In this document: in pieces, positions 1-64,000 of the stretch
Layout of the letters: every line of letters starts with the position of its first letter
Position numbering within the stretch: position 1 is the first letter of the stretch
Assembly: GCA_025929585.1 (NCBI GenBank)
Contig: JAICPY010000009.1
Location: 1-64,000 of the forward strand
Source of the DNA: Steroidobacter sp.
GTDB lineage: Bacteria > Pseudomonadota > Gammaproteobacteria > Steroidobacterales > Steroidobacteraceae
DNA: 64,000 nucleotides
Reading direction: 5' to 3'
Notes under the pieces: model-generated
Databases searched by the model: none
Seen by the model: the letters and a program-made list of their open reading frames with translations, nothing else
Told to the model about the DNA's origin: nothing
Position numbers and translations under genes: made by a program

Positions 1-464
1 AGGCGCCTGAATGAAGCATCGAGCGTTCCGGTCTCCTCTCCGACCTTGACGATGCTCACGTATAGATGCGGAAAGATCTTCGGATATCTCGCAAGGCTCC
101 CGGCGAGGTCCCGGCCGCCTTCCAGATCCTTCAGAACTTCTTCGAGTGTCTCGCGCAGCACCGGGTTGTGCGTTGATGCCGCTAGACCTTTGATACCGCG
201 CAGCAGCGGAATGCCGGATTTCGTGATTGTGTACATCTGCCGCGAGAACATCACGAGATCCGAGATAGTCGGTGCGCCCACACCGAATCGGCGCAGGGCA
301 CGCATCACATCATCGTCATTCTTCGGTGTCGCCGCCTTGATTTGAATCGGAGTGATGCCGTTGCCGATCAGGCGCGAGGCAACACTGTTCGGCGAGTCTC
401 CCTCCATGAGGCCGCTGGCGAGCTCGCCTCTGCGGGAACGACCTGTGTAGGTGAAGACGGGCAT
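1..464 (-). CDS. mshG: MSHA pilus inner-membrane platform protein MshG (GspF/PilC family), partial
   Basis: Polytopic inner-membrane protein of type IV pilus and type II secretion machines; it couples the cytoplasmic ATPase to pilin assembly. Only the N-terminal 154 codons are in the window, on the reverse strand, because the gene runs off the left edge. The visible part starts MPVFTYTGRSRRGELASG, the usual GspF/PilC opening, and contains the first T2SSF helical domain (FSRQMYTITKSGIPLLRGI, then EDLEGG-like and VGEETGTLD segments), which is the conserved signature of the family. The ATG start at 464 lies 55 bases after the mshE stop, so it is probably translated from the same operon. The assignment to the MSHA subtype rests on the neighbours mshE and mshL. 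The C-terminal membrane half cannot be seen. Confidence 0.88.
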   Translation of the reverse strand, partial: MPVFTYTGRSRRGELASGLMEGDSPNSVASRLIGNGITPIQIKAATPKNDDDVMRALRRFGVGAPTISDLVMFSRQMYTITKSGIPLLRGIKGLAASTHNPVLRETLEEVLKDLEGGRDLAGSLARYPKIFPHLYVSIVKVGEETGTLDASFRR

Positions 465-475
465 GGGGAGAGGTG

Positions 476-502
476 AAGCGGTTGGCGGTTAGCGGTTAGT
501 TA
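476..502. repeat. Word repeat between mshE and mshG (GGTTAGC class)
   Basis: The short gap between mshE and mshG is made of the word GCGGTTAGCGGTTAG with a variant copy GCGGTTGGC. No mirrored arm is visible here. The same word class recurs at 13658-13689 and inside the gap near 47035. Confidence 0.6.
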
Positions 503-518
503 AGAGGGGTCGTGTTCG

Positions 519-2330
519 TCACAACGTCTTCACTCTTTTAGTTTCAGCAAGGACGTCTGCGAGGAGCGAATCGGTCTCTACCTGAGACACGAGCTCGACT
601 TGCGGGAGTTCGGGCTCGTTGTCGTCGAGGCCGGCCGTGATGGACATTGCTTCGGCGACACTGGTCGTGCCGTTCGCGACCAGCTCCAGTGCGGCGTCGG
701 CGAGTGAAGTGAAGTCTTCGCGCTTGCGCGCAATGTCGGCGAACTGGATCGCATCGCCGCGGCGAATGGCATCGGCGAGCGAGCGGTCCAACTCGAGCAG
801 CTCGTAAATTGCTGCTCGTCCGCGATAGCCGGTTAGATTGCAATACGTGCAGCCGACTCCCATTTGGAAGTTCATCTCCGCGATGCGACCCATATCCGTT
901 TGGGCGTATAGCCAAGCGCGCTGCTGGGGGTTGGGTTCGGCCGGTTGCGCACAGTTATCGCAGACTCGCCGCACGAGACGCTGCGCGACGATGCCATGTA
1001 CTGCAGCTGCAATCATGTAGCCTGCCGCGCCCATGTCGAGAAGCCGGTGAACAGTGGCCACTGCATTCATCGTGTGCAACGTTGAGAACACGAGATGGCC
1101 CGTGATGGCGGCTCGCAAGCCGATATCTACGGTTTCTTGATCGCGCATTTCACCGACGAGGATGATGTCTGGATCTTGCCGTGATGTCGTGCGCAATACG
1201 CGCGCGAAATCCAGGCCGATCTTCTGATTGACCTGTACTTGGTTGATGCGGTCGAGCCGGTACTCGACAGGATCTTCGACCGTGATGATCTTCGTATCCG
1301 CCTGGTTCAGGAAATTCAGCGCGGAGTAAAGCGTTGTAGTCTTGCCGCTTCCGGTCGGGCCGGTGACCAGCACCATGCCTGCGCTGCGCGAAATCAATTC
1401 GCGAAATCTTTCCAGCATCTTCGCGGACATGCCGAGCCTGTCTAGCGTCATCAAGCTAGCTGATTGATCCAGTAGTCGCATGACCACCGACTCGCCATAC
1501 TGAGTCGGCATCGTGGACAAGCGCACATCGATGGATTTGTCCTTGACCTTGAGCGAGAAACGCCCGTCCTGCGGCAGACGCTTCTCGGCGATATCCAGGC
1601 CGCTCATCAGCTTCAGCCGTGTGATCAACGCGCCTGCGACACGCCGACCGTCGATCTTCTGCTCTTGGAGTACGCCGTCCACGCGTTGGCGTACGCGCAA
1701 AACGTTATCGCCCGGTTCGATGTGCAAGTCCGAAGCACGAACCTGCACGGCATCTTGGAACATCGTCTGAATGAGGCGGATGACGGGCGCGTCCGGCGAG
1801 CCTTCATCCGCGCTCAATTGCTCCAGGTCGATATCGCCTTCGCGAAGCTCTTCACGAACTTCCTGCGCAATCGATGCGATCTCATCCGTACGTCGATAGA
1901 CGATATCTACGGTTTTTAGCAGATCTGATTCTTTGACCAGCGCGATTCGTAATGGCTGCTTGAGCCGATTCGAAAGCTCGTCATACGCCATCAGATCGGT
2001 CGGATCCGCCATGCCGATCAGCAAACCGCGGGCATCTGACTGCAGCACCAGCGCGCGGAAACGACGCGCGTGCGTCTCGGGCAGCATCCGCACGATGTTT
2101 TGATCGAGCGTCAACTGGCGCACGTCGATGAACGGAATCTGCAAGCTCTGCGCAAGAATCTCGTTGAGTTTCTCCTCGCGCACCATATCCAAATCAGTGA
2201 GCACGCGCCCGAGCTTGCGCCCGGAGCGCTTCTGCTCGGCCAACGCCTGCTGCAATTGCTCCTCGGTGATTACCTTCTGCTCAACGAGCAGCTCACCTAA
2301 GCGGACTTTCTTGCGAGGAATGGATGACAT
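519..2330 (-). CDS. mshE: MSHA pilus extension ATPase MshE with N-terminal c-di-GMP-binding-type domain
   Basis: Cytoplasmic hexameric ATPase that powers MSHA pilus extension. Length 603 residues, typical of GspE/PilB. The N-terminus (about 8-70) shows the MshEN pattern twice: RLGELL followed by LQQAL and Q, then LGRVLTDL followed by LNEILAQ. This domain binds c-di-GMP in characterised homologues. Walker A GPTGSGKT lies at 324-331, the Walker B region DIILVGEMRD at 388-397, and a zinc-type tetracysteine set at C457, C460, C494 and C497. The ATG at 2330 directly precedes the MshEN motif, so this start is secure. It follows mshL in the same direction after a 109-base gap filled by a word-repeat element. 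In classical msh loci mshM and mshN lie between mshL and mshE; neither is here. Confidence 0.95.
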   Translation of the reverse strand: MSSIPRKKVRLGELLVEQKVITEEQLQQALAEQKRSGRKLGRVLTDLDMVREEKLNEILAQSLQIPFIDVRQLTLDQNIVRMLPETHARRFRALVLQSDARGLLIGMADPTDLMAYDELSNRLKQPLRIALVKESDLLKTVDIVYRRTDEIASIAQEVREELREGDIDLEQLSADEGSPDAPVIRLIQTMFQDAVQVRASDLHIEPGDNVLRVRQRVDGVLQEQKIDGRRVAGALITRLKLMSGLDIAEKRLPQDGRFSLKVKDKSIDVRLSTMPTQYGESVVMRLLDQSASLMTLDRLGMSAKMLERFRELISRSAGMVLVTGPTGSGKTTTLYSALNFLNQADTKIITVEDPVEYRLDRINQVQVNQKIGLDFARVLRTTSRQDPDIILVGEMRDQETVDIGLRAAITGHLVFSTLHTMNAVATVHRLLDMGAAGYMIAAAVHGIVAQRLVRRVCDNCAQPAEPNPQQRAWLYAQTDMGRIAEMNFQMGVGCTYCNLTGYRGRAAIYELLELDRSLADAIRRGDAIQFADIARKREDFTSLADAALELVANGTTSVAEAMSITAGLDDNEPELPQVELVSQVETDSLLADVLAETKRVKTL

Positions 2331-2340
2331 AAGAGCTAGG

Positions 2341-2436
2341 AAGTCTGCAGTCTGCAGTCTGTAGTCCGTGGCCAGAGGGCACGCCCGCTTCCGCGCAGAT
2401 CTTGCTGCGGACCGCGGACTGCGAACTGCGAACTGG
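2341..2436. repeat. Mirrored word-repeat element between mshL and mshE (GCAGTCTGTAGTCCGTGG class)
   Basis: Left arm reads GTCTGCAGTCTGCAGTCTG then TAGTCCGTGGCCAGAG. The right arm (about 2405-2436) is the reverse complement of a diverged copy, GCAGTTCGCAGTCCGCGG. The spacer is about 35 bases. It lies a few bases beyond the mshL stop. The same words recur at 37758-37790 and 51959-52085. Confidence 0.7.
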
Positions 2437-2439
2437 ATG

Positions 2440-4050
2440 TCACTTCAGTCCTCCCTTATTCGCCAGCGCATCGATCCGATCCGTCGGTTCTCTCACGAGC
2501 TCGGTCCAGTCGTCGTCATCCGACACCACCAATGGCCGAAGAAGGATGACTAGCTCAGTCGTGGTCATGAGGTCGCGCTCGCTGCGGAATAAGCGGCCGA
2601 GGCCGGGCACATCGCCGAGCAGCGGCATCTTGTAGTCTTGACGCCGGCGTGTTTCGCGCATCAGGCCGCCGATCACGATGATCTGGCCGCTGCGTGCTTT
2701 CACGATGCTGTCTGATTCCCGAATTTGACTCAGAGCGAGCGGTAGGAAATCGACGCTGCCACGAACCGACAACGTTTTCTGCTGATCCTCCACCTCGCTG
2801 ATCGTCGGATGAATATGCAGTATCACGCGACCGTCTTCGCTGATCTGGGGCGTGACATCCAACGCCACACCCGAGAAGAAAGGAGTGAGCTCGTACTCGA
2901 CCGTCGTGATTGCCCCGACGCCAGTGGCCGTCGTATCGCTCTCCACTCCGGTGACGAAGAATTCGTCTGTGCCCGCTTTGATGATGGCTTTCTGATTATG
3001 GAGCGTAGATACGCGCGGGCTCGAAAGCACGCGAGTGCGACCCTGCAGGCCGAGCAGCTCGATATAGGCATTGAAATCAGTTAGGTCGGCAGCCAGCGTG
3101 AACGCACCACCCAAGGTATCCGTGATGAAGCCGTCGATCGGATTCCCTGGAGCGACGATCACTGGGTTGTCGTTCGGCGCCAGAGGATTACCGTCGAAGC
3201 CTCCAGGCGGAGTGTGTTGGCCGAATGTGTACTGCTTGTTGCCGTCCGTCAGAACCGCGGTCCAGTTGATGCCGGCTTGATAGGCTTCGCTCAACTCGAC
3301 TTCCACGACCTTCGCTTCGAGCACGACCTGGCGAGTGACCGTGTTCTCGGTTCTCTTGAGGTAATCGGCGACGTCGCGCAGCTCGGTCGGCATTGCGCGC
3401 ACGACGATCATGCCGGACTGCGGATTGGTCACGACGCTGCGATCGCCTTCGCCGTTCGCGCCGATCATGGCTTTTAGATCCGCCTCGATTCGCTTCCAGA
3501 AGTCCGAATCGTTGCGCGTCAGCACGGCTGTTCCCGTGACATCTACTGACGATGAACTCTCTCCAGAGCCGCTTGCTTCGGAGGAAGAACCCTCATCACC
3601 TTCGCTTTGAGTGACTTGTCCCGAGCTGATGCGAGTGCGCGAGACTCCGTAGCGTTGCAGGTCCAGATAGTTCAGGTGGAAGATGCGCGACTGAATCGTG
3701 GCGGGCAGAACGAGGAATCCAGTGCTCACGCGCCGGTAGTCGTAGCCATACAGATCGCGAACGGCTTCCAGCGCTTCTTCGACGGTGACCTGCTTCAGCT
3801 TCAAAGAAATGCGGCCGGAAACCTGAGCATCGACGAGCATGTTGTATGGGGTGCCATCGACAAGGCCCATGAAGAAGGCCCGCGCTGGTGCGTCTTCGAC
3901 GTTCACATCGAAGCGGGTGTGCGAAATGCGACCGTTCAACTGTCCGGTTGCACGCTCTTGAGCAGACGCACCGGAGCAGCCAAGCGCAATGCTCAGAGCA
4001 AGAACAAATTTAGAGATCGCAACCGTTGCGCGTATTGAGCGAGCGTTCAT
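2440..4050 (-). CDS. mshL: MSHA pilus secretin MshL (outer-membrane channel)
   Basis: Outer-membrane secretin that forms the pore for the MSHA pilus. Length 536 residues. A hydrophobic signal peptide ends in [10 protein letters not shown], consistent with a lipoprotein, although the residue at -2 is not canonical. It is followed by a secretin/TonB short N-terminal domain ([18 protein letters not shown], about 47-64), N-domains with a Ser/Gly-rich linker (about 150-175), and the C-terminal secretin core containing [31 protein letters not shown] and the terminal signature [13 protein letters not shown]. The start codon overlaps the stop of the upstream mshK-like gene (ATGA), which indicates translational coupling. 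Downstream is a word-repeat element and then mshE. Confidence 0.93.
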
Positions 4051-4409
4051 GTTTCTTCCTCGCTCTGCACGACGTTCGAGCGTACGGTGATGGATTTCGC
4101 GACCAGGCGTGCGGTTTCGCTGCGGCCGGCGCGCGTATAACGAATCGAATCGGAGTGGATTTCATCTATTCGGGCATCCCCGATGCGATCTCCTTCGCGG
4201 ACGATCTTGCCGTTCACGATCGCAAGCAGGCGATCCTCGGAGCTGAGAATCGCCTCGAGGCGAACGCCTTGGTAAGCATCGCGCGCAGTTTCCTTCGCGT
4301 TCGACGGGCGAGTTGGATCGACCAGACGGTCACCGAGAGCTGCGTTCGCGGTGAATGTCAGCAACAGCGTTGCCAGATAGGGATTGGATAGTGATTTCAT
4401 GGTTGCCAT
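4047..4409 (-). CDS. mshK: MSHA biogenesis protein MshK-like
   Basis: Small exported protein of 120 residues between mshJ and mshL, the place where mshK sits in msh loci. It has an N-terminal signal-like stretch ([15 protein letters not shown]), then the DPTRP motif and [24 protein letters not shown], which resembles the PilP/GspC-like homology region typical of MshK: a short beta domain that contacts the secretin. A second ATG three codons in would give MKSLSN..., an equally plausible start. The stop overlaps the mshL start. The name rests on the motif and gene order rather than strong identity, so I hold it as likely. Confidence 0.75.
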
Positions 4410-4418
4410 CGGTCGGTA

Positions 4419-5111
4419 TCAGACCCCGATCCATTCCTTCTCCAGGCTCAACGTGCCGAGCTCGATGCGCACGCGATTCAATGGGTACTCGGTCGATTCA
4501 AGCGATAACTGCTTCCAGTAGAAGTGCCAGGACAAACTTTCGAGCTCACGCAAGTAATTCATTACATCCAGATAGCGGCCTTCGATGACGAGCTCCACGG
4601 GGTGCATGTAGGGGCCGCTGTCTATTGCGGTGCTCGCCTCATCTGAAGCTTGAGTGCTGGGAGAAAGCTCCGAGGTGTTAGCGGGTGCAACGAGGCTTGC
4701 GACGGGTTTGTTGTGCAAGCTGATCAGCTTGACGCCATGCTGTTTGCTCAAGACGTCATGAATGACCTGCACCATTCGCTCGGGCGGAATGAGGCCGGCG
4801 GACTGCGAGTTGAGCTGGCTATTGATCTCATCGAGCCGCTGCTTGAGTTGTTTCTCTCGTATGAGCGCCTTGGCTACCGGATCACTGGCGGCAGCCGCCT
4901 CGAAGGTTTCGATCGTTGAGCTCATGGAATCCTGGATGCTCGTCATTTCGGCCTGAAGTGAGTGCTGTTTCGCGCTCAACGGATCCGAGATCGCAATCAT
5001 CCAGATCATTACGACGGCCACGACTGTTGCCGCTGCGATCAGCACGCGCTCGCGAATGCTCATCTGATCGAATTTCGCCGCATGTTTTTCGAGGGTTGCG
5101 GGAAGCTTCAT
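4419..5111 (-). CDS. mshJ: MSHA biogenesis protein MshJ (PilO-like)
   Basis: Inner-membrane assembly protein, the PilO counterpart in MSHA systems, which pairs with the PilN-like protein upstream to connect the cytoplasmic ring to the secretin. Length 230 residues. It has a short cytoplasmic N-terminus, one membrane segment (about 24-42, VLIAAATVVAVVMIWMIAI), a coiled coil rich in Glu, Gln and Lys (about 48-105), and a ferredoxin-like periplasmic domain ending LSLEKEWIGV. The ATG overlaps the stop of the preceding gene (ATGA). A low-complexity Ser/Thr stretch at about 150-165 links the two halves of the periplasmic part. Confidence 0.82.
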   Translation of the reverse strand: MKLPATLEKHAAKFDQMSIRERVLIAAATVVAVVMIWMIAISDPLSAKQHSLQAEMTSIQDSMSSTIETFEAAAASDPVAKALIREKQLKQRLDEINSQLNSQSAGLIPPERMVQVIHDVLSKQHGVKLISLHNKPVASLVAPANTSELSPSTQASDEASTAIDSGPYMHPVELVIEGRYLDVMNYLRELESLSWHFYWKQLSLESTEYPLNRVRIELGTLSLEKEWIGV

Positions 5112-5767
5112 GAGGAGGCCTCCTTGCTCGCCTGCTTCAGTGACGCGCTGCCCGCACGGAAGCGAACCAGCTTTGGGTCCAGCCGCTTCGACTTCTTCCC
5201 TGAGTCCTCCGACTCTTCTTTCACCGTGTCCGTCGTGGGGCGTTCGATGATGAAGTCATCGAAGCGAGTGCCCGCCAAAACCTTATCCTGGGCGAGGCTG
5301 CGTAAGTACATCGGTACGATATCCGGATTGAATGAGGCACCGGCGAGAGTCATCGCCCCGTTCGCGCCTGACATCTGCATCGAATCAATCCAAAGCCCCT
5401 CCACATGACGGCGTGCAAGTGCTTCGAGTCGGGGAGCGAAGCCAGCGGTGGTTCCCGCGGCTCCGGACTGCAAGACTTCCAGCGCTCGGCCTCGAGCGCT
5501 TACCAAACGATCGAGCTGCTTCACGCGTGCTTCCACAGTCTCGCTCGATTCAGCGGCGCCCGCTCCCAGCGTGTTTTCTTGCTCTGCCTGCTGCGCGCGC
5601 AAGGCTTCCACTTCGATCGCTAACTGCTTGACCCGCATGCTGGAGCTCACCGAGAACGCGGCCAACGCGGCAATCAGGATGAGCAATCCGATTCCGAAAG
5701 TGGCAGCCGAGAACGACTTGCGCGCTTCGCTGAAGATCGGCTGATACAGATTGATTTGTTGGCGCAC
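5108..5767 (-). CDS. PilN-like MSHA assembly protein (MshI2-type)
   Basis: Inner-membrane PilN-type protein of 219 residues. I chose the GTG at 5767: it starts two bases after the mshI stop and gives VRQQINLYQP, the conserved PilN opening (INLYQP/INLLP) that binds the PilM-type actin-like protein. The longer open frame upstream is only mshI read in another frame. A single membrane segment follows (about 22-43), then a Glu/Gln/Ala-rich coiled coil (about 48-95) and a periplasmic alpha/beta domain. The C-terminus is basic and Lys/Ser-rich. It lies between mshI and mshJ with overlaps or near overlaps on both sides, so it is part of one operon. Confidence 0.8.
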   Translation of the reverse strand: MRQQINLYQPIFSEARKSFSAATFGIGLLILIAALAAFSVSSSMRVKQLAIEVEALRAQQAEQENTLGAGAAESSETVEARVKQLDRLVSARGRALEVLQSGAAGTTAGFAPRLEALARRHVEGLWIDSMQMSGANGAMTLAGASFNPDIVPMYLRSLAQDKVLAGTRFDDFIIERPTTDTVKEESEDSGKKSKRLDPKLVRFRAGSASLKQASKEASS

Positions 5768-5769
5768 TG

Positions 5770-6708
5770 TTACGGCTCCGTCGTGTCCGTACGCAATGCG
5801 GCGCCCAATGCGATCAATGTCGGCCAGTCGGTGGCGAACTCGCCGGTCTTGTACACGCTGAGGATTTCGCGAACATCCAGAACCTGCACACGCAAACTCG
5901 TTTCGTTCCGCAAGCCTTCGGCCAAGACGCGGGCACGATCGTCGGCCGGCGCAACGACAAGATCGCCGATCGGCGTCTGATCGTATTGGCTCTCGTAGTA
6001 GTCCAGCGAGCGCTGCAGCTCCAACGCCAGGGAAGCGGGATCGATGTCCGCGCCGCTCTCTTGTGTATGCGGGGAGAAGCGACGCGTGGTATCGATTCGA
6101 CGCGTCAGGTACAACGTGCCCTGCCGAGTCAGAACGAGCTGCGCGAAGTTTTCGCCCAACGCAAGCATCGCCACGCCTTTCGCATCTTGCGGCAGCAATG
6201 CGCTGATGTTGCGTAGGCAAAGCTCGGGAATGTCTACCGCCTCGAAGCCCTTGCTGGCGGGTTTGACCACTGCGGAGATTCGTTGGATGGCTGAGTCGCG
6301 CGCGGCGACTGCGAACAGCATCTTCTGCTGCGTGCGGCGAACTGGATCCGGAATCTCGAATACATCTACGGCGGCTTCATCGACGCTGAAGTTGAGGGCG
6401 TCGCGTAATCTCCACCGGATGGCAGCGCGCATCTCCGACGGCAGCACTTCAGGTGCTTCGACTTGCACGATCTGATAGTCGTCGCCATCGATGACAACGC
6501 ATGCTTTTGCGCGAGAGACGCCGAGCTTGTCGAGCGTTGTCTTCAGCGCGCCAACTGCGTCTGCCTTATGCGTTTGCACTGCGCAATGTTGAAGAAACGG
6601 CTTGCCCTCGGTCTCACGATTGACGATCGCGAGCGCGAAGGAGCCGTCCCCCAGGGCGACCCCCACGCGGCAGTTACCGCTCCTCGACCTTTTGAACAGA
6701 GAGAACAC
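5770..6708 (-). CDS. mshI: MSHA biogenesis protein MshI (PilM-like, actin fold)
   Basis: Cytoplasmic actin-fold protein of the PilM/MshI family that docks on the PilN-like partner. I chose the GTG at 6708, preceded by a GAGG six bases upstream. It gives MFSLFKRSRSGNCRVGVALGDGSF-type sequence with the beta-strand pair normal for this family (312 residues). The open frame continues upstream to an ATG at 6891, but the extra 61 residues look non-coding and MshI proteins usually start close to FKR/GVAL. Other recognisable parts are the central AIRWRLRDALNF and DVFEIP segments, typical of PilM/MshI, and the C-terminal ALGAALR. It is the first msh gene seen; nothing like mshH lies upstream. Confidence 0.82.
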   Translation of the reverse strand: MFSLFKRSRSGNCRVGVALGDGSFALAIVNRETEGKPFLQHCAVQTHKADAVGALKTTLDKLGVSRAKACVVIDGDDYQIVQVEAPEVLPSEMRAAIRWRLRDALNFSVDEAAVDVFEIPDPVRRTQQKMLFAVAARDSAIQRISAVVKPASKGFEAVDIPELCLRNISALLPQDAKGVAMLALGENFAQLVLTRQGTLYLTRRIDTTRRFSPHTQESGADIDPASLALELQRSLDYYESQYDQTPIGDLVVAPADDRARVLAEGLRNETSLRVQVLDVREILSVYKTGEFATDWPTLIALGAALRTDTTEP

Positions 6709-7122
6709 GACGACCTCGCTCGCTGTGCGACGCTTCTGCAACAGATAACGGGTCGGTACGCACAAACTTGACGAAACAACGGGAGAACTGCGGACTGGCG
6801 CACACGATCCTTCAGGGTTGTGCCCATACTTTGATAAGGGCATGGATTTGCCGGTTTCGCGGCAAACTCCCGCCACCGTGCGATGCTGCATTCAGGCAGC
6901 GGACAGAAATCCTTGTGTACATTGCCCGCCTTGAAAGACGTTGACTGACAGCGGCGGGCGAATCCGTCTATATTCCGGGTTTCCCGGAGGCGAACAGCCG
7001 GGCGCAGGAGTGTCCAGCCAGCTCTTTCATGGTCGAGAACTGATCATGGGTGTGAGTGTTCGTGGCGGGTGGGGAATCTTGATGAGCTGATGCAGGATGC
7101 TGCTGCGAGGAGGGTTCGAATA

Positions 7123-7437
7123 GTGAATATGTTGACGGCGATTTCGATTGCGTTGGTTGGGTTCGGCATCGCGGGCTCCTCGGCGCTCTATGCGGCCGAA
7201 GAAGCGGCTCCGTCCACGTTCGTCTCCCTGAAGTTCGAGGGCGCGTGCGACTCCAAGAACAATCGGCTGTTCCTAGCGAACACTCATACATATAAGACGA
7301 TCGTTACGCGGGTACGGTGGCGCGCGGCTGGGGGAAAGGATTTGAACGAAGAGTTCTATCCTGCGCCGAATACGAATCGCGAAATCGGCTGCGCCGCCGA
7401 GGCGGAAATCCTCAGCGCTGAATTTGCCGCCTTCTAG
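7123..7437 (+). CDS. Small putative secreted protein
   Basis: Protein of 104 residues divergent from the msh operon; I do not recognise a family. The GTG at 7123 is preserved as start because AGGAGG lies nine bases upstream; the ATG two codons later has poorer spacing. An N-terminal signal peptide is clear (MLTAISIALVGFGIAGSSAL then YAAEE). The mature part is about 75 residues, with two cysteines (GACDSKNN and EIGCAAEA) that could form one disulphide. It looks like a small beta-rich periplasmic protein. No partner is suggested by the neighbours. The stop codon lies inside an inverted repeat (see 7426-7458). Confidence 0.65.
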   Translation: MNMLTAISIALVGFGIAGSSALYAAEEAAPSTFVSLKFEGACDSKNNRLFLANTHTYKTIVTRVRWRAAGGKDLNEEFYPAPNTNREIGCAAEAEILSAEFAAF

Positions 7438-7458
7438 CAAGCTAGAAACTAGGGCGGC
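7426..7458. repeat. Hairpin straddling the stop codon of the small secreted protein
   Basis: TTCTAGC and GCTAGAA (7432-7438 and 7441-7447) form a perfect stem around a two-base loop. It is extended by GCCGCC (7426-7431) and GGCGGC (7453-7458) with a five-base bulge. No T-run follows, so it is a terminator-like hairpin rather than a clear intrinsic terminator. Confidence 0.55.
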
Positions 7459-7536
7459 CTTCTGGTTTGAGCCATGAAGATTGTTTGACGGCGCAGGTGG
7501 ACTCACGGACGCGCATTTCGGCTCCGGCTTTTAACG

Positions 7537-8394
7537 ATGGTGGCGGCGCAATTACTCGAGCTCGGGAATGGCGAATCTATCGCGGTTCACGTCTATGAGC
7601 CCGCGACCTCCCCGCGTGCCAGCGTTGTCATTCCATGCGCGATGGGGGTCGCGCAGCGCTACTACTCACACTTCGCTCGATGGCTCGCAACGCAGGGCTA
7701 TCTTGTAGTTACCTTCGACTATCGGGGTGTCGGCATGTCCGCGCCGCGATCGTTGCGCGGATTCGACGTAGACATATACGGCTGGGCGCGATTGGATTGC
7801 GCTGTCGTCATCGATCACGCGAAGGAACGCGTTCCAAATGTTCCCTTGTATTGGGTCGGCCACAGTTTGGGCGGTCAGTTGCTCGGTTTGATCCCGAATC
7901 GCGACAAGATCGACCGTGTGATGACGATTGCGACCGGAAGCGGCTATTGGCTCGAGAATAGTTGGCCGACGAAGCGCATGGTTTGGTGGCTGTGGTTCGT
8001 GGTCGTGCCGATCACGCTGAGACTCGTCGGTTACTTTCCAGGCAAGCGTCTGCGCAAAGTGGGCAATCTGCCGAAGAATGTGATGGCGCAATGGCGTCGA
8101 TGGTGTTTGTCTCGCGAGTACGTGGTCGGTGCGGAGGGCGATCAGGTGCGCGCGGCGTATGCATCCTTGCGCACGCCGATAGTGTCCGTTTCATTTACCG
8201 ACGATGAAATGATGTCTCCGAAGGGCGTGCGTTCTCTGCATGCACTCTATGTGAATGCACCGATCGAGTACCGTCAGATTGCGCCTCGCGACATCGGCGT
8301 GAAACGCATCGGTCACTTTGGATTCTTTCGTCCGCAGTTCGAGCAGACCTTGTGGAAGATGGTAACGGACTGGATCGAAGCTGCTGCGCGATGA
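7537..8394 (+). CDS. Alpha/beta hydrolase (COG4757-like)
   Basis: Predicted cytoplasmic serine hydrolase of 285 residues. Visible motifs are the oxyanion-type region VVIPCAMGVAQRYYSHFARWL, the DYRGVGMS strand-turn, the nucleophile elbow GHSLGGQ with Ser110, a late acidic segment SFTDDEMM for the catalytic Asp, and RIGHFGFF for the catalytic His. The overall pattern matches the uncharacterised predicted alpha/beta hydrolases of COG4757, whose substrate is not known. A hydrophobic Trp-rich stretch (about 148-168) forms the cap and may favour a lipid-like substrate; this is inference. The stop codon TGA is the first copy of a tandem GGTGGATGA word array that continues downstream. No operon partner. 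Confidence 0.82.
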   Translation: MVAAQLLELGNGESIAVHVYEPATSPRASVVIPCAMGVAQRYYSHFARWLATQGYLVVTFDYRGVGMSAPRSLRGFDVDIYGWARLDCAVVIDHAKERVPNVPLYWVGHSLGGQLLGLIPNRDKIDRVMTIATGSGYWLENSWPTKRMVWWLWFVVVPITLRLVGYFPGKRLRKVGNLPKNVMAQWRRWCLSREYVVGAEGDQVRAAYASLRTPIVSVSFTDDEMMSPKGVRSLHALYVNAPIEYRQIAPRDIGVKRIGHFGFFRPQFEQTLWKMVTDWIEAAAR

Positions 8395-8423
8395 GGTGGA
8401 TGAGGTGGATGAAGTGATGAAGT
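8390..8423. repeat. Tandem GGTGGATGA words starting at the hydrolase stop codon
   Basis: The hydrolase stop TGA is followed in tandem by GGTGGATGA, GGTGGATGA and AGTGATGA. Each unit repeats a TGA in the direction of the gene. The same class recurs near 41081. Confidence 0.7.
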
Positions 8424-8458
8424 GTATTGACAGCAGATAAGGTTGATCTCGCATTTTG

Positions 8459-8492
8459 CCCGTCACCCGTCACCCGTCACCCGTCACCCGTC
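8459..8492. repeat. Tandem CCCGTCA word array
   Basis: Four to five head-to-tail copies of CCCGTCA, the reverse complement of the TGACGGG word that builds the element at 50239-50369. It ends nine bases before the A-run of the minus-strand terminator. Confidence 0.7.
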
Positions 8493-8500
8493 CCTCAGCC

Positions 8501-8537
8501 AAAAAAAAGCGTGCGCGACAGCGTCAATCGCGCACGC
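8501..8537 (-). terminator. Rho-independent terminator (minus strand)
   Basis: Perfect nine-base stem GCGTGCGCG (8509-8517) and CGCGCACGC (8529-8537) with an 11-base loop. Read on the minus strand it is followed by eight T (8508-8501). It would end transcripts coming from the MFS gene or from a small RNA in the gap. Confidence 0.85.
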
Positions 8538-8784
8538 CTGCATCCGATTAATGGCTCAGGGGGATGATCCACCATCATCGTTAGCAAGTTTAAAAAAGAA
8601 ACTACAGAAGAGACTCCGCATGAGACGCCACACGGCGTTCGAGTTACTCATTGCACGAGGTGTGCCAGCGCGTCAGGCCGCGTCAATCAACGCTCGCGGC
8701 ATGTAATCCGAGCGGTCCTGCACCTATCGCGTGCATCGTCGGGCGCTCCTGCGCCAACAGGGATCAGAGTAGGAGCGGAGATGG

Positions 8785-10047
8785 TCACTCGTTACCGACA
8801 GAAGCCGCGGGAGCGGGGGAAACCTCCGAAGTCGAATGTTTCGTGACTCGCAAGACTAGAGTAATGCCGACAATCAGCAGTGCTGATGACAGTAGGAATG
8901 CTGCACCCGGCACATGCCACTCGTGATGTGCGATGAACGTTGCGAATACTTGGGCAAAGATCAGCGGGCCAATCATGTTCGCGATGCCCATCAAACTGCT
9001 GCTCGCGCCCTGAAGCTGACCCTGTTCCGTCGGGCGCACGAGCCGAGTCATCGAGGCTTGAAGCGCAGGATTCAAAAAACCCCAGATCGACATGAGGATG
9101 ACACCGACAACGTAGGCAGGGGGCGATGTTGCAAGTCCCTGGATGAGGAACCCGATTGCTCCTCCTGCAAGTCCCAGAACCATCGTGCGGCGCGTGCCAA
9201 ACTTGTTGACCGTGCGGCCTACGAGACCAGCTTGCACGATGATCTGACACACGCCGACGGCCGCGAGCAGCACACCGACTTGCCTTGTATCCCAACCGTA
9301 TCGATATCCCATATATAGGACTGCGGTTGCCGGCAGAGCAACGTGCGCAAGATTGCTCAAGAAACTCACGCTTGCAAGGCCCCACAGCTCGCGATGCGAA
9401 CGCAATAAGCGCAACGCTCCCATCGGATTTGCTTTGCGCCAAGAGTACGCCGTGCGTTTTTCCGGTGGTAATGATTCGGGCAGAACGAATAATCCGTAGA
9501 GGGCGTTCGTTAGGCTGAAGCCGGCCGCGACCCAAAAAGGCAAACGAGCATCGATCTCGCCGAGGAATCCTCCGAGTGCAGGCCCCACCACGAATCCAAA
9601 GCCGAACGCTGCACCCAGCAAGCCGAACTTTGCGGCGCGCTGTTCTGGCGGAGTAACGTCTGCGATATACGCACCCGCGGTGCTGACGCTCGCGGCTGTA
9701 ATACCCGAGATGATGCGGCCGACGAACAACCAGCCGACCGTTGGTGCCAATGCCATCAGGACATAGTCCAGACCCAAACCGATGTTGGACAGCAAAATGA
9801 CTTTCCGTCGGCCGAAGCGATCCGACAGGGATCCGAGAATCGGCGAAAACACAAACTGCATGAATGCCCATGCCGTGCCGAAGATGCCGTAGATCGCCGC
9901 CGCCTGTGCTGTGTCGCCGCCCATGAAATCTTCGATCAACTTCGGCAGCACGGGAATGATGATGCCGAGCGCGAACATGTCTAGCAGCACGGTGATGAAG
10001 ACGAACGCGAACGCGGCGCGGCGTGCAGGGATGAGCGAAGCGGTCAT
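8785..10047 (-). CDS. MFS drug/H+ antiporter, Tet (TCR) family
   Basis: Inner-membrane proton-driven exporter of 420 residues with about 12 membrane segments, of the TCR/Tet type (DHA1). Visible motifs are the N-terminal FVFITVLLDMFALGIIIPVLP, motif A GSLSDRFGRRKV after helix 2, and the antiporter motif C region GFGFVVGPALGG in helix 5. A helix 4 segment, GRIISGITAASVSTAGAYIADVTP, closely resembles TetA family members. Chromosomal homologues are common and often annotated as tetracycline transporters without proven resistance, so the substrate is open. It is preceded by the Fpg/Nei gene in the same direction but separated by a 180-base word-repeat element, so probably has its own promoter. 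A strong terminator lies downstream. Confidence 0.88.
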   Translation of the reverse strand: MTASLIPARRAAFAFVFITVLLDMFALGIIIPVLPKLIEDFMGGDTAQAAAIYGIFGTAWAFMQFVFSPILGSLSDRFGRRKVILLSNIGLGLDYVLMALAPTVGWLFVGRIISGITAASVSTAGAYIADVTPPEQRAAKFGLLGAAFGFGFVVGPALGGFLGEIDARLPFWVAAGFSLTNALYGLFVLPESLPPEKRTAYSWRKANPMGALRLLRSHRELWGLASVSFLSNLAHVALPATAVLYMGYRYGWDTRQVGVLLAAVGVCQIIVQAGLVGRTVNKFGTRRTMVLGLAGGAIGFLIQGLATSPPAYVVGVILMSIWGFLNPALQASMTRLVRPTEQGQLQGASSSLMGIANMIGPLIFAQVFATFIAHHEWHVPGAAFLLSSALLIVGITLVLRVTKHSTSEVSPAPAASVGNE

Positions 10048-10083
10048 TGATGGGGTGGGTCGGAGCAGTGTGTAAAACGTAGG

Positions 10084-10221
10084 GGTGGAGGTGCGGAGTG
10101 CAGAGGTGCAGAGGTGCAGAGGTGCAGAGGTGTGGAGGTGTAGAGGTGTAGGCGTGTAAGGTCAGAAGCGCAGAGGATCCGATTGACGTCTACACGTTTA
10201 CACGTCGACACGTCGTACACC
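10084..10221. repeat. Mirrored word-repeat element (GTGTAGAGGTGTAGG class)
   Basis: The left part repeats GCAGAGGT about four times, changes to GTGTAGAGGTGTAGGCGTG, and then reaches the core GGTCAGAAG. The right arm (10189-10221) reads TCTACACGTTTACACG and continues with ACACG words: the inverse of the left words. It starts five bases after the stop of the Fpg/Nei gene. Related elements are at 51402-51484 and 55435-55577. Confidence 0.75.
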
Positions 10222-10226
10222 TTCTT

Positions 10227-11126
10227 TTACCCTTTCCGGCCGCTCTCCCATTCCTCCACGCTTTTCGGCCAATCGCTTTTCAATAGTCGCGATAGCGCGC
10301 GATCGGCGAGCAGCTTGCCGCTCGTCTGGCAACGTGGACAGTAATTGGTTTCATTGTCCGCATAGCGAATTCTTTGGATAGTCGTGCCGCACACGGGGCA
10401 GGGCTTGCCGAACCTGCCATGGACGGCCATGTCATCGCGGAACGCCGTCACTTTCTCTGGAAACGCTCCTTGATTCTCGTGGGTCAACCGATCGATCCAC
10501 TCTATCAGGGTGCTTTGGGTGGCCTCGAATAGCCGATGCCATTCGACATCCTCCAGCGATTTTGTTTGAGTCATCGGCGAGAGGCGAGCGCGATGCAATA
10601 TTTCATCTGAGTAGGCATTGCCGATGCCGCTGAGAATCGTTGGATCCGTGAGTGCGCGCTTGAGGGTGTGATTGCGCTCGCTGAGCTTGGCGCGGAAGGT
10701 CGCGAAGTCAGCTTCCAACACCTCCAAGCCGCCTCTGTCAAAGTCCTGTAGCGCGCTGGCATCGGACACAACGTGCAACGAGGCACGTCGCTTGGTGCCG
10801 GCTTCTGTGAGCGTCAACGTTCCGTTCGAGAACTCCAGGTAAAGAAGTGCCGCCCGAATGCGGGAACTGCGCTCGGTCGGATACCAGTGCAAGCGGCCGG
10901 CGATCATCAAGTGAAGAACCATCCAGATATCGTTGTCGAAGCCAAGGGCGATTCGCTTGCCGATGCGCCTGAGGGCGATCACTTCATGGCCCTCGCACGC
11001 CTGCACAGGTGGCTCGGCAGTACGCAATAAGAAGGGATTCTTCAGCAATACGCGCTTGAGAGACCGGCCAACGATGCGCGACTGCAAGGCGGCGAGGTAC
11101 GCACCGATATCGGGAAGCTCAGGCAC
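10227..11126 (-). CDS. Fpg/Nei family DNA glycosylase
   Basis: Base-excision repair glycosylase/AP lyase acting on oxidised bases. Length 299 residues. It starts MPELPD, keeping the catalytic Pro and Glu after removal of Met (family norm is MPELPE). The helix-two-turn-helix ILSGIGNAYSDEILHRARLSP is present, and a four-cysteine zinc finger sits at C243, C246, C263 and C266 (CPVC, CPRC). After the finger the sequence runs QTSGKLLADRALSRLLKSDWP, typical of the Fpg/Nei subgroup with a C-terminal tail rather than of classical MutM, so I do not give a symbol. Strand and spacing suggest its own transcription unit. Substrate preference (8-oxoG against oxidised pyrimidines) cannot be read from the sequence. 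Confidence 0.9.
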   Translation of the reverse strand: MPELPDIGAYLAALQSRIVGRSLKRVLLKNPFLLRTAEPPVQACEGHEVIALRRIGKRIALGFDNDIWMVLHLMIAGRLHWYPTERSSRIRAALLYLEFSNGTLTLTEAGTKRRASLHVVSDASALQDFDRGGLEVLEADFATFRAKLSERNHTLKRALTDPTILSGIGNAYSDEILHRARLSPMTQTKSLEDVEWHRLFEATQSTLIEWIDRLTHENQGAFPEKVTAFRDDMAVHGRFGKPCPVCGTTIQRIRYADNETNYCPRCQTSGKLLADRALSRLLKSDWPKSVEEWESGRKG

Positions 11127-11150
11127 CTACAATCCTTCGTGAAACGGATC

Positions 11151-11250
11151 GTGATCAGCGGGTCGCGGGTGGCAAGAGATTGGCAAACAAAATCCGTCCG
11201 GACCTCTTATCCGACCGACTACCCGCGAGTCACGAATCACGAGTCACGGG
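11151..11250. repeat. Mirrored word-repeat element (GTGATTCGTGACTCGCGGGTAG class)
   Basis: Left arm GTGATCAGCGGGTCGCGGGT followed by the core GGCAAGAG. The right arm, CTACCCGCGAGTCACGAATC onward, is the inverse of TGATTCGTGACTCGCGGGTAG. It lies ten bases after the stop of the downstream ABC permease. The same class is at 24401, 32447, 48284 and 52919. Confidence 0.75.
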
Positions 11251-11259
11251 CGCAAGTCC

Positions 11260-12450
11260 TTAAAGCTCTCTCAACCCTGTCGTGATCGGCATGCGTGCCG
11301 CGCGCAAGCTTGGCATCAACCCGCCGAGCAAACCGATCACGATCGAATAGATCAGTCCTTGCACCAACAGTTGCGGTGTGACCGTGAAGGCAAAAGTGAT
11401 CTGGCTGAAACTCGCCCAGTTCATGGTGGATGCGCGAATGCCGTTGAACGCGAAGTACGCAATCAGCATACCGATCGCACCGCCAACCAAGGCGAGTAAT
11501 AGAGACTCTATGAGTACGGAGATCACAACCGGGCCGCCGCCGAATCCCAATGCTCGCAATGTGGCGATTTCACGGGTGCGTGCGGAGACGGCGGAGTACA
11601 TGGTGTTCAATGCTGCGAAGAACGCGCCGAGGCCCATCAGAACCGCGATGGTGGTGCCGATACCGCTGACCATCGCACGCAATCCGCGAGACTGCTCTGC
11701 GTAATACTCCTGCTCGGAGAAGACTTTTACGTTGAGTCTCGGATCGGTTGTCAGGGTGTCTTTGAACGAGTTGAACGCGGATGCGCTTCTGAGCTTCGCG
11801 CGAACCGATTGATAAGAAGCGCCGCGGTTGTAAGCCCCTTGCAGTACCGTTGCATCGGTCCAGATCTCGGACTCCGCAACGCTCCCGCGGTCTTTGAAGA
11901 TGCCGACGACAGTCCAATCGGTCGTGCCCCAGCGCAACTTGTTGCCGATGACCAGTCCAGCAAACTGCTGTGCCGCTCCGCGACCCGCGATGACCTCGAA
12001 TTTGCCGGGCACAAAATCGCGACCCTCGACGATGCTGTAGTCCTGGCGGAGTTTCGCGGCTTGTTGCGAAACGCCCCGTAACGGCACGTTTGCCGAGGTG
12101 CCGGTGCTCTTCATCGGAACGTCGACGACGACATAGAGCTCGGGTGAGGCGATTGGGCCGTTGGCATCCCGCGCGACATCTTTCGCATCGGCAATGATGC
12201 GGGTTTGCTCCTGTGACAGTCCGCTGCTCATCTCATCGCTCGAGCCGCCGCGTAACACGATTGCGACATCCGGCGATCCAGCCAAATCCAGAACTGCCCG
12301 AAAGCCTTCACTGATCGACAAAACGCCGATCAACACCGTCACCACGCCGGTGATACCGACGAGCGCGACGATCGAGGAGGTGATTCGCTGGCGCATGTTC
12401 CGCACATTCAATGCGGTGACTGCCATGGCTTGCGATGCTGAGGTGGACAT
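11260..12450 (-). CDS. MacB/FtsX-type ABC transporter permease, second of two
   Basis: Inner-membrane permease of a tripartite ABC exporter; 396 residues. It has a first membrane helix (about 24-47), a large periplasmic MacB-type core domain (about 55-260) and three C-terminal helices of the FtsX domain, with the family marker SARTREIATLRALGFGGG at the start of that domain. It ends PITTGLREL. It follows the other permease by 46 bases and should form a heterodimer with it. Together with the ATPase and the HlyD-type adaptor upstream this builds a four-gene MacAB-like cassette without its own outer-membrane factor. Substrate unknown. Confidence 0.86.
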   Translation of the reverse strand: MSTSASQAMAVTALNVRNMRQRITSSIVALVGITGVVTVLIGVLSISEGFRAVLDLAGSPDVAIVLRGGSSDEMSSGLSQEQTRIIADAKDVARDANGPIASPELYVVVDVPMKSTGTSANVPLRGVSQQAAKLRQDYSIVEGRDFVPGKFEVIAGRGAAQQFAGLVIGNKLRWGTTDWTVVGIFKDRGSVAESEIWTDATVLQGAYNRGASYQSVRAKLRSASAFNSFKDTLTTDPRLNVKVFSEQEYYAEQSRGLRAMVSGIGTTIAVLMGLGAFFAALNTMYSAVSARTREIATLRALGFGGGPVVISVLIESLLLALVGGAIGMLIAYFAFNGIRASTMNWASFSQITFAFTVTPQLLVQGLIYSIVIGLLGGLMPSLRAARMPITTGLREL

Positions 12451-12496
12451 ACTGAAGCCTCGAATGCGTATCGGTGAAGATCGAGCGGTTTACGGT

Positions 12497-13648
12497 TCAG
12501 GTGCGACGCAATGCATCCACGATCTTGAGCTGCCATGCCTGCACGGAAGGCAGCGCGCTTGCGATCGTGCCGAGCACCAGCGCAATCGCGATGCCGAGCA
12601 CGAAAGTCTCTGCGGGCATGCCGATCGTGGGTAGGAACTGGCTGAGCATCTTCGCAAGGCCCGCGGCAGCAAAGAACGCAAGGATCAGGCCGATGGCTGC
12701 ACCCAAAAGCGTTAGCAGCAGCGCCTCTCCGATGACCATCGAGGTGACAGCGGAGCTCGAAAAACCGAGCGTCTTCATCACAGCCAATTCGTTGGTGCGC
12801 TCTCGAACCGATTGGCCCATGGTATTCGCGATCACCAGCAGCATCGTGAAAAACACTGCACTCGCCACCGCGCTTACGATCGCGCCGATGTTGCCCATCT
12901 GATTCGCCCAACCTTGAGCGAAGGCTTTTTCGGTCGAGGTTTTGGTTTCTGTGGACGAGTTGGCGAACAAGGCGTCCACCTTCTTCGCGACTTCCGCTGC
13001 TTGATTCGGATCATCCAGCCGAGTCACGATCCAACCGATTTGATCGCGATTAAAAGTGCGCGACTCATCGAGATACTCGTGGTGGAAGTACAAGGTTTGG
13101 GTATCGCCGTTGGTGGCTTGGTAGATACCCATGATCTTCATCTGCCAAACCTGCGTGCCATCGGAGTTGGTGAAAATGTTCGAGCGAATCGGCACGGTGT
13201 CGCCGACCTTCCATCCGAACCGTTCGGCGAGTCCAGGTCCGACGATCGCGCCAGTGCGTTCGGCGACCCACGCCTTCTTCTGCTCTTCGGGCAAGGAGTA
13301 CTCCGAGTACACCTCGAAGAATGTCGGTTCATCGACGGCGATCGCCACGATCTGATTACGGTCTTCCTGATACACGCCACCAAACCAATCGTGCGAGCAG
13401 GCGACGCGCACGCCGTCGAGACCGCGTACTCGCGTTAGATAACTTTCGGGCAATGATTGGATCAACGATATCTTATGGATTGTGACCAGCCGATCCGCGC
13501 CTGCGAGCTCGGCACCGCCGGTGAGCGCCATGCGCATGGTTTGCAGGATGCCGAACAACAGGAAGGCCACGATGATCGATGCAAGCGTGAGCCAAGTGCG
13601 CAGGCGTTTGCGCTGCAGATTGGACCAGAGCAGAGGAAGGTATTTCAT
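12497..13648 (-). CDS. MacB/FtsX-type ABC transporter permease, first of two
   Basis: Inner-membrane permease of 383 residues paired with the downstream permease. It opens MKYLPLLWSNLQRKRLRTWLT, followed by the first helix (about 20-38). The periplasmic core (about 45-240) includes GPGLAERFGWKVGDTVP, a typical MacB core signature. The FtsX domain carries RERTNELAVMKTLGFSSSAV before the last three helices. It ends KIVDALRRT. The upstream ATPase ends at 13710, and the 61-base gap between them contains a GGTTAGC word array, so either the operon reads through it or a second promoter exists. Confidence 0.86.
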   Translation of the reverse strand: MKYLPLLWSNLQRKRLRTWLTLASIIVAFLLFGILQTMRMALTGGAELAGADRLVTIHKISLIQSLPESYLTRVRGLDGVRVACSHDWFGGVYQEDRNQIVAIAVDEPTFFEVYSEYSLPEEQKKAWVAERTGAIVGPGLAERFGWKVGDTVPIRSNIFTNSDGTQVWQMKIMGIYQATNGDTQTLYFHHEYLDESRTFNRDQIGWIVTRLDDPNQAAEVAKKVDALFANSSTETKTSTEKAFAQGWANQMGNIGAIVSAVASAVFFTMLLVIANTMGQSVRERTNELAVMKTLGFSSSAVTSMVIGEALLLTLLGAAIGLILAFFAAAGLAKMLSQFLPTIGMPAETFVLGIAIALVLGTIASALPSVQAWQLKIVDALRRT

Positions 13649-13657
13649 AAGGGAAGG

Positions 13658-13689
13658 AAGCGGTTAGCGGTTGGCGGTTAGCGGTTAGG
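13658..13689. repeat. GCGGTTAGC word array between ABC ATPase and permease
   Basis: Four tandem copies of GCGGTTAGC or GCGGTTGGC followed by GGCAGAGCG. It is the same word class as at 476-502. No mirrored arm is seen. Confidence 0.65.
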
Positions 13690-13709
13690 CAGAGCGCTTC
13701 GCGTTTTAC

Positions 13710-14405
13710 TTACGCGGCTTCGACCGCGAGCTCCAGCTTGCCTTTCTCCAGATGCAGCGTGCGTTTCGCACGTGCAGCGGCGTGCGGATCGTGCGTCACC
13801 ATGATGATTGTCTTGCCGTGGCGTTCGTTCAGCGCCTGCAGCAGATCGAGCACTTCATCGCCAGACTTGCGGTCGAGATCACCGGTCGGCTCGTCGCAGA
13901 GGAGCAAAGTCGGATCGGAAACGATCGCGCGTGCGATGCCGACACGCTGTTCCTGACCGCCAGAGAGCTCCCGTGGTTTATGTTTCGCGCGATCGCTCAG
14001 ACCGACAAGGCTCAAAGCTGCCTCGGCTCGCTTGCGTCGTTCGGCACTCGATAATTTGGTGAGCAGCAGCGGCAACTCGACGTTGCGCTGTGCGGTGAGG
14101 ACCGGAAGCAAGTTGTACATTTGAAATACGAAGCCCACGTTGTCGGCTCGCCAACGGCCGAGTTGCGAATCGCTCATCGTGTCGGTTCGTTGCCCGGCGA
14201 CTTCGATGCTGCCGGCGGTTGGGCGATCCAATCCGCCTATCAAGTTCAATAACGTCGATTTGCCGGATCCAGAGGGTCCCATCAGCGCGAGGAAGTCGCC
14301 TTTGGGAATTTCCAAATCCAGTGCATGCAGCACGTGAACGATTTCAGAGCCGCGTTTGTAGTCCTTCGCGACGCCTCGCAGTCGAACCAGAGTGTCTGCA
14401 TTCAC
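13710..14405 (-). CDS. ABC transporter ATPase (LolD/MacB type)
   Basis: Cytoplasmic ATPase of the exporter, 231 residues. Walker A GPSGSGKS at 43-50, a Q-loop in [22 protein letters not shown], the signature LSGGQ at 147-151, Walker [13 protein letters not shown] with Glu172, and the switch His in [10 protein letters not shown]. The combination [14 protein letters not shown] with [16 protein letters not shown] is typical of the MacB/LolD branch that works with FtsX-type permeases. It lies 25 bases after the adaptor gene and upstream of both permeases, so it belongs to the same operon. Confidence 0.92.
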
Positions 14406-14430
14406 GTTTAATCTCCGCTCAAATGTGTTG

Positions 14431-15666
14431 CTATTGCTGGGCGAGCTTGACCGGCACGCCTTCCGCTAATCCTTCGACTTGCTCCGCCACGACAACGTCG
14501 CCGGGATTGATTCCAGCGATCACGTCCACGTTGCCGTCTCGCTCGCCCGCTGTTCGTATCGCCACGCGCTCGAGTTCTTCATCGCGTACTCGCCATACAT
14601 AGCGAGCGTCGCCTTGTTCGAAAACAGCGCTGGAAGGCAGTCGAACCGCGGGGCGTGATGCGGGAGTACCCTCACCCTCGGGGCGATCTTCTAAGAAGGT
14701 CACTTTCACGCCCATTTGCGGCAGGATGCGTGGCTCGAGAACATCGAAAGCGATGCGAACGCGGACCGTCGCTTTCTGGCGATCCGCAGTCGGAACGACG
14801 TTGATCACATGGCTCGGAATCACCCAATCGGGATAAGCATCGAGCACCGCTTCTGTTTTCTGATTGTCGTGAACACGATTGATGAACGCTTCGTTCACGT
14901 CCACTTCGATCTCGCGTGAATCCATATCGACAATGGTCGCAATACCGGTGCGTGTGAATCCGCCGGAAGACATCGGCGAGACGATTTCACCAGGCTGCGC
15001 ATCCTTGGAGACCACTACACCGTCAAATGGCGCGCGCACGAGCAAATCGTCTAGGTCTTGCTCTCTGACCTTTACTGTTCCTTCGGCCACTCTGACTTGG
15101 CTACGACTTGCCTCCAAACGCGCGCGCAATGCGGCGACTTCGGACTGTGCTTGATCGAGTTGCACTTCGCTCACGAGCTTGTCGGCGCGAAGCTGGGAAG
15201 TCCGGCGCAAGTTTCGTTCGGCTTCCGCGAGGCGCACCTCGATTTCTTCGAGATCCTTGCGAGCGGCGTCGTACTGGCGTAACGCAAGCTCGTGCGAAGG
15301 ACGCACGGTCGTGTCCTCAAGGCGAGCGAGCAGCTGACCTTCTTTGACTTGCATGCCTTCTTCGACGTGCACTTCAGCGATCTTGCCGGTGACTTGCGCA
15401 GACACGGTCGCTTGACGACGCGCAACGACGTAGCCGGATGCATTCAGAACAGCTGAGGAGCTATTGCCGCCATTTGTGCTGGCGACAGCGGTGGCCGTTT
15501 TGACTTCGATAGGCTTGTCGCGCAAGAGCGCATAGGCGCCGGCCACGACCGCAAGCGTCAATACGACGATAATCAGCCACTTATATATGGGGCTTGAATT
15601 ATCGTTGGTGGGTTCAGGGCTGCGTTCGATGCGCAGACTGTCGAGCGCGTTGTGATCAAATGACAT
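14431..15666 (-). CDS. HlyD/MacA-type periplasmic adaptor subunit
   Basis: Membrane-fusion protein of 411 residues linking the ABC permeases to an outer-membrane channel. I chose the ATG at 15666 (MSFDHNALDSLRIERS); the open frame extends 12 codons further to a TTG without support. One N-terminal membrane anchor lies at about 33-50 (WLIIVVLTLAVVAGAYALL). A split biotinyl-lipoyl domain follows (VSAQVTGKIAEVHVEEGMQVKEGQLLA and later VRAPFDGVVVSKDAQPGEIV) around a coiled-coil hairpin (about 120-185), then beta-barrel and membrane-proximal parts. It is first in the four-gene operon. No outer-membrane factor is encoded nearby, so a shared TolC-like channel is inferred. Confidence 0.88.
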   Translation of the reverse strand: MSFDHNALDSLRIERSPEPTNDNSSPIYKWLIIVVLTLAVVAGAYALLRDKPIEVKTATAVASTNGGNSSSAVLNASGYVVARRQATVSAQVTGKIAEVHVEEGMQVKEGQLLARLEDTTVRPSHELALRQYDAARKDLEEIEVRLAEAERNLRRTSQLRADKLVSEVQLDQAQSEVAALRARLEASRSQVRVAEGTVKVREQDLDDLLVRAPFDGVVVSKDAQPGEIVSPMSSGGFTRTGIATIVDMDSREIEVDVNEAFINRVHDNQKTEAVLDAYPDWVIPSHVINVVPTADRQKATVRVRIAFDVLEPRILPQMGVKVTFLEDRPEGEGTPASRPAVRLPSSAVFEQGDARYVWRVRDEELERVAIRTAGERDGNVDVIAGINPGDVVVAEQVEGLAEGVPVKLAQQ

Positions 15667-15873
15667 GAGTGCTCTACGAAAACCACGTTGTTGTAAGAGC
15701 AAGCGCTCCCTTCGGCGCGGATTCTAATCTGGTCTCTCCACGCGCGGTAACCCGCTATCGGTAAAAAGCAGGTGTAAGCCGGTGAGATGCTTGCGCGTGG
15801 CGGGGAATGCTTACCAACATCGAGTTTCGCACTAGGGCGAACCGATCAGGGTCTTTCGATCGAATCAGACGGA

Positions 15874-17049
15874 TCAGACGGGGCTTGCGTCGCGAGCTTG
15901 CGATGGCTTAGTGACCAAGAATTCGCCAGTCAGCGGCATCGTCGGCAAGGTGAAGTAGAACGCGGCACCCTCCTTCGGCTTGGCCTCCGCCCAAATCCGG
16001 CCTCCGTGCCGATCGATGATGCGCGAAACAGTCGCAAGTCCCAGCCCCGAGCCGTCGAATTCCGCCGCACTATGCAGTCGCACGAAGGGTCGGAATAGCT
16101 TCTTAGCCTGTGCCATGTCGAACCCAGCGCCGTTGTCTCGTATATAGAACGTCGCCATGTTCCCGGGAGCGGCCTGGCCAATTTCAATTCGAGCCCCGGA
16201 TGTTTTCGAGGTGAACTTCCAGGCGTTGGCCAGCAGATTTCGTAATAGATCGTGGATCAACCGCTGATCGCCATGCACGCTCAGGCCGGGTTGGATCGAG
16301 ATCTCGACGTCGCGAGACGGATCGCTCTGGCGCAGCTCGCTCAGGATCGCCTCCGCCATCGCGCTCGCATCGATGATCTCCCGACGCAGCGTGTGTCGTG
16401 AAATGCGCGATAGCACGAGTAACGCATCGATCAACTCCGACATTTGCTTGACGCTATTCTGGATACGGTTTAGCCGGCGCCGTTGTTCTTCGTTCGCATA
16501 CGGGAGAGACAACTCTAGTAGCCCTGCTTGACCCGCGATCGTAGTCAGCGGAGAGCGAAGATCATGCGAAGCGGATGCGGTGAACGCTTCGAGCTCGCTG
16601 TTCGCGCGAGCCAGCGACTCGTTCGCGGTGCGAAGCTCGCGTCGGCTCGGCAGCGTGAGTAGGTCAGGCAAGGAACGCCACAGAAGTACGGCGGTCGGAA
16701 TGGATAGCACCGCGGTCATCAGTTTGATCCATGCCTCTAGCCAGAACATCGTTTGCCATATGTTCAGCGCGCGCACCACGTGAGTGATGCCGCTTGCGAT
16801 GATGAACAAACAAAAGCACGCCACCAGCCAACCGAATGCCAGATCTCGACGTCGAGAAGCGACTCGGAAGAGGACGAGAGGGATCGTGAAGTAGGCCAGT
16901 GCGACGACCAGATCCGAGATCGCATGCATCCACACGAGCTTGGGATTCCATAGAAATGCCTCTCCATAGGAAACAAAGGAGTCGGCAGCGGTCAGGAAGT
17001 GCAATTCGTCGGGCATCCACACAGGATAGAAGGCGAGAGGGGTAAGCAC
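15874..17049 (-). CDS. Orphan histidine kinase with ethylene-receptor-like membrane sensor
   Basis: Membrane sensor kinase of 391 residues. The N-terminus closely follows the three-helix ethylene-binding domain of plant ETR1 and its bacterial relatives: AISDLVVALAYFTIPL keeps the Asp (D46) and Tyr (Y53) equivalents, and ASGITH keeps the copper-ligand His (H90). The copper-ligand Cys, however, is replaced by Ser86. Next come HisKA with SASHDLRSPL (H162) and HATPase_c with NLLANAWKF, DNGAGF and GSGLGLA (333-339). There is no receiver domain and no adjacent response regulator. The start is uncertain: I kept the GTG at 17049, and the ATG at residue 12 (MPDELHF) is possible. It is divergent from the TetR gene across the operator at 17093-17133. 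Confidence 0.85.
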   Translation of the reverse strand: MLTPLAFYPVWMPDELHFLTAADSFVSYGEAFLWNPKLVWMHAISDLVVALAYFTIPLVLFRVASRRRDLAFGWLVACFCLFIIASGITHVVRALNIWQTMFWLEAWIKLMTAVLSIPTAVLLWRSLPDLLTLPSRRELRTANESLARANSELEAFTASASHDLRSPLTTIAGQAGLLELSLPYANEEQRRRLNRIQNSVKQMSELIDALLVLSRISRHTLRREIIDASAMAEAILSELRQSDPSRDVEISIQPGLSVHGDQRLIHDLLRNLLANAWKFTSKTSGARIEIGQAAPGNMATFYIRDNGAGFDMAQAKKLFRPFVRLHSAAEFDGSGLGLATVSRIIDRHGGRIWAEAKPKEGAAFYFTLPTMPLTGEFLVTKPSQARDASPV

Positions 17050-17086
17050 ATAGGGGAAAGCCCCGCTCTTTATAACTTTCAGCTAT

Positions 17087-17115
17087 TTGCGGCTGTACCG
17101 GCTGGACGGTATTGT
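17087..17115 (+). promoter_or_regulatory. Sigma-70 promoter of the TetR/RND operon
   Basis: TTGCGG at 17087-17092 and TATTGT at 17110-17115 are separated by exactly 17 bases. The spacer is the left arm of the perfect inverted repeat at 17093-17133, so a repressor bound there would block RNA polymerase. Confidence 0.7.
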
Positions 17116-17133
17116 CCCGTCCAGCCGGTACAG
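17093..17133. promoter_or_regulatory. Palindromic operator, probably for the adjacent TetR repressor
   Basis: Perfect inverted repeat: CTGTACCGGCTGGACGG (17093-17109) and CCGTCCAGCCGGTACAG (17117-17133) with a 7-base centre. It overlaps the promoter spacer and -10 box and ends 28 bases before the TetR ATG. Being between divergent genes it could also affect the kinase gene. Binding by this TetR protein is inferred from position. Confidence 0.75.
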
Positions 17134-17161
17134 TGCGACCTATTCTGAGGCTTTAGAACCC

Positions 17162-17776
17162 ATGGCGGAAATTCCTGTGGCGATTGCGCCCGCGCGCGAT
17201 CGCATTCTCGAGGCCGCAGAACGAGTGGTCGCCGATGTTGGCGCGGCCAAACTGACCTTGGACGTCGTCGCCCATTCCGCGGGTGTCAGCAAGGGCGGGT
17301 TGCTCTATCACTTCCCGTCGAAGGAATCCTTGCTCAGCGCACTTGCGCAGCGTTACGTGGACAGCATGGAGCACTGCGTCGAGGCTGCGAAGGTCGATCT
17401 CGGCAACGGGGTGCGCGCGCGGGATCTGAAAGCTTGCATTGTCGGCATTTTGGGCAGCGATCCGCGCTCCAAAGCGATGGGCGCTGCGTTGTTTGCGACG
17501 GCAGCGAACGATGTGACGCTGCTGGAGGTCATTCGCGAGTGCATTGCGAAGTGCACCAATGATCTGGCTCAAGATAAAAGTCTGAAATTCGCGCGCGCGG
17601 CCATTGTGTCGCTCGCGGTGGATGGTTTGATGATGCGCGAGTCGCTGCGCATCTCCGCATTCACCGAGGAGCAGCGCGAGCACATCGTCAAAGAGCTCAT
17701 CTTGCTTGCGGACGAAGCGCATACGCCTGCGTCCGAAGCTGGCAAAAAGAATCCACGGTCCGGGTCGTCATCGTGA
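17162..17776 (+). CDS. TetR family repressor of the adjacent RND efflux operon
   Basis: DNA-binding regulator of 204 residues. I chose the ATG at 17162 (MAEIPVAIAPARDRILEAAE); the longer frame starting at 17087 would run through the operator. The N-terminal HTH is LTLDVVAHSAGVSKGGLLYHFPSKESLL (about 38-65), the standard TetR recognition region. The C-terminal ligand domain is helical, with GILGSDPRSKAMGAALFATAAND. It lies 49 bases before the adaptor gene and shares its direction, so it is probably autoregulated and controls the efflux operon; the palindrome overlapping its promoter supports this. The ligand is unknown. Confidence 0.88.
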   Translation: MAEIPVAIAPARDRILEAAERVVADVGAAKLTLDVVAHSAGVSKGGLLYHFPSKESLLSALAQRYVDSMEHCVEAAKVDLGNGVRARDLKACIVGILGSDPRSKAMGAALFATAANDVTLLEVIRECIAKCTNDLAQDKSLKFARAAIVSLAVDGLMMRESLRISAFTEEQREHIVKELILLADEAHTPASEAGKKNPRSGSSS

Positions 17777-17825
17777 ACATGACGAACACGTGTCAAGAAA
17801 TAACAAACGGCAATTGGGTACTCTT

Positions 17826-18998
17826 ATGCGTGATCTCAGTATTTTCGTTTCAAGATCGATCGTAGTCCTCGCCCTATCGAGTCTAATAACCGCATGCGGC
17901 TCGGATGCAGCGCCCGGTCAGCCTCCTCCTCCGGAAGTGGCGGTGCAGACCGTCGATGATGCACCTGTTCCGCTGGATCTAACGTACACGGCGCGCACGG
18001 TTGGTTCGCGCGAAGTGGAAGTCAGAGCGCGTGTCGGCGGCATCTTGTTGAAGCGGCGGTACGAGGAAGGTAAGCCGGTCAAGCAAGGTCAGCCGATGTT
18101 TCTGATCGATCCGGAGCCGGTGCGTGCTCGCGCTGCCAGTGCTAGAGCGGAGTTGGCGGTAGCCAAAGCACGGCTGGACGAAGCACGGCGCGAACGCGAC
18201 CGAGTGTTGCCGCTGTTCGAACAGAATGCCGTGAGTCAGAGCCGCCGCGATGAAGTCGTGTCGGGCTTCGAAGTTGCGGCAGCGAATGTTGCCGCTGCCG
18301 AATCGAATCTGCGAACCGCGCAGCTCGATCTGGAATACACCGACGTGCGTGCGCCGATCTCGGGTCTGACGAGCCGCGAAGTGCTTTCGGAAGGCAGCCT
18401 CGTCTCGACCGATCAGACCTCGAGCTTGTTGACCCGCATCGTTCAAGTCGATCCGCTTTACGTGGAGTTTGCAGTTCCGGAATCCGAAGCGAGCCTGATC
18501 CGAAACGAGCTCGCGTCGGGTCGAGACGCAATCAACGTCAAGCTGCTGCTGGAAGGCGACGAAGAGTATGCGGAAAGCGCGAAACTGAATTTCGTCGACA
18601 ATGCCGTCGAACTGGAATCCGGCACAGTGCGCGTTCGTGCCGTGCTTGCGAACCCCGAAGCACGCCTCATTCCCGGTCAATTCGTGCGCGCTAAGGTGGA
18701 AGGCGTGACGCTCGCGAATGTGCTGTCCATTCCGCGCAAAGCCGTAATGTCCGGTCCGCAGGGTCGCTTCGTGTACCTCGTGGACAAGGACAACAAGGTG
18801 GAGATTCGCCCGGTGCAAGTCGGCCGCAACATGGGCAACAACATCATGGTCACACAAGGGTTAGCGGCAGGCGAGCGCTATATCGTCGAAGGTGTGCTGA
18901 AAGTGCAACCGGGCATCGTCGTCAATGCGGTGTCGGCGGATGCGCAGGCAAAGCAGGCCGAATCGAAGGCCAAGCCCGCGACTGAGGAAGCCGCATGA
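17826..18998 (+). CDS. RND efflux periplasmic adaptor lipoprotein (AcrA/MexA family)
   Basis: Lipid-anchored adaptor of 390 residues between the RND pump and the outer-membrane factor. I chose the ATG at 17826, which gives a short lipoprotein signal ending SSLITAC with Cys24 as the lipidation site; the open frame upstream only reads through the TetR end. Lipoyl halves are seen at VRARVGGILLKRRYEEGKPVKQGQ and VRAPISGLTSREVLSEGSLV, enclosing the helical hairpin (about 85-145). The C-terminal barrel and membrane-proximal domains end in an Ala/Lys-rich tail. The stop overlaps the RND start (ATGA). Confidence 0.92.
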   Translation: MRDLSIFVSRSIVVLALSSLITACGSDAAPGQPPPPEVAVQTVDDAPVPLDLTYTARTVGSREVEVRARVGGILLKRRYEEGKPVKQGQPMFLIDPEPVRARAASARAELAVAKARLDEARRERDRVLPLFEQNAVSQSRRDEVVSGFEVAAANVAAAESNLRTAQLDLEYTDVRAPISGLTSREVLSEGSLVSTDQTSSLLTRIVQVDPLYVEFAVPESEASLIRNELASGRDAINVKLLLEGDEEYAESAKLNFVDNAVELESGTVRVRAVLANPEARLIPGQFVRAKVEGVTLANVLSIPRKAVMSGPQGRFVYLVDKDNKVEIRPVQVGRNMGNNIMVTQGLAAGERYIVEGVLKVQPGIVVNAVSADAQAKQAESKAKPATEEAA

Positions 18999-21900
18999 TT
19001 TCTCAATTTTTCATCAGGCGACCGATTTTTGCCTCCGTTATTTCTGCCTTCATCGTGTTGGCGGGCCTCGGCGGCATTCGCGCGCTGCCAATCTCCGCGT
19101 ATCCAAACATCATTCCGCCGCAAGTTACGGTGACCGCCGTCTATCCCGGCGCAACCGCAGAGACAATCGCAGAGACGGTTGCCGCACCGCTCGAAGAGCA
19201 GATCAACGGTGTCGAGGGCATGCTGTACATGCAATCGGTCAACGCCGGCGACGGCACGCTGACAATCAACGTCACGTTCGAAGTCGGCGCTGATCCCGAT
19301 CTCGCGACGATCAATGTCAATAATCGCGTTCAGGCGGCCGTGCCGCGCTTGCCCGAAGAGGCGCGCCGCCAGGGCGTGATCGTGCGCAAAGCATCCGCCT
19401 CGATTCTGCAGATCATCACGCTCACCTCACCCGACGGCAGCATGGACGCGCTAACGATGAGCAACTATGCGTTGCTCAACGTCGTCGATGAGATCCGCCG
19501 CGTGCCGGGTGTCGGTGATGTACAGATGTTCGGTCAGAACTATGCGATCCGCATTTGGATGCAGCCGGACAAGCTCGCACAGTTGGGTCTCACGCCTTCG
19601 GACGTCACGGCCGCAGTGCGTTCGCAAAACTCGCAGTTCGCGGCCGGCCGCGTCGGTGTCGAGCCGATGGAAGGTTCGGTCGATTTCACGTTTGCAGTGA
19701 CTGCGCAAGGACGTCTATCGACGCCCGAGGAGTTCGGGCAAATCGTCGTGCATACGACCGAGGCCGGGTCGATCGTGCGCTTGAAGGACATCGCACGCAT
19801 CGAGCTTGGCGCGCAAAACTACAACATCGATTCGTACAGCGGCGGTAAGCCGGCGGTGTTCATCCTTACGTTTTTGCAGCCCGGCGCGAACGCGATCGCG
19901 ACGGGCGACGGCATCATTCAACGCATGGACGAGCTGTCCGCCGAATTTCCGCAAGGCCTGGAGTACGGGCTGCCGTACGACACGATTCGTTTCGTGAAGG
20001 TCTCGATCAAGGAAGTCGTCAAGACTTTGATCGAGGCAATGATCTTGGTGTTCTTCGTCGTGTTGGTGTTCCTGCAGAGGTGGCGAGCGACGCTCATTCC
20101 GATGCTCGCGGTGCCGGTGTCGCTGATCGGCACGTTCGGCGCGATGTACTTGCTCGGATTCTCGATCAACATGCTGACACTGTTCGGCATGGTGCTCTCG
20201 ATCGGCATCGTCGTCGACGATGCGATCGTCGTGCTCGAGAACGTTGAGCGTCTCATGCGCACGGAGAAGATGTCGGCGATGGCGGCCACTGAAGAAGCGA
20301 TGCGAGAGGTCACGCGGCCCATCATTGCGATCGTGCTCGTGCTCTGCGCGGTGTTCCTGCCGGTCGCATTCCTCGGTGGGTTGGTCGGAGAGATGTACCG
20401 TCAGTTTGCGATGACAATTTCCGTGTCGGTCGCGATCTCCGGTTTCGTCGCGCTCACATTGACGCCTGCACTGTGCGCGACGTTGCTGCGGCATGAGGAG
20501 GACGCGACGCTGCATCGCGGCATCCTCGCCCGCTTCGGCGATTGGTTCGAGCGCATGACGGGTCGCTACGAGCGCGGAGTGCGTTTCATGATCCGTCGAA
20601 GCGGGATAGCGTTCGGTGTGTTCGCGGTGATGATCGTTGCGATCATCGGGCTTTTCCGCGTGGTGCCGGACTCGCTCGCACCGACCGAGGACCAAGGCTA
20701 CATCTTCATGGTCGCGTTCCTGCAAGAAGCGGCATCGCTCGATCGCACGAACAATGCGGTTGCGGCAATGTCCGAACAGATGAGCAAGCACCCGGCGGTC
20801 GAGACCGTCGCGGGCGTCGCGGGCATCGATCCGCTGACGTTCGCGTCACGCACGAACGCGGGCGCGGTCTGGTTGCCGCTCAAGCCGTGGGACGAGCGCA
20901 GCGATGAAGAATTGAGCCCCGGTGCAGTTGTCGGCGCCGTATACGCAGCTAGCGGCGCAGTGAAGGATGCAATTTTCCTCGCGTTCGAGCCACCGCCGAT
21001 TGAAGGTCTAGGTACGACCGGTGGGTTCGAGGCGTACATTCAGTCGCGCGGTCGTGGCGATCCGAAAGAGCTCGAGCGCGTCACGCAAGAGTTCGTGCAA
21101 GTGGCCTCGAAGCACAAAGAGCTCGCCGGCATCAACACCACGTATAGCGCAAGTGCACCGCAGATTCGCATCGATCTCGATCGCGAGAAGGCGATGACAC
21201 TCGGGGTGCCAGTCAACGAAGTGTTTGAAACATTGCAGAGCACGTTCGGTGCGCTGTATGTCAACGACTTCAATCGTTCCGGCCGCGTCTTTCAGGTGCA
21301 GTTGCAGTCGGAGCCGCGTTTCCGCGCGTACCCGGAAGATATTCGCGACGTCTATGTGCGCTCGGGTTCCGGTGATTTGGTGCCGCTCACGGCGCTGGCA
21401 ACGGTGCGCGAGGTCACAGGACCCGAAGTCATCGAGCGCTTCAACGTGTTCACCGCGGCGAAGATCATGGGCAGCGCGGCGCCGGGATACAGCTCGGGCG
21501 ATGCACTGACTTTGGTCGAGCAGCTGGCCGAAGAACACTTGCCTGCGGGCTATTCACTCGCGTGGACAGGCACGGCATTCCAGGAGAAGGCGAGCGGAGG
21601 TGCCTCGCAAGGCGTGTACCTGCTCGGCGTTTTGATGGTGTTCTTGATTCTCGCTGCGCAGTACGAGCGGTGGACGTTACCTTTCGCGGTGATCCTTGCA
21701 GTGCCCTTCGCTGCCTTCGGTGCACTGCTTGCCGTTTTCATTCGTGGACTCGAGAACGACATCTATTTTCAAATCGGCATGTTGACGCTCGTCGGACTCG
21801 CAGCGAAGAACGCCATTCTGATCGTCGAGTTCGCGATGATGAAGCATCACGAGGGGATGTCCGTTGCGGATGCGGCGATTGAAGGCGCACGTCTGCGCTT

Positions 21901-22138
21901 TCGGCCCATCATCATGACGTCGCTGGCGCTGATCTTCGGCGTATTGCCGCTCGCGGTGAGCAGCGGCGCCGGTGCAGCGAGCCGTCATTCGCTCGGGACG
22001 AGCGTCATTGGTGGAATGCTCGCGGCGACATTCATCGCAACGCTGTTCGTGCCGCTGTTCTTCAAGCACATCGCTGGATGGCAGACGAAGGGTGAGAAGA
22101 AACAAGAGTCAAGCGGAGAGACTCATGTCGCGACTTGA
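18995..22138 (+). CDS. RND multidrug efflux pump, AcrB/MexB (HAE1) family
   Basis: Inner-membrane proton-driven pump of 1047 residues, normal length for AcrB. It begins MISQFFIRRPIFASVISAFI. Two halves of six membrane helices each hold a large periplasmic porter domain. The proton-relay residues are present: Asp408 and Asp409 in VVDDAIVVLENVERLM and Lys938 in GLAAKNAILIVEF, matching Asp407, Asp408 and Lys940 of AcrB. Other markers are the HAE1 signatures AYPGATAETIAETVAAPLE near the N-terminus and RLRPI-type sequence (RLRFRPIIMTSLALIFGVLPLA) near the end. It is the middle gene of a regulator-adaptor-pump-channel operon. Substrates cannot be predicted. Confidence 0.95.
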   Translation: MISQFFIRRPIFASVISAFIVLAGLGGIRALPISAYPNIIPPQVTVTAVYPGATAETIAETVAAPLEEQINGVEGMLYMQSVNAGDGTLTINVTFEVGADPDLATINVNNRVQAAVPRLPEEARRQGVIVRKASASILQIITLTSPDGSMDALTMSNYALLNVVDEIRRVPGVGDVQMFGQNYAIRIWMQPDKLAQLGLTPSDVTAAVRSQNSQFAAGRVGVEPMEGSVDFTFAVTAQGRLSTPEEFGQIVVHTTEAGSIVRLKDIARIELGAQNYNIDSYSGGKPAVFILTFLQPGANAIATGDGIIQRMDELSAEFPQGLEYGLPYDTIRFVKVSIKEVVKTLIEAMILVFFVVLVFLQRWRATLIPMLAVPVSLIGTFGAMYLLGFSINMLTLFGMVLSIGIVVDDAIVVLENVERLMRTEKMSAMAATEEAMREVTRPIIAIVLVLCAVFLPVAFLGGLVGEMYRQFAMTISVSVAISGFVALTLTPALCATLLRHEEDATLHRGILARFGDWFERMTGRYERGVRFMIRRSGIAFGVFAVMIVAIIGLFRVVPDSLAPTEDQGYIFMVAFLQEAASLDRTNNAVAAMSEQMSKHPAVETVAGVAGIDPLTFASRTNAGAVWLPLKPWDERSDEELSPGAVVGAVYAASGAVKDAIFLAFEPPPIEGLGTTGGFEAYIQSRGRGDPKELERVTQEFVQVASKHKELAGINTTYSASAPQIRIDLDREKAMTLGVPVNEVFETLQSTFGALYVNDFNRSGRVFQVQLQSEPRFRAYPEDIRDVYVRSGSGDLVPLTALATVREVTGPEVIERFNVFTAAKIMGSAAPGYSSGDALTLVEQLAEEHLPAGYSLAWTGTAFQEKASGGASQGVYLLGVLMVFLILAAQYERWTLPFAVILAVPFAAFGALLAVFIRGLENDIYFQIGMLTLVGLAAKNAILIVEFAMMKHHEGMSVADAAIEGARLRFRPIIMTSLALIFGVLPLAVSSGAGAASRHSLGTSVIGGMLAATFIATLFVPLFFKHIAGWQTKGEKKQESSGETHVAT

Positions 22139-22154
22139 GAAGAGTAGAGCAAAG

Positions 22155-23576
22155 ATGAATCGGAACATTTTGGTGATGTCGATCGCGTTGGCGGTAAGCG
22201 GCTGCGTAGTCAGCCGCGTTGATCCCAAGGTTCCAGAGCTGCCTTTGCCGACGGAATTTCCGACGCAAGCCGCGAACGTACCTTCGCTCCCCGATCCTTG
22301 GTGGAGAGTATTCAACGATTCGACGTTGGATAAGCTCATGGAGGAAGCACTCGCTCACAATCCTGATGTGACGATTGCCGCGGCACGCGTGGATGAAGCA
22401 CGAGCGCTATTGCGGATTGCGAATGCCGATCGATTGCCGTTCTTGAACGTGGAGGGCACAGCAGCACGAACGAAGGATCCTGCATTTCTGATCCAGCCCG
22501 GTCTTGATAGGCATCAGACGATGTACACGGTGCAAGGCGTCGTGGGATATGAGCTGGATTTCTGGGGTCGCTATCAACGTGCCTCTCAATCCGCGCGCGC
22601 TCGGTTGCTCGCCACGGAATTCGGCAGAGAGGCCACCAAGCTCAGCCTGACCGGCGAGGTTGCTCGATCGTATTTCGGCTTGATTGCGGCCGCCGAGCAA
22701 CTCGCTCGTGCTCGAGACACACTCGCGTCACGCGAAGAGTCCACTCGATTGGAGCGTTTGCGGCTCGATGCGGGAGAGAGTGACGAGTTCACGTTCAAGC
22801 GCGCAGAAGCCGAAGCTGCGGCCACTCGAGTTTCGACACGACAGTTAGAGCTCGAAGTCATCCAACGCAGCAATGCTTTGGCAGTGTTGCTAGGACGCGC
22901 GCCGAAAGATCTCGTGGAGAGTGCGATCGCGATTCAAGGGATTGCCCTTCCGAACGCGGCAACCATTCCTGCGGGCGTTCCCTCCTCGGTTCTTGAACGA
23001 CGACCCGATGTCGGCGCTGCGGAAGCCGCGCTTGTGGGCGCCGCCGCAGATATCGGAGCGGCACGAGCCGCATTGTTTCCCAGCATTACGTTGACGGGTG
23101 CATTTGGATCGACGAGTCCCGAGCTCGACGACTTGTTTACCGACCCGTTCGAAGCTTGGTCCGCTGTCGGCGGAATTCTTCAGCCGATTTTCCAAGGCGG
23201 ACGCTTGCGCGCAAACGTCAGGCGCGCGGAAGCCGTTCGAGAGCAGCTTCGTGCCGAATATGCGCGTACGGTTCAGGTCGCATTCCGCGATGTTCTCGAT
23301 GCCTTGCATGGCCAAAGCCTGATCGCAGCCGTTCGTGATGCGAGTGCAGAACAGGTGTCTGCTCTAAGCCGCGCGACTGATCTCGCAGAACTGCGCTACG
23401 GGCAGGGCGATATCGGCTATCTCGAACTGCTGGACGTGCGGCGCAGTTTCTATCAAGCCCAGATCGATTTCGTCGCCACACAGCGCGATGCGCTTTTGAA
23501 CACTGTTGATTTGGCATTGGCCATCGGTGGCGGCCTCGGCGCAAGCGCAGAAATACCGATCACAGCGCGCCGATAA
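22155..23576 (+). CDS. Outer-membrane efflux channel lipoprotein (OprM/NodT family)
   Basis: TolC-like outer-membrane factor of 473 residues. I chose the ATG at 22155, which gives a lipoprotein signal ending AVSGC with Cys17; a weaker ATG lies ten codons upstream inside the pump gene's end. Two outer-membrane efflux protein repeats are visible. The usual NodT markers are PDPWWRVFNDSTLDKLMEEALAHNPDV, the helical repeats rich in Ala, Arg and Glu, ERRPDVGAAEAALVGAAADIGAARAALFPSI and the closing LLDVRRSFYQAQIDFVATQRDALL. It starts 16 bases after the pump stop, so this operon is self-sufficient, unlike the second RND operon at 36.4 kb. Confidence 0.92.
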   Translation: MNRNILVMSIALAVSGCVVSRVDPKVPELPLPTEFPTQAANVPSLPDPWWRVFNDSTLDKLMEEALAHNPDVTIAAARVDEARALLRIANADRLPFLNVEGTAARTKDPAFLIQPGLDRHQTMYTVQGVVGYELDFWGRYQRASQSARARLLATEFGREATKLSLTGEVARSYFGLIAAAEQLARARDTLASREESTRLERLRLDAGESDEFTFKRAEAEAAATRVSTRQLELEVIQRSNALAVLLGRAPKDLVESAIAIQGIALPNAATIPAGVPSSVLERRPDVGAAEAALVGAAADIGAARAALFPSITLTGAFGSTSPELDDLFTDPFEAWSAVGGILQPIFQGGRLRANVRRAEAVREQLRAEYARTVQVAFRDVLDALHGQSLIAAVRDASAEQVSALSRATDLAELRYGQGDIGYLELLDVRRSFYQAQIDFVATQRDALLNTVDLALAIGGGLGASAEIPITARR

Positions 23577-23580
23577 TCTA

Positions 23581-23609
23581 TTGCAAAGCGTCCCCGTCAG
23601 TCGTATAGT
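23581..23609 (+). promoter_or_regulatory. Candidate sigma-70 promoter of the PilZ gene
   Basis: TTGCAA (23581-23586) and TATAGT (23604-23609) have a 17-base spacer. It starts four bases after the outer-membrane factor stop, so it can drive the PilZ gene independently of the efflux operon. Confidence 0.6.
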
Positions 23610-23620
23610 TTTCCCCAGTG

Positions 23621-23636
23621 ATGTTAACGGTAACAT
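23621..23636. promoter_or_regulatory. Dyad near the inferred transcription start
   Basis: ATGTTA and TAACAT are separated by ACGG. It lies 12-27 bases after the -10 box, where an operator would block transcription. Confidence 0.35.
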
Positions 23637-23696
23637 GCAGCGCGCAAAAAGCTCGTCGCCGGGCTGCTGCATAGAACGGTTTTCGCGGGCTTCGCT

Positions 23697-23732
23697 CCAC
23701 ACGTCGTCCCCCCCTGCTTCTTTGACGTGTGG
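23697..23732 (+). promoter_or_regulatory. Leader hairpin
   Basis: CCACACGTC (23697-23705) pairs perfectly with GACGTGTGG (23724-23732) across an 18-base pyrimidine-rich loop. Confidence 0.45.
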
Positions 23733-23888
23733 GGCAAGTCCGCGGTCTCTCTCCTCTAGTCTCCTCCCAGTCCCACCAGCCCCAGTCCCGAGTCCCACGT
23801 CTCACGTGTGACTGACAGCGCTGTTGCCGCAGTTACCGCTGCAACTTTTGTAAAGCCCAGTCGCTCTGGTACGAAAAACCTCCTCGGC

Positions 23889-23929
23889 TTCAGGGTGAGC
23901 GCGATTCCGGCGCTACGGCCTTCCCTGAA
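23889..23929 (+). promoter_or_regulatory. Two-level leader hairpin
   Basis: An outer stem TTCAGGG (23889-23895) with CCCTGAA (23923-23929) encloses an inner stem AGCGC (23898-23902) with GCGCT (23910-23914). The nested arrangement suggests a folded RNA element. Confidence 0.45.
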
Positions 23930-23977
23930 TTCCGCCGTTCCGTCCTACAGAACTTCCCTGGTTCGTCCGTTTTCTTC

Positions 23978-24006
23978 AAGGAGCCCGAAGGACCTACTAA
24001 GAAGGA
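23978..24006 (+). promoter_or_regulatory. Three AAGGA motifs around the PilZ ribosome site (possible CsrA/RsmA sites)
   Basis: AAGGA occurs at 23978-23982, 23988-23992 and 24002-24006; the last is the ribosome binding site eight bases before the GTG. CsrA-family proteins bind ANGGA motifs and often block the ribosome site. That this leader is a target is inference. Confidence 0.4.
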
Positions 24007-24014
24007 GAAGACCC

Positions 24015-24386
24015 GTGTCCGCAAAATTGCTGGAAGCCTTGGGAGCAGAGCACTCCCGCGAGGCGGCGCAAGAGCGTCGCATCAGCGAACGTAAAGTTGT
24101 CAGCCTGCGCGCCAAAGTGGAATTGCCGGATCACACCATTCTCGATGGTCAAACTGTTGACCTATCAAGCACGGGTGTCGGGCTGTACTCCCCGAGACAG
24201 CTGCAGGCGGATCAGGACTGCCGCTTGACGATCGATTTATCAGTGTGCGGTGAAGATCTCGAGCTCAAGCTTTTGGCTCGCGTGTGTTACTGCACCGAGA
24301 AGGCGAAGGGGCGATTCCGCGCGGGCATGCGCTTCATCGGCATCGAGCCGAGTGCTGCTAAGTTACTGGGACAGTTGCTGGGCTAG
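24015..24386 (+). CDS. PilZ domain protein
   Basis: Small cytoplasmic protein of 123 residues made of one PilZ domain, the common c-di-GMP receptor fold. The c-di-GMP motif is visible as RRISERK (RxxxR type, about 20-26) followed by DLSSTGVG (D/NxSxxG, about 50-57). I chose the GTG at 24015 because AAGGAGAAG precedes it at proper spacing; an open frame continues upstream to 23808 but is Arg/Ser/Pro-rich and lacks homology-like features. It is monocistronic. Partner unknown; the msh locus with a c-di-GMP-type MshE domain is in the same window but 20 kb away. Confidence 0.82.
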   Translation: MSAKLLEALGAEHSREAAQERRISERKVVSLRAKVELPDHTILDGQTVDLSSTGVGLYSPRQLQADQDCRLTIDLSVCGEDLELKLLARVCYCTEKAKGRFRAGMRFIGIEPSAAKLLGQLLG

Positions 24387-24400
24387 CCCACAAGGGAGAA

Positions 24401-24570
24401 GCGGGTCGTGATTAGCGGGTCGCGGGTAGAAAGACAGGGATAGAGATCCCCACCTCCGTTTACGGGGGAGGGTAGGGAGGCAGTAAGCGAACGCGTTATC
24501 GCAAACGAAGCCGCCAAAAAGCAGGCCGACGATTCCTCCGACTACCCACGACTCACGAATCACGAGTCAC
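24401..24570. repeat. Mirrored word-repeat element (GTGATTCGTGACTCGCGGGTAG class)
   Basis: Left arm GCGGGTCGTGATTAGCGGGT then CGCGGGTAGAAAGACAGGG. The right arm at about 24541-24570 reads CTACCCACGACTCACGAATC and onward. The spacer contains CCTCCGTTTACGGGGGAGG. It begins 15 bases after the PilZ stop. Confidence 0.75.
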
Positions 24571-24659
24571 GCATCACTCCACGCGGCGGCTTTACATATT
24601 TCTTTCCATCTCGATGGCCATTACGCTGAACGCGCGCTAATTAGATCGTGGGTGCCGCA

Positions 24660-25193
24660 ATGTGGGTCGATGATGTTCTGCGCTTTTGGTTCGAAGAGAC
24701 GGCGCCAGCCGCTTGGTTCGAAAAGAATCTGGCACTCGACGCCGAGATTCGCAAACGCTTCGAAGATCTTCATCGAAGACTCGCCAACGATGAAATCCAA
24801 GTGCCGATGACGCCGCGCGGCCATTTGGCAGCCGTGATCGTGCTGGATCAGTTTTCTCGCAATATGTTTCGTGGCACCACGGCCGCCTTCGCATCGGACG
24901 CGCGAGCATTGCAGCTGACGCTGCATGCAATCGAGAACGGCTACGACAGCGAGATGACGAAAGCGGAGCGCCAGTTTCTGTACATGCCGCTCATGCACAG
25001 CGAAGACAAGACGATGCAATCGCGTTGCGTGGAATTATTCGAGCAACTCGCGGACCCCTACCTCTCCGGTTTTGCGATCGAGCATCGACAGATCATCGAG
25101 CGATTTGGCCGCTTTCCGCATCGCAACGCCGTGCTTGGTCGAAACTCGACCGAGGAAGAAAGGCTGTTCATGCAACAACATGCAGGCTTCTGA
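24660..25193 (+). CDS. DUF924 family protein
   Basis: Cytoplasmic all-helical protein of 177 residues. It opens MWVDDVLRFWFEETAPAAWF, then FRGTTAAFASDARALQL, FLYMPLMHSEDKTMQ and FGRFPHRNAVLGRNSTEEE, the conserved blocks of DUF924 (PF06041), a family of unknown function with a TPR-like fold. I preferred the ATG at 24660 to the GTG 12 bases upstream because family members start close to the VLxFWF motif. No operon partner: a word-repeat element lies upstream and a divergent gene style follows. Confidence 0.87.
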   Translation: MWVDDVLRFWFEETAPAAWFEKNLALDAEIRKRFEDLHRRLANDEIQVPMTPRGHLAAVIVLDQFSRNMFRGTTAAFASDARALQLTLHAIENGYDSEMTKAERQFLYMPLMHSEDKTMQSRCVELFEQLADPYLSGFAIEHRQIIERFGRFPHRNAVLGRNSTEEERLFMQQHAGF

Positions 25194-25358
25194 CTTGCAT
25201 ACTCGCATCGAAAAAACTTCCGCGGCGCCGTTGCAAAAAATTCAATAGAAAGTACGGGCAAAAAAGCTGTATCTGTAAAGGCGGCGTAGGGATCCTTTCT
25301 ATTCGCCGCGCGTTGATTCCAGCGCGCCAAACCCGGCGCCTAAGACGAGGTATCAACG

Positions 25359-27143
25359 ATGCGCGTATTTGAACGAGGGCAGCCGAGCTCTCGTATGGGG
25401 ATCTTTCGGCATGCAGTTCGAGTGTGGTTTGCGACGGGTACGCTGATCGCGCTGAGCGCGTGCGGCGGCGGCGGAGGCGGAGGCAGTTCGCCCCCACCAT
25501 CGAATCCACCCGCGAATCCTCCAACCAATACGGCGCCGACAGTTGATGCCGGTGCGGATCAAACGATTCAGTTGCCGACGAACGAAGTTGAAGTCACCGG
25601 CACTGCAGAGGATCCGCAAGGTACCGCTGTCACTTATGCGTGGACTTCGGATCCAGCCGATGGCGTGACGTTTAGCAGCGCAGACGCTGCAACCACGACA
25701 GTGACTTTCGCCGCAGCTGGTTCATATACATTGACCCTGGCTGCGAGCGACGGCTCGTTGAGCGGCACGGATTCGCTCGTGGTTACGGTACAAGAAGAGG
25801 GTCCTCCGTCGGGTACCGCACCCGTTGTTTCGGCGGGCGATGATCAAACGGTCGAGTTTCCAATGCCTGCGACGTTGAGCGGCAGCGCGACGGATGACAG
25901 TACGACTCTGACGTATAGCTGGACAGCTGAGCCGGCGGATGGTGTGACGTTTGCGGATGCGGCTGCAGCCTCGACAACTGCGAAGTTTCCAGCGCCGGGA
26001 ACGTACGAACTAACGCTCACTGCTAGTGACGGAACCGAATCCGGCTCCGATTCGCTCTCGGTGACTGTTGGTGACCCGCTCTATCCGGCAGTCGATAGCA
26101 CGGATGATGATCCACAGCGCGGCTGGACATTTGCTGCAGCAGCGGATGTAGGGATGGACGATGCGCTTCTCGAGCAAGCGCGAGTGTATGCAGAGACCGG
26201 CGGTGGTTCAGGCGTCATCGTTCGTTACGGGCGCGTGGTCAAGGCGTGGGGTGCCATCGATACACGCATGGCGGTGCAGTCGACAACGAAGTCGATCGGC
26301 GGTATCGCGCTCGGGCTAGCGATGGATGACGGCGCGATCGCGCTGACCGACCTCGCCGCGGACAAAATGGTTGGATTTGGTATTCCTCCTGACACAAATG
26401 CCGATACGGGCTGGCTCGGTCAAATCACGGTGCGTCAGCTAGCGACGCATACGGCCGGCTTCGAGAAGAACGGCGGATATTCGGATCTCATCGACGAACC
26501 CGGCACGGTCTGGCGCTATTCGGACGGAGGCTTGAATTGGTTGGCCGATGTGCTCACCACTGTCTTCGCTCGTGACCTTGAGGAGCTGTTGGTGGAACGC
26601 GTTTGGAACGTGCTCGGCGTGATCGAAGGCGATGACGTCGAATGGAGAACGAACGCGTCGCACGACCCAACCAACGCGGGCGGTATCGCGCAGCGCGAAT
26701 TGGCATCAGGCATGACGATCAACTCGCAAACGATGGCGCGAGTTGGGTTGTTGTTCCTGCGTAATGGCAGTTGGGCGGGCACGCCGGTGGTGTCTAAGAC
26801 ATTCGTCGACCTAGTTCGTACTCCGACTGCAGAAATCGCCGATCTTCCCATCATGGAAGACATTCCAGGTGATTTCCCCGGCGCGACGACCTCTTACGGC
26901 ATGCTCTGGTGGACCAACGCTACCGGTGCGCTCCCGAATGTACCGACGGACGCTTACTGGGCATGGGGGCAGGGGGACAGCTTGATCGTCGTCATACCGA
27001 GCCTCGACATCGTGGCCGCACGCGTAGGCGACATTCTGCCGGCGGTCCCCGCCGTGCGGGCATGGGGCGAGAGTGATTGGAATGGTGATTATGCAGTCCT
27101 TGCTCCCTTCCTCGATCCAATCGTTCAATCAGTGCAAGAGTAA
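25359..27143 (+). CDS. Lipoprotein with two PKD-like domains and a serine beta-lactamase-type hydrolase domain
   Basis: Probable outer-membrane or periplasmic lipoprotein of 594 residues. The lipoprotein signal ends LIALSAC (Cys35), followed by a seven-Gly run and a Pro/Asn linker. Two PKD-like Ig repeats follow (about 58-145 and 153-238; VDAGADQTIQL, VSAGDDQTVEF). The C-terminal domain (about 255-590) is of the beta-lactamase/serine-hydrolase type: STTK at 308-311 gives the Ser-Lys pair, YSD at 387-389 is the tyrosine motif, and LATHTAGFEKNGGY is typical of class C-like esterases and peptidases. The first ATG has ACGAGG upstream. Substrate unknown; this architecture occurs in secreted esterases such as EstB-like proteins. 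A strong terminator follows. Confidence 0.82.
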   Translation: MRVFERGQPSSRMGIFRHAVRVWFATGTLIALSACGGGGGGGSSPPPSNPPANPPTNTAPTVDAGADQTIQLPTNEVEVTGTAEDPQGTAVTYAWTSDPADGVTFSSADAATTTVTFAAAGSYTLTLAASDGSLSGTDSLVVTVQEEGPPSGTAPVVSAGDDQTVEFPMPATLSGSATDDSTTLTYSWTAEPADGVTFADAAAASTTAKFPAPGTYELTLTASDGTESGSDSLSVTVGDPLYPAVDSTDDDPQRGWTFAAAADVGMDDALLEQARVYAETGGGSGVIVRYGRVVKAWGAIDTRMAVQSTTKSIGGIALGLAMDDGAIALTDLAADKMVGFGIPPDTNADTGWLGQITVRQLATHTAGFEKNGGYSDLIDEPGTVWRYSDGGLNWLADVLTTVFARDLEELLVERVWNVLGVIEGDDVEWRTNASHDPTNAGGIAQRELASGMTINSQTMARVGLLFLRNGSWAGTPVVSKTFVDLVRTPTAEIADLPIMEDIPGDFPGATTSYGMLWWTNATGALPNVPTDAYWAWGQGDSLIVVIPSLDIVAARVGDILPAVPAVRAWGESDWNGDYAVLAPFLDPIVQSVQE

Positions 27144-27165
27144 GTGACGAGTCTCTGAAGCACTT

Positions 27166-27196
27166 GGCCCCGCGGCAATCCCGCGGGGCCTTTTTT
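27166..27196 (+). terminator. Rho-independent terminator after the serine-hydrolase lipoprotein
   Basis: Perfect ten-base stem GGCCCCGCGG (27166-27175) and CCGCGGGGCC (27181-27190) with loop CAATC, then six T on the plus strand. Confidence 0.92.
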
Positions 27197-27215
27197 ATTT
27201 CCGCGGCAAGCTCGA

Positions 27216-27686
27216 CTACAGCTGCGTCTCGGAATGTTTGCGATGCTTGCCGCCACGGTGCTGCTTCATCTTGGCCCTGGCCTCTTCGATCAGCTGTGGG
27301 ATTCGTGCCTTTTGTTCCGGCGTAAGCAGCGCATAAATCTGCGAATTCAAATCGCTCCGCTGCTGAATCGCTTCACTAGCCAACTGCTTGCGTTTCTCGA
27401 TTAGCGCCGCGTAACTAGGGTCGTCCGGTAACGTATTGAAAGAAGCCGCCATCGCTTCTCTATTCTGATCGCGCAAAGCTTGGCGTTGTGCCTTCGATGC
27501 TTCGAGGATGGAATCGATGCTCTGACGTTGCGCATCGCTCAGGTCCAGCTTCTCGATCAAACGCGCAAATGTCGGCTCGCCGCCGAAGTGGCTTCGATGG
27601 ATACGCTCGTGGCCCGGATGCGCTGACGCGACCGCCACTGCGCCGATCATCATCGCGCCAAAAACAACTTTTCTGAGATATTTCAT
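27216..27686 (-). CDS. Spy/CpxP-like periplasmic protein (LTXXQ family)
   Basis: Periplasmic helical protein of 156 residues resembling the Spy/CpxP chaperone and stress-sensor family. I chose the ATG at 27686 (MKYLRKVVFGAMMIG), preceded by GAGG eight bases upstream. It has a signal peptide ending VAVASA and a His-rich mature start (HPGHERIHRSHFGG) that could bind metal. Two LTxxQ-type segments are LDLSDAQRQSI and LLTPEQKARIPQL, the second exact. The C-terminus is again His/Lys-rich (KQHRGGKHRKHSE). The His-rich ends hint at a role in metal or envelope stress, but no two-component pair is adjacent. Confidence 0.82.
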   Translation of the reverse strand: MKYLRKVVFGAMMIGAVAVASAHPGHERIHRSHFGGEPTFARLIEKLDLSDAQRQSIDSILEASKAQRQALRDQNREAMAASFNTLPDDPSYAALIEKRKQLASEAIQQRSDLNSQIYALLTPEQKARIPQLIEEARAKMKQHRGGKHRKHSETQL

Positions 27687-27831
27687 GACATCGACCTCAC
27701 TACTGATCTGGCGAACATGATGTTGGCACCAGAATACTGAACACTCGCTTATCAACGTGGCGAGGGAGGTTCGGTTGACAGGCAGAAGGAGTGGCAGAAG
27801 TCTTCGGAGCAAACACCTCGCGGCCAAGAGG

Positions 27832-28635
27832 TCAGCGTCTGTCCAAGTGCAGCGACTCTGCGTTCACGCACCGGAACGCATTCGTCGTTGCGTCGTAGTC
27901 CCATCGCTCCACGCTGCAGACCAGATCGCCGCGTGAATGCTTCAGTACGTTGACAGAGTTGGGTACGCGGCCGCGGATTCGCCAGGAGACCGCAGTGCCC
28001 GCTTGCACTGCCCACAGCTTGCGGGGTAGATCGGTGAATCGATCATTGAGCGCGCGCACATAAGGTAGATGAATATGTCCGCCCATGATGATGTCCGCGC
28101 CCGCTTCGGCCCAGGCACGTACCGCGAGCTCGTGTCCATGTAGCAGGTTTGCTTCGTCTTCCGGTCGTATGACATGTACAGGCTGATGGGTGACGACGAC
28201 TCGAACTTGTTCTCGCGACGCTCTGCGCATGCGTTCGCTGATTCGAATCACCTGTTGCTCGGATATTTCCCCATCCTTGTGTCGCCGAGGACGCGTCGTA
28301 TTCGCACAGATGATGAGAAACGCCTCGGATTCGAACTGCGGCTCGAGCTCGTCGCCGAATGCAGCCGAGTAATTCCCATAGGGCGAGAACATGCGCGCGG
28401 CGATGTTGTAGAGCGGGATATCGTGATTGCCCGGAATCGCGATGACCGGCCGCTGGAGATCGTCGACGAAGCGTCGCGCGGCTTCGAACTGTGAACGTCG
28501 TGCGCGCTGAGTGATGTCGCCGGAGAGCACGACAAGCTGCGGTTGGAGGTGCCCACTCAATGCCGCGAGCGCCGTTACCACAGGTTCCTGCTCAGTGCCG
28601 AAGTGAGCATCGGAGATTTGCAGAAGCGTGCTCAT
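27832..28635 (-). CDS. Metallophosphoesterase, CpdA/3',5'-cyclic nucleotide phosphodiesterase type
   Basis: Cytoplasmic calcineurin-like phosphoesterase of 267 residues. All metal-binding motifs are visible in order: ISDAHFG, VVLSGDITQ, AIPGNHD, VTHQPVH and GGHIHLP. The size and the spacing fit the class III cyclic nucleotide phosphodiesterase/CpdA group, but related enzymes act on other phosphoesters, so no symbol is given. Its ATG overlaps the stop of the lipid-kinase gene by four bases (28632-28635), so the two are translationally coupled; this pairing might reflect phospholipid metabolism (inference). Confidence 0.87.
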   Translation of the reverse strand: MSTLLQISDAHFGTEQEPVVTALAALSGHLQPQLVVLSGDITQRARRSQFEAARRFVDDLQRPVIAIPGNHDIPLYNIAARMFSPYGNYSAAFGDELEPQFESEAFLIICANTTRPRRHKDGEISEQQVIRISERMRRASREQVRVVVTHQPVHVIRPEDEANLLHGHELAVRAWAEAGADIIMGGHIHLPYVRALNDRFTDLPRKLWAVQAGTAVSWRIRGRVPNSVNVLKHSRGDLVCSVERWDYDATTNAFRCVNAESLHLDRR

Positions 28636-29585
28636 GCGGCGGGCGGCGCGGAAGCTGACACCATCAGCATCAGCGGCTCGGGTGCAATCGAGAAATTAAG
28701 CGGCGTGCGCATCCACACGAGCTCACCGTCGGTGGAGACTTTGACGCGACTGCCCGCTTGGCTTCGGACGTCCTTGACGCATAAGGAACGGAAGGAGAAG
28801 TTCCGCACATTAGCGTCTTCGCCGAGCTGTCCCAAGGCCCCGCGAACCGCGAGCCAAACCAGCTGCGCAGAGCCGACCGGCTTTACGATTACGGCAGCAA
28901 GCCGATGGTTCTGCACATCCTGCGCTTCCGGCAATCCGATTCGATCTAGCTGCAACGGATTGTTGCCGACGAACAAACTGGGTGTGCGTAACGTTTCGCG
29001 ACCTTCATCGTGTTCGATGTCCAAGGTGAGCTGACGATAGCCCTTCATCAAGGTAGCAAGGCCGGCCCAGATCGCCACCGAGCGGTGCCTCCCGTACTGC
29101 TTGGTGTAGTTCTCGCGTTCTTGAAGTAGATGCGGATGTAGGCCAAGGCTCGCGTTTACGAGGAAGATGCGTTCATTCAACGCACCGACTTGAATGGGTC
29201 TCAAGCGGGCGTTCAGCAACGCTTGGGTTGCTTCGCCGACGTCCATCGGGATCGAATAAGTCCGGCTCAGATAGTTGAACGTTCCTTGCGGAATGACACC
29301 GAACGGGCGACGAGTCTTCAACACCGCGTGAGCCACTGCGTTGATTGTTCCATCGCCCCCTCCGACGACGACGGCTCCCTCGTTCTTCACGGCCAACTCG
29401 ACTGCTTTGGCGGCTCGGTCCGTCACTTCGGTGATGTTCTCGATCAGCAAGAACTCGTGCGGCCGACCTGCTGCAGTGAGGATTTCCCGCATCTGCTCCT
29501 GACACTCACGTGCCTTACCCGAGCCGGAACGGGTATTCAACACAATATAGAAGGGGGTTTCGTGCGTGATCGAGTGGGTTGTCAT
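28632..29585 (-). CDS. Diacylglycerol kinase family lipid kinase (YegS-like)
   Basis: Soluble or peripheral lipid kinase of 317 residues with the DAGK catalytic fold. The nucleotide-binding motif GGGDGTINAV lies at about 75-84, preceded by NTRSGSGKA near the N-terminus, and GVIPQGTFNYLSRTYSIP (about 105) is the second conserved block. The C-terminal domain holds VSTDGELV. It keeps the usual DAGK length. Whether it phosphorylates diacylglycerol, phosphatidylglycerol or another lipid cannot be told. It is the first gene of a two-gene minus-strand unit, divergent from the DUF411 gene. Confidence 0.87.
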   Translation of the reverse strand: MTTHSITHETPFYIVLNTRSGSGKARECQEQMREILTAAGRPHEFLLIENITEVTDRAAKAVELAVKNEGAVVVGGGDGTINAVAHAVLKTRRPFGVIPQGTFNYLSRTYSIPMDVGEATQALLNARLRPIQVGALNERIFLVNASLGLHPHLLQERENYTKQYGRHRSVAIWAGLATLMKGYRQLTLDIEHDEGRETLRTPSLFVGNNPLQLDRIGLPEAQDVQNHRLAAVIVKPVGSAQLVWLAVRGALGQLGEDANVRNFSFRSLCVKDVRSQAGSRVKVSTDGELVWMRTPLNFSIAPEPLMLMVSASAPPAA

Positions 29586-29702
29586 GTTTGATGTTCGCCT
29601 GTCGCACGATCAATGCGCGGCGAGGTAACAGTGTTTCCCACGGCACCGTGCACCCGGACCGACTACAATTGTTCCATTCGTTGCCACGATATGGAGAAGA
29701 GC

Positions 29703-30212
29703 ATGAATGTTCTGCAACGCGTGTTGATCGCAGCGGCGCTGGCCGGCTTTTCGGCTTCCGCGATCGCAGAGGATGTCGCTGCGAATGCAGAGCCCTCAAC
29801 GGCGGCGCATGAAAGTCAGGCCAGCCCTTTCCCGAAGGGTGTCGTTCACAAGAACGCGAGCTGCGGGTGTTGTGGGGCCTGGATAGATCATATGAAGCAT
29901 AACGGCTTCGAGATGACCGCAAACAATGTAGACAACCTAGGCCAGATCAAAGAAAAGGCGGGGGTTCCCTATGGCATGGGTTCCTGCCATACCACCGAGA
30001 TCGGCGGTTACTTCATCGAAGGACACGTGCCGGCTGCTGAAGTGAAACGCCTGTTGACGGAGAAACCCAAAGCCAAAGGCTTGACGGTTCCCGCAATGCC
30101 AATCGGTTCGCCTGGCATGGAGAGCGGCGATCGAGTCGATCCTTACGAGGTGCTGCTCGTGCACGAGGACGGCACGACAAGTGTTTACGCGAAGTATCCG
30201 AAGGAAGAATAG
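29703..30212 (+). CDS. Exported DUF411 protein (metal-binding type)
   Basis: Periplasmic protein of 169 residues. Signal peptide MNVLQRVLIAAALAGFSASA then IAEDV. The DUF411 domain shows HKNASCGCCGAW (Cys54, Cys56, Cys57) and GSCHTTEIGGYFIEGHVP with Cys95 and His96, the probable metal site. These proteins are often found near copper or other metal resistance genes, but no such partner is adjacent. The ribosome site GGAGAAG lies just upstream of the ATG. It ends 70 bases from the convergent YfcE-like gene across a hairpin element. Confidence 0.86.
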   Translation: MNVLQRVLIAAALAGFSASAIAEDVAANAEPSTAAHESQASPFPKGVVHKNASCGCCGAWIDHMKHNGFEMTANNVDNLGQIKEKAGVPYGMGSCHTTEIGGYFIEGHVPAAEVKRLLTEKPKAKGLTVPAMPIGSPGMESGDRVDPYEVLLVHEDGTTSVYAKYPKEE

Positions 30213-30220
30213 AAGTTAGA

Positions 30221-30289
30221 TCGGGGATAGGGGATAGGGGATGGTCAGAAGTCAGATCTGCCTATCCCCTATCCGCTATCCCCTATCGC
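30221..30289. repeat. Mirrored word-repeat element (GGGGATAGGGGATAGG class)
   Basis: The left arm, TCGGGGATAGGGGATAGGGG, continues to ATGGTCAGAAGTCAGATC. The right arm reads CCTATCCCCTATCCGCTATC, then CCCTATCG. It fills the whole gap between the convergent DUF411 and YfcE genes and ends six bases from the YfcE stop. Related to 53898-54044. Confidence 0.78.
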
Positions 30290-30780
30290 CTTCTCTCCTC
30301 CTCTTGAACGTTCAGCGGCACGATCTCTGCCGTCAAATTACCAGAGCCAATAACCAGCTTCGCGATGGTGACGGGTAAGCTGAATCGCCTTGGCCCCGCG
30401 CTGCCAGGATTTAGATACAACACACCCGCTTGCTGGGTAATGGAAGGTCTGTGTGAGTGTCCACTCACGACGGCTGAGATGCCTTCGGCCGCCGGATCGA
30501 TCGCGAGATCGGCAATGCTGTGCAGCAGGTAGACGCGTTTGTCTCCTAGATTGAGCAATGAAGTTTCTGGGATTCTCATTGCCCAAGCATCGCGGTCGTT
30601 ATTGCCTCGGACGGCGCTCACCGGGGCCAAGCCTCGCAGCTTGTCCAACACCTCTTCGGATCCGATGTCGCCAGCGTGCAGAATGTGATCGACACCCTCC
30701 AGAGCTTCGCAGGCTTCGGGGCGCAATAATCCATGTGTGTCGGAGATCACCCCGACGATATAACTCGCCGCGATATTCAT
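30283..30780 (-). CDS. YfcE/MJ0936-type metallophosphoesterase
   Basis: Small cytoplasmic phosphodiesterase of 165 residues. It has the compact YfcE set of motifs: GVISDTHGLL, HAGDIGS, VRGNNDRD, LLHS, VVSGHSHRPS and LYLNPGSAGPRRFSLP; the last block is specific to this subfamily. Natural substrate unknown; YfcE-type enzymes cleave phosphodiesters in vitro. The ATG overlaps the stop of the pcm gene (30777-30780), so the two form an operon. The C-terminal codons lie at the edge of the word-repeat element. Confidence 0.9.
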   Translation of the reverse strand: MNIAASYIVGVISDTHGLLRPEACEALEGVDHILHAGDIGSEEVLDKLRGLAPVSAVRGNNDRDAWAMRIPETSLLNLGDKRVYLLHSIADLAIDPAAEGISAVVSGHSHRPSITQQAGVLYLNPGSAGPRRFSLPVTIAKLVIGSGNLTAEIVPLNVQEEERRR

Positions 30781-31523
30781 TCGTCGCCGGGGTTGCGGCG
30801 CAAAGGGACAAACCGAACAGGGGCGATACTACGCGTGTGCAACTCGCCACCCTCATCCTTCTCGATCAAACGCAACTGTTGGACGGAGTACACAGGTCCA
30901 ACCGGCAAGATCATGCGGCCGCCCTTCCTCAGTTGATCGACGAGCGCCTGAGGAACCTGTTCAGGGGCGGCGGTCACAACGATGACATCAAATGGCGCGT
31001 GTTCGGGCCAGCCGCCATAACCATCGCCGCTGCGCACGGTCACATTTTCGTAGCCCAGTTCGCGCAAGCGTGTGGCGGCAGTGCGTGCCAACTCCGATTC
31101 GATCTCGATCGTATAAACGTGATCTGTCAGCTCAGCTAGCACGGCGGCTTGATAGCCCGAACCCGTCCCCACCTCCAGCACTCGATCCGAAGGTTCGGGG
31201 CGCACGAGCTGAGTCATCAGCGCGACAATGTATGGCTGCGAGATTGTCTGGCCGTGAGAGAGCGGCAAGGGCGTGTCGCGGTACGCATGCGGCTGCTCGC
31301 TCGCAGCAACGAATCGATGTCGAGGCACACGGCGCATCGCCTCGAGCACATCGGAATTGCTGATCTCGCGCGTTTGCAGTTGCTCGCGAACCATCTCGGC
31401 GCGGGCGCTCGCGTAGGCGATTTCCTCCTCTTGATTCATGGCAATGCCCTTCGTTGCAAACAAAAGAGACAAGCCGATCGCGGCAGCTACGCGCAGTCGT
31501 TTGTTGCACGGGTCCACGTACAT
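30777..31523 (-). CDS. pcm: Protein-L-isoaspartate O-methyltransferase with possible signal peptide
   Basis: Repair methyltransferase that uses S-adenosylmethionine to convert isoaspartyl residues. The PCMT region is clear: MVREQLQTREISNSDVLEAMRRVPRHRFV, LSHGQTISQPYIVALM, the SAM motif VLEVGTGSGYQAAVLAEL and GGRMILPVGP. From the ATG at 31523 the protein has 248 residues and an N-terminal signal-like stretch (KRLRVAAAIGLSLLFATKGIA), which would export it. An internal ATG at residue 29 (MNQEEEIAY) with AAGGG upstream would give a normal cytoplasmic enzyme of 220 residues. Both starts are possible. It overlaps the YfcE gene downstream. Confidence 0.88.
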   Translation of the reverse strand: MYVDPCNKRLRVAAAIGLSLLFATKGIAMNQEEEIAYASARAEMVREQLQTREISNSDVLEAMRRVPRHRFVAASEQPHAYRDTPLPLSHGQTISQPYIVALMTQLVRPEPSDRVLEVGTGSGYQAAVLAELTDHVYTIEIESELARTAATRLRELGYENVTVRSGDGYGGWPEHAPFDVIVVTAAPEQVPQALVDQLRKGGRMILPVGPVYSVQQLRLIEKDEGGELHTRSIAPVRFVPLRRNPGDE

Positions 31524-31525
31524 AT

Positions 31526-31601
31526 GAAACCGGATTGGAACCTGTCGAACAATCGTGTGTTATCGCTAATGGTGCCGGTTTCGATCGCCCCGCCAATCCG
31601 G
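31526..31601 (+). promoter_or_regulatory. Overlapping dyads that could form mutually exclusive stems before a ribosome site
   Basis: GAAACCGG (31526-31533) can pair with CCGGTTTC (31575-31582). CCGGATTGG (31530-31538), which shares CCGG with it, can pair with CCAATCCGG (31593-31601). The second pairing would cover part of the GGAGG ribosome site (31600-31604) of the next gene. It may act as DNA operator half-sites or as an RNA switch; neither is shown. Confidence 0.35.
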
Positions 31602-31608
31602 AGGATTT

Positions 31609-32433
31609 ATGCAATTGCCATCTCGCCGTTTCGCTCTCTCCCAGCGCCCTAGAAACCTAGGGTCGACGGAGCGATGGCTCTCTGCCGCCGCGGGTATAGG
31701 GTTGCTGCTGTCGGCCGGGCGCGGAGGTACCTTGGGGAGACTTGCTCGCGGAGGTGCTGCGCTTTCATTGCTCACACGCGCGAGCACTGGTTATTGTGCA
31801 GTCAAAAGTACGTTGCAAGGCGAAAGCACGCTTCCGGACGGATTGCGGCAGCAGTGGCAAAGATTGTCCGAGAGCATCAGCAGCGCAGCTTCGGCGAGCG
31901 ATACGCCCGCGCGGATCGAGAGCATGGAGGACATGTACGCAATCGAATTGCAGGAACTGCACAGTGCAGAGGTCCAATTCTGTGCACTAACGAACAAATT
32001 GGTTCCGATCATCACGAATGGACCGCTCGCATTTCGCATCGAGGAATACGCAACCGAATTGCAGTCGCGAACAGTCGATCTCGAAAGCCTGCTTGCAAAG
32101 GCCGGAAGCGACGTGCGAGAGCACCCCGACGATGCGATGCTTGCGTTGATTGACGAGACGAACAAAATGGCGCGTGTTTGCGCCGAGAAACTGCGCGACG
32201 CAGCGATCGCGGCTTCAGTACAAAGGATCATTCATTACAAAATTGCGGGATACGGCACGATCGCCTCCTACGCAAAGGCATTGGGTCGCTTGGAGGAAGC
32301 CGGACACTTCGCCCAACTCGTCGATCGCGACAAAGCAATCGATGCTGAGCTAACAGAGCTGGCGAAAGGCACACTGAATCCCGAGGCAACCCAGGCGGCG
32401 AGATTGGAGCCGACCTCAGTGACGACGCACTGA
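31609..32433 (+). CDS. DUF2892 (YgaP-like membrane) - DUF892 (YciE-like) fusion protein
   Basis: Protein of 274 residues with two parts. Residues about 15-70 match the DUF2892/YgaP inner-membrane module: LGSTERWLSAAAGIGLLLSAGRGG then LTRASTGYCAVKSTL. Residues about 105-260 match the DUF892/YciE ferritin-like helical bundle: MEDMYAIELQELHSAEVQFCALTNKLVP, YATELQSRTVDLESLLAKAG, IIHYKIAGYGTIASYAKALGRLEEAGHFAQLVDRDKAIDAELTELAKG. YciE-type proteins are linked to stress responses. The ribosome site GGAGG is four bases before the ATG. It is divergent from pcm. The fusion would tether a ferritin-like bundle to the membrane (inference). Confidence 0.78.
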   Translation: MQLPSRRFALSQRPRNLGSTERWLSAAAGIGLLLSAGRGGTLGRLARGGAALSLLTRASTGYCAVKSTLQGESTLPDGLRQQWQRLSESISSAASASDTPARIESMEDMYAIELQELHSAEVQFCALTNKLVPIITNGPLAFRIEEYATELQSRTVDLESLLAKAGSDVREHPDDAMLALIDETNKMARVCAEKLRDAAIAASVQRIIHYKIAGYGTIASYAKALGRLEEAGHFAQLVDRDKAIDAELTELAKGTLNPEATQAARLEPTSVTTH

Positions 32434-32823
32434 GGTGTGGCATCGCAGTGATCAGTGATTCGTGACTGCTTCACTCGTGACTCGTGATTCGTGACTCGCG
32501 GGTCGTCAGAGTGCGGCGCCTGTCTGTCCTGCTCTTACTCTGACTGCCCGCGACCCGCTAGTCACGACCCGCTCTGCAAGCTGCACATCTCCTGGCACCG
32601 CCTCATCTCCACACACGCGCGACGCACTTCACATTCCGCTTCGTGCAAGCGCGATGCTCTTCACAGAAACGGAGTTAACCCTCAAGCCTCGTGATGGTCT
32701 TACTGCTCATTCGTCGCTGTATAACTGGAAGAGTGGCGATCGACGAGAGAGTAACGGAATAGTGCGCACGGATGCGCTCACTCTTCGTGCATCGGTCCTA
32801 ACACCAACAACACGAGATCCGTC
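32434..32823. other. Gene-free gap upstream of the second PilZ gene
   Basis: The first 140 bases are the word-repeat element at 32447-32572. The remaining 250 bases show no plausible gene or clear promoter box. Confidence 0.5.
32447..32572. repeat. Mirrored word-repeat element (GTGATTCGTGACTCGCGGGTAG class)
   Basis: Left arm: GTGATCAGTGATTCGTGACT, then CACTCGTGACTCGTGATTCG and TGACTCGCGGGTCGTCAGAG. The right arm reads CTCTGACTGCCCGCGACCCG and CTAGTCACGACCCG. Both arms end at the spacer with TCAGAG. It starts 13 bases after the stop of the fusion gene. Confidence 0.78.
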
Positions 32824-33171
32824 ATGCTAACCGAAGCCAGTGTCGTTTCAGACACAGCGCCGCGAGTGCGCCGGGCGAAGTCTCTGCGCAGCCGCGCCAA
32901 ACTGCGCTTGCCTACATTCACTGTCGTCGATGTCGAAGTCGACCGCGTTGCATTGAATGGCATCAGCCTGTTCGTTCCAAACAAGTTACCGGAAGCGGAG
33001 TCGTGCGCGGTGCAAATGTCGTTGTTTGTAGAGGGCTGCGCACGCGAGTTGCGCGCTAAGGGCACCGTTGTGTCCTGCTCGTTGAGCGGAATGAATGGCT
33101 TCCGGGTTGCTGTTCGCTTCACTGATATCGATCAGGACAGCGCGATCGTGTTGGAGAAGTGGTTGAGGTGA
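32824..33171 (+). CDS. Degenerate PilZ-like domain protein
   Basis: Small protein of 115 residues with PilZ-like beta-barrel pattern: an Arg-rich start (RVRRAKSLRSRAKLRLP), a central VDRVALNGISLFVP where the usual DxSxxG motif is replaced, and a C-terminal GMNGFRVAVRFTDID with VLEKWLR, which parallels the AGMRFIGI ... LLGQLL end of the PilZ protein at 24015. Because the second c-di-GMP motif is altered, ligand binding is doubtful. It could be a PilZ relative working by protein contact. It stands alone, convergent with the RDD protein gene. Confidence 0.6.
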   Translation: MLTEASVVSDTAPRVRRAKSLRSRAKLRLPTFTVVDVEVDRVALNGISLFVPNKLPEAESCAVQMSLFVEGCARELRAKGTVVSCSLSGMNGFRVAVRFTDIDQDSAIVLEKWLR

Positions 33172-33222
33172 GTGGCGCGAGGCTTGCGGCCTGCGGCGCG
33201 CGTCTAGAGGCCCCCACCCTAG

Positions 33223-33295
33223 CCCTCCCCCGCAAGCAGGGGAGGGAACCAGAACATTCGCCTCTCCCTTCAGGGAGAGGCCGCGAGCGTCGCGG
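33223..33295. repeat. Three adjacent hairpins between convergent genes
   Basis: Stem 1: CCCTCCCC (33223-33230) with GGGGAGGG (33239-33246). Stem 2: CCTCTCCC (33261-33268) with GGGAGAGG (33273-33280), loop TTCA. Stem 3: CCGCGA (33281-33286) with TCGCGG (33290-33295). The GC-rich CCCTAGCCCTC flank resembles intergenic REP-like sequences common in proteobacteria. Confidence 0.65.
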
Positions 33296-33372
33296 CGGGT
33301 GAGAGTCTGCTTGCGCAATTCACCTCAGAGACACCAGAAAAAGTCATCGCGCTCGATCCTCGCACGTCGCAC

Positions 33373-35019
33373 TCACACCAACGATCCCGGCTTCGGCACC
33401 CTTACCACGACCGTTCCTGCGATCTTGTCGTGCCAGGCTTGGCGTTCGGGATCGAAGATGATCCAGATGAACCCGAGCAGCACGGCAGCCAAGGACAGGA
33501 AGCAACCCAGCGCGCGAACGATCGAGGTGGCCCAATCGATCTCTCGTCCATCGAGGCGTACGACGCGCAGATTACAAATGATGCCGCCGACAGTGGTGCC
33601 TTTCAGTTTCCACATCAGCGCACCGTAGATCGCAAGCGCGAGCAGCCAGATGTCCCCGGAACCGGGAATCATGTTGGCGATGATGCCTACTAGAATGGCG
33701 TCGATCAGCAGAGCGCCCATCCGAATCAAGAACTCGGCACGGGGCAAGGTGTTGGCGGGTACCGCGAGGTCCGGAGCGAGCCGCGCTTCAGTGCTCGTCG
33801 TTGTGCCGCTGGTGCCGAATGCTTGCACTGTTGGCTCTGTTTCAATCGGCACGCCGCCAGCGGTCGCAAGCGCGGGCTCGGTCGTTCTTCGAGCGCGCGC
33901 TGAAAGCAGTATCGTATAGATGATGACGCCGAGCGCGAGAACGCCCAGCAAGTTGAACACGATAAAGCCCACGACCGGGACCATATACAGGGCGGTAATA
34001 ATGATGCCGCCGACGAGCACCGCAAACGCGGCATGGCCAAACGGCCCGCTCGTCGAGAAGCCGGTAATCCGCCGACCGATTACAGCAAGCACGGCGGTTT
34101 TACCGAACAGACCCGCGATGAACAGCGCGAGGCCGAAGAACGGTACCAAGATGATCCCAACGACGGTGATGCACAGCAGAATGAAGACGACCGGAACGAG
34201 AAATACGCTGATGAGCGCGGTCAACGTCGATTCCCCCGGGTGAGATTCGAGCGTTTGCACACACCGATCGATGGTCTGGCGGAACGCGAGCGATAGCAGC
34301 ACGTAAAAGGCGAGGAAGCCTCCCGCGAGCCACCAAGCCCAGTTGATACCTGCGATCGGCGCAAGTGGACGGCCAAGAAGTAAACATTCCTCGACCCATG
34401 GCCGCAGCCAGCGAAGCTGCACGAAGTCTCCGCCGAAGCTGACCTCCTCGATCCCTCGCGTGACTGTAGCATCAGGATGCCGTCGGATCGTGCCGCCCAC
34501 TGCTACTGCTTCGCCGAAGATTTTCGCTTCAGGACCGAGCTCTAGATTGCCGAATGCCGCAACGACATCGCCATGTATAGGGCTGTTCACATACGTGTCG
34601 CCGAAGACCGAGACAACATCACCGGCAGGCCCGGTGACCTTGGTATCTCCGAAGACCGACACGACACCTTCGCGAACATCGCCTTCGCTGGTGGAGGATC
34701 CGAAAATCGACACCACCGTTTCTGCCGACTCATCGGCAGCCAGATGCGCATCCGCGCCGAAGCGCACGATCGCATTGCGATGAACATGTGAGCGTTCTTC
34801 GTCGTCGCTGTCGGTGGGGTCGGCGTCGGTGTTTGTGCTCTCGCCTGGATCTATTTCAACATCCAATTCGATCGAAGGCTCGGCTGCCTCTGGTGCTTGC
34901 GTTTCGGTCTGCGCAGGTGGAGCAGGCTCCTCCTGAGTCCATCCCTGTCGCGCTACGAAGAGCGATGGCCACATGAGTATCGCGGCGAGGAACACTGCTT
35001 TTGAATTTGTTCTGATCAT
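33373..35019 (-). CDS. Membrane protein with exported beta-helix-like repeats and C-terminal RDD domain
   Basis: Protein of 548 residues. A signal peptide (about 1-28) leads into a Pro/Glu/Asp-rich acidic linker. Residues about 95-195 are short repeats of the VVSVFGDTxV type (VVSIFGSS, VVSVFGDTKV, VVSVFGDTYV, VVAAFGNLEL, AVAVGGTIRR), as in polymer-forming bactofilin-like beta-helices. Four membrane helices follow (about 222-375), then an RDD domain (AEFLIRMGALLIDAILV, MWKLKGTTVGGIICNLRVVRLDG, FDPERQAWHDKIAGTVVV). Its start overlaps the anti-sigma stop. It probably is the output or a partner of the ECF system, placed in the cell envelope; function not known. Confidence 0.78.
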   Translation of the reverse strand: MIRTNSKAVFLAAILMWPSLFVARQGWTQEEPAPPAQTETQAPEAAEPSIELDVEIDPGESTNTDADPTDSDDEERSHVHRNAIVRFGADAHLAADESAETVVSIFGSSTSEGDVREGVVSVFGDTKVTGPAGDVVSVFGDTYVNSPIHGDVVAAFGNLELGPEAKIFGEAVAVGGTIRRHPDATVTRGIEEVSFGGDFVQLRWLRPWVEECLLLGRPLAPIAGINWAWWLAGGFLAFYVLLSLAFRQTIDRCVQTLESHPGESTLTALISVFLVPVVFILLCITVVGIILVPFFGLALFIAGLFGKTAVLAVIGRRITGFSTSGPFGHAAFAVLVGGIIITALYMVPVVGFIVFNLLGVLALGVIIYTILLSARARRTTEPALATAGGVPIETEPTVQAFGTSGTTTSTEARLAPDLAVPANTLPRAEFLIRMGALLIDAILVGIIANMIPGSGDIWLLALAIYGALMWKLKGTTVGGIICNLRVVRLDGREIDWATSIVRALGCFLSLAAVLLGFIWIIFDPERQAWHDKIAGTVVVRVPKPGSLV

Positions 35020-35474
35020 CGAGCAAGTCTCTGACGGTTATCCAGCAAGGCACGGTAAGCCGCGGCGCCGGCGCCGAAGCAAGTCGCATACATCACCGCG
35101 ATGACGCCGAGAACGGCGTATGTCCATTGCGCAGGAATGCTGTTCGAAATCGAGGAGCCGATCGTCATCAATGCTTGCCACAGCGCCAATCCTCGGCTGA
35201 CGCTCATGGGCATTTCCAGATCGACCGCTGTCAACATCCATTCGGGCGCTTCAACTGCAAATGCGATGAGTGCAAGCGAGGCGATCCAAAACGCGATGCG
35301 CGCAGCAGGCGGCCAAGCTTGGAATCCCATCTGCCACCACGCACGCGCTTCGCGTTGTTCGATCTCAGCGAGCACGCGCGCCGCAAGGCTACTGGGCGCC
35401 GATTGCAATGGCTGCTCGCGCAATACGCGGTCCACAAAGCGTTCGAGCGATTTTTCTTGATCGAGATCGGTCAT
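35016..35474 (-). CDS. Putative membrane anti-sigma factor
   Basis: Protein of 152 residues encoded directly after an ECF sigma factor with a four-base overlap, the classic place for an anti-sigma gene. The N-terminal cytoplasmic part (about 1-55) is helical and charged (LERFVDRVLREQPLQSAP, LAARVLAEIEQREARAWW) and would hold the sigma factor. Two membrane segments follow (about 57-75 and 119-143). No zinc-binding HxxxCxxC motif is seen, so it is not a ZAS-type anti-sigma. The role is inferred from position and topology. Its stop overlaps the next gene's start. Confidence 0.72.
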   Translation of the reverse strand: MTDLDQEKSLERFVDRVLREQPLQSAPSSLAARVLAEIEQREARAWWQMGFQAWPPAARIAFWIASLALIAFAVEAPEWMLTAVDLEMPMSVSRGLALWQALMTIGSSISNSIPAQWTYAVLGVIAVMYATCFGAGAAAYRALLDNRQRLAR

Positions 35475-36049
35475 GCTTGTGCCACTTCGTCGGCCGTGAC
35501 GCCGATCCGCTCGAGCGCTTTAGCCAGCGCGGCGCGGCCACGGTGAATGTCCACTTTGACTTTTGCCAAAGAGATCTTCAGCTGTGCGGCGATCTCTTCA
35601 TAAGGCATTTCTTCGAAATGATAGAGCACCAGAGGCAGACGTTGATGTTCAGGCAGGCTGCGTAATGCTTCCTCGATAAGGACGCTGCGCTGAGCTCCGA
35701 GGGTTCCGTCCGCGGTCACTTCCGGTGATGGCAGGCCATCTTGAAAGTCGCCTCCCTCGTCTTCCTCTCCGGTCGCCATCTCGGAGAACAACCGCCACCG
35801 GCGGCGATGGCGCGTGGCATAGTTGAGGCTCAAGTTTCTGGCCACGGTTCGCAGCCAGCCACCCGCGGTTTCGCTAGTACGCAGATTATCGAAATGTTCG
35901 TAGGCCTTGATGAAGACCTCCTGCGCAATGTCCTCCGCCTGTGCCGCATTGCCGGTTATGCGCACGGCGCTGGAGAACACGAGATTCTGATGGGCACGCA
36001 TGAAGCTTGCGAAGTCGTCCTGGCGTTGGCGGATCGTCGAGCTTTTCAC
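35471..36049 (-). CDS. ECF-type RNA polymerase sigma factor (RpoE-like)
   Basis: Sigma factor of 192 residues. Region 2: FMRAHQNLVFSSAVRITGNAAQAEDIAQEVFIKAYEHFDNLRT, with WLRTVARNLSLNYATRHRRR for region 2.4. An acidic linker (EEDEGGDFQDG) precedes region 4: LPEHQRLPLVLYHFEEMPYEEIAAQLKISLAKVKVDIHRGRAAL. It is the first of three overlapping genes (sigma, anti-sigma, RDD protein). It is divergent from the second RND operon. A GTAAC at 36098-36094 upstream on its own strand could be part of an autoregulated ECF promoter, but no convincing -10 partner is visible. Confidence 0.92.
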   Translation of the reverse strand: MKSSTIRQRQDDFASFMRAHQNLVFSSAVRITGNAAQAEDIAQEVFIKAYEHFDNLRTSETAGGWLRTVARNLSLNYATRHRRRWRLFSEMATGEEDEGGDFQDGLPSPEVTADGTLGAQRSVLIEEALRSLPEHQRLPLVLYHFEEMPYEEIAAQLKISLAKVKVDIHRGRAALAKALERIGVTADEVAQA

Positions 36050-36378
36050 TGTCTTGAGGGGCTTTAGTCGCTTAACACCGCAGATTTCGAAAAGTTACAG
36101 ATGGGCCGGCAGCGCGCTCGAGACAGGCCGCGACGCCCGCAAAGCGGAAATTCTCGTTGTAGGTGGTTATTGTCCTCGTTATCTGCAGGTTCATGGAATA
36201 TCCCACTCCATCGACTTGACTACTGGCGTAAAATTTCTTCGGCGACTGCCGTAACCTTTTTCCGCGTAGCGTAGTCATAGAGGGGCAGGGCGCGTCACGG
36301 CCGATTGGACGCGTCTAAAAAGTCGTAGAACCTTAACTATCCAGTGCTGCGCGGTGCGGCGAGAGCGATGGAGTCGTT
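36050..36378. other. Divergent regulatory gap between the ECF sigma gene and the second RND operon
   Basis: No gene is visible. GTAACTTTTC (minus strand, 36098 downward) and GTAACCTTTTTC (plus strand, 36251 onward) face outwards toward the two operons and resemble -35 boxes of ECF promoters. I could not find matching -10 boxes. Otherwise nothing clear. Confidence 0.35.
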
Positions 36379-37665
36379 GTGAACACTCAGGCAAGGCAGC
36401 AACAATCAGTCATGGACACTTCGGAGCCACGGAGTGGAGAGTCTATGGAAGAACGCGATTCGTCCGGGCGCATTGCGGCATTCCCAGGTCGCAGCGGCGA
36501 TATTGACATGTATACACAGTCGCGCCCTGCTGACCGCGGTCAACGCCTCAAGATCATTCTCGTTGCCATCGCGGCGTTGATCGTCGCGGGAGTCGTTTGG
36601 GCTGTGATGCGCGATCCGGCGCCGGCGGCCGCGGATGGGACGCAAACGCCGGTCGCTCCTTTAGAGCTCGCGGCAGTGGACGTCGCGCGAGCTGAACCAC
36701 GCGTGCTCACGCGCGTGCTGCCGCTTTCCGGTTCGATTGCACCCGTTGTGCAAGCCACAGTGAAAGCGAAGGTGAGCGGTGAGGTCGAAGCCGTCACCGT
36801 GCGCGAGGGACAAGATGTTAAGGCAGGCGCGGTGATCGCCCGCATCGACACACGCAATCTCCAAGCCCAATACGAACGAGAGCTTGCAGCGGTCGATAAG
36901 GCGCGTGCCGATCTCGAGCTTGCGACACTCAACCGAGACAAGAATCGTACGTTGCTCGAGCAGAAGTACATCTCTCAGAACACCTATGAGACGACCGAGA
37001 GCGCATATGCAGGCAGCGTTGCCAGCCTGAAGCTCGCCGAGGCGCAAGCGCGGTTGGCAAAGATCAGCTTGGAAGACGCGGTCGTACGCGCACCGTTCGA
37101 CGGCACGATTTCACGGCGTTTGGTAGAGCCGGGCGAAAAAGTATCGCCGGATACCTCGATCGTAACGCTCGTTGATCTGCGCCAGATGTTATTGAGTGCT
37201 GCCGTGCCGGCGGTGGAGATTCCCTCTGTCGAAGTAGGCCAGGTCGCGAAGTTTCGCGTCGGCGGCTTCGGCGATCGAGTGTTCGAAGGCAAGGTTCAGC
37301 GCATCAATCCGATCGCCGAAGATGGCTCGCGAGCCATTAGCGTCTATGTGGCGGTAGCGAACGAAGATCGTGCGCTGAAAGGTGGAATGTTCGCGCAAGG
37401 CTCTTTGCAGCTCACTTTCACCGAGCCTGTACTCTCGGTGCCGCAGCGCGCATTGCGGTACGAGGCGGGAGCGCCGTTTGTATACACATTGCAAGACGGA
37501 AAGATCGCACGCAAACCGGTCGCGCTCGGTATGCAGGTCGAAGGTGAAGGTTTCGCCGAAGTGCGCAGCGGCCTGAGTGCCGGTGAGCGAGTCATCGTGG
37601 CCGACATCGGCGATCGCAAACCTGGCTCCGAAGCGAAAGTCGTAGACGCGGAAGGAAGCCGTTAG
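36379..37665 (+). CDS. RND efflux periplasmic adaptor with membrane anchor
   Basis: Membrane-fusion protein of 428 residues. A 60-residue cytoplasmic lead precedes one helix (about 58-75, IILVAIAALIVAGVVWAVM), so it is anchored by a transmembrane segment rather than lipid. Lipoyl halves are VKAKVSGEVEAVTVREGQDVKAGAV and VVRAPFDGTISRRLVEPGEKV, around a coiled coil (about 158-215). Barrel and membrane-proximal parts follow. The GTG at 36379 has GGAG five bases upstream; the ATG at 36412 is an alternative. It heads a two-gene operon with the RND pump; no outer-membrane factor follows. Confidence 0.87.
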   Translation: MNTQARQQQSVMDTSEPRSGESMEERDSSGRIAAFPGRSGDIDMYTQSRPADRGQRLKIILVAIAALIVAGVVWAVMRDPAPAAADGTQTPVAPLELAAVDVARAEPRVLTRVLPLSGSIAPVVQATVKAKVSGEVEAVTVREGQDVKAGAVIARIDTRNLQAQYERELAAVDKARADLELATLNRDKNRTLLEQKYISQNTYETTESAYAGSVASLKLAEAQARLAKISLEDAVVRAPFDGTISRRLVEPGEKVSPDTSIVTLVDLRQMLLSAAVPAVEIPSVEVGQVAKFRVGGFGDRVFEGKVQRINPIAEDGSRAISVYVAVANEDRALKGGMFAQGSLQLTFTEPVLSVPQRALRYEAGAPFVYTLQDGKIARKPVALGMQVEGEGFAEVRSGLSAGERVIVADIGDRKPGSEAKVVDAEGSR

Positions 37666-37757
37666 GCAAGGTTACGCCGGTCTCTCGTCACCGCCTCCTT
37701 AAGTTTTGCATGCCGAGCGGGAACATACGCCGGACGTATCACGCCTCCTGATTCTTG

Positions 37758-37790
37758 CCGCAGACCGCTAGCCGCAGACCGCGGACCAGG
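37758..37790. repeat. Single-arm word repeat (GCAGACCGCTAGCC class)
   Basis: Tandem CCGCAGACCGCTAG, CCGCAGACCGCGGACC words just upstream of the RND start. They match the right-arm words at 2405-2436. No opposite arm is seen. Confidence 0.55.
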
Positions 37791-37799
37791 ATTTCTCAT

Positions 37800-40700
37800 A
37801 TGTGGATCACTCGCACCAGCATTAATCAACCGGTCTTCGCGACCATGGTCATGCTCGCGTTGGTCGTGCTCGGCCTATTCTCGTATCGACTGCTTCCGGT
37901 CGAGCAGATGCCCGAGGTAAATGCGCCTGAGGTGTACATCAACGTTGCTTATCCGGGTGCATCTCCCGAAGCAATCGAGAACGACGTCATCAAGCCGATC
38001 GAGAACGTCGTCAACTCGGTCAATGGCGTGAAGGATATCTATGCGACCGCCCGCGAAGGATCCGCAAACATCCAAGTGAAGTTCGAGCTCGATGTCGACA
38101 TCGCGACGTCCACTCAGGAGATTCGCGACCGCGTCGCTCAAGTCAAACCATCCATGCCTCGCGAGGTGCGTGACCCATACATTACGCGGGCAAGCACCGA
38201 TGGCAGCCAAGATCCCGTCGTTTCTCTCGCCGTTTATTCCGGCTCGCGAAGCCTGCGCGAAGTCTCGACGCTCGTCGAGCAGCAAGTCGTCAAACGGTTG
38301 GAAAACGTGCCGGGCGTTGGACACATCTGGACCGGCGGCTCCGTCGAACGCCAGGTACAAATCTTCCTGCGCCCCGAAGCAATGCAGAGTTATCGGGTCG
38401 GTGTGGATCAGGTGATTGCCGCGATTCAAGCGGCAAATCAGGACCTTCCTGCCGGCATCATCACGCACGGCGCAAGCGACCAACTAGTACGCGTCGAAGG
38501 CAAGATCAAGGATCCGCGCGGCTTCGAGCGCATCATCGTTGCAAATCAGGGCGGCGCGCCGGTTTATCTACACCAGGTCGCACAAGTCGTCGACGGCGAA
38601 GCGGAGCAGACCTCGATCTCGCGCACCGACGGCAAGTCTTCGGTTTCCATTTACATCTATCGTATTCAGCAGGCGAACGTCGTAGAGGTCGGCAAAGGCG
38701 TCGATGAAGCTGTAAAGGAGCTGAAAGAGCAGCTGCCTGAGGACATCGAGATCTCGACGGTTTGGTCGAACGCAACGTGGGTCGAAGGTTCGCTCGATCG
38801 CGTGAAGAGCACCATCATGGAAGGCGCGTTGCTCACCGTCCTGATCGTATTTCTCTTCTTGCACTCCTGGCGTTCCACCGTGATCACGGCATTGACGCTG
38901 CCGATCTCGGTCATTGCGACGTTCATCGCGCTGCACTTCTTCGGCTTCACGTTGAACTTCATGACGCTGATGGCGCTGTCGTTGTGTATTGGCTTGTTGA
39001 TCGACGATGCGATCGTAGTGCGCGAGAACATCGTACGACATGCCGCGATGGGCAAAGGGCATCGCGAAGCCGCACTCGAAGGCACTCAAGAGATCGGATT
39101 GGCCGTGATGGCCACCACATTCGCGATCCTCGCTGTGTTCGTGCCCGTTGCCTTCATGAGCGGTGCAATCGGACGTTTCTTCCTGCAGTTCGGTATCACG
39201 GTTGCCGTTGCCGTTGCGGTTTCGCTCTTCGTGAGCTTCACCTTGGACCCGATGCTGTCATCCATTTGGCCGGATCCACCCGAGGGCCGCTTACGTCGCG
39301 CGCCTTGGTTGGGCCGAATCATGGAGAAAGTCGAATCAGCTATCGAGGCTGCGCACCGTTTGTATGACGTGATGCTCAGATGGGCGCTAAGTGGGCGGCG
39401 GTATGGAATACCTGGACTCGCGAAAATCGCGCGCAGCCGACCTGCCGCACAAACGAGACCTTTGCCGCGCTGGGCGAGCTTGAGTCCGCGATCGATGCTT
39501 CTGGTACTCGCGGCTTTCACCTTCTTTGGCAGCTTCTTACTCGTGCCGGCAATCGGCGTGGAGTTCGTGCCCGAAGGCGATGACGGCATCATCTTCATGC
39601 GCATGAACACGCCGATCGGCTCGAGCTTGCAGTACACCGACGCGAAGGTGCGCGACGTCGAAGCCGGATTCCGCGAAATCCCTGGAATCGAGACGATCGT
39701 GACGACGATCGGCACGGAGGAAGGACGCAACTACGCTCAAGTGTTGTTGCGGCTCACCGATTTAGAAGAGAAGCCTCGTCCCTCCAAGAAAGAGATCGAA
39801 AAGGAAATTCGCGATCGCATCAATCGCATGGCCGGAATGAAAGTGACCATCGGTAACTTGCCGATCTTCATCTCGGTCCTGGGTCCCGACAACACGAAGC
39901 TCACTGAGTTGTCGCAAGAGCTGATGTCTCGCTTGTCGAAAGTGCCTGGCATCGCCGATCTACAGAGCAGTGAAAAGGGCGCGACTCCGACGATCGCAGT
40001 TCGAATCAACAACGAAATGGCGAGCGACTTAGGTCTTACGACGAGCCGCATCGGCAATGCGTTGCGGCCGTTAATTGCCGGCGATGAGATCAGCACTTGG
40101 CTGGGCCCTGACGGCCAGGATTACCAAGTCATCGTGCAATTGCCGAAGCAGCAGCGTGAGATCACGGCCGATCTGGGCGATCTATACATCAGCAGCACTC
40201 GGGTTGATGAGAATGGCAACGCGAAGCTGGTACCTTTGCGGCAGGTCGCGGATCTAGTGCCGACGACGACGCCCGAGCAGATCAAACGTTTGAACCTGCA
40301 ACGCCGTGTTTCCATCTACGCGAACTCGGAAGGCCGACCGACAGGCGATGTGGGCTCGGATGCCGAAAAGATCGCTCGCGCCATGGAGTTACCGCAAGGC
40401 TATCGAATGGAGGTAGGCGGCGAACAGCAGGAAATGTCGGAGCTCGGCAGCGCAGCGCTCGCCGCCCTAGCGCTCGCTGTCATTTTCATCTACTTCGTAT
40501 TGGCCTCGCAGTTCGGCAGTTTCGTGCAACCAATCGCGATCATGGCCTCACTCCCGTTGTCGTTGATCGGCGTGTTGCTTGCGCTGCTCGTAACAGGCAC
40601 GACGCTCAACATCTTCTCGATCATCGGCTTCATCATGTTGATGGGTCTGGTCACGAAGAATGCGATCTTGCTGGTGGACTTCACGAATCACGGTTTGCGT

Positions 40701-41075
40701 GAAGGTCGCTCACTTCATGATGCGATTTTGGAAGCCGGTCAAGTGCGCTTGCGCCCCATCCTCATGACAACGATGGCGATGATCTTCGGTATGTTGCCGA
40801 TGTCGATCGGCGCCGGCAGCGGTGGCGAGCTGCTCGCACCAATGGGCCGTGCCGTGATCGGCGGGGTGATTACTTCGTCACTCCTGACGCTTCTCATCGT
40901 CCCTGTTCTCTACACCTATATCTACGGCCTCGCACGCAGGATGAAAGCTAGGCGGCACAAAACCACGGTGCAAGAAGCGGAGCCCTCGATGGGCTTCACC
41001 GATCGCAGCACGAGACGCCCCGAGTCGCTGGTCGTGACTCGCGTTCCAGCGCCAGGTGATGGGAAGACATCTTGA
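37800..41075 (+). CDS. RND family efflux transporter (HAE1-like)
   Basis: Inner-membrane RND pump of 1091 residues. I chose the ATG at 37800 (MWITRTSINQPVFATMVMLAL); the frame upstream reads through a word repeat. Proton-relay residues are Asp402 and Asp403 in LLIDDAIVVRENIVRH and Lys953 in GLVTKNAILLVDF. AYPGASPEAIENDVIKPIE and RLRPILMTTMAMIFGMLPM are standard signatures. A longer central cytoplasmic segment (about 525-585, with RRYGIPGLAKIARSRPAAQTR) connects the two halves, and the C-terminal tail is about 40 residues of basic sequence. The N-terminal and helix motifs fit the branch that works with membrane-anchored adaptors. An outer-membrane factor must be supplied from elsewhere, perhaps the OprM-like protein at 22.2 kb (inference). 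Confidence 0.92.
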   Translation: MWITRTSINQPVFATMVMLALVVLGLFSYRLLPVEQMPEVNAPEVYINVAYPGASPEAIENDVIKPIENVVNSVNGVKDIYATAREGSANIQVKFELDVDIATSTQEIRDRVAQVKPSMPREVRDPYITRASTDGSQDPVVSLAVYSGSRSLREVSTLVEQQVVKRLENVPGVGHIWTGGSVERQVQIFLRPEAMQSYRVGVDQVIAAIQAANQDLPAGIITHGASDQLVRVEGKIKDPRGFERIIVANQGGAPVYLHQVAQVVDGEAEQTSISRTDGKSSVSIYIYRIQQANVVEVGKGVDEAVKELKEQLPEDIEISTVWSNATWVEGSLDRVKSTIMEGALLTVLIVFLFLHSWRSTVITALTLPISVIATFIALHFFGFTLNFMTLMALSLCIGLLIDDAIVVRENIVRHAAMGKGHREAALEGTQEIGLAVMATTFAILAVFVPVAFMSGAIGRFFLQFGITVAVAVAVSLFVSFTLDPMLSSIWPDPPEGRLRRAPWLGRIMEKVESAIEAAHRLYDVMLRWALSGRRYGIPGLAKIARSRPAAQTRPLPRWASLSPRSMLLVLAAFTFFGSFLLVPAIGVEFVPEGDDGIIFMRMNTPIGSSLQYTDAKVRDVEAGFREIPGIETIVTTIGTEEGRNYAQVLLRLTDLEEKPRPSKKEIEKEIRDRINRMAGMKVTIGNLPIFISVLGPDNTKLTELSQELMSRLSKVPGIADLQSSEKGATPTIAVRINNEMASDLGLTTSRIGNALRPLIAGDEISTWLGPDGQDYQVIVQLPKQQREITADLGDLYISSTRVDENGNAKLVPLRQVADLVPTTTPEQIKRLNLQRRVSIYANSEGRPTGDVGSDAEKIARAMELPQGYRMEVGGEQQEMSELGSAALAALALAVIFIYFVLASQFGSFVQPIAIMASLPLSLIGVLLALLVTGTTLNIFSIIGFIMLMGLVTKNAILLVDFTNHGLREGRSLHDAILEAGQVRLRPILMTTMAMIFGMLPMSIGAGSGGELLAPMGRAVIGGVITSSLLTLLIVPVLYTYIYGLARRMKARRHKTTVQEAEPSMGFTDRSTRRPESLVVTRVPAPGDGKTS

Positions 41076-41080
41076 GAGTG

Positions 41081-41244
41081 AAGTGATGAGGTGATGAGGG
41101 CAGGTGAGGAGAAGATCCTAATTTTGCTGATCGTCACGCGATCACCTTGTCGACCTATCGTTCATCACGTTTGTAATGACGTCCTTAGACGGTCACTACC
41201 AAAAGGCGTGCTTTCTCCTTTGTGTCGTCATCACCTCATCACGC
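41081..41244. repeat. Mirrored word-repeat element (GTGATGAGG class)
   Basis: Left arm AAGTGATGAGGTGATGAGGG then CAGGTGAGGAG. Right arm at about 41227-41244, GTCATCACCTCATCACGC. The spacer is about 100 bases. It starts within six bases of the RND stop, whose own context is TTGAGAGTGAAGTGATGAGG. Confidence 0.72.
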
Positions 41245-41254
41245 GCTTGACAAT

Positions 41255-41281
41255 AAAAAAAGGGCCGACTCGCGTCGGCCC
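41255..41281 (-). terminator. Rho-independent terminator of the xylanase gene (minus strand)
   Basis: Perfect stem GGGCCGAC (41262-41269) and GTCGGCCC (41274-41281) with loop TCGC. On the minus strand it is followed by seven T (41261-41255). It lies 46 bases past the xylanase stop. The plus side has only two T, so it favours the minus strand. Confidence 0.9.
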
Positions 41282-41326
41282 TTAGCTCTTCTCTCGTCGA
41301 CTTTTGTTCTTGTTTCTAGTCGTTCA

Positions 41327-43648
41327 TTACCGAGGCGCTCTGCAGGTTCCGAGCGTGCCGCCCAAAGCTAGGATCAGCTTGGTCAGGCTCTTCGGTGACT
41401 GCACGTCCGCACCGTACAAGCAAGTACGGATCCGATTTGGAATGGTTACGGTGATCGTTTGCTGAGCACTCGTGCTTGCACCATCGCTGGTTGTCACGAT
41501 CAGTGTGTAACTGGACTTGTTGAAGTTGATCGAGAGCGGACGCGAGGCGCGAATCACGCCGTTGCCTGAACCGATCGCGAACAAGTTCTTGCCTGTGCCG
41601 CCCACGATGCGCCAGTTTTGGAAGTCGGTGAACCCCGGCTCATTCGTGTCGTCGGCATCGGTCGCTTGCGCTTCACCCAGCACGTTACGGCTGCCGCCGT
41701 CGACGGGGAGTCTCTGCCCTGAGCTCACGACCGGCTTGTTGTCGTTCAGGTTCGTAACGTTGATCGTCACGCTCTGAGCTTCACTGCGGCGGAAACCATC
41801 GTAGACAGAAACGTCCAAGGTGTAAGAGGTCGTCGTTTCGAAATCGAGTGCCGCACCGTCGACCACGGTGATCGCACCGGTATCAGCATCGATTGCGAAC
41901 ACGGGAACACCGCTTCCGCTCTCGATCTGCCAAGCCGACAGCGTCTGGCCAGCGTCGACATCGGTCGCAACAACCGTTCCGACCGCCGTGCCATCAGCCG
42001 AATTTTCAGCAACGTCGAATTCCTGTGCTTGGATGACAGGTTCGTTGTTGGACACATACGAGACCAGCCAAGTCAGTGCAGGACGTTGGGCGCCTGCAGA
42101 AGCGCCTCCCCACATCAGCCAGTCGCCAGACGTACGACGCCAGTGGGTATTCTGATGATATCCCCACAGCGTCACACCTTCGACAGCGGGATGTTCCCAG
42201 AACACAGGGAAGATGCGCTGATAGTTGGCTAGTTGCACTTCGTCTTCGGTACCGGGGATGTCCAACTCCGTGATGTGGATCGGCAGGCCTGCCGCGGCAA
42301 GGCGATCAAGGTTCGCACGATGGTTGGGCATCGGTGCTGCCTCGGTCGTCGAGAAGCCGTGTGCCTGATCGCCCACGATGTCGATCAAGTTTTGGGCCTT
42401 CAGCAGCTCGATGATCCCGAGGTAGCGAGTGGTCGCATTGCCATCATTCGTGATGCTGTAGTCGTTGAGCATCAATTTAGCGGTGGGCGGGAAGATCTCG
42501 CGCGCCAATTTGAAGGCGTTCACGATCCAGGTCCACTCTTCAGGGGTGCCTGCCGTGCCTCGGCCGCCCAGCGCGTCGCCGTAGTTGCCATTGCCCGCAC
42601 CGAACGGCGGATCATGCAGCGGCTCGTTCACGACCTCGACGAAATCGATACCGGGATAGCGTTGAGCAATGAGACCCCAAAGCTCTTTGATTTCGGCGAG
42701 CTGCTCCTCGGGCGGCAGCGACTCGATCCAAGTCGGTTGCTGATTACCCCACACCAGCACGTGCCAATGGAACGGCCAGCCATTTGTTTCCGCGAGATTG
42801 TAGGCCTCGTCGGCGGCAGCCCAGTTGTAGGTGTTGCGAGTGGATTCGATGGAAGCCCACTTGCCGCCGTTCTCCGGCGTTACTTTGTTGAAGTAGCGAT
42901 CGAACTGGAGGCTGGCTTCCCCTGGGGAGTGTGCGCTGCCGAGGAACTTGTCTTTGCCGGTCGCCATCGGCGGGCCAGAATGTTCATACGGCGGTGGCGG
43001 TGGCGGTGGTGGTGGGGGGCATGTGCCCGTTGCGGCGCTGCCGGCATCCAAGTCGGCGACGGTATAACAATTACCGGCGCGCCCGAACGCGAACTTGTCC
43101 ATGAACATGCCGTCTTCGCGCGTGGACCAATAGAATGTCTGCGTCAGTGCGCCTTCGGGCACTGTCCACGCATTGGGCCCGAGACCGCCGCCTCGATTCG
43201 GCAGCGCGGTCAATCGCACCCACTTGAAGACTTGCGTGCCAGCGGGGCCGTCAGGCAGCACGGTCGCCGTCGGATCCGTAAAGCCGCCGCCGGAAGTGTT
43301 GTACAGAGGCCAATTGTTCGTAACGCCGAAACCATTGCCGAAGTACCAACTGTCGTCGTCGCCGCCCCCAGGGCCGACGCGCATGCGCGCATACAGCTCA
43401 TAGTCGCCTGCGGCCGGAAATGTAATTTGATACGACGAAACGCGTGGATCCGTCGCGCCGGTGGGACCCGTCGTGACGTTAACAGCCGCGGTCACATAGG
43501 TGGCATCGCCCAATGTGCCCGTCGTGACGCTCGGACCCAGCGTGCCGCTTTCGGCCTCGACTATCACAGGCTCGGTCTGTGCGAATGCCGCCAATGGCAC
43601 AGCCGCGAGCAAGGATGCGCTCAAGAGCGCTCTTGCGGAAATTTTCAT
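41327..43648 (-). CDS. Secreted GH10 endo-1,4-beta-xylanase with N-terminal carbohydrate-binding module and cadherin-like repeats
   Basis: Exported enzyme of 773 residues that cuts xylan backbones. I chose the ATG at 43648 (MKISARALLSASLLAAVPLAAFA) with AGGGGA upstream; the longer frame lacks a signal. After the signal peptide, residues about 27-195 look like a beta-sandwich carbohydrate-binding module (VIVEAESGTLGPSV). A ten-Pro linker follows at about 211-220. The GH10 barrel (about 228-520) has the acid/base Glu342 in VEVVNEPLHDP and the nucleophile Glu461 in ITELDIPG. Two cadherin-like repeats (about 535-735; VGTVVATDVDAG and VLGEAQATDADD) precede a short Cys-containing tail. It is divergent from the arabinofuranosidase operon, which would remove side chains from the same polymer. 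Confidence 0.93.
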   Translation of the reverse strand: MKISARALLSASLLAAVPLAAFAQTEPVIVEAESGTLGPSVTTGTLGDATYVTAAVNVTTGPTGATDPRVSSYQITFPAAGDYELYARMRVGPGGGDDDSWYFGNGFGVTNNWPLYNTSGGGFTDPTATVLPDGPAGTQVFKWVRLTALPNRGGGLGPNAWTVPEGALTQTFYWSTREDGMFMDKFAFGRAGNCYTVADLDAGSAATGTCPPPPPPPPPPYEHSGPPMATGKDKFLGSAHSPGEASLQFDRYFNKVTPENGGKWASIESTRNTYNWAAADEAYNLAETNGWPFHWHVLVWGNQQPTWIESLPPEEQLAEIKELWGLIAQRYPGIDFVEVVNEPLHDPPFGAGNGNYGDALGGRGTAGTPEEWTWIVNAFKLAREIFPPTAKLMLNDYSITNDGNATTRYLGIIELLKAQNLIDIVGDQAHGFSTTEAAPMPNHRANLDRLAAAGLPIHITELDIPGTEDEVQLANYQRIFPVFWEHPAVEGVTLWGYHQNTHWRRTSGDWLMWGGASAGAQRPALTWLVSYVSNNEPVIQAQEFDVAENSADGTAVGTVVATDVDAGQTLSAWQIESGSGVPVFAIDADTGAITVVDGAALDFETTTSYTLDVSVYDGFRRSEAQSVTINVTNLNDNKPVVSSGQRLPVDGGSRNVLGEAQATDADDTNEPGFTDFQNWRIVGGTGKNLFAIGSGNGVIRASRPLSINFNKSSYTLIVTTSDGASTSAQQTITVTIPNRIRTCLYGADVQSPKSLTKLILALGGTLGTCRAPR

Positions 43649-44317
43649 GGATCTATCCCCTAAACTCTGATTGGCAGTGACTACTGCCGTTATGGTCCGT
43701 GTTCCACCGTTCGCTTGCGCAAACTCTTGAATCGGACTGAAAGTTAAACTCAAACTTGCGATCGATTAGGACTGTCTCAACTTCTTCACGGGACTCTCCC
43801 TGCTTCTAAGGCTCGATGAGGATCCCCCCTGCTTATCTGATCGATTGCGCGATGAGCGCAAAGACGCACGACGGACAGGATCCGTTCCGCCACGCGTGAG
43901 ATATTTGCCGACTCTTGGAGGCTGAAGATTGGAATCTCGAAACAATGCGTTCTCGTCCTTAGCAACGCATCGATCATCCCTGTCTTGCTGCCGATCGGCA
44001 TCTCGTGCCGCCGCCCTGTACGTAAGAGCGGAAAGCTAATGCTCCACGCATGACTAGTCAACGGCAACAGTGCGGTGCGTCGCAAATACGGGCTTGAATC
44101 TGGACACATGTGAAAAGATGAATCCGCCGATTCATTTTTTCTGTAGCGAAGGTCAAGTATCTTGACAGTCGCGATGCACGCTGCGGTCGTGGCTCCAAGT
44201 ACCATCACGTGCGCTGCAATAAGAAAACGCAACGCGCAATGTAATTTTCGAAGAACGAAAGGTGTCCAAGTGAAGTTAATCGATCTTGCTCGAAAAGTAA
44301 GTTTCCAGCACTCGCGG
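43649..44317. other. Divergent control region of the polysaccharide island
   Basis: No convincing gene; a 204-codon minus frame here overlaps the arabinofuranosidase start and has no recognisable content. It contains the dyad at 43673-43688 close to the xylanase start and a smaller dyad GAATC/GATTC near 44125. No sugar-regulator gene is adjacent. Confidence 0.5.
43673..43688. promoter_or_regulatory. Dyad in the xylanase 5' region
   Basis: GGCAGT (43673-43678) and ACTGCC (43683-43688) around GACT, 25 bases upstream of the xylanase ATG. It could be an operator or an mRNA hairpin. Confidence 0.4.
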
Positions 44318-45880
44318 ATGCGCACGTCGTTGCTCCGCGTCAGCGTTGTCCTTGTCACAGCGACGCTGTCTGCGACAGCGACAGCGCAGGACACGCGCAT
44401 TGCGCAGCTGACGATTCGTGCCGATCAGCCGAAGAGCACCATCAATCCTCACATCTATGGACACTTCGCGGAGCATCTCGGCCGGCTCATCTATGACGGC
44501 ATCTGGGTGGGAGAAGACTCCGCGATTCCGAATACCCGCGGTATCCGCAACGATGTGCTCGCCGCGCTGAAGCATCTGAAGGTGCCGGTACTTCGCTGGC
44601 CTGGCGGCTGCTTCGCAGATGAGTACCACTGGCGCGACGGTATCGGAGCTCGAGAGAGCCGACCGAAAAGGGTCAATGCAAGCTGGGGAGGCGTCGACAC
44701 TAACGCGTTCGGCACGCACGAGTTCATGGATCTCGTGGAGCTGCTGGGCGCAGATGCGTACATCAACGTAAACGTCGGTACTGGCACGACTCAAGAGATG
44801 ATGGACTGGATCGAGTACATGACCTCGGATTCGCAGTCCACGCTCGCCGACTTGCGGCGGCAGCACGGCCGAGACAAGCCTTGGAAGGTGACGTATATCG
44901 GCATCGGCAACGAGATGTGGGGCTGTGGCGGCAACATGCGGCCCGAAAACTATGTCGATGAGTACCGCAAGTTCGCAACCTTCGTGAAGGATCACGCGAG
45001 CGAAACCAAGCTACAGAGGATTGCTTCCGGTCCGCACGATGATCGCTACGATTGGAGCGAAGCGCTGATGGGGCAGGCCACCAAGCACATGGAAGGCATG
45101 TCTTTGCACTTCTATACCTTGCCTACCAGCGACTGGAAGGTGAAGGGCTCTGCGACGCAGTTCGGCCAAGACCAATGGCACTCGACGCTCGAGCGCACAT
45201 TGCGTATGGACGATTATCTCAGCAAGCACTCCGCGATCATGGACAAGCATGACCCGGATAAGAAGATTGGGTTGATGGTCGCTGAATGGGGCACGTGGTA
45301 CGACGCCGAACCGGGCAAGGATCAAGGCGCGCTGTACCAGCAGAGCACGGTACGCGATGCTGTCGTCGCAGGCATCAATCTGAATCTATTCAACATCCAT
45401 AGCGATCGCGTGCGCATGGCCAACATCGCGCAAGTCGTAAACGTATTGCAGGCGGTGATATTGACCGATCAGGAGAAGATGCTGCTCACGCCGACCTATC
45501 ACGTATTCGACATGTATAAGGTTCATCAAGGCGCGACGTCGATTCCAGTGGAGCTCGATGCACCGGCGTATCGATTCGGGTCAGCATCCGTGCCTTCGCT
45601 GAATGCGTCGGCGTCCAAGGATGCGAATGGCGTGCTGCACGTGTCGCTGGTCAACTTGGATCCTAATCGGGCCGCTGAGCTCACCATCAATCTTCAAGGG
45701 ACCAAAGCGACGCGTGTGACTGGACAGGTACTCACTGGAAGCGCGATGAACTCCATGAACACGTTCGAACAACCAAACACGGTTCGCCCGACTGAGTTCA
45801 GGTCGATCCGACGTAGTGGCCAAAGGATCGTGGTCGAGTTGCCGTCGAAGTCGGTCGTGATGTTGGAGCTCACGCCTTGA
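44318..45880 (+). CDS. Exported GH51 alpha-L-arabinofuranosidase
   Basis: Removes arabinose side chains from arabinoxylan or arabinan. From the ATG at 44318 it has 520 residues with a signal peptide MRTSLLRVSVVLVTATLSAT then ATAQ. A GTG at 44270 with AAAGG upstream gives a 16-residue longer N-terminus and may be the true start. GH51 signatures: INPHIYGHFAEHLGRLIYDGIWVG, VLRWPGGCFADEYHW, the acid/base Glu199 in IGIGNEMWGCGG, HFYTLP and the nucleophile Glu323 in MVAEWGTWYD. The C-terminal beta-sandwich ends with SKSVVMLEL. Its stop overlaps the GH105 start (TTGA). Confidence 0.93.
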   Translation: MRTSLLRVSVVLVTATLSATATAQDTRIAQLTIRADQPKSTINPHIYGHFAEHLGRLIYDGIWVGEDSAIPNTRGIRNDVLAALKHLKVPVLRWPGGCFADEYHWRDGIGARESRPKRVNASWGGVDTNAFGTHEFMDLVELLGADAYINVNVGTGTTQEMMDWIEYMTSDSQSTLADLRRQHGRDKPWKVTYIGIGNEMWGCGGNMRPENYVDEYRKFATFVKDHASETKLQRIASGPHDDRYDWSEALMGQATKHMEGMSLHFYTLPTSDWKVKGSATQFGQDQWHSTLERTLRMDDYLSKHSAIMDKHDPDKKIGLMVAEWGTWYDAEPGKDQGALYQQSTVRDAVVAGINLNLFNIHSDRVRMANIAQVVNVLQAVILTDQEKMLLTPTYHVFDMYKVHQGATSIPVELDAPAYRFGSASVPSLNASASKDANGVLHVSLVNLDPNRAAELTINLQGTKATRVTGQVLTGSAMNSMNTFEQPNTVRPTEFRSIRRSGQRIVVELPSKSVVMLELTP

Positions 45881-46998
45881 AGGAACTCACGAAACGATAC
45901 GCAGCGGTAGGATGGGTGAGTCTCATCGCCGTGTGTTCGAGCGCGTTAGCTGAATCGCACCAGTACTTCGAGCGTTGGCCGGCCGGCGCCTCGCCTACAG
46001 AAGTGGGTCGCAAGGTCACTGAACGGTTTTTGAGTTCTCGCGAGCACATGCTGTGGACCGACTACGGCACCTTGCACTATGCCGAGGTCGCAACTTGGTA
46101 CGGGGCATTGACGTATTCACAGCTCGCGAAGGCGTCCGAGAATACACAGCGGCTCGTCGCTCGGTTCGAGCCGTTGTTCTCGACGAAGGAATCGCTCGTT
46201 CCGCCGATTAATCACGTCGATCACAGCGTCTTCGGCGCGCTGCCGTTGGAGATTTACATCCAAACGGCCAATGCTAGTCACCGCACACTCGGGCTCGCCT
46301 TTGCCGACGGCCAGTGGGATCGACCCGATCGCAGCGGTCTCACGAATCAGACGCGATTTTGGATCGATGACATGTACATGATCACGCTGCTGCAAGCGCA
46401 AGCGTTCCGTGCAACAGCCGATCTGAAATACATCGATCGAACCGCGAACGAGATGATTGCCTATCTAGATCGTCTGCAGCAGCCCAATGGCTTGTTCTTT
46501 CATGCGCCGGATGCACCGTTCTATTGGGGGCGCGGCAATGGCTGGATGGCCGCCGGCATGACCGAGTTGCTGCGCTCGCTACCTCAGTCTCATGTTCATA
46601 GGCCGAGGATTCTGGCTGCCTACCGCCAAATGATGACGACGCTTCTGAAATACCAAAGCGACAGCGGAATGTGGCGCCAGCTCATCGATCGTCCGGCAGC
46701 TTGGCTCGAGAGCTCATCGACAGGCATGTTTGCGTTTGCATTCATAACTGGTGTCCAAGAAGGGTGGCTCGATTCTTCGATCTACGGTCCAGCGGCGCGC
46801 AAAGCGTGGCTTGCCCTTGTGCAGCAGATCGATGCGAAGGGCGATGTTCGCGAGGTATGCGTCGGGACCGGAACGAAGAACGATTTGCAGTATTATCTGG
46901 ACCGTCCTCGCGCCGTGGGCGATTTCCATGGCCAGGCGCCTGTGCTGTGGAGCGCATCCGCATTGCTACGTGAAGATGGGTTGACGGTCGACCGTTGA
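45877..46998 (+). CDS. Exported GH105 unsaturated glucuronyl/rhamnogalacturonyl hydrolase
   Basis: Family 88/105-type alpha/alpha-barrel hydrolase of 373 residues that releases unsaturated uronic acids from lyase products. The TTG start overlaps the GH51 stop and has GGAG eight bases upstream. A signal peptide is visible (VGWVSLIAVCSSALA). Family blocks are FWIDDMYMITLLQAQAFRATAD with the catalytic-type Asp, LFFHAPDAPFYWGRGNGWMAAGMTELLRSLP, SGMWRQLID and the closing GTGTKNDLQYYLDRP with GDFHGQAPVLW. It points to pectin or glucuronoxylan side chains in addition to xylan. Its last codons (GLTVDR) are encoded by the word repeat that begins at 46981. Confidence 0.9.
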   Translation: MKELTKRYAAVGWVSLIAVCSSALAESHQYFERWPAGASPTEVGRKVTERFLSSREHMLWTDYGTLHYAEVATWYGALTYSQLAKASENTQRLVARFEPLFSTKESLVPPINHVDHSVFGALPLEIYIQTANASHRTLGLAFADGQWDRPDRSGLTNQTRFWIDDMYMITLLQAQAFRATADLKYIDRTANEMIAYLDRLQQPNGLFFHAPDAPFYWGRGNGWMAAGMTELLRSLPQSHVHRPRILAAYRQMMTTLLKYQSDSGMWRQLIDRPAAWLESSSTGMFAFAFITGVQEGWLDSSIYGPAARKAWLALVQQIDAKGDVREVCVGTGTKNDLQYYLDRPRAVGDFHGQAPVLWSASALLREDGLTVDR

Positions 46999-47178
46999 CA
47001 GTTGACGGCCAGAGAAGAGCAAGGTCGCCGGTTAGCGGCCAGACAAAAAGAAACGTTGACGGTGGACCGTGGCAGTTGACGGCAAGCGCAAAAACATCGA
47101 CCGTTCGCATCTGGAATAGATCTGCCACGGCTTAGCCGACATCCGGCTGTCAACCGTCAACTGTCAACCCTCAACGGC
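46981..47178. repeat. Mirrored word-repeat element (GTTGACAGTTGACGG class)
   Basis: Left words: TTGACGGTCGACCGTTGACA, GTTGACGGCCAGAG and GTTGACGGTGGACCGTGGC. The right arm near 47150-47178 reads GGCTGTCAACCGTCAACTG and TCAACCCTCAACGG. A GCCGGTTAGCGGCCAGAC word sits inside. The GH105 stop codon TGA is one of the repeated TTGA units. Confidence 0.75.
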
Positions 47179-47191
47179 CGAAGGCCTCCTT

Positions 47192-48283
47192 ATGCACGAT
47201 GAACAACGACGAAGGTTTCTTATGCAAACTGCAATGATCGCCGCGGCAGCGCCTCTTGCCGGGGCGGGCGCGCTTGCGCAAACACCGAAGAAAAAACTCG
47301 GCGTTGCCTTGTGTGGCCTCGGCGGGTTGAGCACGAATCAGATCGCTCCGGCGCTCCAGAAAACGCGGCACTGCGAGCTCGTAGGCGTCGTATCCTCAGA
47401 TCGCCAGAAATCGAAACAGTGGCAGACGAAGTACAACATTCCCGATCGCAACGTGTACACGTACGACACGATCGAGAAAATGATCGACAACCCAGACATC
47501 GACATCGTGTATGTCGTCACTCCGAACGCTTTGCATTTGGATCACTCGGTTGCGGCGGCGAAAGCGGGCAAGCATGTCTTTTGCGAAAAGCCGATGGAGA
47601 TTACCGTCGAGCGCTGCCAAAAGATGATCGACGCGTGCAAGAAAGCCGATCGCTTGCTGGGCGTCGCCTACCGTTGCCAAACTGAACCCCATCATCTCGA
47701 ATGCATCCGCATCGCCCGAGAGAAGGAGCTGGGGAACATCAAGATGATCGAAGGCGGATTCGGTATTTCCGTCGGAGACCCGAACCAATGGCGCTTGAAG
47801 CACTCGCTATCCGGCGGCGGTGCGCTCATGGATGTCGGCATCTATCTCTTGCAAGCAACGCGCTATATCACCGGCGAAGAGCCGGTTATGGTCACCGCAC
47901 TCGAGAGCAAGACCGATGCCAAGAAGTTTGCCGAGGTTGACGAAACCATGACATGGACGTCGACCTTTCCAAGCGGCGTGGTCGCCTATTGTGGTGCGAG
48001 CTTCAACACTGCGCTCATGAGCCGATTCAACGTGCAGACCGATCGCGGCTCGTTCGGGATGGAGCCGGCATTTAATTATGGTGGCTTGAAGGGTCATCGA
48101 AGCGACGGCAAGCCGCTTGATTTCCCGCAGGTCGATCAATTCGCGACCGAGCTCGACGACTTCGCGCGATGCATTCTGGAGAACAAGCCTACGAGAGTCT
48201 CCGGCGAAGAAGGCATGCAGGATGTGAAGATCCTGACCGCGATCTATGAATCTGCACGCACCGGCAAGGCGGTGAAGATATAG
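47192..48283 (+). CDS. Tat-exported Gfo/Idh/MocA oxidoreductase (glucose-fructose oxidoreductase type)
   Basis: NAD(P)-dependent sugar oxidoreductase of 363 residues. The N-terminus RRRFLMQTAMIAAAAPLAGA followed by GALAQ is a twin-arginine signal, so the folded enzyme with its cofactor acts in the periplasm. The Rossmann motif is ALCGLGGLSTNQIAPAL; CEKPM supplies the catalytic-type Lys and GGGALMDVGIYLLQ the Asp and Tyr, the same pattern as Zymomonas glucose-fructose oxidoreductase. It lies 193 bases after GH105, across a word-repeat element, and before the DUF1080 gene. This neighbourhood suggests oxidation of a sugar or glycoside to its 3-keto form (inference). Confidence 0.9.
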   Translation: MHDEQRRRFLMQTAMIAAAAPLAGAGALAQTPKKKLGVALCGLGGLSTNQIAPALQKTRHCELVGVVSSDRQKSKQWQTKYNIPDRNVYTYDTIEKMIDNPDIDIVYVVTPNALHLDHSVAAAKAGKHVFCEKPMEITVERCQKMIDACKKADRLLGVAYRCQTEPHHLECIRIAREKELGNIKMIEGGFGISVGDPNQWRLKHSLSGGGALMDVGIYLLQATRYITGEEPVMVTALESKTDAKKFAEVDETMTWTSTFPSGVVAYCGASFNTALMSRFNVQTDRGSFGMEPAFNYGGLKGHRSDGKPLDFPQVDQFATELDDFARCILENKPTRVSGEEGMQDVKILTAIYESARTGKAVKI

Positions 48284-48370
48284 CGATTCGTGATTCGTGA
48301 CTAGCGGGTAGTCGGAGGAAGGCAGCCTCTTCGTTTTCTTCTTACTACCCGCGACGCGCTAGTCACGATC
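48284..48370. repeat. Mirrored word-repeat element (GTGATTCGTGACTAGCGGGTAG class)
   Basis: Left arm CGATTCGTGATTCGTGACTA then GCGGGTAGTCGGAGG. The right arm reads CTACCCGCGACGCGCTAGTC then ACGATC. The arm begins on the base after the oxidoreductase stop TAG. Confidence 0.78.
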
Positions 48371-48590
48371 CTGAGGTTTCGCAAAAACTCGTCGGAATCC
48401 TTCCGCTGGGCTCAGGGCGAACTGAAACAGCAGGAATTTCCGCGTTATTCGCCGCTCCAAATTTTCTGGCGAACGTCGGGTCACGTCCCGCTCTGCTTTA
48501 CGCCGCACAGGCGACGAGCCGTCCCAACTCTGGCATTCTCGTTGCTACGTTGTGGTTCTGTGACGAATGTAAAAAGGTTTTAAAGCGCGC
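48284..48590. other. Gap between the oxidoreductase and the DUF1080 gene
   Basis: The first 87 bases are the mirrored element. The remaining 220 bases show no gene and no clear promoter or terminator. Confidence 0.45.
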
Positions 48591-49475
48591 ATGAGACAAC
48601 TTCTCTTCATTTCTTGCTTAGTCGTTCCGATGGCTGCCTCCGCCGAGCCGGCAAAGTCCACCGAAGGTGGATGGATTAATCTGCTCGACAAGGATTTCAG
48701 CCAGTGGGACGTCTATTTGAGCTATCCCGGCGATGTGATCATGAGCGTCATTCAAAAGACGGCGCCCAAAGGTCTGAAGCCGATCGGCCTGAACAAGGAC
48801 ACGAAGAAAGTATTCTCGATGATCGAGGAGAATGGTCAGCCAATCCTGAAGATCACGGGCGAGATCTACGGTGCGGCAGCGACCAAGCAGGAGTTTGCGA
48901 ACTATCACTTCAAAGCCAAATTCAAATGGGGCGAGAAGAAGTGGGAGCCGCGGCTTGCTGAGCTCAAGGATTCCGGCATTCTCTATCACAGCGTCGGAGA
49001 ATTCGGCGTCGACTACTGGCATTCATGGATGGAGGCGCAAGAGCTCCAGATCATCGAAGGGGGCATCGGTGATTACTGGACCATCGCCGGCGCGCAGATA
49101 GACATTCGAGCGCACAAGCGGTCCGGATCGGAGCTCTACGAATATTCTGCCGAAGCACCTCTCTTGCACTTCGCGGCCGATCCTGCGAACAACGAGGCCG
49201 TTGCGAATCATTGCCGACGAGGCGAGGACCGCGAAATCCCGAATGCGTGGAACGAAGTCGAGCTCCTTTGTTATGGAGCCGACTGCCTGCACATCGCGAA
49301 CGGCGGGGTCGTAATGGCGTTACAAAATTCTCGCCATCCCAAAGACGGCAAGCTAGTCGACCTGGAACGCGGAAAAATCCAGATCCAAAGCGAAGCCGCG
49401 GAAGTGTTCTATAAAGATGTGATGATCCGCAGCATCGATGCGATGCCTGCGAAATACCGCAGGTATTTCGAGTGA
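48591..49475 (+). CDS. Exported DUF1080 protein (3-keto-glycoside hydrolase/lyase type)
   Basis: Periplasmic beta-sandwich protein of 294 residues. Signal peptide MRQLLFISCLVVPMAASA then EPAK. The DUF1080 domain (PF06439) shows GWINLLDKDFSQWDVYL, FANYHFKAKFKWGEKKW, DSGILYHSVGE, MEAQELQIIEGGIGDYW, WNEVELLCYGADCLHIANGGVVM and KIQIQSEAAEVFYKDVMIR. Members of this family have been named 3-keto-disaccharide hydrolases and act after a Gfo/Idh/MocA dehydrogenase on 3-keto-glycosides. The neighbouring oxidoreductase fits this. The specific substrate is unknown. The stop codon TGA is the first of four tandem GTGACGA words. Confidence 0.88.
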   Translation: MRQLLFISCLVVPMAASAEPAKSTEGGWINLLDKDFSQWDVYLSYPGDVIMSVIQKTAPKGLKPIGLNKDTKKVFSMIEENGQPILKITGEIYGAAATKQEFANYHFKAKFKWGEKKWEPRLAELKDSGILYHSVGEFGVDYWHSWMEAQELQIIEGGIGDYWTIAGAQIDIRAHKRSGSELYEYSAEAPLLHFAADPANNEAVANHCRRGEDREIPNAWNEVELLCYGADCLHIANGGVVMALQNSRHPKDGKLVDLERGKIQIQSEAAEVFYKDVMIRSIDAMPAKYRRYFE

Positions 49476-49554
49476 CGAAGTGACGAGGTGACGGAGTGAC
49501 GACGTCAGAGCGGACTCCTCTTGCTTACCTTCCGACTTCGTTACCCTGTCACTC
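49472..49554. repeat. Mirrored word-repeat element (GTGACGAAGTGACGAGG class)
   Basis: Left arm GTGACGAAGTGACGAGGTGA then CGGAGTGACGACGTCAGAG. Right arm CGACTTCGTTACCCTGTCAC. The first GTGAC contains the DUF1080 stop. It has the TCAGAG core next to the spacer. Confidence 0.78.
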
Positions 49555-49580
49555 GATTTTCGCCGCTCGCGGCGAAAATC
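49555..49580. repeat. Perfect 12-bp hairpin
   Basis: GATTTTCGCCGC (49555-49566) and GCGGCGAAAATC (49569-49580) with a two-base loop, directly after the mirrored element and 64 bases before the next start. No T-run follows. Confidence 0.6.
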
Positions 49581-49643
49581 GCCCTATCGTGGAACTTCCT
49601 ACCTCTCTCACAGGTATTCGTGTACCTAATAGAGAGTTCTTAC

Positions 49644-50231
49644 ATGAAAATCTGGCTGGCGGTAGTGACCCTGGTTTGGTGCGGCGGTGCGCATGCGTTC
49701 GAGTGGCGCGCCCTGGAATGGCGGGTCGGAGTGGCTTATGCCACCGGACTGAGCGATGTCACCGACCTTCACGAAGAAAATCTGCGCGCGAGCGGCCTGG
49801 AAGCGGACGTCGACCTGAAAGTGCCTTTGGGAATCGCCGGCGGTGTGACCTACGACTGGACGTCTGGCATGCGTGTCGACGTCACGCTGGGACCGACGTT
49901 TTTCATCGGTGGCGATGTCAGCCACTCGGAGCTGCCGCTCGCGGCGACCATCGGCTACAACTTCGCGCGGGACGCGGATATTTCACCTTTTATACGTGCG
50001 GGCGTCGTTCACCACTTCGCCAGTGGTGACTACGAGACCGGTTCTAATCCAGGCTTGCTGGTCGCTGCCGGCTTGGATTTCCAGCGCCTCACGATCGAGG
50101 TCGCGATGGACAACTCGGAGATCGAGTTCGAATCCGTGCAGTGCGACGCAGCGGGCGCGAATTGCACACCGGCCGTGCGAACACTCAATACTTATGATGT
50201 GTTGGCGAGTGTGTATTGGCGCTTCAGATAA
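49644..50231 (+). CDS. Putative outer-membrane beta-barrel protein
   Basis: Exported protein of 195 residues. Signal peptide MKIWLAVVTLVWCGGAHA. The mature chain is made of alternating beta strands with aromatic caps (WRVGVAYATGL, GIAGGVTYDWTSGMRVDVTLGPTFFIGG, LPLAATIGYNFA, GLLVAAGLDFQRLTIEVAMD) and ends in DVLASVYWRFR; the terminal Phe-Arg resembles the C-terminal aromatic signature of outer-membrane barrels, although Arg is last. About eight strands are likely, as in OmpW/OmpA-type barrels. Two cysteines (VQCDAAGANC) lie in a loop. I chose the ATG at 49644, which starts the signal peptide, with AGAGAG upstream. Function unknown. Confidence 0.72.
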   Translation: MKIWLAVVTLVWCGGAHAFEWRALEWRVGVAYATGLSDVTDLHEENLRASGLEADVDLKVPLGIAGGVTYDWTSGMRVDVTLGPTFFIGGDVSHSELPLAATIGYNFARDADISPFIRAGVVHHFASGDYETGSNPGLLVAAGLDFQRLTIEVAMDNSEIEFESVQCDAAGANCTPAVRTLNTYDVLASVYWRFR

Positions 50232-50238
50232 GAGCCGA

Positions 50239-50369
50239 AGTGACGGGTGGCGGGTGACGGGCAAGAATAGATATGAGGAGCTAAGCGGCTCACGGACGCT
50301 CGCATAACAAAGCGTGTACGCGTCGCGGTTGCTTCTTGCTCGTCACCCGTCACCCGTCACCTCGTCACT
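50239..50369. repeat. Mirrored word-repeat element (GTGACGGGTGACGGG class)
   Basis: Left arm AAGTGACGGGTGGCGGGTGA then CGGGCAAGAATAG. Right arm GCTCGTCACCCGTCACCCGT then CACCTCGTCACT. Both arms end at the spacer in a GGCAAGAA / CGAGCAAGAAG type core. It starts seven bases after the barrel-protein stop. Confidence 0.78.
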
Positions 50370-50460
50370 GCGCCGCAGGCGCACAGCGCGGAACTTCCCC
50401 CATCCTCTGTAGTTTTACCTCCGACGCGCGCTGAAGCGCGTGATCGTCATCGGGGAAGCT

Positions 50461-51399
50461 ATGTCAGTGCGCAGTCATCACCTGCTCGCAGTGCTCGCGC
50501 TTGCGGGACTGATGAGTGCCTGTTCGAATGGTCGCGGCAGTGTCGCTGAAGTGCCAGCCGGAAACTCGCCTCCGCCATCGACGCCAACACCAACGCCTGA
50601 GCCACCTCCAACGCCTGAGCCCGCAGAGCCGCCTCCCGAACCAACTCCACCGCCAGAGCCGCCGCCTCCGGCACCACCACCACCCGAACCTGAACCCGAG
50701 CCTGAAGGCACACCGCTCGCGGGCTTTTGGAAGGGTCGGGTAGTCGATCAACGATCCGGCAACGAACGCGAGGGCGTTGCGCTCGTCGATCTATCTGGCG
50801 AGTGGCAGTTGTTGGTGCTCGAGGACGACGAGGAGCCGCAATTCGTCTTGCATGGCAACCTGTGCTGCGAATCGCGAATCAATGGTGAGGTCCGAGGGCG
50901 TCGGTACCTGGACATGCGCGAATCCGATGCGAGAATCGAAGTGGATGCCTCTGCTGGTTCACTGCGCGGCACATTCGAGTTCCGAGGACGCGAGTACGAC
51001 TTCGATCTCGCGCCTGACGATGCCTACGCACAGCCCCTGACTCTGGAATCACTTGCTGGCGTCTACACGCGAGCGACGAATCCAAGTTTCGATCCTGCTT
51101 CGACGCTCACTTTGACTATCGATGCGAATGGAGCGCTCAGCGGCTCTCATTCGAACGGTTGCGTTTTCAGCGGCTCGGTATCGATTCCCAATTCGTCGCG
51201 CAACATGATCCAGGTGAATGTGGATCTCGCCGATTGCGGCGGCAGGCAAAGCTCGCGTCGCTGGAATGGCGGCTACGAAGGACTGGGCATTCTGCTGCGT
51301 GACTCCGTCTCTCCCACAGACGGCTCAACTCGCGAAGATATTTTCTATCATAGCGTCGTGGGTCCGACGTGGTTAGGGCCGATGGATGTTGGGCGCTGA
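50461..51399 (+). CDS. Lipoprotein with Pro/Glu-rich linker, unknown family
   Basis: Lipoprotein of 312 residues. Signal ends LAGLMSAC. A long linker (about 35-85) consists of Pro, Glu and Thr (PTPEPPPTPEPAEPPPEP and onward) and would extend the protein away from the membrane. The folded part (about 88-312) has two beta-rich sections: GFWKGRVVDQRSGNEREGVALVDLSGEWQLLVL, and later LAGVYTRATNPSFDPASTLTLTIDANGALSGSHSNGCVFSGSV, which looks like an internal repeat of a lipocalin-like or calycin-like strand pattern. I do not recognise a named domain. The stop lies three bases before a word-repeat element. Confidence 0.75.
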   Translation: MSVRSHHLLAVLALAGLMSACSNGRGSVAEVPAGNSPPPSTPTPTPEPPPTPEPAEPPPEPTPPPEPPPPAPPPPEPEPEPEGTPLAGFWKGRVVDQRSGNEREGVALVDLSGEWQLLVLEDDEEPQFVLHGNLCCESRINGEVRGRRYLDMRESDARIEVDASAGSLRGTFEFRGREYDFDLAPDDAYAQPLTLESLAGVYTRATNPSFDPASTLTLTIDANGALSGSHSNGCVFSGSVSIPNSSRNMIQVNVDLADCGGRQSSRRWNGGYEGLGILLRDSVSPTDGSTREDIFYHSVVGPTWLGPMDVGR

Positions 51400-51401
51400 T
51401 G

Positions 51402-51484
51402 CGCGTGTAAGGTGTAGTGTGTAGTGTGTAGGGTCAGAGTTAGGGAGTCTTGCACACGTCTACACCTCTACACGTTCACACGTC
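51402..51484. repeat. Mirrored word-repeat element (GTGTAAGGTGTAGTG class)
   Basis: Left arm GCGTGTAAGGTGTAGTGTGT then AGTGTGTAGGGTCAGAG. The right arm reads CACACGTCTACACCTCTACA then CGTTCACACGTC. It fills the gap between the convergent lipoprotein and ElaA genes and supplies the ElaA stop codon. Confidence 0.8.
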
Positions 51485-51932
51485 TTCGCACCATCTCCAC
51501 ATGCGGAATCCCATCCTCGAGATAGATATCTGAGTCCGTCCTGAAGCCGAACTCGGCATAAAAGTTCTGCAGGTGCGCCTGAGCACCGATCCGCGAGACC
51601 TGATGCGGATATAGCACTTCCAAATGTTCTACTCCGCGCCGCATCAGCTCTCGGCCCAGACCTGTGCGTCGATATTCAAGTGCAGTCAACACGCGGCCGA
51701 TCGAAGGCTCGGCAAACTTCACGCTCGGTGGAACGATTCGCAAATACGCCGCGACACGCTGTTCATTCCAGGCAATCAAATGCATGGATTGCGCATCCGT
51801 GCCATCCATATCCTGATACGCACAATTCTGCTCGACGACGAAGACAGCTGATCGTATGGCCAGAATCGCATAGAGCTGCGATGGCGTGAGTGAATCGAAG
51901 GAGGAAAGATGCCAGGTGAGCGGGGCGTTCAT
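51468..51932 (-). CDS. elaA: GNAT family acetyltransferase, ElaA-like
   Basis: Cytoplasmic acetyltransferase of 154 residues. The N-terminal block LYAILAIRSAVFVVEQNCAYQDMDGTDAQSMHLIAW is the hallmark of the ElaA group; the acetyl-CoA loop is seen in RVLTALEYRRTGLGRELM. AHLQNFYAEFGF and YLEDGIPHVEM are typical of the end. Substrate unknown. The last codons (VNV and the stop) are written in the ACACG word array: on the minus strand GTGAACGTGTAG. This shows the word repeat has entered or created the coding end. Confidence 0.88.
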   Translation of the reverse strand: MNAPLTWHLSSFDSLTPSQLYAILAIRSAVFVVEQNCAYQDMDGTDAQSMHLIAWNEQRVAAYLRIVPPSVKFAEPSIGRVLTALEYRRTGLGRELMRRGVEHLEVLYPHQVSRIGAQAHLQNFYAEFGFRTDSDIYLEDGIPHVEMVRRRVNV

Positions 51933-51958
51933 GCGTAAAGCTTGCAGTCACGGTGAGG

Positions 51959-52085
51959 GAGTCCACAGTCCGTGGTCCGCAGTCTGTAGCCGGAATCATC
52001 GGAGTGCTGTCGCGGCCAGTAACTGTGCATCAGCTAATGGGCTGTCGTTCCGGCCTGCGGACCAGGGGCTGTAGACTACAGACTG
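51959..52085. repeat. Mirrored word-repeat element (GTCCGCAGTCTGTAGCC class)
   Basis: Left arm GTCCACAGTCCGTGGTCCGC then AGTCTGTAGCCGGAATC. The right arm reads CGTTCCGGCCTGCGGACCAG then GGGCTGTAGACTACAGACTG. Both arms have GCCGGAA next to the spacer. It lies downstream of DUF4159 and upstream of elaA. Confidence 0.72.
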
Positions 52086-52109
52086 ATCGCCGCTGTCGCG
52101 GCGATCAGT
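52082..52109. repeat. Perfect 12-bp hairpin over the DUF4159 stop codon
   Basis: ACTGATCGCCGC (52082-52093) and GCGGCGATCAGT (52098-52109) with loop TGTC. The stop codon of the DUF4159 gene is inside the right arm. No T-run follows on either strand. Confidence 0.65.
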
Positions 52110-52887
52110 GCGTCATCGCATACAGAATGTAATTGATCGCGTACTGATACGCTCGCGTCGTGTACTGCAGGGCGTATTCGGGAACATCGGCGTGTTCCCA
52201 GGCATCGCCGAGGTCCATGTTGAAGTTGATCATGACCATCAAGCGGCCCTCGTCATCATAGATGCCGCGCCAGTGTGGCTCGAAGCCATCGCGTTCATAC
52301 GGCACGCCGCTGTAGACGAATTGGATACCCGGAATCTGAGTGCGCTCGTTGAGATCGTATGCGACATGAAAGATGGGGTCGTCGGTGGGGACATCTACGA
52401 TCGTTCGATCCGGGAATACCCGACGCATGACTTCGACGAAGCCAGCCCACTCAAGGCTGCCGTGAAAGTCATCGACCATGAGAAAGCCGCCGCGCAAAAG
52501 ATAATCGCGCAAGCGTGCGGCTTCCATTTCGCTCAGAGACCATCCGCCGACTTCGACCGCATACAGCCAGGGATAGTCGAAAAGGCGGTCATCCATGATC
52601 TTGAGATAGGTTCCGTCCTGGGCAGTATCGATGCGCGTCAGGCGCCTGACGCCACTGAGTAGATAGCGCTCGGCGTCAGGCCAATCCGTAAGCCACCGCT
52701 CGCTACCGCCGAAGCCGAATTGCAAACCGCTGCTCGTGTACGCGAGGCGCACGAATTGAAATTCGGCATTGCCGGGAGCAGGCGATGCCATTTCCGGCTG
52801 CGAGCTGCTATCGGCGCTCAACGCTGCGCCGAGCAGTGCGAGCGCTGCGACGAGACGTGCTCCGCGACTTGCAAGGGTGAGGATCAT
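52105..52887 (-). CDS. Exported DUF4159 domain protein
   Basis: Protein of 260 residues with a signal peptide (ARLVAALALLGAALSA). The DUF4159 region fills the rest: FQFVRLAYTSSG, DWPDAERYLLSGVRRLTRID, FDYPWLYAVEVGGWSLSEMEAARLRDYLLRGGFLMVDDFHG, IPGIQFVYSGVPYERDGFEPHWRGIYDDEGRLMVMINFNMDLGDAWEHAD and the C-terminal YQYAINYILYAMTH. These are conserved blocks of the family, often met in gliding- or surface-related loci of other phyla, but the function is not established. The N-terminus may be followed by a short Ser/Pro linker. It is divergent from the DUF3750 gene. Confidence 0.85.
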   Translation of the reverse strand: MILTLASRGARLVAALALLGAALSADSSSQPEMASPAPGNAEFQFVRLAYTSSGLQFGFGGSERWLTDWPDAERYLLSGVRRLTRIDTAQDGTYLKIMDDRLFDYPWLYAVEVGGWSLSEMEAARLRDYLLRGGFLMVDDFHGSLEWAGFVEVMRRVFPDRTIVDVPTDDPIFHVAYDLNERTQIPGIQFVYSGVPYERDGFEPHWRGIYDDEGRLMVMINFNMDLGDAWEHADVPEYALQYTTRAYQYAINYILYAMTH

Positions 52888-52918
52888 AGGTCGATAGGGT
52901 GAGGGTAGTGACGTCGGC

Positions 52919-53076
52919 GCTAGTGACTCGCGGGTAGTCGAAGAAGTGACTCGTGATTCGTGACTCGCGGGTAGAAAGACCAGGATCCTTGTTCGCGCCT
53001 AAGCTGCCACGCCGACCCTCTACCTCCTAGTACCCGCGAATCACGAATCACGACCCGCTTCCTGCTGCGACCCGCT
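52919..53076. repeat. Mirrored word-repeat element between divergent genes (GTGATTCGTGACTCGCGGGTAG class)
   Basis: Left arm TAGTGACTCGCGGGTAGTCG, then GTGACTCGTGATTCGTGACT and CGCGGGTAGAAAGACCAGG. The right arm reads TACCCGCGAATCACGAATCA then CGACCCGC. It is the only element seen between two divergent starts rather than behind a stop codon. Confidence 0.75.
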
Positions 53077-53133
53077 TGTGCTTCCGAGCTTACCAGTTGG
53101 CTTGAACGAGACACATCCGGCATATTTCTGACC

Positions 53134-53946
53134 ATGCTCAAAAAGGCGAAGACTTCAGTACTGTGGTTTGCGGCTTACTTGCTGCTGGCATCGAGCTATC
53201 TGGGCTTCTCGGACCAGCTTTCCGCTCGCGATTGGCGTACGGCCTCGCGAGAGCCCGCGGGCTTGGCGCCCGATCCGGCCGCGACACGGGAGGCAGTCGT
53301 TCAGGTTTACGCTGCGCGTGCGGTCGGTTGGCGCGGCTACTTTGGCGTTCACACTTGGATTGCTGCGAAGCCCTCCGGTGCCGAGAGTTTCACGGTCTAC
53401 GAGGTGATCGGCTATCGATTGCGCCGCACCGGCACTTCCGTCGTTGTCCATCAACGAGCACCCGATGGCTTTTGGTTTGGCAACCGTCCGGAGCTACTGA
53501 GCGATGTGCGCGGCACGGGCGTCGATGAGGTCATCCACAGGATCGAGGCGGCAGTGCAAACGTATCCTTACGCGACTCGATATCGGGTCTGGCCAGGCCC
53601 CAATTCCAACACGTTCACCGCTTATGTGTTACGGGCAGCCCCGGAGCTGCGGGTCGACCTACCGCCCACGGCGATCGGCAAAGATTATTTTGGCGGCCTG
53701 CCCGTCGATCGAACTCCGAGTGGCACAGGGTTCCAATTGAACCTGCTGGGCGCCGTCGGCGTGCTCGGCGGGATCGAGGAGGGCATTGAAGTAAATTTCT
53801 TGGGCCTGACGCTCGGCGTCGATCCACGAAACTTTGCATTGAAGTTGCCACTGATCGGAAGTCTCGGCCTCAGCGGGAAAGTCGAGCCGATGAGATTAGG
53901 GGGTAATGATCAGGGGGTAGGGGGTAGTCAGAGCCAGGATCCTTGA
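53134..53946 (+). CDS. DUF3750 domain protein
   Basis: Protein of 270 residues with an N-terminal membrane or signal segment (VLWFAAYLLLASSYLGF). DUF3750 blocks: GWRGYFGVHTWIAAKP, YEVIGYRLRR, DGFWFGNRPELLSDVRG, YPYATRYRVWPGPNSNTFTAYVLRAAPELRVDLPPTAIGKDY. These are characteristic; the WPGPNSNTF motif is nearly invariant and the fold is thought enzyme-like, but no activity is known to me. The last 18 residues (MRLGGNDQGVGGSQSQDP) are translated from the word repeat at 53898, so the natural C-terminus was probably near KVEP and has been extended. Confidence 0.85.
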   Translation: MLKKAKTSVLWFAAYLLLASSYLGFSDQLSARDWRTASREPAGLAPDPAATREAVVQVYAARAVGWRGYFGVHTWIAAKPSGAESFTVYEVIGYRLRRTGTSVVVHQRAPDGFWFGNRPELLSDVRGTGVDEVIHRIEAAVQTYPYATRYRVWPGPNSNTFTAYVLRAAPELRVDLPPTAIGKDYFGGLPVDRTPSGTGFQLNLLGAVGVLGGIEEGIEVNFLGLTLGVDPRNFALKLPLIGSLGLSGKVEPMRLGGNDQGVGGSQSQDP

Positions 53947-54044
53947 TTGCTGAGGGCTAGCAGTGTCAACTCACGAGCGCTCGCTCGGCCGCGGCTAGCG
54001 CGAAAGTTCCTTCTGACTATTCCCTACCCCCTGATCATTACCCG
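53898..54044. repeat. Mirrored word-repeat element with near-perfect 33-bp arms (GGGGGTAGGGGGTAG class)
   Basis: Left arm GGGGGTAATGATCAGGGGGT then AGGGGGTAGTCAGAG. The right arm reads TTCTGACTATTCCCTACCCC then CTGATCATTACCC. The left arm overlaps the 3' end of the DUF3750 gene. The arms include the TCAGA core. Confidence 0.82.
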
Positions 54045-54116
54045 CTCTCCTGCTACTCTTCGCCCTGGCAAAAATCCGCGCGACCCCTTCGCGCGACATA
54101 ACAACGAGGGATACGC

Positions 54117-55430
54117 GTGGAAATATTCTGGGTCCTGGCGTCGATCGTCCTGCTTGTTCTGCTCATCAGTTGGGGAAAGGTCCACCCGTTCATTGCCTTT
54201 CTCCTCACCTCGATCTTCGCTGGATACGTGCTCGGGCTGCCGCTCGATAAAATTCCGGGCTCGATCGAAAAAGGCTTGGGCAGCATGCTCGGGTCGCTGG
54301 TTGCGATCATTTGCTTGGGCGCGATGTTCGGAAAGCTGATCGCACAGAGCGGAGCTGCACAGAAGATCGCCGCGGTCTTGATGGGGATGTTCGGCGAGAA
54401 GCGGATCACATGGGCCCTGATGCTCACTGGATTCATCGTGGGCATCCCATTGTTCTACAACGTTGGCTTCGTGTTGCTCGTGCCGCTGATCTTCTCGGTC
54501 GTGTACTACTCGAAGTTGCCGGCCGTCTATCTAGGCGTGCCGTTGCTGGCATCGCTCTCCGTGACGCATGGATTCTTGCCGCCTCATCCGGCGCCGACTG
54601 CAATGGTGCCGATGTTCAACGCGAGCATGAGTACGACGCTGATCTACGGAATGTTCGTGGCCGTGCCGGCGATGATCATCGCAGGTCCGGTCTTCGCTCG
54701 TTTTTTTCGCAACTCTCAGTCCAAGTTACCCGAGCTGTTCACGCCGCAGGATATGCCTGTCGATCAGCTGCCGGGCACATTCAACTGCTTCGCGACCGCG
54801 CTGTTGCCGGTCGTGATGATCGCGGGCTCCGCGGCTTTGCCCGGCATGGCTCAAGAAGGCACGCTGCTGTACAGCGTGCTGAAGTTCGTCAGCGATCCGT
54901 TCATCGTGATGCTGATCGCATTGCTCGTCGCGACGTTCACGCTCGGTATTTCCCGAGGTATGCGAATTGAGCCTTTGATGGAGCACTACAGTGGCGCAGT
55001 CAAAGATATCGCCGTGATCCTGCTGATCATTGCCGGCGCCGGTGCGCTCAAGCAGATCTTCGTCGACACGGGCGTGAGCGATGCAATTTCCGATGCGCTA
55101 CAAGGGCTGTCGATCAATCCGCTGTTGCTCGGCTGGATCATCGCAACCGTCATTCGCGTCTGCTTGGGCTCGGCTACCGTCGCAGGTTTGACGGCCGCAG
55201 GGATCATGGCTCCCGTAGTTGCCTCCAGCGGGGTCGATCCAAACCTGATGGTGCTCGCAATCGGAGCCGGCAGCTTGATGCTCTCGCACGTCAACGACTC
55301 CGGCTTCTGGATGTTCAAGGAATATTTCAATCTCAGCTTGAAAGAAACCTTGATGTCTTGGACGCTGATGGAAGGAATTGTTGGCGTCGTGGGGATAATT
55401 GGCGTATTGATTATGGATGCAGTTTTGTAG
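54117..55430 (+). CDS. GntP family gluconate/organic acid:H+ symporter
   Basis: Inner-membrane symporter of 437 residues with 12-14 membrane segments. Family signatures: VHPFIAFLLTSIFAGYVLGLPLDKIPGSIEKGLGSMLGSLVAI, FIVGIPLFYNVGFVLLVPLIF, SLSVTHGFLPPHPAPTAM (the conserved HGFxPPHP motif) and the C-terminal GAGSLMLSHVNDSGFWMFKEYFNLS, also invariant in GntP proteins. The GTG start at 54117 has GAGGG six bases upstream. Gluconate is the usual substrate; fructuronate or other sugar acids are possible and would suit the nearby uronate-releasing enzymes. No kinase gene is adjacent. Confidence 0.92.
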   Translation: MEIFWVLASIVLLVLLISWGKVHPFIAFLLTSIFAGYVLGLPLDKIPGSIEKGLGSMLGSLVAIICLGAMFGKLIAQSGAAQKIAAVLMGMFGEKRITWALMLTGFIVGIPLFYNVGFVLLVPLIFSVVYYSKLPAVYLGVPLLASLSVTHGFLPPHPAPTAMVPMFNASMSTTLIYGMFVAVPAMIIAGPVFARFFRNSQSKLPELFTPQDMPVDQLPGTFNCFATALLPVVMIAGSAALPGMAQEGTLLYSVLKFVSDPFIVMLIALLVATFTLGISRGMRIEPLMEHYSGAVKDIAVILLIIAGAGALKQIFVDTGVSDAISDALQGLSINPLLLGWIIATVIRVCLGSATVAGLTAAGIMAPVVASSGVDPNLMVLAIGAGSLMLSHVNDSGFWMFKEYFNLSLKETLMSWTLMEGIVGVVGIIGVLIMDAVL

Positions 55431-55434
55431 AGGG

Positions 55435-55577
55435 AGAGGTGTAAAGGTGTAGGCGTGTGGACGTGTAAGGTCCGAGGGCGCTGCTTTGTTAGCAGGTGTG
55501 AGAATGTAGGTGTGTAGAGTCAGAGTAGGCGTTCGCCTTCTGTTCTGAACTTTACACGCCTACACCTCTACACGCCT
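55435..55577. repeat. Mirrored word-repeat element (GTGTAGGCGTGTGG class)
   Basis: Left words GAGAGGTGTAAAGGTGTAGG, CGTGTGGACGTGTAAGG, then GTAGGTGTGTAGAGTCAGAG. The right arm, CTTTACACGCCTACACCTCT then ACACGCC, is preceded by TTCTGA, the inverted TCAGAA core. It starts four bases after the GntP stop. Confidence 0.8.
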
Positions 55578-55591
55578 TCCACCGAATCGAG

Positions 55592-55846
55592 CTAGGCTCG
55601 ATTCTTCCTCACTATCGCTCCCAAGATCAGCAGGAACGCGACTAGCCTTACGACGTAGATCGCGGCGCCGGCTTCGTTCGGTGTCTCGACGAACAAGAAA
55701 CCGATACGGTTGAGGCCTTCGATGAAGAAGGCGGTCGCGAACGCGAGGAACAGCGAGTCTTTGGTCTGCTTCCAGAACTTGAAAAAATACGCCGCGGCGG
55801 TGAGAGATGCCGTGACGATGATGCCCAGAAAAAATCCTTCGATCAT
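55592..55846 (-). CDS. DUF5985 family small membrane protein, second copy
   Basis: Small inner-membrane protein of 84 residues with three hydrophobic segments (about 3-20, 33-52, 64-80; MIEGFFLGIIVTASLTAAAYFF, LFLAFATAFFIEGLNRIGFLF, VVRLVAFLLILGAIV). The pattern FFLxFWKxTxDxLFxxFAxAF is that of DUF5985. It lies six bases after a related 86-residue protein, and such genes often come in pairs. Function unknown. Confidence 0.75.
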   Translation of the reverse strand: MIEGFFLGIIVTASLTAAAYFFKFWKQTKDSLFLAFATAFFIEGLNRIGFLFVETPNEAGAAIYVVRLVAFLLILGAIVRKNRA

Positions 55847-55852
55847 GGTCGG

Positions 55853-56113
55853 TTACTCGCTTTCGAAGACCAGGCCATAGAGGAGCAAAAGCATCGCAGC
55901 GGCGGCCGTCCCCAAACGCGCCATGTACAAGTCGACCGAAGCTGGCAGCAAGATCAGATCAATACACAGCACTGCGTTGGAGATCGTGAGTCCGACGAAA
56001 CACAGGCCGCTCCATAGCAAGAGTTTCTTCCTTACGTTGCCGTACGCTCGCAGCAGCAAGATCGCGCAGAGCAACGTAACGATGGTACCGAGCAGGTATA
56101 CGAGCGATGCCAT
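55853..56113 (-). CDS. DUF5985 family small membrane protein, first copy
   Basis: Small inner-membrane protein of 86 residues; start ATG at 56113, giving MASLVYLLGTIVTLLCAILLLRAY. Three hydrophobic segments and the LLLWSGLCFVGLTISNAVLCIDLILLP region match DUF5985. The longer frame upstream reads through the winged-helix gene. It lies two bases after that gene's stop and six before the second copy, so the three genes form one operon. Confidence 0.75.
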   Translation of the reverse strand: MASLVYLLGTIVTLLCAILLLRAYGNVRKKLLLWSGLCFVGLTISNAVLCIDLILLPASVDLYMARLGTAAAAMLLLLYGLVFESE

Positions 56114-56115
56114 GC

Positions 56116-56502
56116 CTATTGATCCTTTTTGATCTGGAACGCACGCGCGAACTCGCGCACCGATGCAGAACCTTTGGAATGAATCATTCTGGCGATGCCT
56201 ACCAAATTTTTCCGGTAGGTGTCCGCGATGCGCGGCATCAGCTGTCGCTCGGCATCCCACTCAGGCGCGAAGCGAAATGTTCCGCCATCCGATTCTTGAG
56301 ACACGAACCCGAGCCGACGCAAGTCCTCCAGAATCGTCTTGGCCTGAACGGAGCCGACATAAATGCGCGCGGCCAGCGTATCCGCCGACCATGGCGTCGT
56401 GCCGCTCTGCCAAATCAGCAGCAGCGCCTCCAGGTGCGGCACGGTATCGATGTTCTCGAAGATGAAGCGCAACACTTCGTCTTCTAGATCCCCATTTGTC
56501 AT
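56116..56502 (-). CDS. Putative winged-helix protein heading the DUF5985 operon
   Basis: Cytoplasmic protein of 128 residues. The central part VPHLEALLLIWQSGTTPWSADTLAARIYVGSVQAKTILEDLRRLGFVSQESDGGTFRFAPE has the pattern of a winged helix-turn-helix: helix, helix-turn-helix with VGSVQAKTILEDL as recognition helix, then a beta wing. A helical C-terminus (IADTYRKNLVGIARMIHSKG) may dimerise. No exact family is recognised. Its tight coupling to two small membrane proteins suggests a sensing or regulatory module, which is inference. Confidence 0.68.
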   Translation of the reverse strand: MTNGDLEDEVLRFIFENIDTVPHLEALLLIWQSGTTPWSADTLAARIYVGSVQAKTILEDLRRLGFVSQESDGGTFRFAPEWDAERQLMPRIADTYRKNLVGIARMIHSKGSASVREFARAFQIKKDQ

Positions 56503-56945
56503 CTCGTCGTTTTCTTCTTTAGTGAGTTCAATCCGCTCGCACGACGCTCCCCGCCGAGTAAGACATAAAACCGCTCTAAACGCGCTTGCAGGTGAGTTAG
56601 TTCCCTACAAACCGAAATATTCGTTCTGGTCCTGTTAAACGCCGTTTGCGTCTTGCTCCCGCTCGGACTTCTGCTATTTTCCATGTAAAGAAGTCTTACT
56701 CAAGCGATTTGTTCTACGGCCTGGGCGGAGGGCCAAAAAATCGGCGGCGGCGCCCGAATGAGGGTGTGCAGTTGACGAGTCATCACTCGAGGTCGTGCAT
56801 GCGTGTTGTACCTATCGCAAGGCCCCAAATGCATGGTGGTCCGTCAGCCGTCCGCTAACAAGTCCATGTCTGAATTCTTCCCGCGCTCGGGCACCAATGA
56901 GCCCGAACAGATAAAGCTGAAATCAAGTCCTCTCGGAGTGTCTCG
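56503..56945. other. Gene-free control region upstream of the multi-HAMP kinase
   Basis: No plausible gene. A dyad TCGGGC/GCCCGA (56887-56906) lies 40 bases before the kinase start, and GGAG at the right spacing precedes the ATG. No convincing promoter boxes or repeats of the word class are seen. Confidence 0.45.
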
Positions 56946-59900
56946 ATGGAAACTCAAGAACGCGTCGCTCGCCGAACGGCGCGCAAGCTGACTAGCAAGG
57001 CGGGCGGAGACGATTCGGATCTCGATTTGCGCAAGCTCCTGCGGGCTTTGCAAGCGGTGCGCGATGGCGACTTCTCCGTCCGGCTGCCAAGTGACAAGAC
57101 TGGCATCGCCGGCAAAGTGGCAGACACCTTCAACGAGATTGTGGCATCCAGTCAGCGCATGGCCCGCGAGATCGAGCGCGCAGGCCAAATGGTCGGCAAA
57201 GAAGGCAAAACGCGTCACCGAGTTTCAGTCGATCGCAGATCCGGTTCCTGGGGAGCGATGGAAGGCTCGATCAACACTCTCATCGACGATCTATTGTGGC
57301 CGACAGCCGAGGTGACTCGCACGATCAGCGCGGTTGCGAAAGGCGATCTTTCTCAGCGCATGCAGATGGAGGTCGACGGCCGTCCTTTGAAAGGCGAGTT
57401 TCAGCGCTCCGCCACAATCGTCAATTCGATGATCGAGCAGATGAGTGCGTTCACCTCCGAAGTGACTCGCGTCGCGCGTGAGGTCGGAACGGAAGGCAAG
57501 CTCGGCGGACAAGCAGTCGTGCCGGGCGCTGCCGGAACCTGGAAAGACTTGACCGATAACGTCAACTCGATGGCCGGCAACTTGACTGGGCAAGTGCGCA
57601 ACATCGCAGAGGTCGCAACCGCCATCGCAAACGGCGACTTGTCTCGCAAGATCACGGTGGAGGTCCTAAGGGAGAGGCGACATCTCAGAGTGGCAGTCAC
57701 CTGGATGGTGGATCAGTTGCGCTCGTTTGCCTCTGAAGTGACGCGCGTGGCGCGCGAGGTCGGATCGGAAGGCAAGCTAGGCGGACAGGCAGTCGTGCCA
57801 GGTGTTGCGGGCACTTGGAAAGACTTGACCGATAACGTCAACGCCATGGCGACCAACCTGACGAGTCAGGTTCGCAACATCGCGGAAGTGACCACGGCGG
57901 TCGCACGCGGCGACTTGTCTCGCAAGATCACGGTGGACGTGAAGGGCGAGATCCTCGAGCTCAAACAAACCATCAACACGATGGTGGACCAATTGAACGG
58001 CTTCGCTGCCGAAGTGACGCGCGTCGCGCGCGAAGTCGGCACCGAAGGCAAGCTCGGCGGTCAGGCCGAAGTAAAAGACGTGAGCGGCGTGTGGAAGGAT
58101 CTCACCGATAACGTCAACTCCATGGCGAGCAACCTCACCGGTCAGGTGCGAAACATTTCGGAAGTCACCATCGCGGTCGCAAACGGCGATCTATCTCGCA
58201 AGATCACGGTCGACGTTCGCGGTGAAATCCTGCAGCTGAAGGAAGCTATTAATACGATGGTGGATCAGCTGCGCTCGTTCGCATCGGAGGTGACGCGCGT
58301 TGCGCGTGAGGTTGGAACGGAAGGAAAACTGGGTGGCCAGGCAATCGTTCCGGGTGTCGCGGGAACCTGGAAGGATCTCACCGACTCGGTGAACGCGATG
58401 GCGACGAACCTGACAGGACAGGTGCGCAACATCGCCGAAGTGACCACGGCAGTGGCGCGCGGTGACTTGTCGCGCAAGATCACGGTAGACGTGAAGGGCG
58501 AGATTCTCGAGCTGAAGGAAACCATCAATACGATGGTGGATCAGCTGCGCTCGTTCGCATCGGAGGTGACGCGTGTCGCCCGCGAGGTCGGATCCGAAGG
58601 CAAGCTCGGCGGCCAGGCAAACGTGCCCGGCGCAGCCGGCACTTGGAAGGATCTCACCGATAACGTGAATTCGATGGCGAACAATCTCACCGATCAGGTG
58701 CGAAACATTGCCGAGGTCTCCACAGCCATCGCGCGCGGCGACTTGTCGCGCAAGATCACGGTGGATGTGAAGGGCGAGATTCTGCAACTCAAAGAAGCCA
58801 TCAACACGATGGTGGATCAGTTGAACGCATTCGCCGCCGAAGTGACTCGCGTGGCGCGCGAGGTTGGTACCGAAGGCAAGCTCGGCGGACAGGCCAACGT
58901 GCCGGGCGCGGCAGGTACTTGGAAGGATCTGACCGACAACGTGAACTCGATGGCGAACAATCTCACCGATCAGGTGCGAAACATCGCCGAAGTCTCGACC
59001 GCAATCGCGCGCGGCGACTTGTCGCGCAAGATCACGGTGGACGTCAAAGGCGAGATTCTGCAACTCAAAGAAGCCATCAATACGATGGTGGACCAGTTGA
59101 ACGCGTTTGCAGCCGAAGTGACTCGCGTGGCGCGCGAAGTCGGTACTGAAGGCAAGCTCGGCGGTCAAGCAGAAGTGAAAGGCGTGAGCGGTGTGTGGAA
59201 AGACCTCACCGATAACGTCAACTCGATGGCCAGCAACCTGACCAACCAGGTCCGCAATATCGCTGACGTCGCCACTGCGATTGCCAACGGCGACTTATCT
59301 AGAAAGATCACGGTGGACGTGCGCGGTGAGATTCGGCAGTTGAAAGAAACCATCAATACGATGGTGGACCAGCTGAATGCATTCGCGGCTGAGGTGACGC
59401 GCGTGGCGCGCGAAGTAGGTACCGAAGGCAAGCTCGGTGGTCAAGCCGACGTGCGAGATATGAGCGGTGTGTGGAAGAACCTCACCGATAACGTGAACTC
59501 GATGGCGAGTAACTTGACAGGTCAGGTGCGCAACATCGCGGAAGTCGCCACGGCGATCGCGAAAGGCGACTTGTCACGCAAGATCACGGTAGACGTACGC
59601 GGCGAAATTCTGCAGCTCAAAGAAACCATCAATACGATGGTCGACCAGCTCAACAGCTTCGCCGCTGAAGTAACGCGCGTCGCTCGTGAGGTCGGCACCG
59701 AAGGCAAGCTCGGCGGCCAAGCAATCGTGCCTGGCGTCGCTGGTACGTGGAAAGATCTCACCGACAACGTCAACTCGATGGCGAGCAACTTGACCGGTCA
59801 GGTTCGTAACATCGCGGAAGTGTCGACGGCTATCGCGCGCGGCGACTTGTCGCGCAAGATCACGGTCGATGTGAAGGGCGAGATTTTGCAGCTGAAAGAG

Positions 59901-62900
59901 ACCATTAACACGATGGTCGATCAGCTCAACGGCTTCGCCGCTGAAGTAACGCGCGTTGCGCGCGAAGTCGGCACCGAAGGCAAGCTCGGCGGCCAGGCGC
60001 AAGTGCCCGGTGTCGCCGGTACTTGGAAGGACTTGACGGATAACGTCAATACGATGGCGAACAACCTGACGAACCAGGTGCGCGGCATCGTGAAGGTCGT
60101 GACGGCGGTGGCGAACGGCGACTTGCGCCAACGCTTGACGGTGGCATCGAAGGGCGAAGTGGCAGCGCTCGCCGACACGATCAACAGTATGACGGACACA
60201 CTCGCGACGTTCGCGGAACAAGTCACGAGCGTGGCTCGCGAAGTGGGTGTGGAAGGTCGTCTCGGCGGCCAAGCGAACGTGCCAGGTGCATCCGGTACGT
60301 GGAAGGATCTGACCGCGAACGTCAACCTGCTCGCCGCGAATCTCACGACTCAAGTGCGCGCGATCGCGGAGGTCGCGACGGCGGTGACGAAAGGCGATTT
60401 GACTCGCTCGATCCAAGTCGATGCACGTGGTGAGGTGTCCGAGCTCAAGGACAACATCAACGCGATGATCGGCAATCTGCGTGCGACCACCGATCGCAAC
60501 ACCGAACAAGACTGGCTGAAGACAAACCTCGCGAAGTTCAGTCGCATGATGCAAGGTCAGCGCGACCTGGTAACCGTCGGTCAGATGTTGCTGACCGAGC
60601 TCGCTCCGCTAGTCAACGCGCAGCAGGGCATCGTCTACGTGATGGATGCAGACGAGTCGGGCCAATATCTCAAGCAGCTCGCGAGCTATGCCGACGCACA
60701 AGACGAAGGTGAGTCGCGCCGCTATGCATTGCGAGAGGGCATCGTTGGCCAATGCGGCGCGGACGGTCGACGCATTCTGTTGAGCGAGATTCCAACGGAC
60801 ATGATCCATGTGCGCGGTGGTCTCATCGAAGCCCGTGCTCGCAACGTGATCGCGCTGCCGGTGTTGTACGAAGGTCAGGTGAAAGCCGTCATCGAGCTCG
60901 CCTCGATGCACGAGTTCACACCTTCGCATTTGGCATTCCTCGAGCAGCTCACCGGCAGCATCGGTGTCGTGCTCAACACGATCGAGGCAACGATGGCAAC
61001 CGAGCGCCTGCTGAAGCAGTCGCAGGAGCTTGCCGGCGAGTTGCAGACGCAGCAGAAGGAGTTGCAGCAGACGAACGAGGAGCTTGCGACCAAAGCAAAG
61101 TTGCTGGCCGAGCAGAACGCCGAGGTGGAACGCAAGAACGAGGAGATCGAGCTTGCTCGCCGCGCGCTGGAAGACAAGGCCGCGGAGCTTGCGCTCACGT
61201 CTCGTTACAAATCCGAGTTCCTTGCGAATATGTCGCATGAGCTGCGCACGCCGCTCAATAGCATTCTGATCTTGGGCCAGCAGCTCGCAGAGAACGCCGA
61301 CAGCAATTTGAGTCCGCGGCAAGTCGAGTTCGCAAAGACCATTCATAGCGCCGGCACGGACTTGCTGAATCTGATCAGTGACATTCTGGATCTGTCGAAG
61401 ATCGAATCCGGAACAGTAACAGTGGAATCCGAAGATCTATTGTTCACTCATCTGCGCGAGTCGATCGAGCGCAACTTCCGGCATGAGGCCGAAGCGCGCT
61501 CGCTCGCTTTCACGACCGAATTCGACACCCGTTTGGGCCGTCATATCTCGACGGACTCCAAGCGCTTGATGCAGGTTCTGAAGAACCTGCTGTCGAATGC
61601 TTTCAAGTTCACTGGCCAGGGCGGGGTGCGTCTGCAGGTGGGTCTTGCGAAGAGCGGATGGTCGTCCGATCACCCGGTGTTGAGTCAGGCGCCTGCCGTA
61701 GTTGAGTTTGCCGTGACGGACACGGGCATTGGTATCGCGCCGGAGAAGCAGAAGATCATTTTCGAGGCATTTCAACAGGCCGATGCAGGCACCGCGCGTA
61801 AGTACGGCGGTACCGGATTGGGCTTGGCCATCAGCCGTGAGCTCGCGCACCTGCTTGGCGGTGAGCTGCGATTGACCAGCACGCCTGGTGTGGGCAGCAC
61901 GTTCACACTGTACTTACCGCTGACGTACGTCGGTGCGGCATATCGCAGCCGCACGCAAGCGAACATCGAAAGTTCCGCTGTTCAGTCTCATGCCTTCCAA
62001 CCGATGTCATTGCCTGCTCCCAGACTCGAGGATTTGATCGACGACCGTGAGGATCTGCAAGCGGATGATCGGGTGCTGCTCATCGTGGATGACGATGCAC
62101 ACTATGGACGCGTGCTCCTGAATTTGGCGCGCGACAGTGGGTTCAAAGCAATCGTCGCCAAGACCGGAGCCGAAGGCCTCTCGCTTGCGCGCAAGTTCCG
62201 CCCAACAGCCATCTCGTTGGATGTGTTCTTACCCGACATGTTGGGATGGACGGTTCTCAATCAGCTCAAGCAGGACCCGGCAACTCGCCATATCCCCGTG
62301 CAAATTCTGACCGTGGAGGAAGAGCGTCAGTATGGACTGGAGCGTGGCGCGTTCGCGTTCATGAACAAGCCTGCGACCACTGAAGGATTACAGGCGGCGC
62401 TCGAGCGCATCAAGGCCTTCGCCGCTTCGAAGATCCGTGAGCTGTTGGTGGTAGAAGATGATCCGAGCGAGCAGATGAGCATCGCCGAGCTGATCGGGTT
62501 CGACGACGTAAAGATTACCGCCGTGGGAAGTGGTGCCGATGCCCTGAATGCGATGCGCGACAGAAGCTACGACTGCGTGGTTCTGGATCTGAAGCTGCCC
62601 GACATCTCAGGGTTCGACTTGCTGTCTGAGATTCAACAGGACGAAAGCCTGCGAGATACGCCGATTGTCGTCTTTACCGGCCGTGAGCTGAGCGAAGACG
62701 AGGAATCCGAGCTACGTCGCAAGGCGAAGAGCATCGTACTCAAGGGCGTTCGCTCTCCTGAGCGTTTGCTCGATGAGACTGCGCTGTTCCTGCACAGAGT
62801 GATTACCGATCTGCCGGCCTCCAAGCAGCGGATGATCCAGACGTTGCATCAGAGCGATGAGCCGCTCGAAAAGCGCAAGGTGTTGGTCGTCGATGACGAT

Positions 62901-63239
62901 ATTCGCAACATTTTCGCGTTGAACAGCGTTCTTGAGCGTCACAAAATGCAAGTGATCAGCGCCACGAACGGGCAAGATGCAATCAAGATTCTCGAGCAGA
63001 CGGATGATCTCTCGTTGGTCTTGATGGACGTCATGATGCCGGAGATGGATGGTTATGAAACGATGCGACAGATTCGCTTGAAGCCGAAATACCGCATGCT
63101 GCCGATCATTGCCCTGACCGCCAAGGCCATGAAAGGCGATCGGGAGAAGTGCTTGGAAGCGGGCGCATCGGATTATGTCGCAAAGCCCGTGAACACGGAG
63201 CAGTTGCTGTCCCTAGTCAGAATGTGGCTGCACCGCTGA
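56946..63239 (+). CDS. Giant cytoplasmic hybrid histidine kinase with tandem HAMP repeats, GAF and three receiver domains
   Basis: Protein of 2097 residues with no membrane segment. Residues about 30-1180 are tandem HAMP-type units, 11 of them in strict 92-residue register ([16 protein letters not shown] ... [13 protein letters not shown] ... [20 protein letters not shown]). A GAF domain follows (about 1187-1350), then a Gln/Glu coiled coil (1355-1420), His[19 protein letters not shown] with His1431, HATPase_c with [15 protein letters not shown] and [10 protein letters not shown] (about 1520-1660), and three receivers with Asp1759, Asp1881 and Asp2028. The layout resembles group III kinases of fungi and their bacterial relatives, which sense osmotic or cytosolic signals through stacked HAMPs. 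It sits 12 bases before another hybrid kinase. Confidence 0.93.
57461..60496 (+). repeat. Eleven in-frame 276-bp repeats coding for HAMP units
   Basis: The ACTCGCGTCGCGCGTGAGGT motif and its variants recur at 57461, 57737, 58013, 58289, 58565, 58841, 59117, 59393, 59669, 59945 and about 60221: exact 276-base steps without indels. Copies starting at 58565 and 58841 are nearly identical in DNA, the sign of recent duplication. Confidence 0.9.
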
Positions 63240-63250
63240 ACCAGACCTCA

Positions 63251-64000
63251 ATGAGCCCGCCCGTGCCCGATAAGAAGGTGAACATTCTGCTCGTCGACGA
63301 TCAGCCGGCGCGGCTGTTGTCATACGAGACGATTCTGGGCGAGCTCGGTCAAAACCTGATCTCGGCGCGTTCCGGTTTGGAAGCGCTCGAGAAGTTGATG
63401 AAAGACGACTTCGCTCTGGTCTTGCTCGATGTGAGCATGCCCGGCATGGATGGCTTCGAAACCGCGGCGCTGATTCACGATCATCCGCGTTTCGAGAAGA
63501 CGCCGATAATCTTCGTTACCGGTGTTCACGACACCGAGTTCGACCGTTTGAAAGGATACAAGCTCGGCGCGGTCGATTACGTTTCGATACCGGTCGTGCC
63601 GGAAATCCTGCGCAGTAAAGTTTCAGTGCTCGTCGAGCTGCATTGTCAGCGCCGAGAATTGCAGGATCTCAACCGGAGTCTCGCTGAGGCTAACGCGCGG
63701 CTTGAAGCTGCACATACAACGTTGCAGGCCGAGCGCACTCGTGAGCTGCAGGCGTTGAATCGCGACTTGCAGCGAGCCAACGTCGAGCTCGCGGAGTCCA
63801 ATTTGGCGCTACAGGCAGAAATCGCCGAGCGCTCGCGTGCAGAGTCTGCGCTGAAGGAAGCAGATCGGCAGAAAGACGAGTTTCTCGCGATTCTGGCGCA
63901 TGAGTTACGCAATCCGCTTGCGCCGATTCGCAATGCCGTACAGATCATGTCGCGTCTGGAGATAGACAATCCGCATGTGCGGTGGTCGCGCGATGTTATC
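63251..64000 (+). CDS. Hybrid response regulator-histidine kinase, partial
   Basis: The reading frame from the ATG at 63251 stays open for 250 codons to the window end, so the gene is cut. The N-terminal receiver (about 10-125) has the acidic pair in [10 protein letters not shown] and the phosphoacceptor Asp60 in [12 protein letters not shown] long coiled coil (about 135-205) is followed by His[23 protein letters not shown], with His217. It starts 12 bases after the giant kinase and is probably co-transcribed; receiver-first kinases of this type act in phosphorelays and could receive phosphate from the multi-HAMP protein (inference). Confidence 0.9.

Follow-up and report, generated by a model that had tools for sequence, protein, structure and literature searches.

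Inverted arrays of short, often stop-bearing words at the 3' ends of genes in a Steroidobacter genome

The closest known counterparts of the repeats described here are the GGGAATC heptamers of Xanthomonas and the REPs. According to Rehm et al. (2015; PMC4692102), G-rich heptamers of the form GGGAATC or GGGNATC occur in Xanthomonas and Nostoc as tandem, intergenic repeats, which on the sense strand lie mostly within 50 bp of a stop codon, sometimes over it, and on the antisense strand before starts. The authors give 70–75 inverted pairs per Xanthomonas genome, few of them between divergent genes, and propose G-quadruplexes for the repeats. As can be read from the word itself, GGGAATC contains no stop codon. 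REPs (GTAG and CGTC families, PMC3733652) are elements of 20–40 bp whose sequence is characteristic of the family and which bear a tetranucleotide tag; those with the tag GTAG lie under 20 bp from the 3' ends of both convergent genes, often supply a TAG stop and often occur with a RAYT transposase. Earlier work, as reported in PMC12306157, found that E. coli REPs located at most 15 nt from the stop codon stall ribosomes and lower translation and that REPs block exonucleases. Finally, the TAACTGA heptamers of Beggiatoaceae (PMC4679880) place a stop in each of the three frames in one direction, and 13 arrays overlap an upstream stop; the arrays are direct and mostly precede start codons, with only one inverted repeat reported.

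The elements analyzed here resemble the Xanthomonas heptamers in having tandem 7-base, G-rich intergenic units, some classes having units of 8–9 bases. Unlike the Xanthomonas repeats with their one main word (PMC4692102), which lacks stops, they comprise about ten classes, most of them with inward stops. The GGGANTN unit, which contains GGGAATC, fitted none of the ten word classes by eye; runs of at least three G per unit were seen by eye in the GTGACGGG, GGGGATAG and GGGGGTA arrays and were absent from GTTGACG, GTGATGA and others. With REP/BIME sequences the elements share a palindromic structure, an intergenic location just past 3' ends in convergent and tandem gaps, and inverted pairing, whereas their arms are variable tandem words of classes differing in sequence and not a single imperfect palindrome of 20–40 bp with a GTAG tag at one end. 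By eye, no GTAG or CGTC tag is common to the classes, several of which begin with GAAG, and, in contrast to GTAG REPs, no linked RAYT was found. The heptamer arrays with all-frame stops in one direction, some of them lying over the upstream stop, recall the TAACTGA repeats; unlike those direct repeats, most of which precede starts, the arms studied here are inverted and located at gene 3' ends.

Anatomy of the elements

The source draft genome comprises 5.13 Mb in 297 contigs, and the window, i.e. the whole stretch of DNA that was analyzed, corresponds to the first 64 kb of contig C54. The focal site (51402–51484) sits between convergent genes, with the left arm beginning about 3 bases past the stop of the left gene. 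Its predicted RNA fold has an energy of -36.6 kcal/mol (z -3.1), and all seven elements that were folded, out of about 17 in the window, gave a z of -3.1 or lower. The features of the window are listed in Table 1.

Table 1. Coordinates of the focal element, its neighboring genes and the other elements of the window.
Feature	Start	End	Strand	Remarks
Element	8390	8492	.	Left array GATGAAGTG; right array CCCGTCA, a different word
Element	10081	10220	.	Left arm GAGGTGCA/GTGTAGA; right arm ACGTCTAC
Element, GCGGGTCGTGATT class	24400	24577	.	
Element, GGGGATAG class	30219	30291	.	Short spacer, convergent genes on either side; fold -49.8 kcal/mol, z -6.6
Element, GTGACTC/GTGATTC class	32455	32572	.	
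Element, GTGATGAG class	41083	41242	.	
Element, GTTGACG class	46978	47177	.	Provides final codons and stop of GH88-family gene
Element, GTGATTC/GCGGGTA class	48285	48369	.	Directly past stop of GFO/IDH/MocA oxidoreductase; fold z -5.4
Element, AGTGACGA class	49471	49555	.	First word holds stop of 3-keto-disaccharide hydrolase gene; fold z -3.2
Element, GTGACGG class	50239	50369	.	Fold -80.4 kcal/mol, z -7.4
Gene left of focal element	50440	51399	+	Without Pfam match; stop TGA 51397–51399
Focal left (G-rich) arm	51403	51432	+	GTGTAAG/GTGTAGT words, inward TAA and TAG; TRF row 51412–51431
Focal inner boundary (GTCAGAG) and short spacer	51433	51453	.	Sequence
Focal right arm	51454	51485	-	Reverse complement of left words; TRF row 51454–51485
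GNAT acetyltransferase (elaA-like)	51468	51932	-	Pfam Acetyltransf_10 at residues 33–149 of 154
Element between divergent DUF4159 and DUF3750 genes	52913	53053	.	Absent in relative G013
Element, GGGGGTAATGAT class	53898	54043	.	Fold z -5.3
Element, GTGTAGA class	55426	55577	.	Between convergent genes

The earlier note on this DNA had named six places at which a repeat meets the end of a gene, and all six coordinates turned out to be correct in substance. The gene stop that it placed in the first tandem word at 8390 is the TGA 8392–8394 of the gene 7537–8394, inside the first GATGAAGTG copy; likewise, at 49472 the gene ends at position 49475 and its TGA (49473–49475) is that of the first AGTGACGA copy. 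The elaA stop at 51468 does lie within the array: both the stop and the final codons of the GNAT gene are written in the right arm, TAG being read from CTA 51468–51470. The array said to follow a stop at 48284 starts one to two bases past TAG 48281–48283. The last codons of two genes had been read as repeat sequence. At 46981 these belong to the GH88-family gene, whose TGA (46996–46998) is located inside the left arm 46978–47008; at 53898 they belong to the DUF3750 gene, which crosses the whole arm 53898–53932 in a frame different from that of the arm stops and ends at 53944–53946 in the spacer. The description of the repeats as arrays of tandem words captured a real feature but only half of the structure, since the inverted partner arm was unmentioned. 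Many arrays of the window face a second array of reverse-complement words; by eye, exceptions are 8390–8492 and 13659–13688, the latter seemingly a single arm only. No covariance model of Rfam 15 matched positions 45000–56000 of the window at gathering score.

The genome survey covered 1.547 Mb of the same genome (30%), a non-random draw composed of contigs carrying one word pattern, some continuations of long contigs and low-numbered contigs. The 1387 genes in it were taken from our own hexamer-model caller and not from a published annotation, and their starts may be off. The detector demands two inverted arms of tandem words; standalone arrays fall outside its counts. It returned 202 inverted tandem-arm clusters, as compared with about 11 expected from the 4 clusters found in 578 kb of Markov sequence. 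After removal of overlaps 193 clusters were left, of which 23 "other" clusters, 3 CGCAAAG and 9 GCAGCGGCG rows were excluded before counting and 158 were assigned to the word classes under discussion. One excluded "other" row, C46:9881, should have been classed as a lopsided GTGACG array; lying 147 bp from a 3' end, it counts against the reading preferred below. In the window the detector recovered 8 of the about 17 elements counted by eye and missed the focal one; the element counts are therefore lower bounds.

The 158 elements represent about ten word classes (GTGACG, GTTGAC, GTGATG, GGATAG, GCGGTTA, GTGTAG, GGGGGTAATGAT, GCGGGTCGTGATT, AGTCCGC and GGTCTGC). An element consists of two inverted arms of tandem 7–9 base words, an inner boundary that is often GYMAGAR-like, and a mostly private spacer, for which a second place was found in 16 of 121 cases (1.55 Mb, E below 1e-3). 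The elements are polar: in 153 of the 158 the G-rich arm is the 5' one. Compared with random segments, inner arm ends are enriched about 9- to 16-fold in GTCAG, TCAGA, CCAGA and CAGAA, and the loose inner motif matches only 159 of 316 arm ends. Within a class, 21–41% of other arms outscore an arm's own partner. Strict covariation is weak, because arms match their own partner only somewhat better than they match arms elsewhere.

Several additional structures were observed in the survey. The spacers of C24:22195, C39:6073 and C37:90474 hold a G+C-rich hairpin resembling an ordinary terminator, which is enclosed by both arms and in two of the three is flanked by a T run. A separate palindromic class, built of stop-free CGCAGCGGCG words, is present on C41, C35, C176 and C40 and, in the set examined, faced no 3' end within 50 bp. 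Palindromes of the GAAGAGGCCCC type have a C-rich 5' arm (e.g., C15:36819, C51:8969 and C118:39143), and some of their copies are located 7–46 bp from a 3' end.

Position at gene 3' ends

The proximity to stop codons held across the survey: 143 of the 167 gene 3' ends facing an element lie within 15 bp of it, the 9 of the 158 elements that sit within called genes being omitted from this count. Among these 143 close cases, 62 overlap the gene end, most commonly with distances of -5 to -7 and often by one word, and in the remaining 81 the array begins past the gene's own stop. As a control for position, the 33 intergenic 3' ends facing the excluded "other", CGCAAAG and GCAGCGGCG rows were scored with the same detector, and 4 of these ends were close (P 2e-16), with 0 of 17 in two of those classes. 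The hugging of 3' ends is therefore no product of the detector. Two other palindromes, in the relative G008, are also located near gene ends (7 and 10 bp).

Between tandem genes, 70 of the 83 elements of stop-bearing classes are nearer to the stop than to the start. Of the 25 elements in tandem gaps that leave 80 bp or more unoccupied, 24 lie in the quarter adjoining the stop, and for this reason hugging as a by-product of small gaps was rejected. An artefact of the gene caller was rejected as well, since the hugging holds for 119 of 135 strong genes and 81 elements begin after the stop. Divergent gaps are depleted, accounting for 17 of 145 elements as compared with 194 of 727 gaps longer than 80 bp, element-bearing ones included (P 7e-5). 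The 37 convergent gaps with an element are taken up by it from one stop to the other, a median of 5 bp being left; the 191 convergent gaps without a detected element have a median length of 86 bp. Part of the hugging might result if elements had been purged from promoter zones, a possibility for which the convergent gaps offered just three cases with 80 bp of slack. Overall, 144 of 719 gene 3' ends with a gap of at least 70 bp, about a fifth, possess a detected element, the detector undercounting.

The possibility that the arms frame native intergenic DNA was rejected as a general one, since tandem gaps minus arms are longer (104 vs. 53, P 3e-6); convergent gaps minus arms have a median of 48 vs. 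86 in element-free gaps, a difference that is not significant (P 0.09). Terminator-like sites predicted with a simple finder did not differ in frequency between element ends and others, either in convergent (3 of 65 vs. 12 of 223) or in tandem gaps (2 of 79 vs. 10 of 352).

These elements are probably dispersed intergenic 3'-border hairpins that act in a REP-like manner and whose inward stops are a tolerance feature that does not set their position. They occupy the 3' borders of transcription units: the G-rich arm begins a few bases past the stop codon or slightly overlaps it, and its complementary partner extends to the next stop or close to the start of the next gene. Judging from the predicted folds, a very stable RNA stem would stand directly against the stop codon, where it may come into contact with ribosomes that are terminating and close off the end of the message. 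Such a stem could, as proposed by analogy with REPs, block 3' exonucleases or prevent transcription from running on into the next gene, and terminating ribosomes might be slowed by it.

Relatives, orthologous gaps and mobility

Three genus-group relatives, G007, G008 and the syntenic G013, were compared, the G008 and G007 stretches being selected mostly for containing word matches. One GTGACG array pattern matched 438 times in the present genome, 46 times in G008 and twice in G007; the remaining 57 of 60 genomes gave no match. Within the sequence retrieved from each relative, G008 shares GTGACG, GCGGTTA and GCGGATA and adds CACGGGG, CACGGAG, GCTAGCC and GTGAGCG, G007 has several words in common and also GGGGCTTG, and in G013 two GGCTGTAGG-like arrays were seen and no member of the word classes. 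The G008 and G007 loci L135–L151, L153 and L154 are laid out in the same way, their words differing in part. Part of the word dictionary thus changes between genus-mates while the layout stays, since G008 and G007 share some words and differ in others.

Among 61 conserved adjacent gene pairs examined, six G013 gaps with orthologous flanks contained none of these arrays by eye. The DUF4159/DUF3750 gap measures 101 bp in G013 vs. 246 bp here, where it contains a 141 bp element. One tandem pair is separated by 29 bp in G013 and by an element filling the gap here; one convergent pair overlaps by 55 bp in G013 and has an element in between here, the left protein being 23 residues shorter. A G013 gap of 611 bases on C7, orthologous to that of gene 23/24 on C15, holds a different, longer repeat with GATGCGGGG-like words.

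It is possible, if rather unlikely, that the elements are selfish mobile hairpins, inserted as whole units by an unspecified transposition route, with a preference for 3' ends and subsequent purging, and of no benefit to the host. The DUF4159/DUF3750 site, empty in G013 with a length difference near that of the element, and the high and patchy copy number among the genomes are consistent with such insertions. So are five GTGACG elements (C2:28327, C41:71734, C198:6134, C198:7924 and C44:157), five pairs of which share their spacers over 33–65 bp at 75–83%, but most spacers are private and neither fixed ends nor target duplications were established. The five elements are perhaps one recently copied subfamily; in those of C2, C41 and C198:7924 the right arm is longer than the left one. 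A further point against mobility is that a search for Y1 (REP-type) transposases yielded a single gene in the genome (Y1_Tnp, L197), whose 3.3 kb locus contains no word array, which also leaves mobilization by a RAYT unsupported.

The C-termini of the adjacent genes were compared with those of their orthologs. Relative to G013, the C-terminal length differed by more than 5 residues at 6 of 14 element ends vs. 14 of 93 controls (Fisher P 0.02, rank test P 0.11), which indicates that some gene ends changed. The four genes overlapping their element end 0, 0, +7 and +12 residues from the G013 ortholog. Relative to G008, with three element ends, the DUF3750 protein is 9 residues shorter, another protein is 3 and a third 139 residues longer; two of these genes overlap their element (-9 and +3). 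Among 19 of 42 fetched loci with DUF3750 homologs, no word array was seen by eye in the 187 bases past the stop, and the tail beyond the conserved core varies.

Stop codons within the words

Inward stop triplets number 10.8 per 100 bp of arm vs. 1.2 in the outward direction; shuffling of letters gave 4.7 and shuffling of dinucleotides 5.9, and intergenic DNA as a whole has 3.4. Six of the ten classes clearly exceed their dinucleotide shuffles, AGTCCGC and GCGGTTA do so slightly, the latter with equally frequent outward stops, and GTGTAG and GGTCTGC show no excess. In consensus words hand-chosen once the finding was known, an inward stop was present in 9 of 11 vs. 4.5 expected by letter permutation (P 0.002), and a stop in 11 of 16, five of them from relatives, vs. 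4.9 expected (P 1e-4). The claim that almost every word class contains stops thus survives as an enrichment but does not extend to GGTCTGC, which has none, or to AGTCCGC, which has them only via variants.

At 161 element ends the next stop was encountered within 10 codons in 66, 71 and 67% of cases in frames 0, +1 and +2, respectively, as compared with 33, 34 and 36% at 644 control ends. Since the usual word length is 7 or 8 bases, a single stop in each word suffices to close every frame. The frequency of a next stop within 10 codons is about doubled in all frames, but the gene's own frame is not favored; the earlier note itself had named a random phase as refuting its proposal.

Words with few or no stops are found at the same place. 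Of the 13 gene 3' ends that face an AGTCCGC or GGTCTGC element, 12 are within 20 bp or overlapping, and the stop-less GGTCTGC arrays lie 7, 9, 12, 18 and 38 bp from gene ends. For the stop-less CACGGGG/CACGGAG words of G008, 12 of 14 facing ends are 4 to 27 bp away, by distances transcribed by hand and with row 71304 scored as stop-less, its sole stop being located in the flank. The words differ in how often they overlap the gene end: in the present genome, 65 of 157 ends are overlapped by stop-bearing words vs. 2 of 14 by AGTCCGC and GGTCTGC (P 0.05), AGTCCGC being pooled with the stop-less words though its variants do hold stops. In G008 the corresponding numbers are 7 of 8 vs. 2 of 14 (P 0.0015), from 25 rows of which 8 non-family or in-gene and 2 divergent ones without a 3' end were left out and C2:55638 and C5:18170 were retained although flagged as in-gene. 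Two genes, DUF3750 and gene 4 on contig C38, continue across their arms. The stops do not set the position of the elements, since the frames are equal, the stop-poor and stop-less classes take the same place and DUF3750 reads through; they look like a tolerance feature, since stop-bearing words overlap gene ends more often.

That the words are selected multi-stop cassettes, retained to end read-through or frameshifted ribosomes and doing so for both sides in convergent gaps, appears very doubtful. The excess of inward over shuffled and outward stops, the stops in the hand-picked words and the doubling in every frame agree with it, but stop-poor or stop-less words hold the same place here, in G008 and, according to PMC4692102, in Xanthomonas; moreover, two genes read through their arms, period-9 words do not cycle frames and the gene's own frame gets no preference. 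The multi-stop 3' ends of the earlier note are therefore real as sequence, with a doubtful purpose that reduces to the tolerance effect. A tandem expansion from each gene's own stop-codon region, the other origin put forward in that note, is highly improbable and refuted as a general one, because the overlap of arm and gene end in 62 of 167 cases, often by one word, is outweighed by identical multi-word strings recurring at many genes, by the 81 of 143 close elements that begin after the stop, by the inverted partner arm of the detected elements, and by the orthologous ends without the word read by eye in the six G013 gaps and the DUF3750 homologs.

With the elements read as REP-like 3'-border hairpins, a single stop in a word of 7 or 8 bases would close three frames within about 21–24 bases, and an arm landing on a gene end would cost only a few residues and keep ribosomes out of the stem. 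A stop-less arm that enters a gene lengthens the protein, and a stop-bearing arm usually ends it within a few residues, DUF3750 and the C38 gene being exceptions. In the GH88-family and GNAT proteins the Pfam match stops short of the residues encoded by the arm (in the former at position 363 of 373), which, together with the offsets of 0, 0, +7 and +12 residues at the four overlapping genes, was counted in favor of tolerance. A wider version of the same reading, which we consider unlikely, is a lineage-wide system of 3'-end hairpins whose architecture, with a G-rich arm on the stop, a GYMAGAR-like inner boundary and a complementary arm at the border of the far gene, is kept while the dictionary changes between genus-mates, stop-bearing words being favored for placing the stem on the stop and excluding ribosomes in all frames. 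If right, G-rich heptamer arrays and REP palindromes would become one kind of gene-end hairpin, which keeps its place and shape with its sequence free to change. There would also be a testable reason for stop-rich words in such arrays and a warning that repeats can encode the C-terminal residues of proteins in these genomes.

The window contains one further repeat of a different kind. Within the ORF 56946–63239 (2097 residues), which presumably resembles a multi-HAMP sensor kinase, nearly ten tandem units of 276 bases were observed at 57421–60125.
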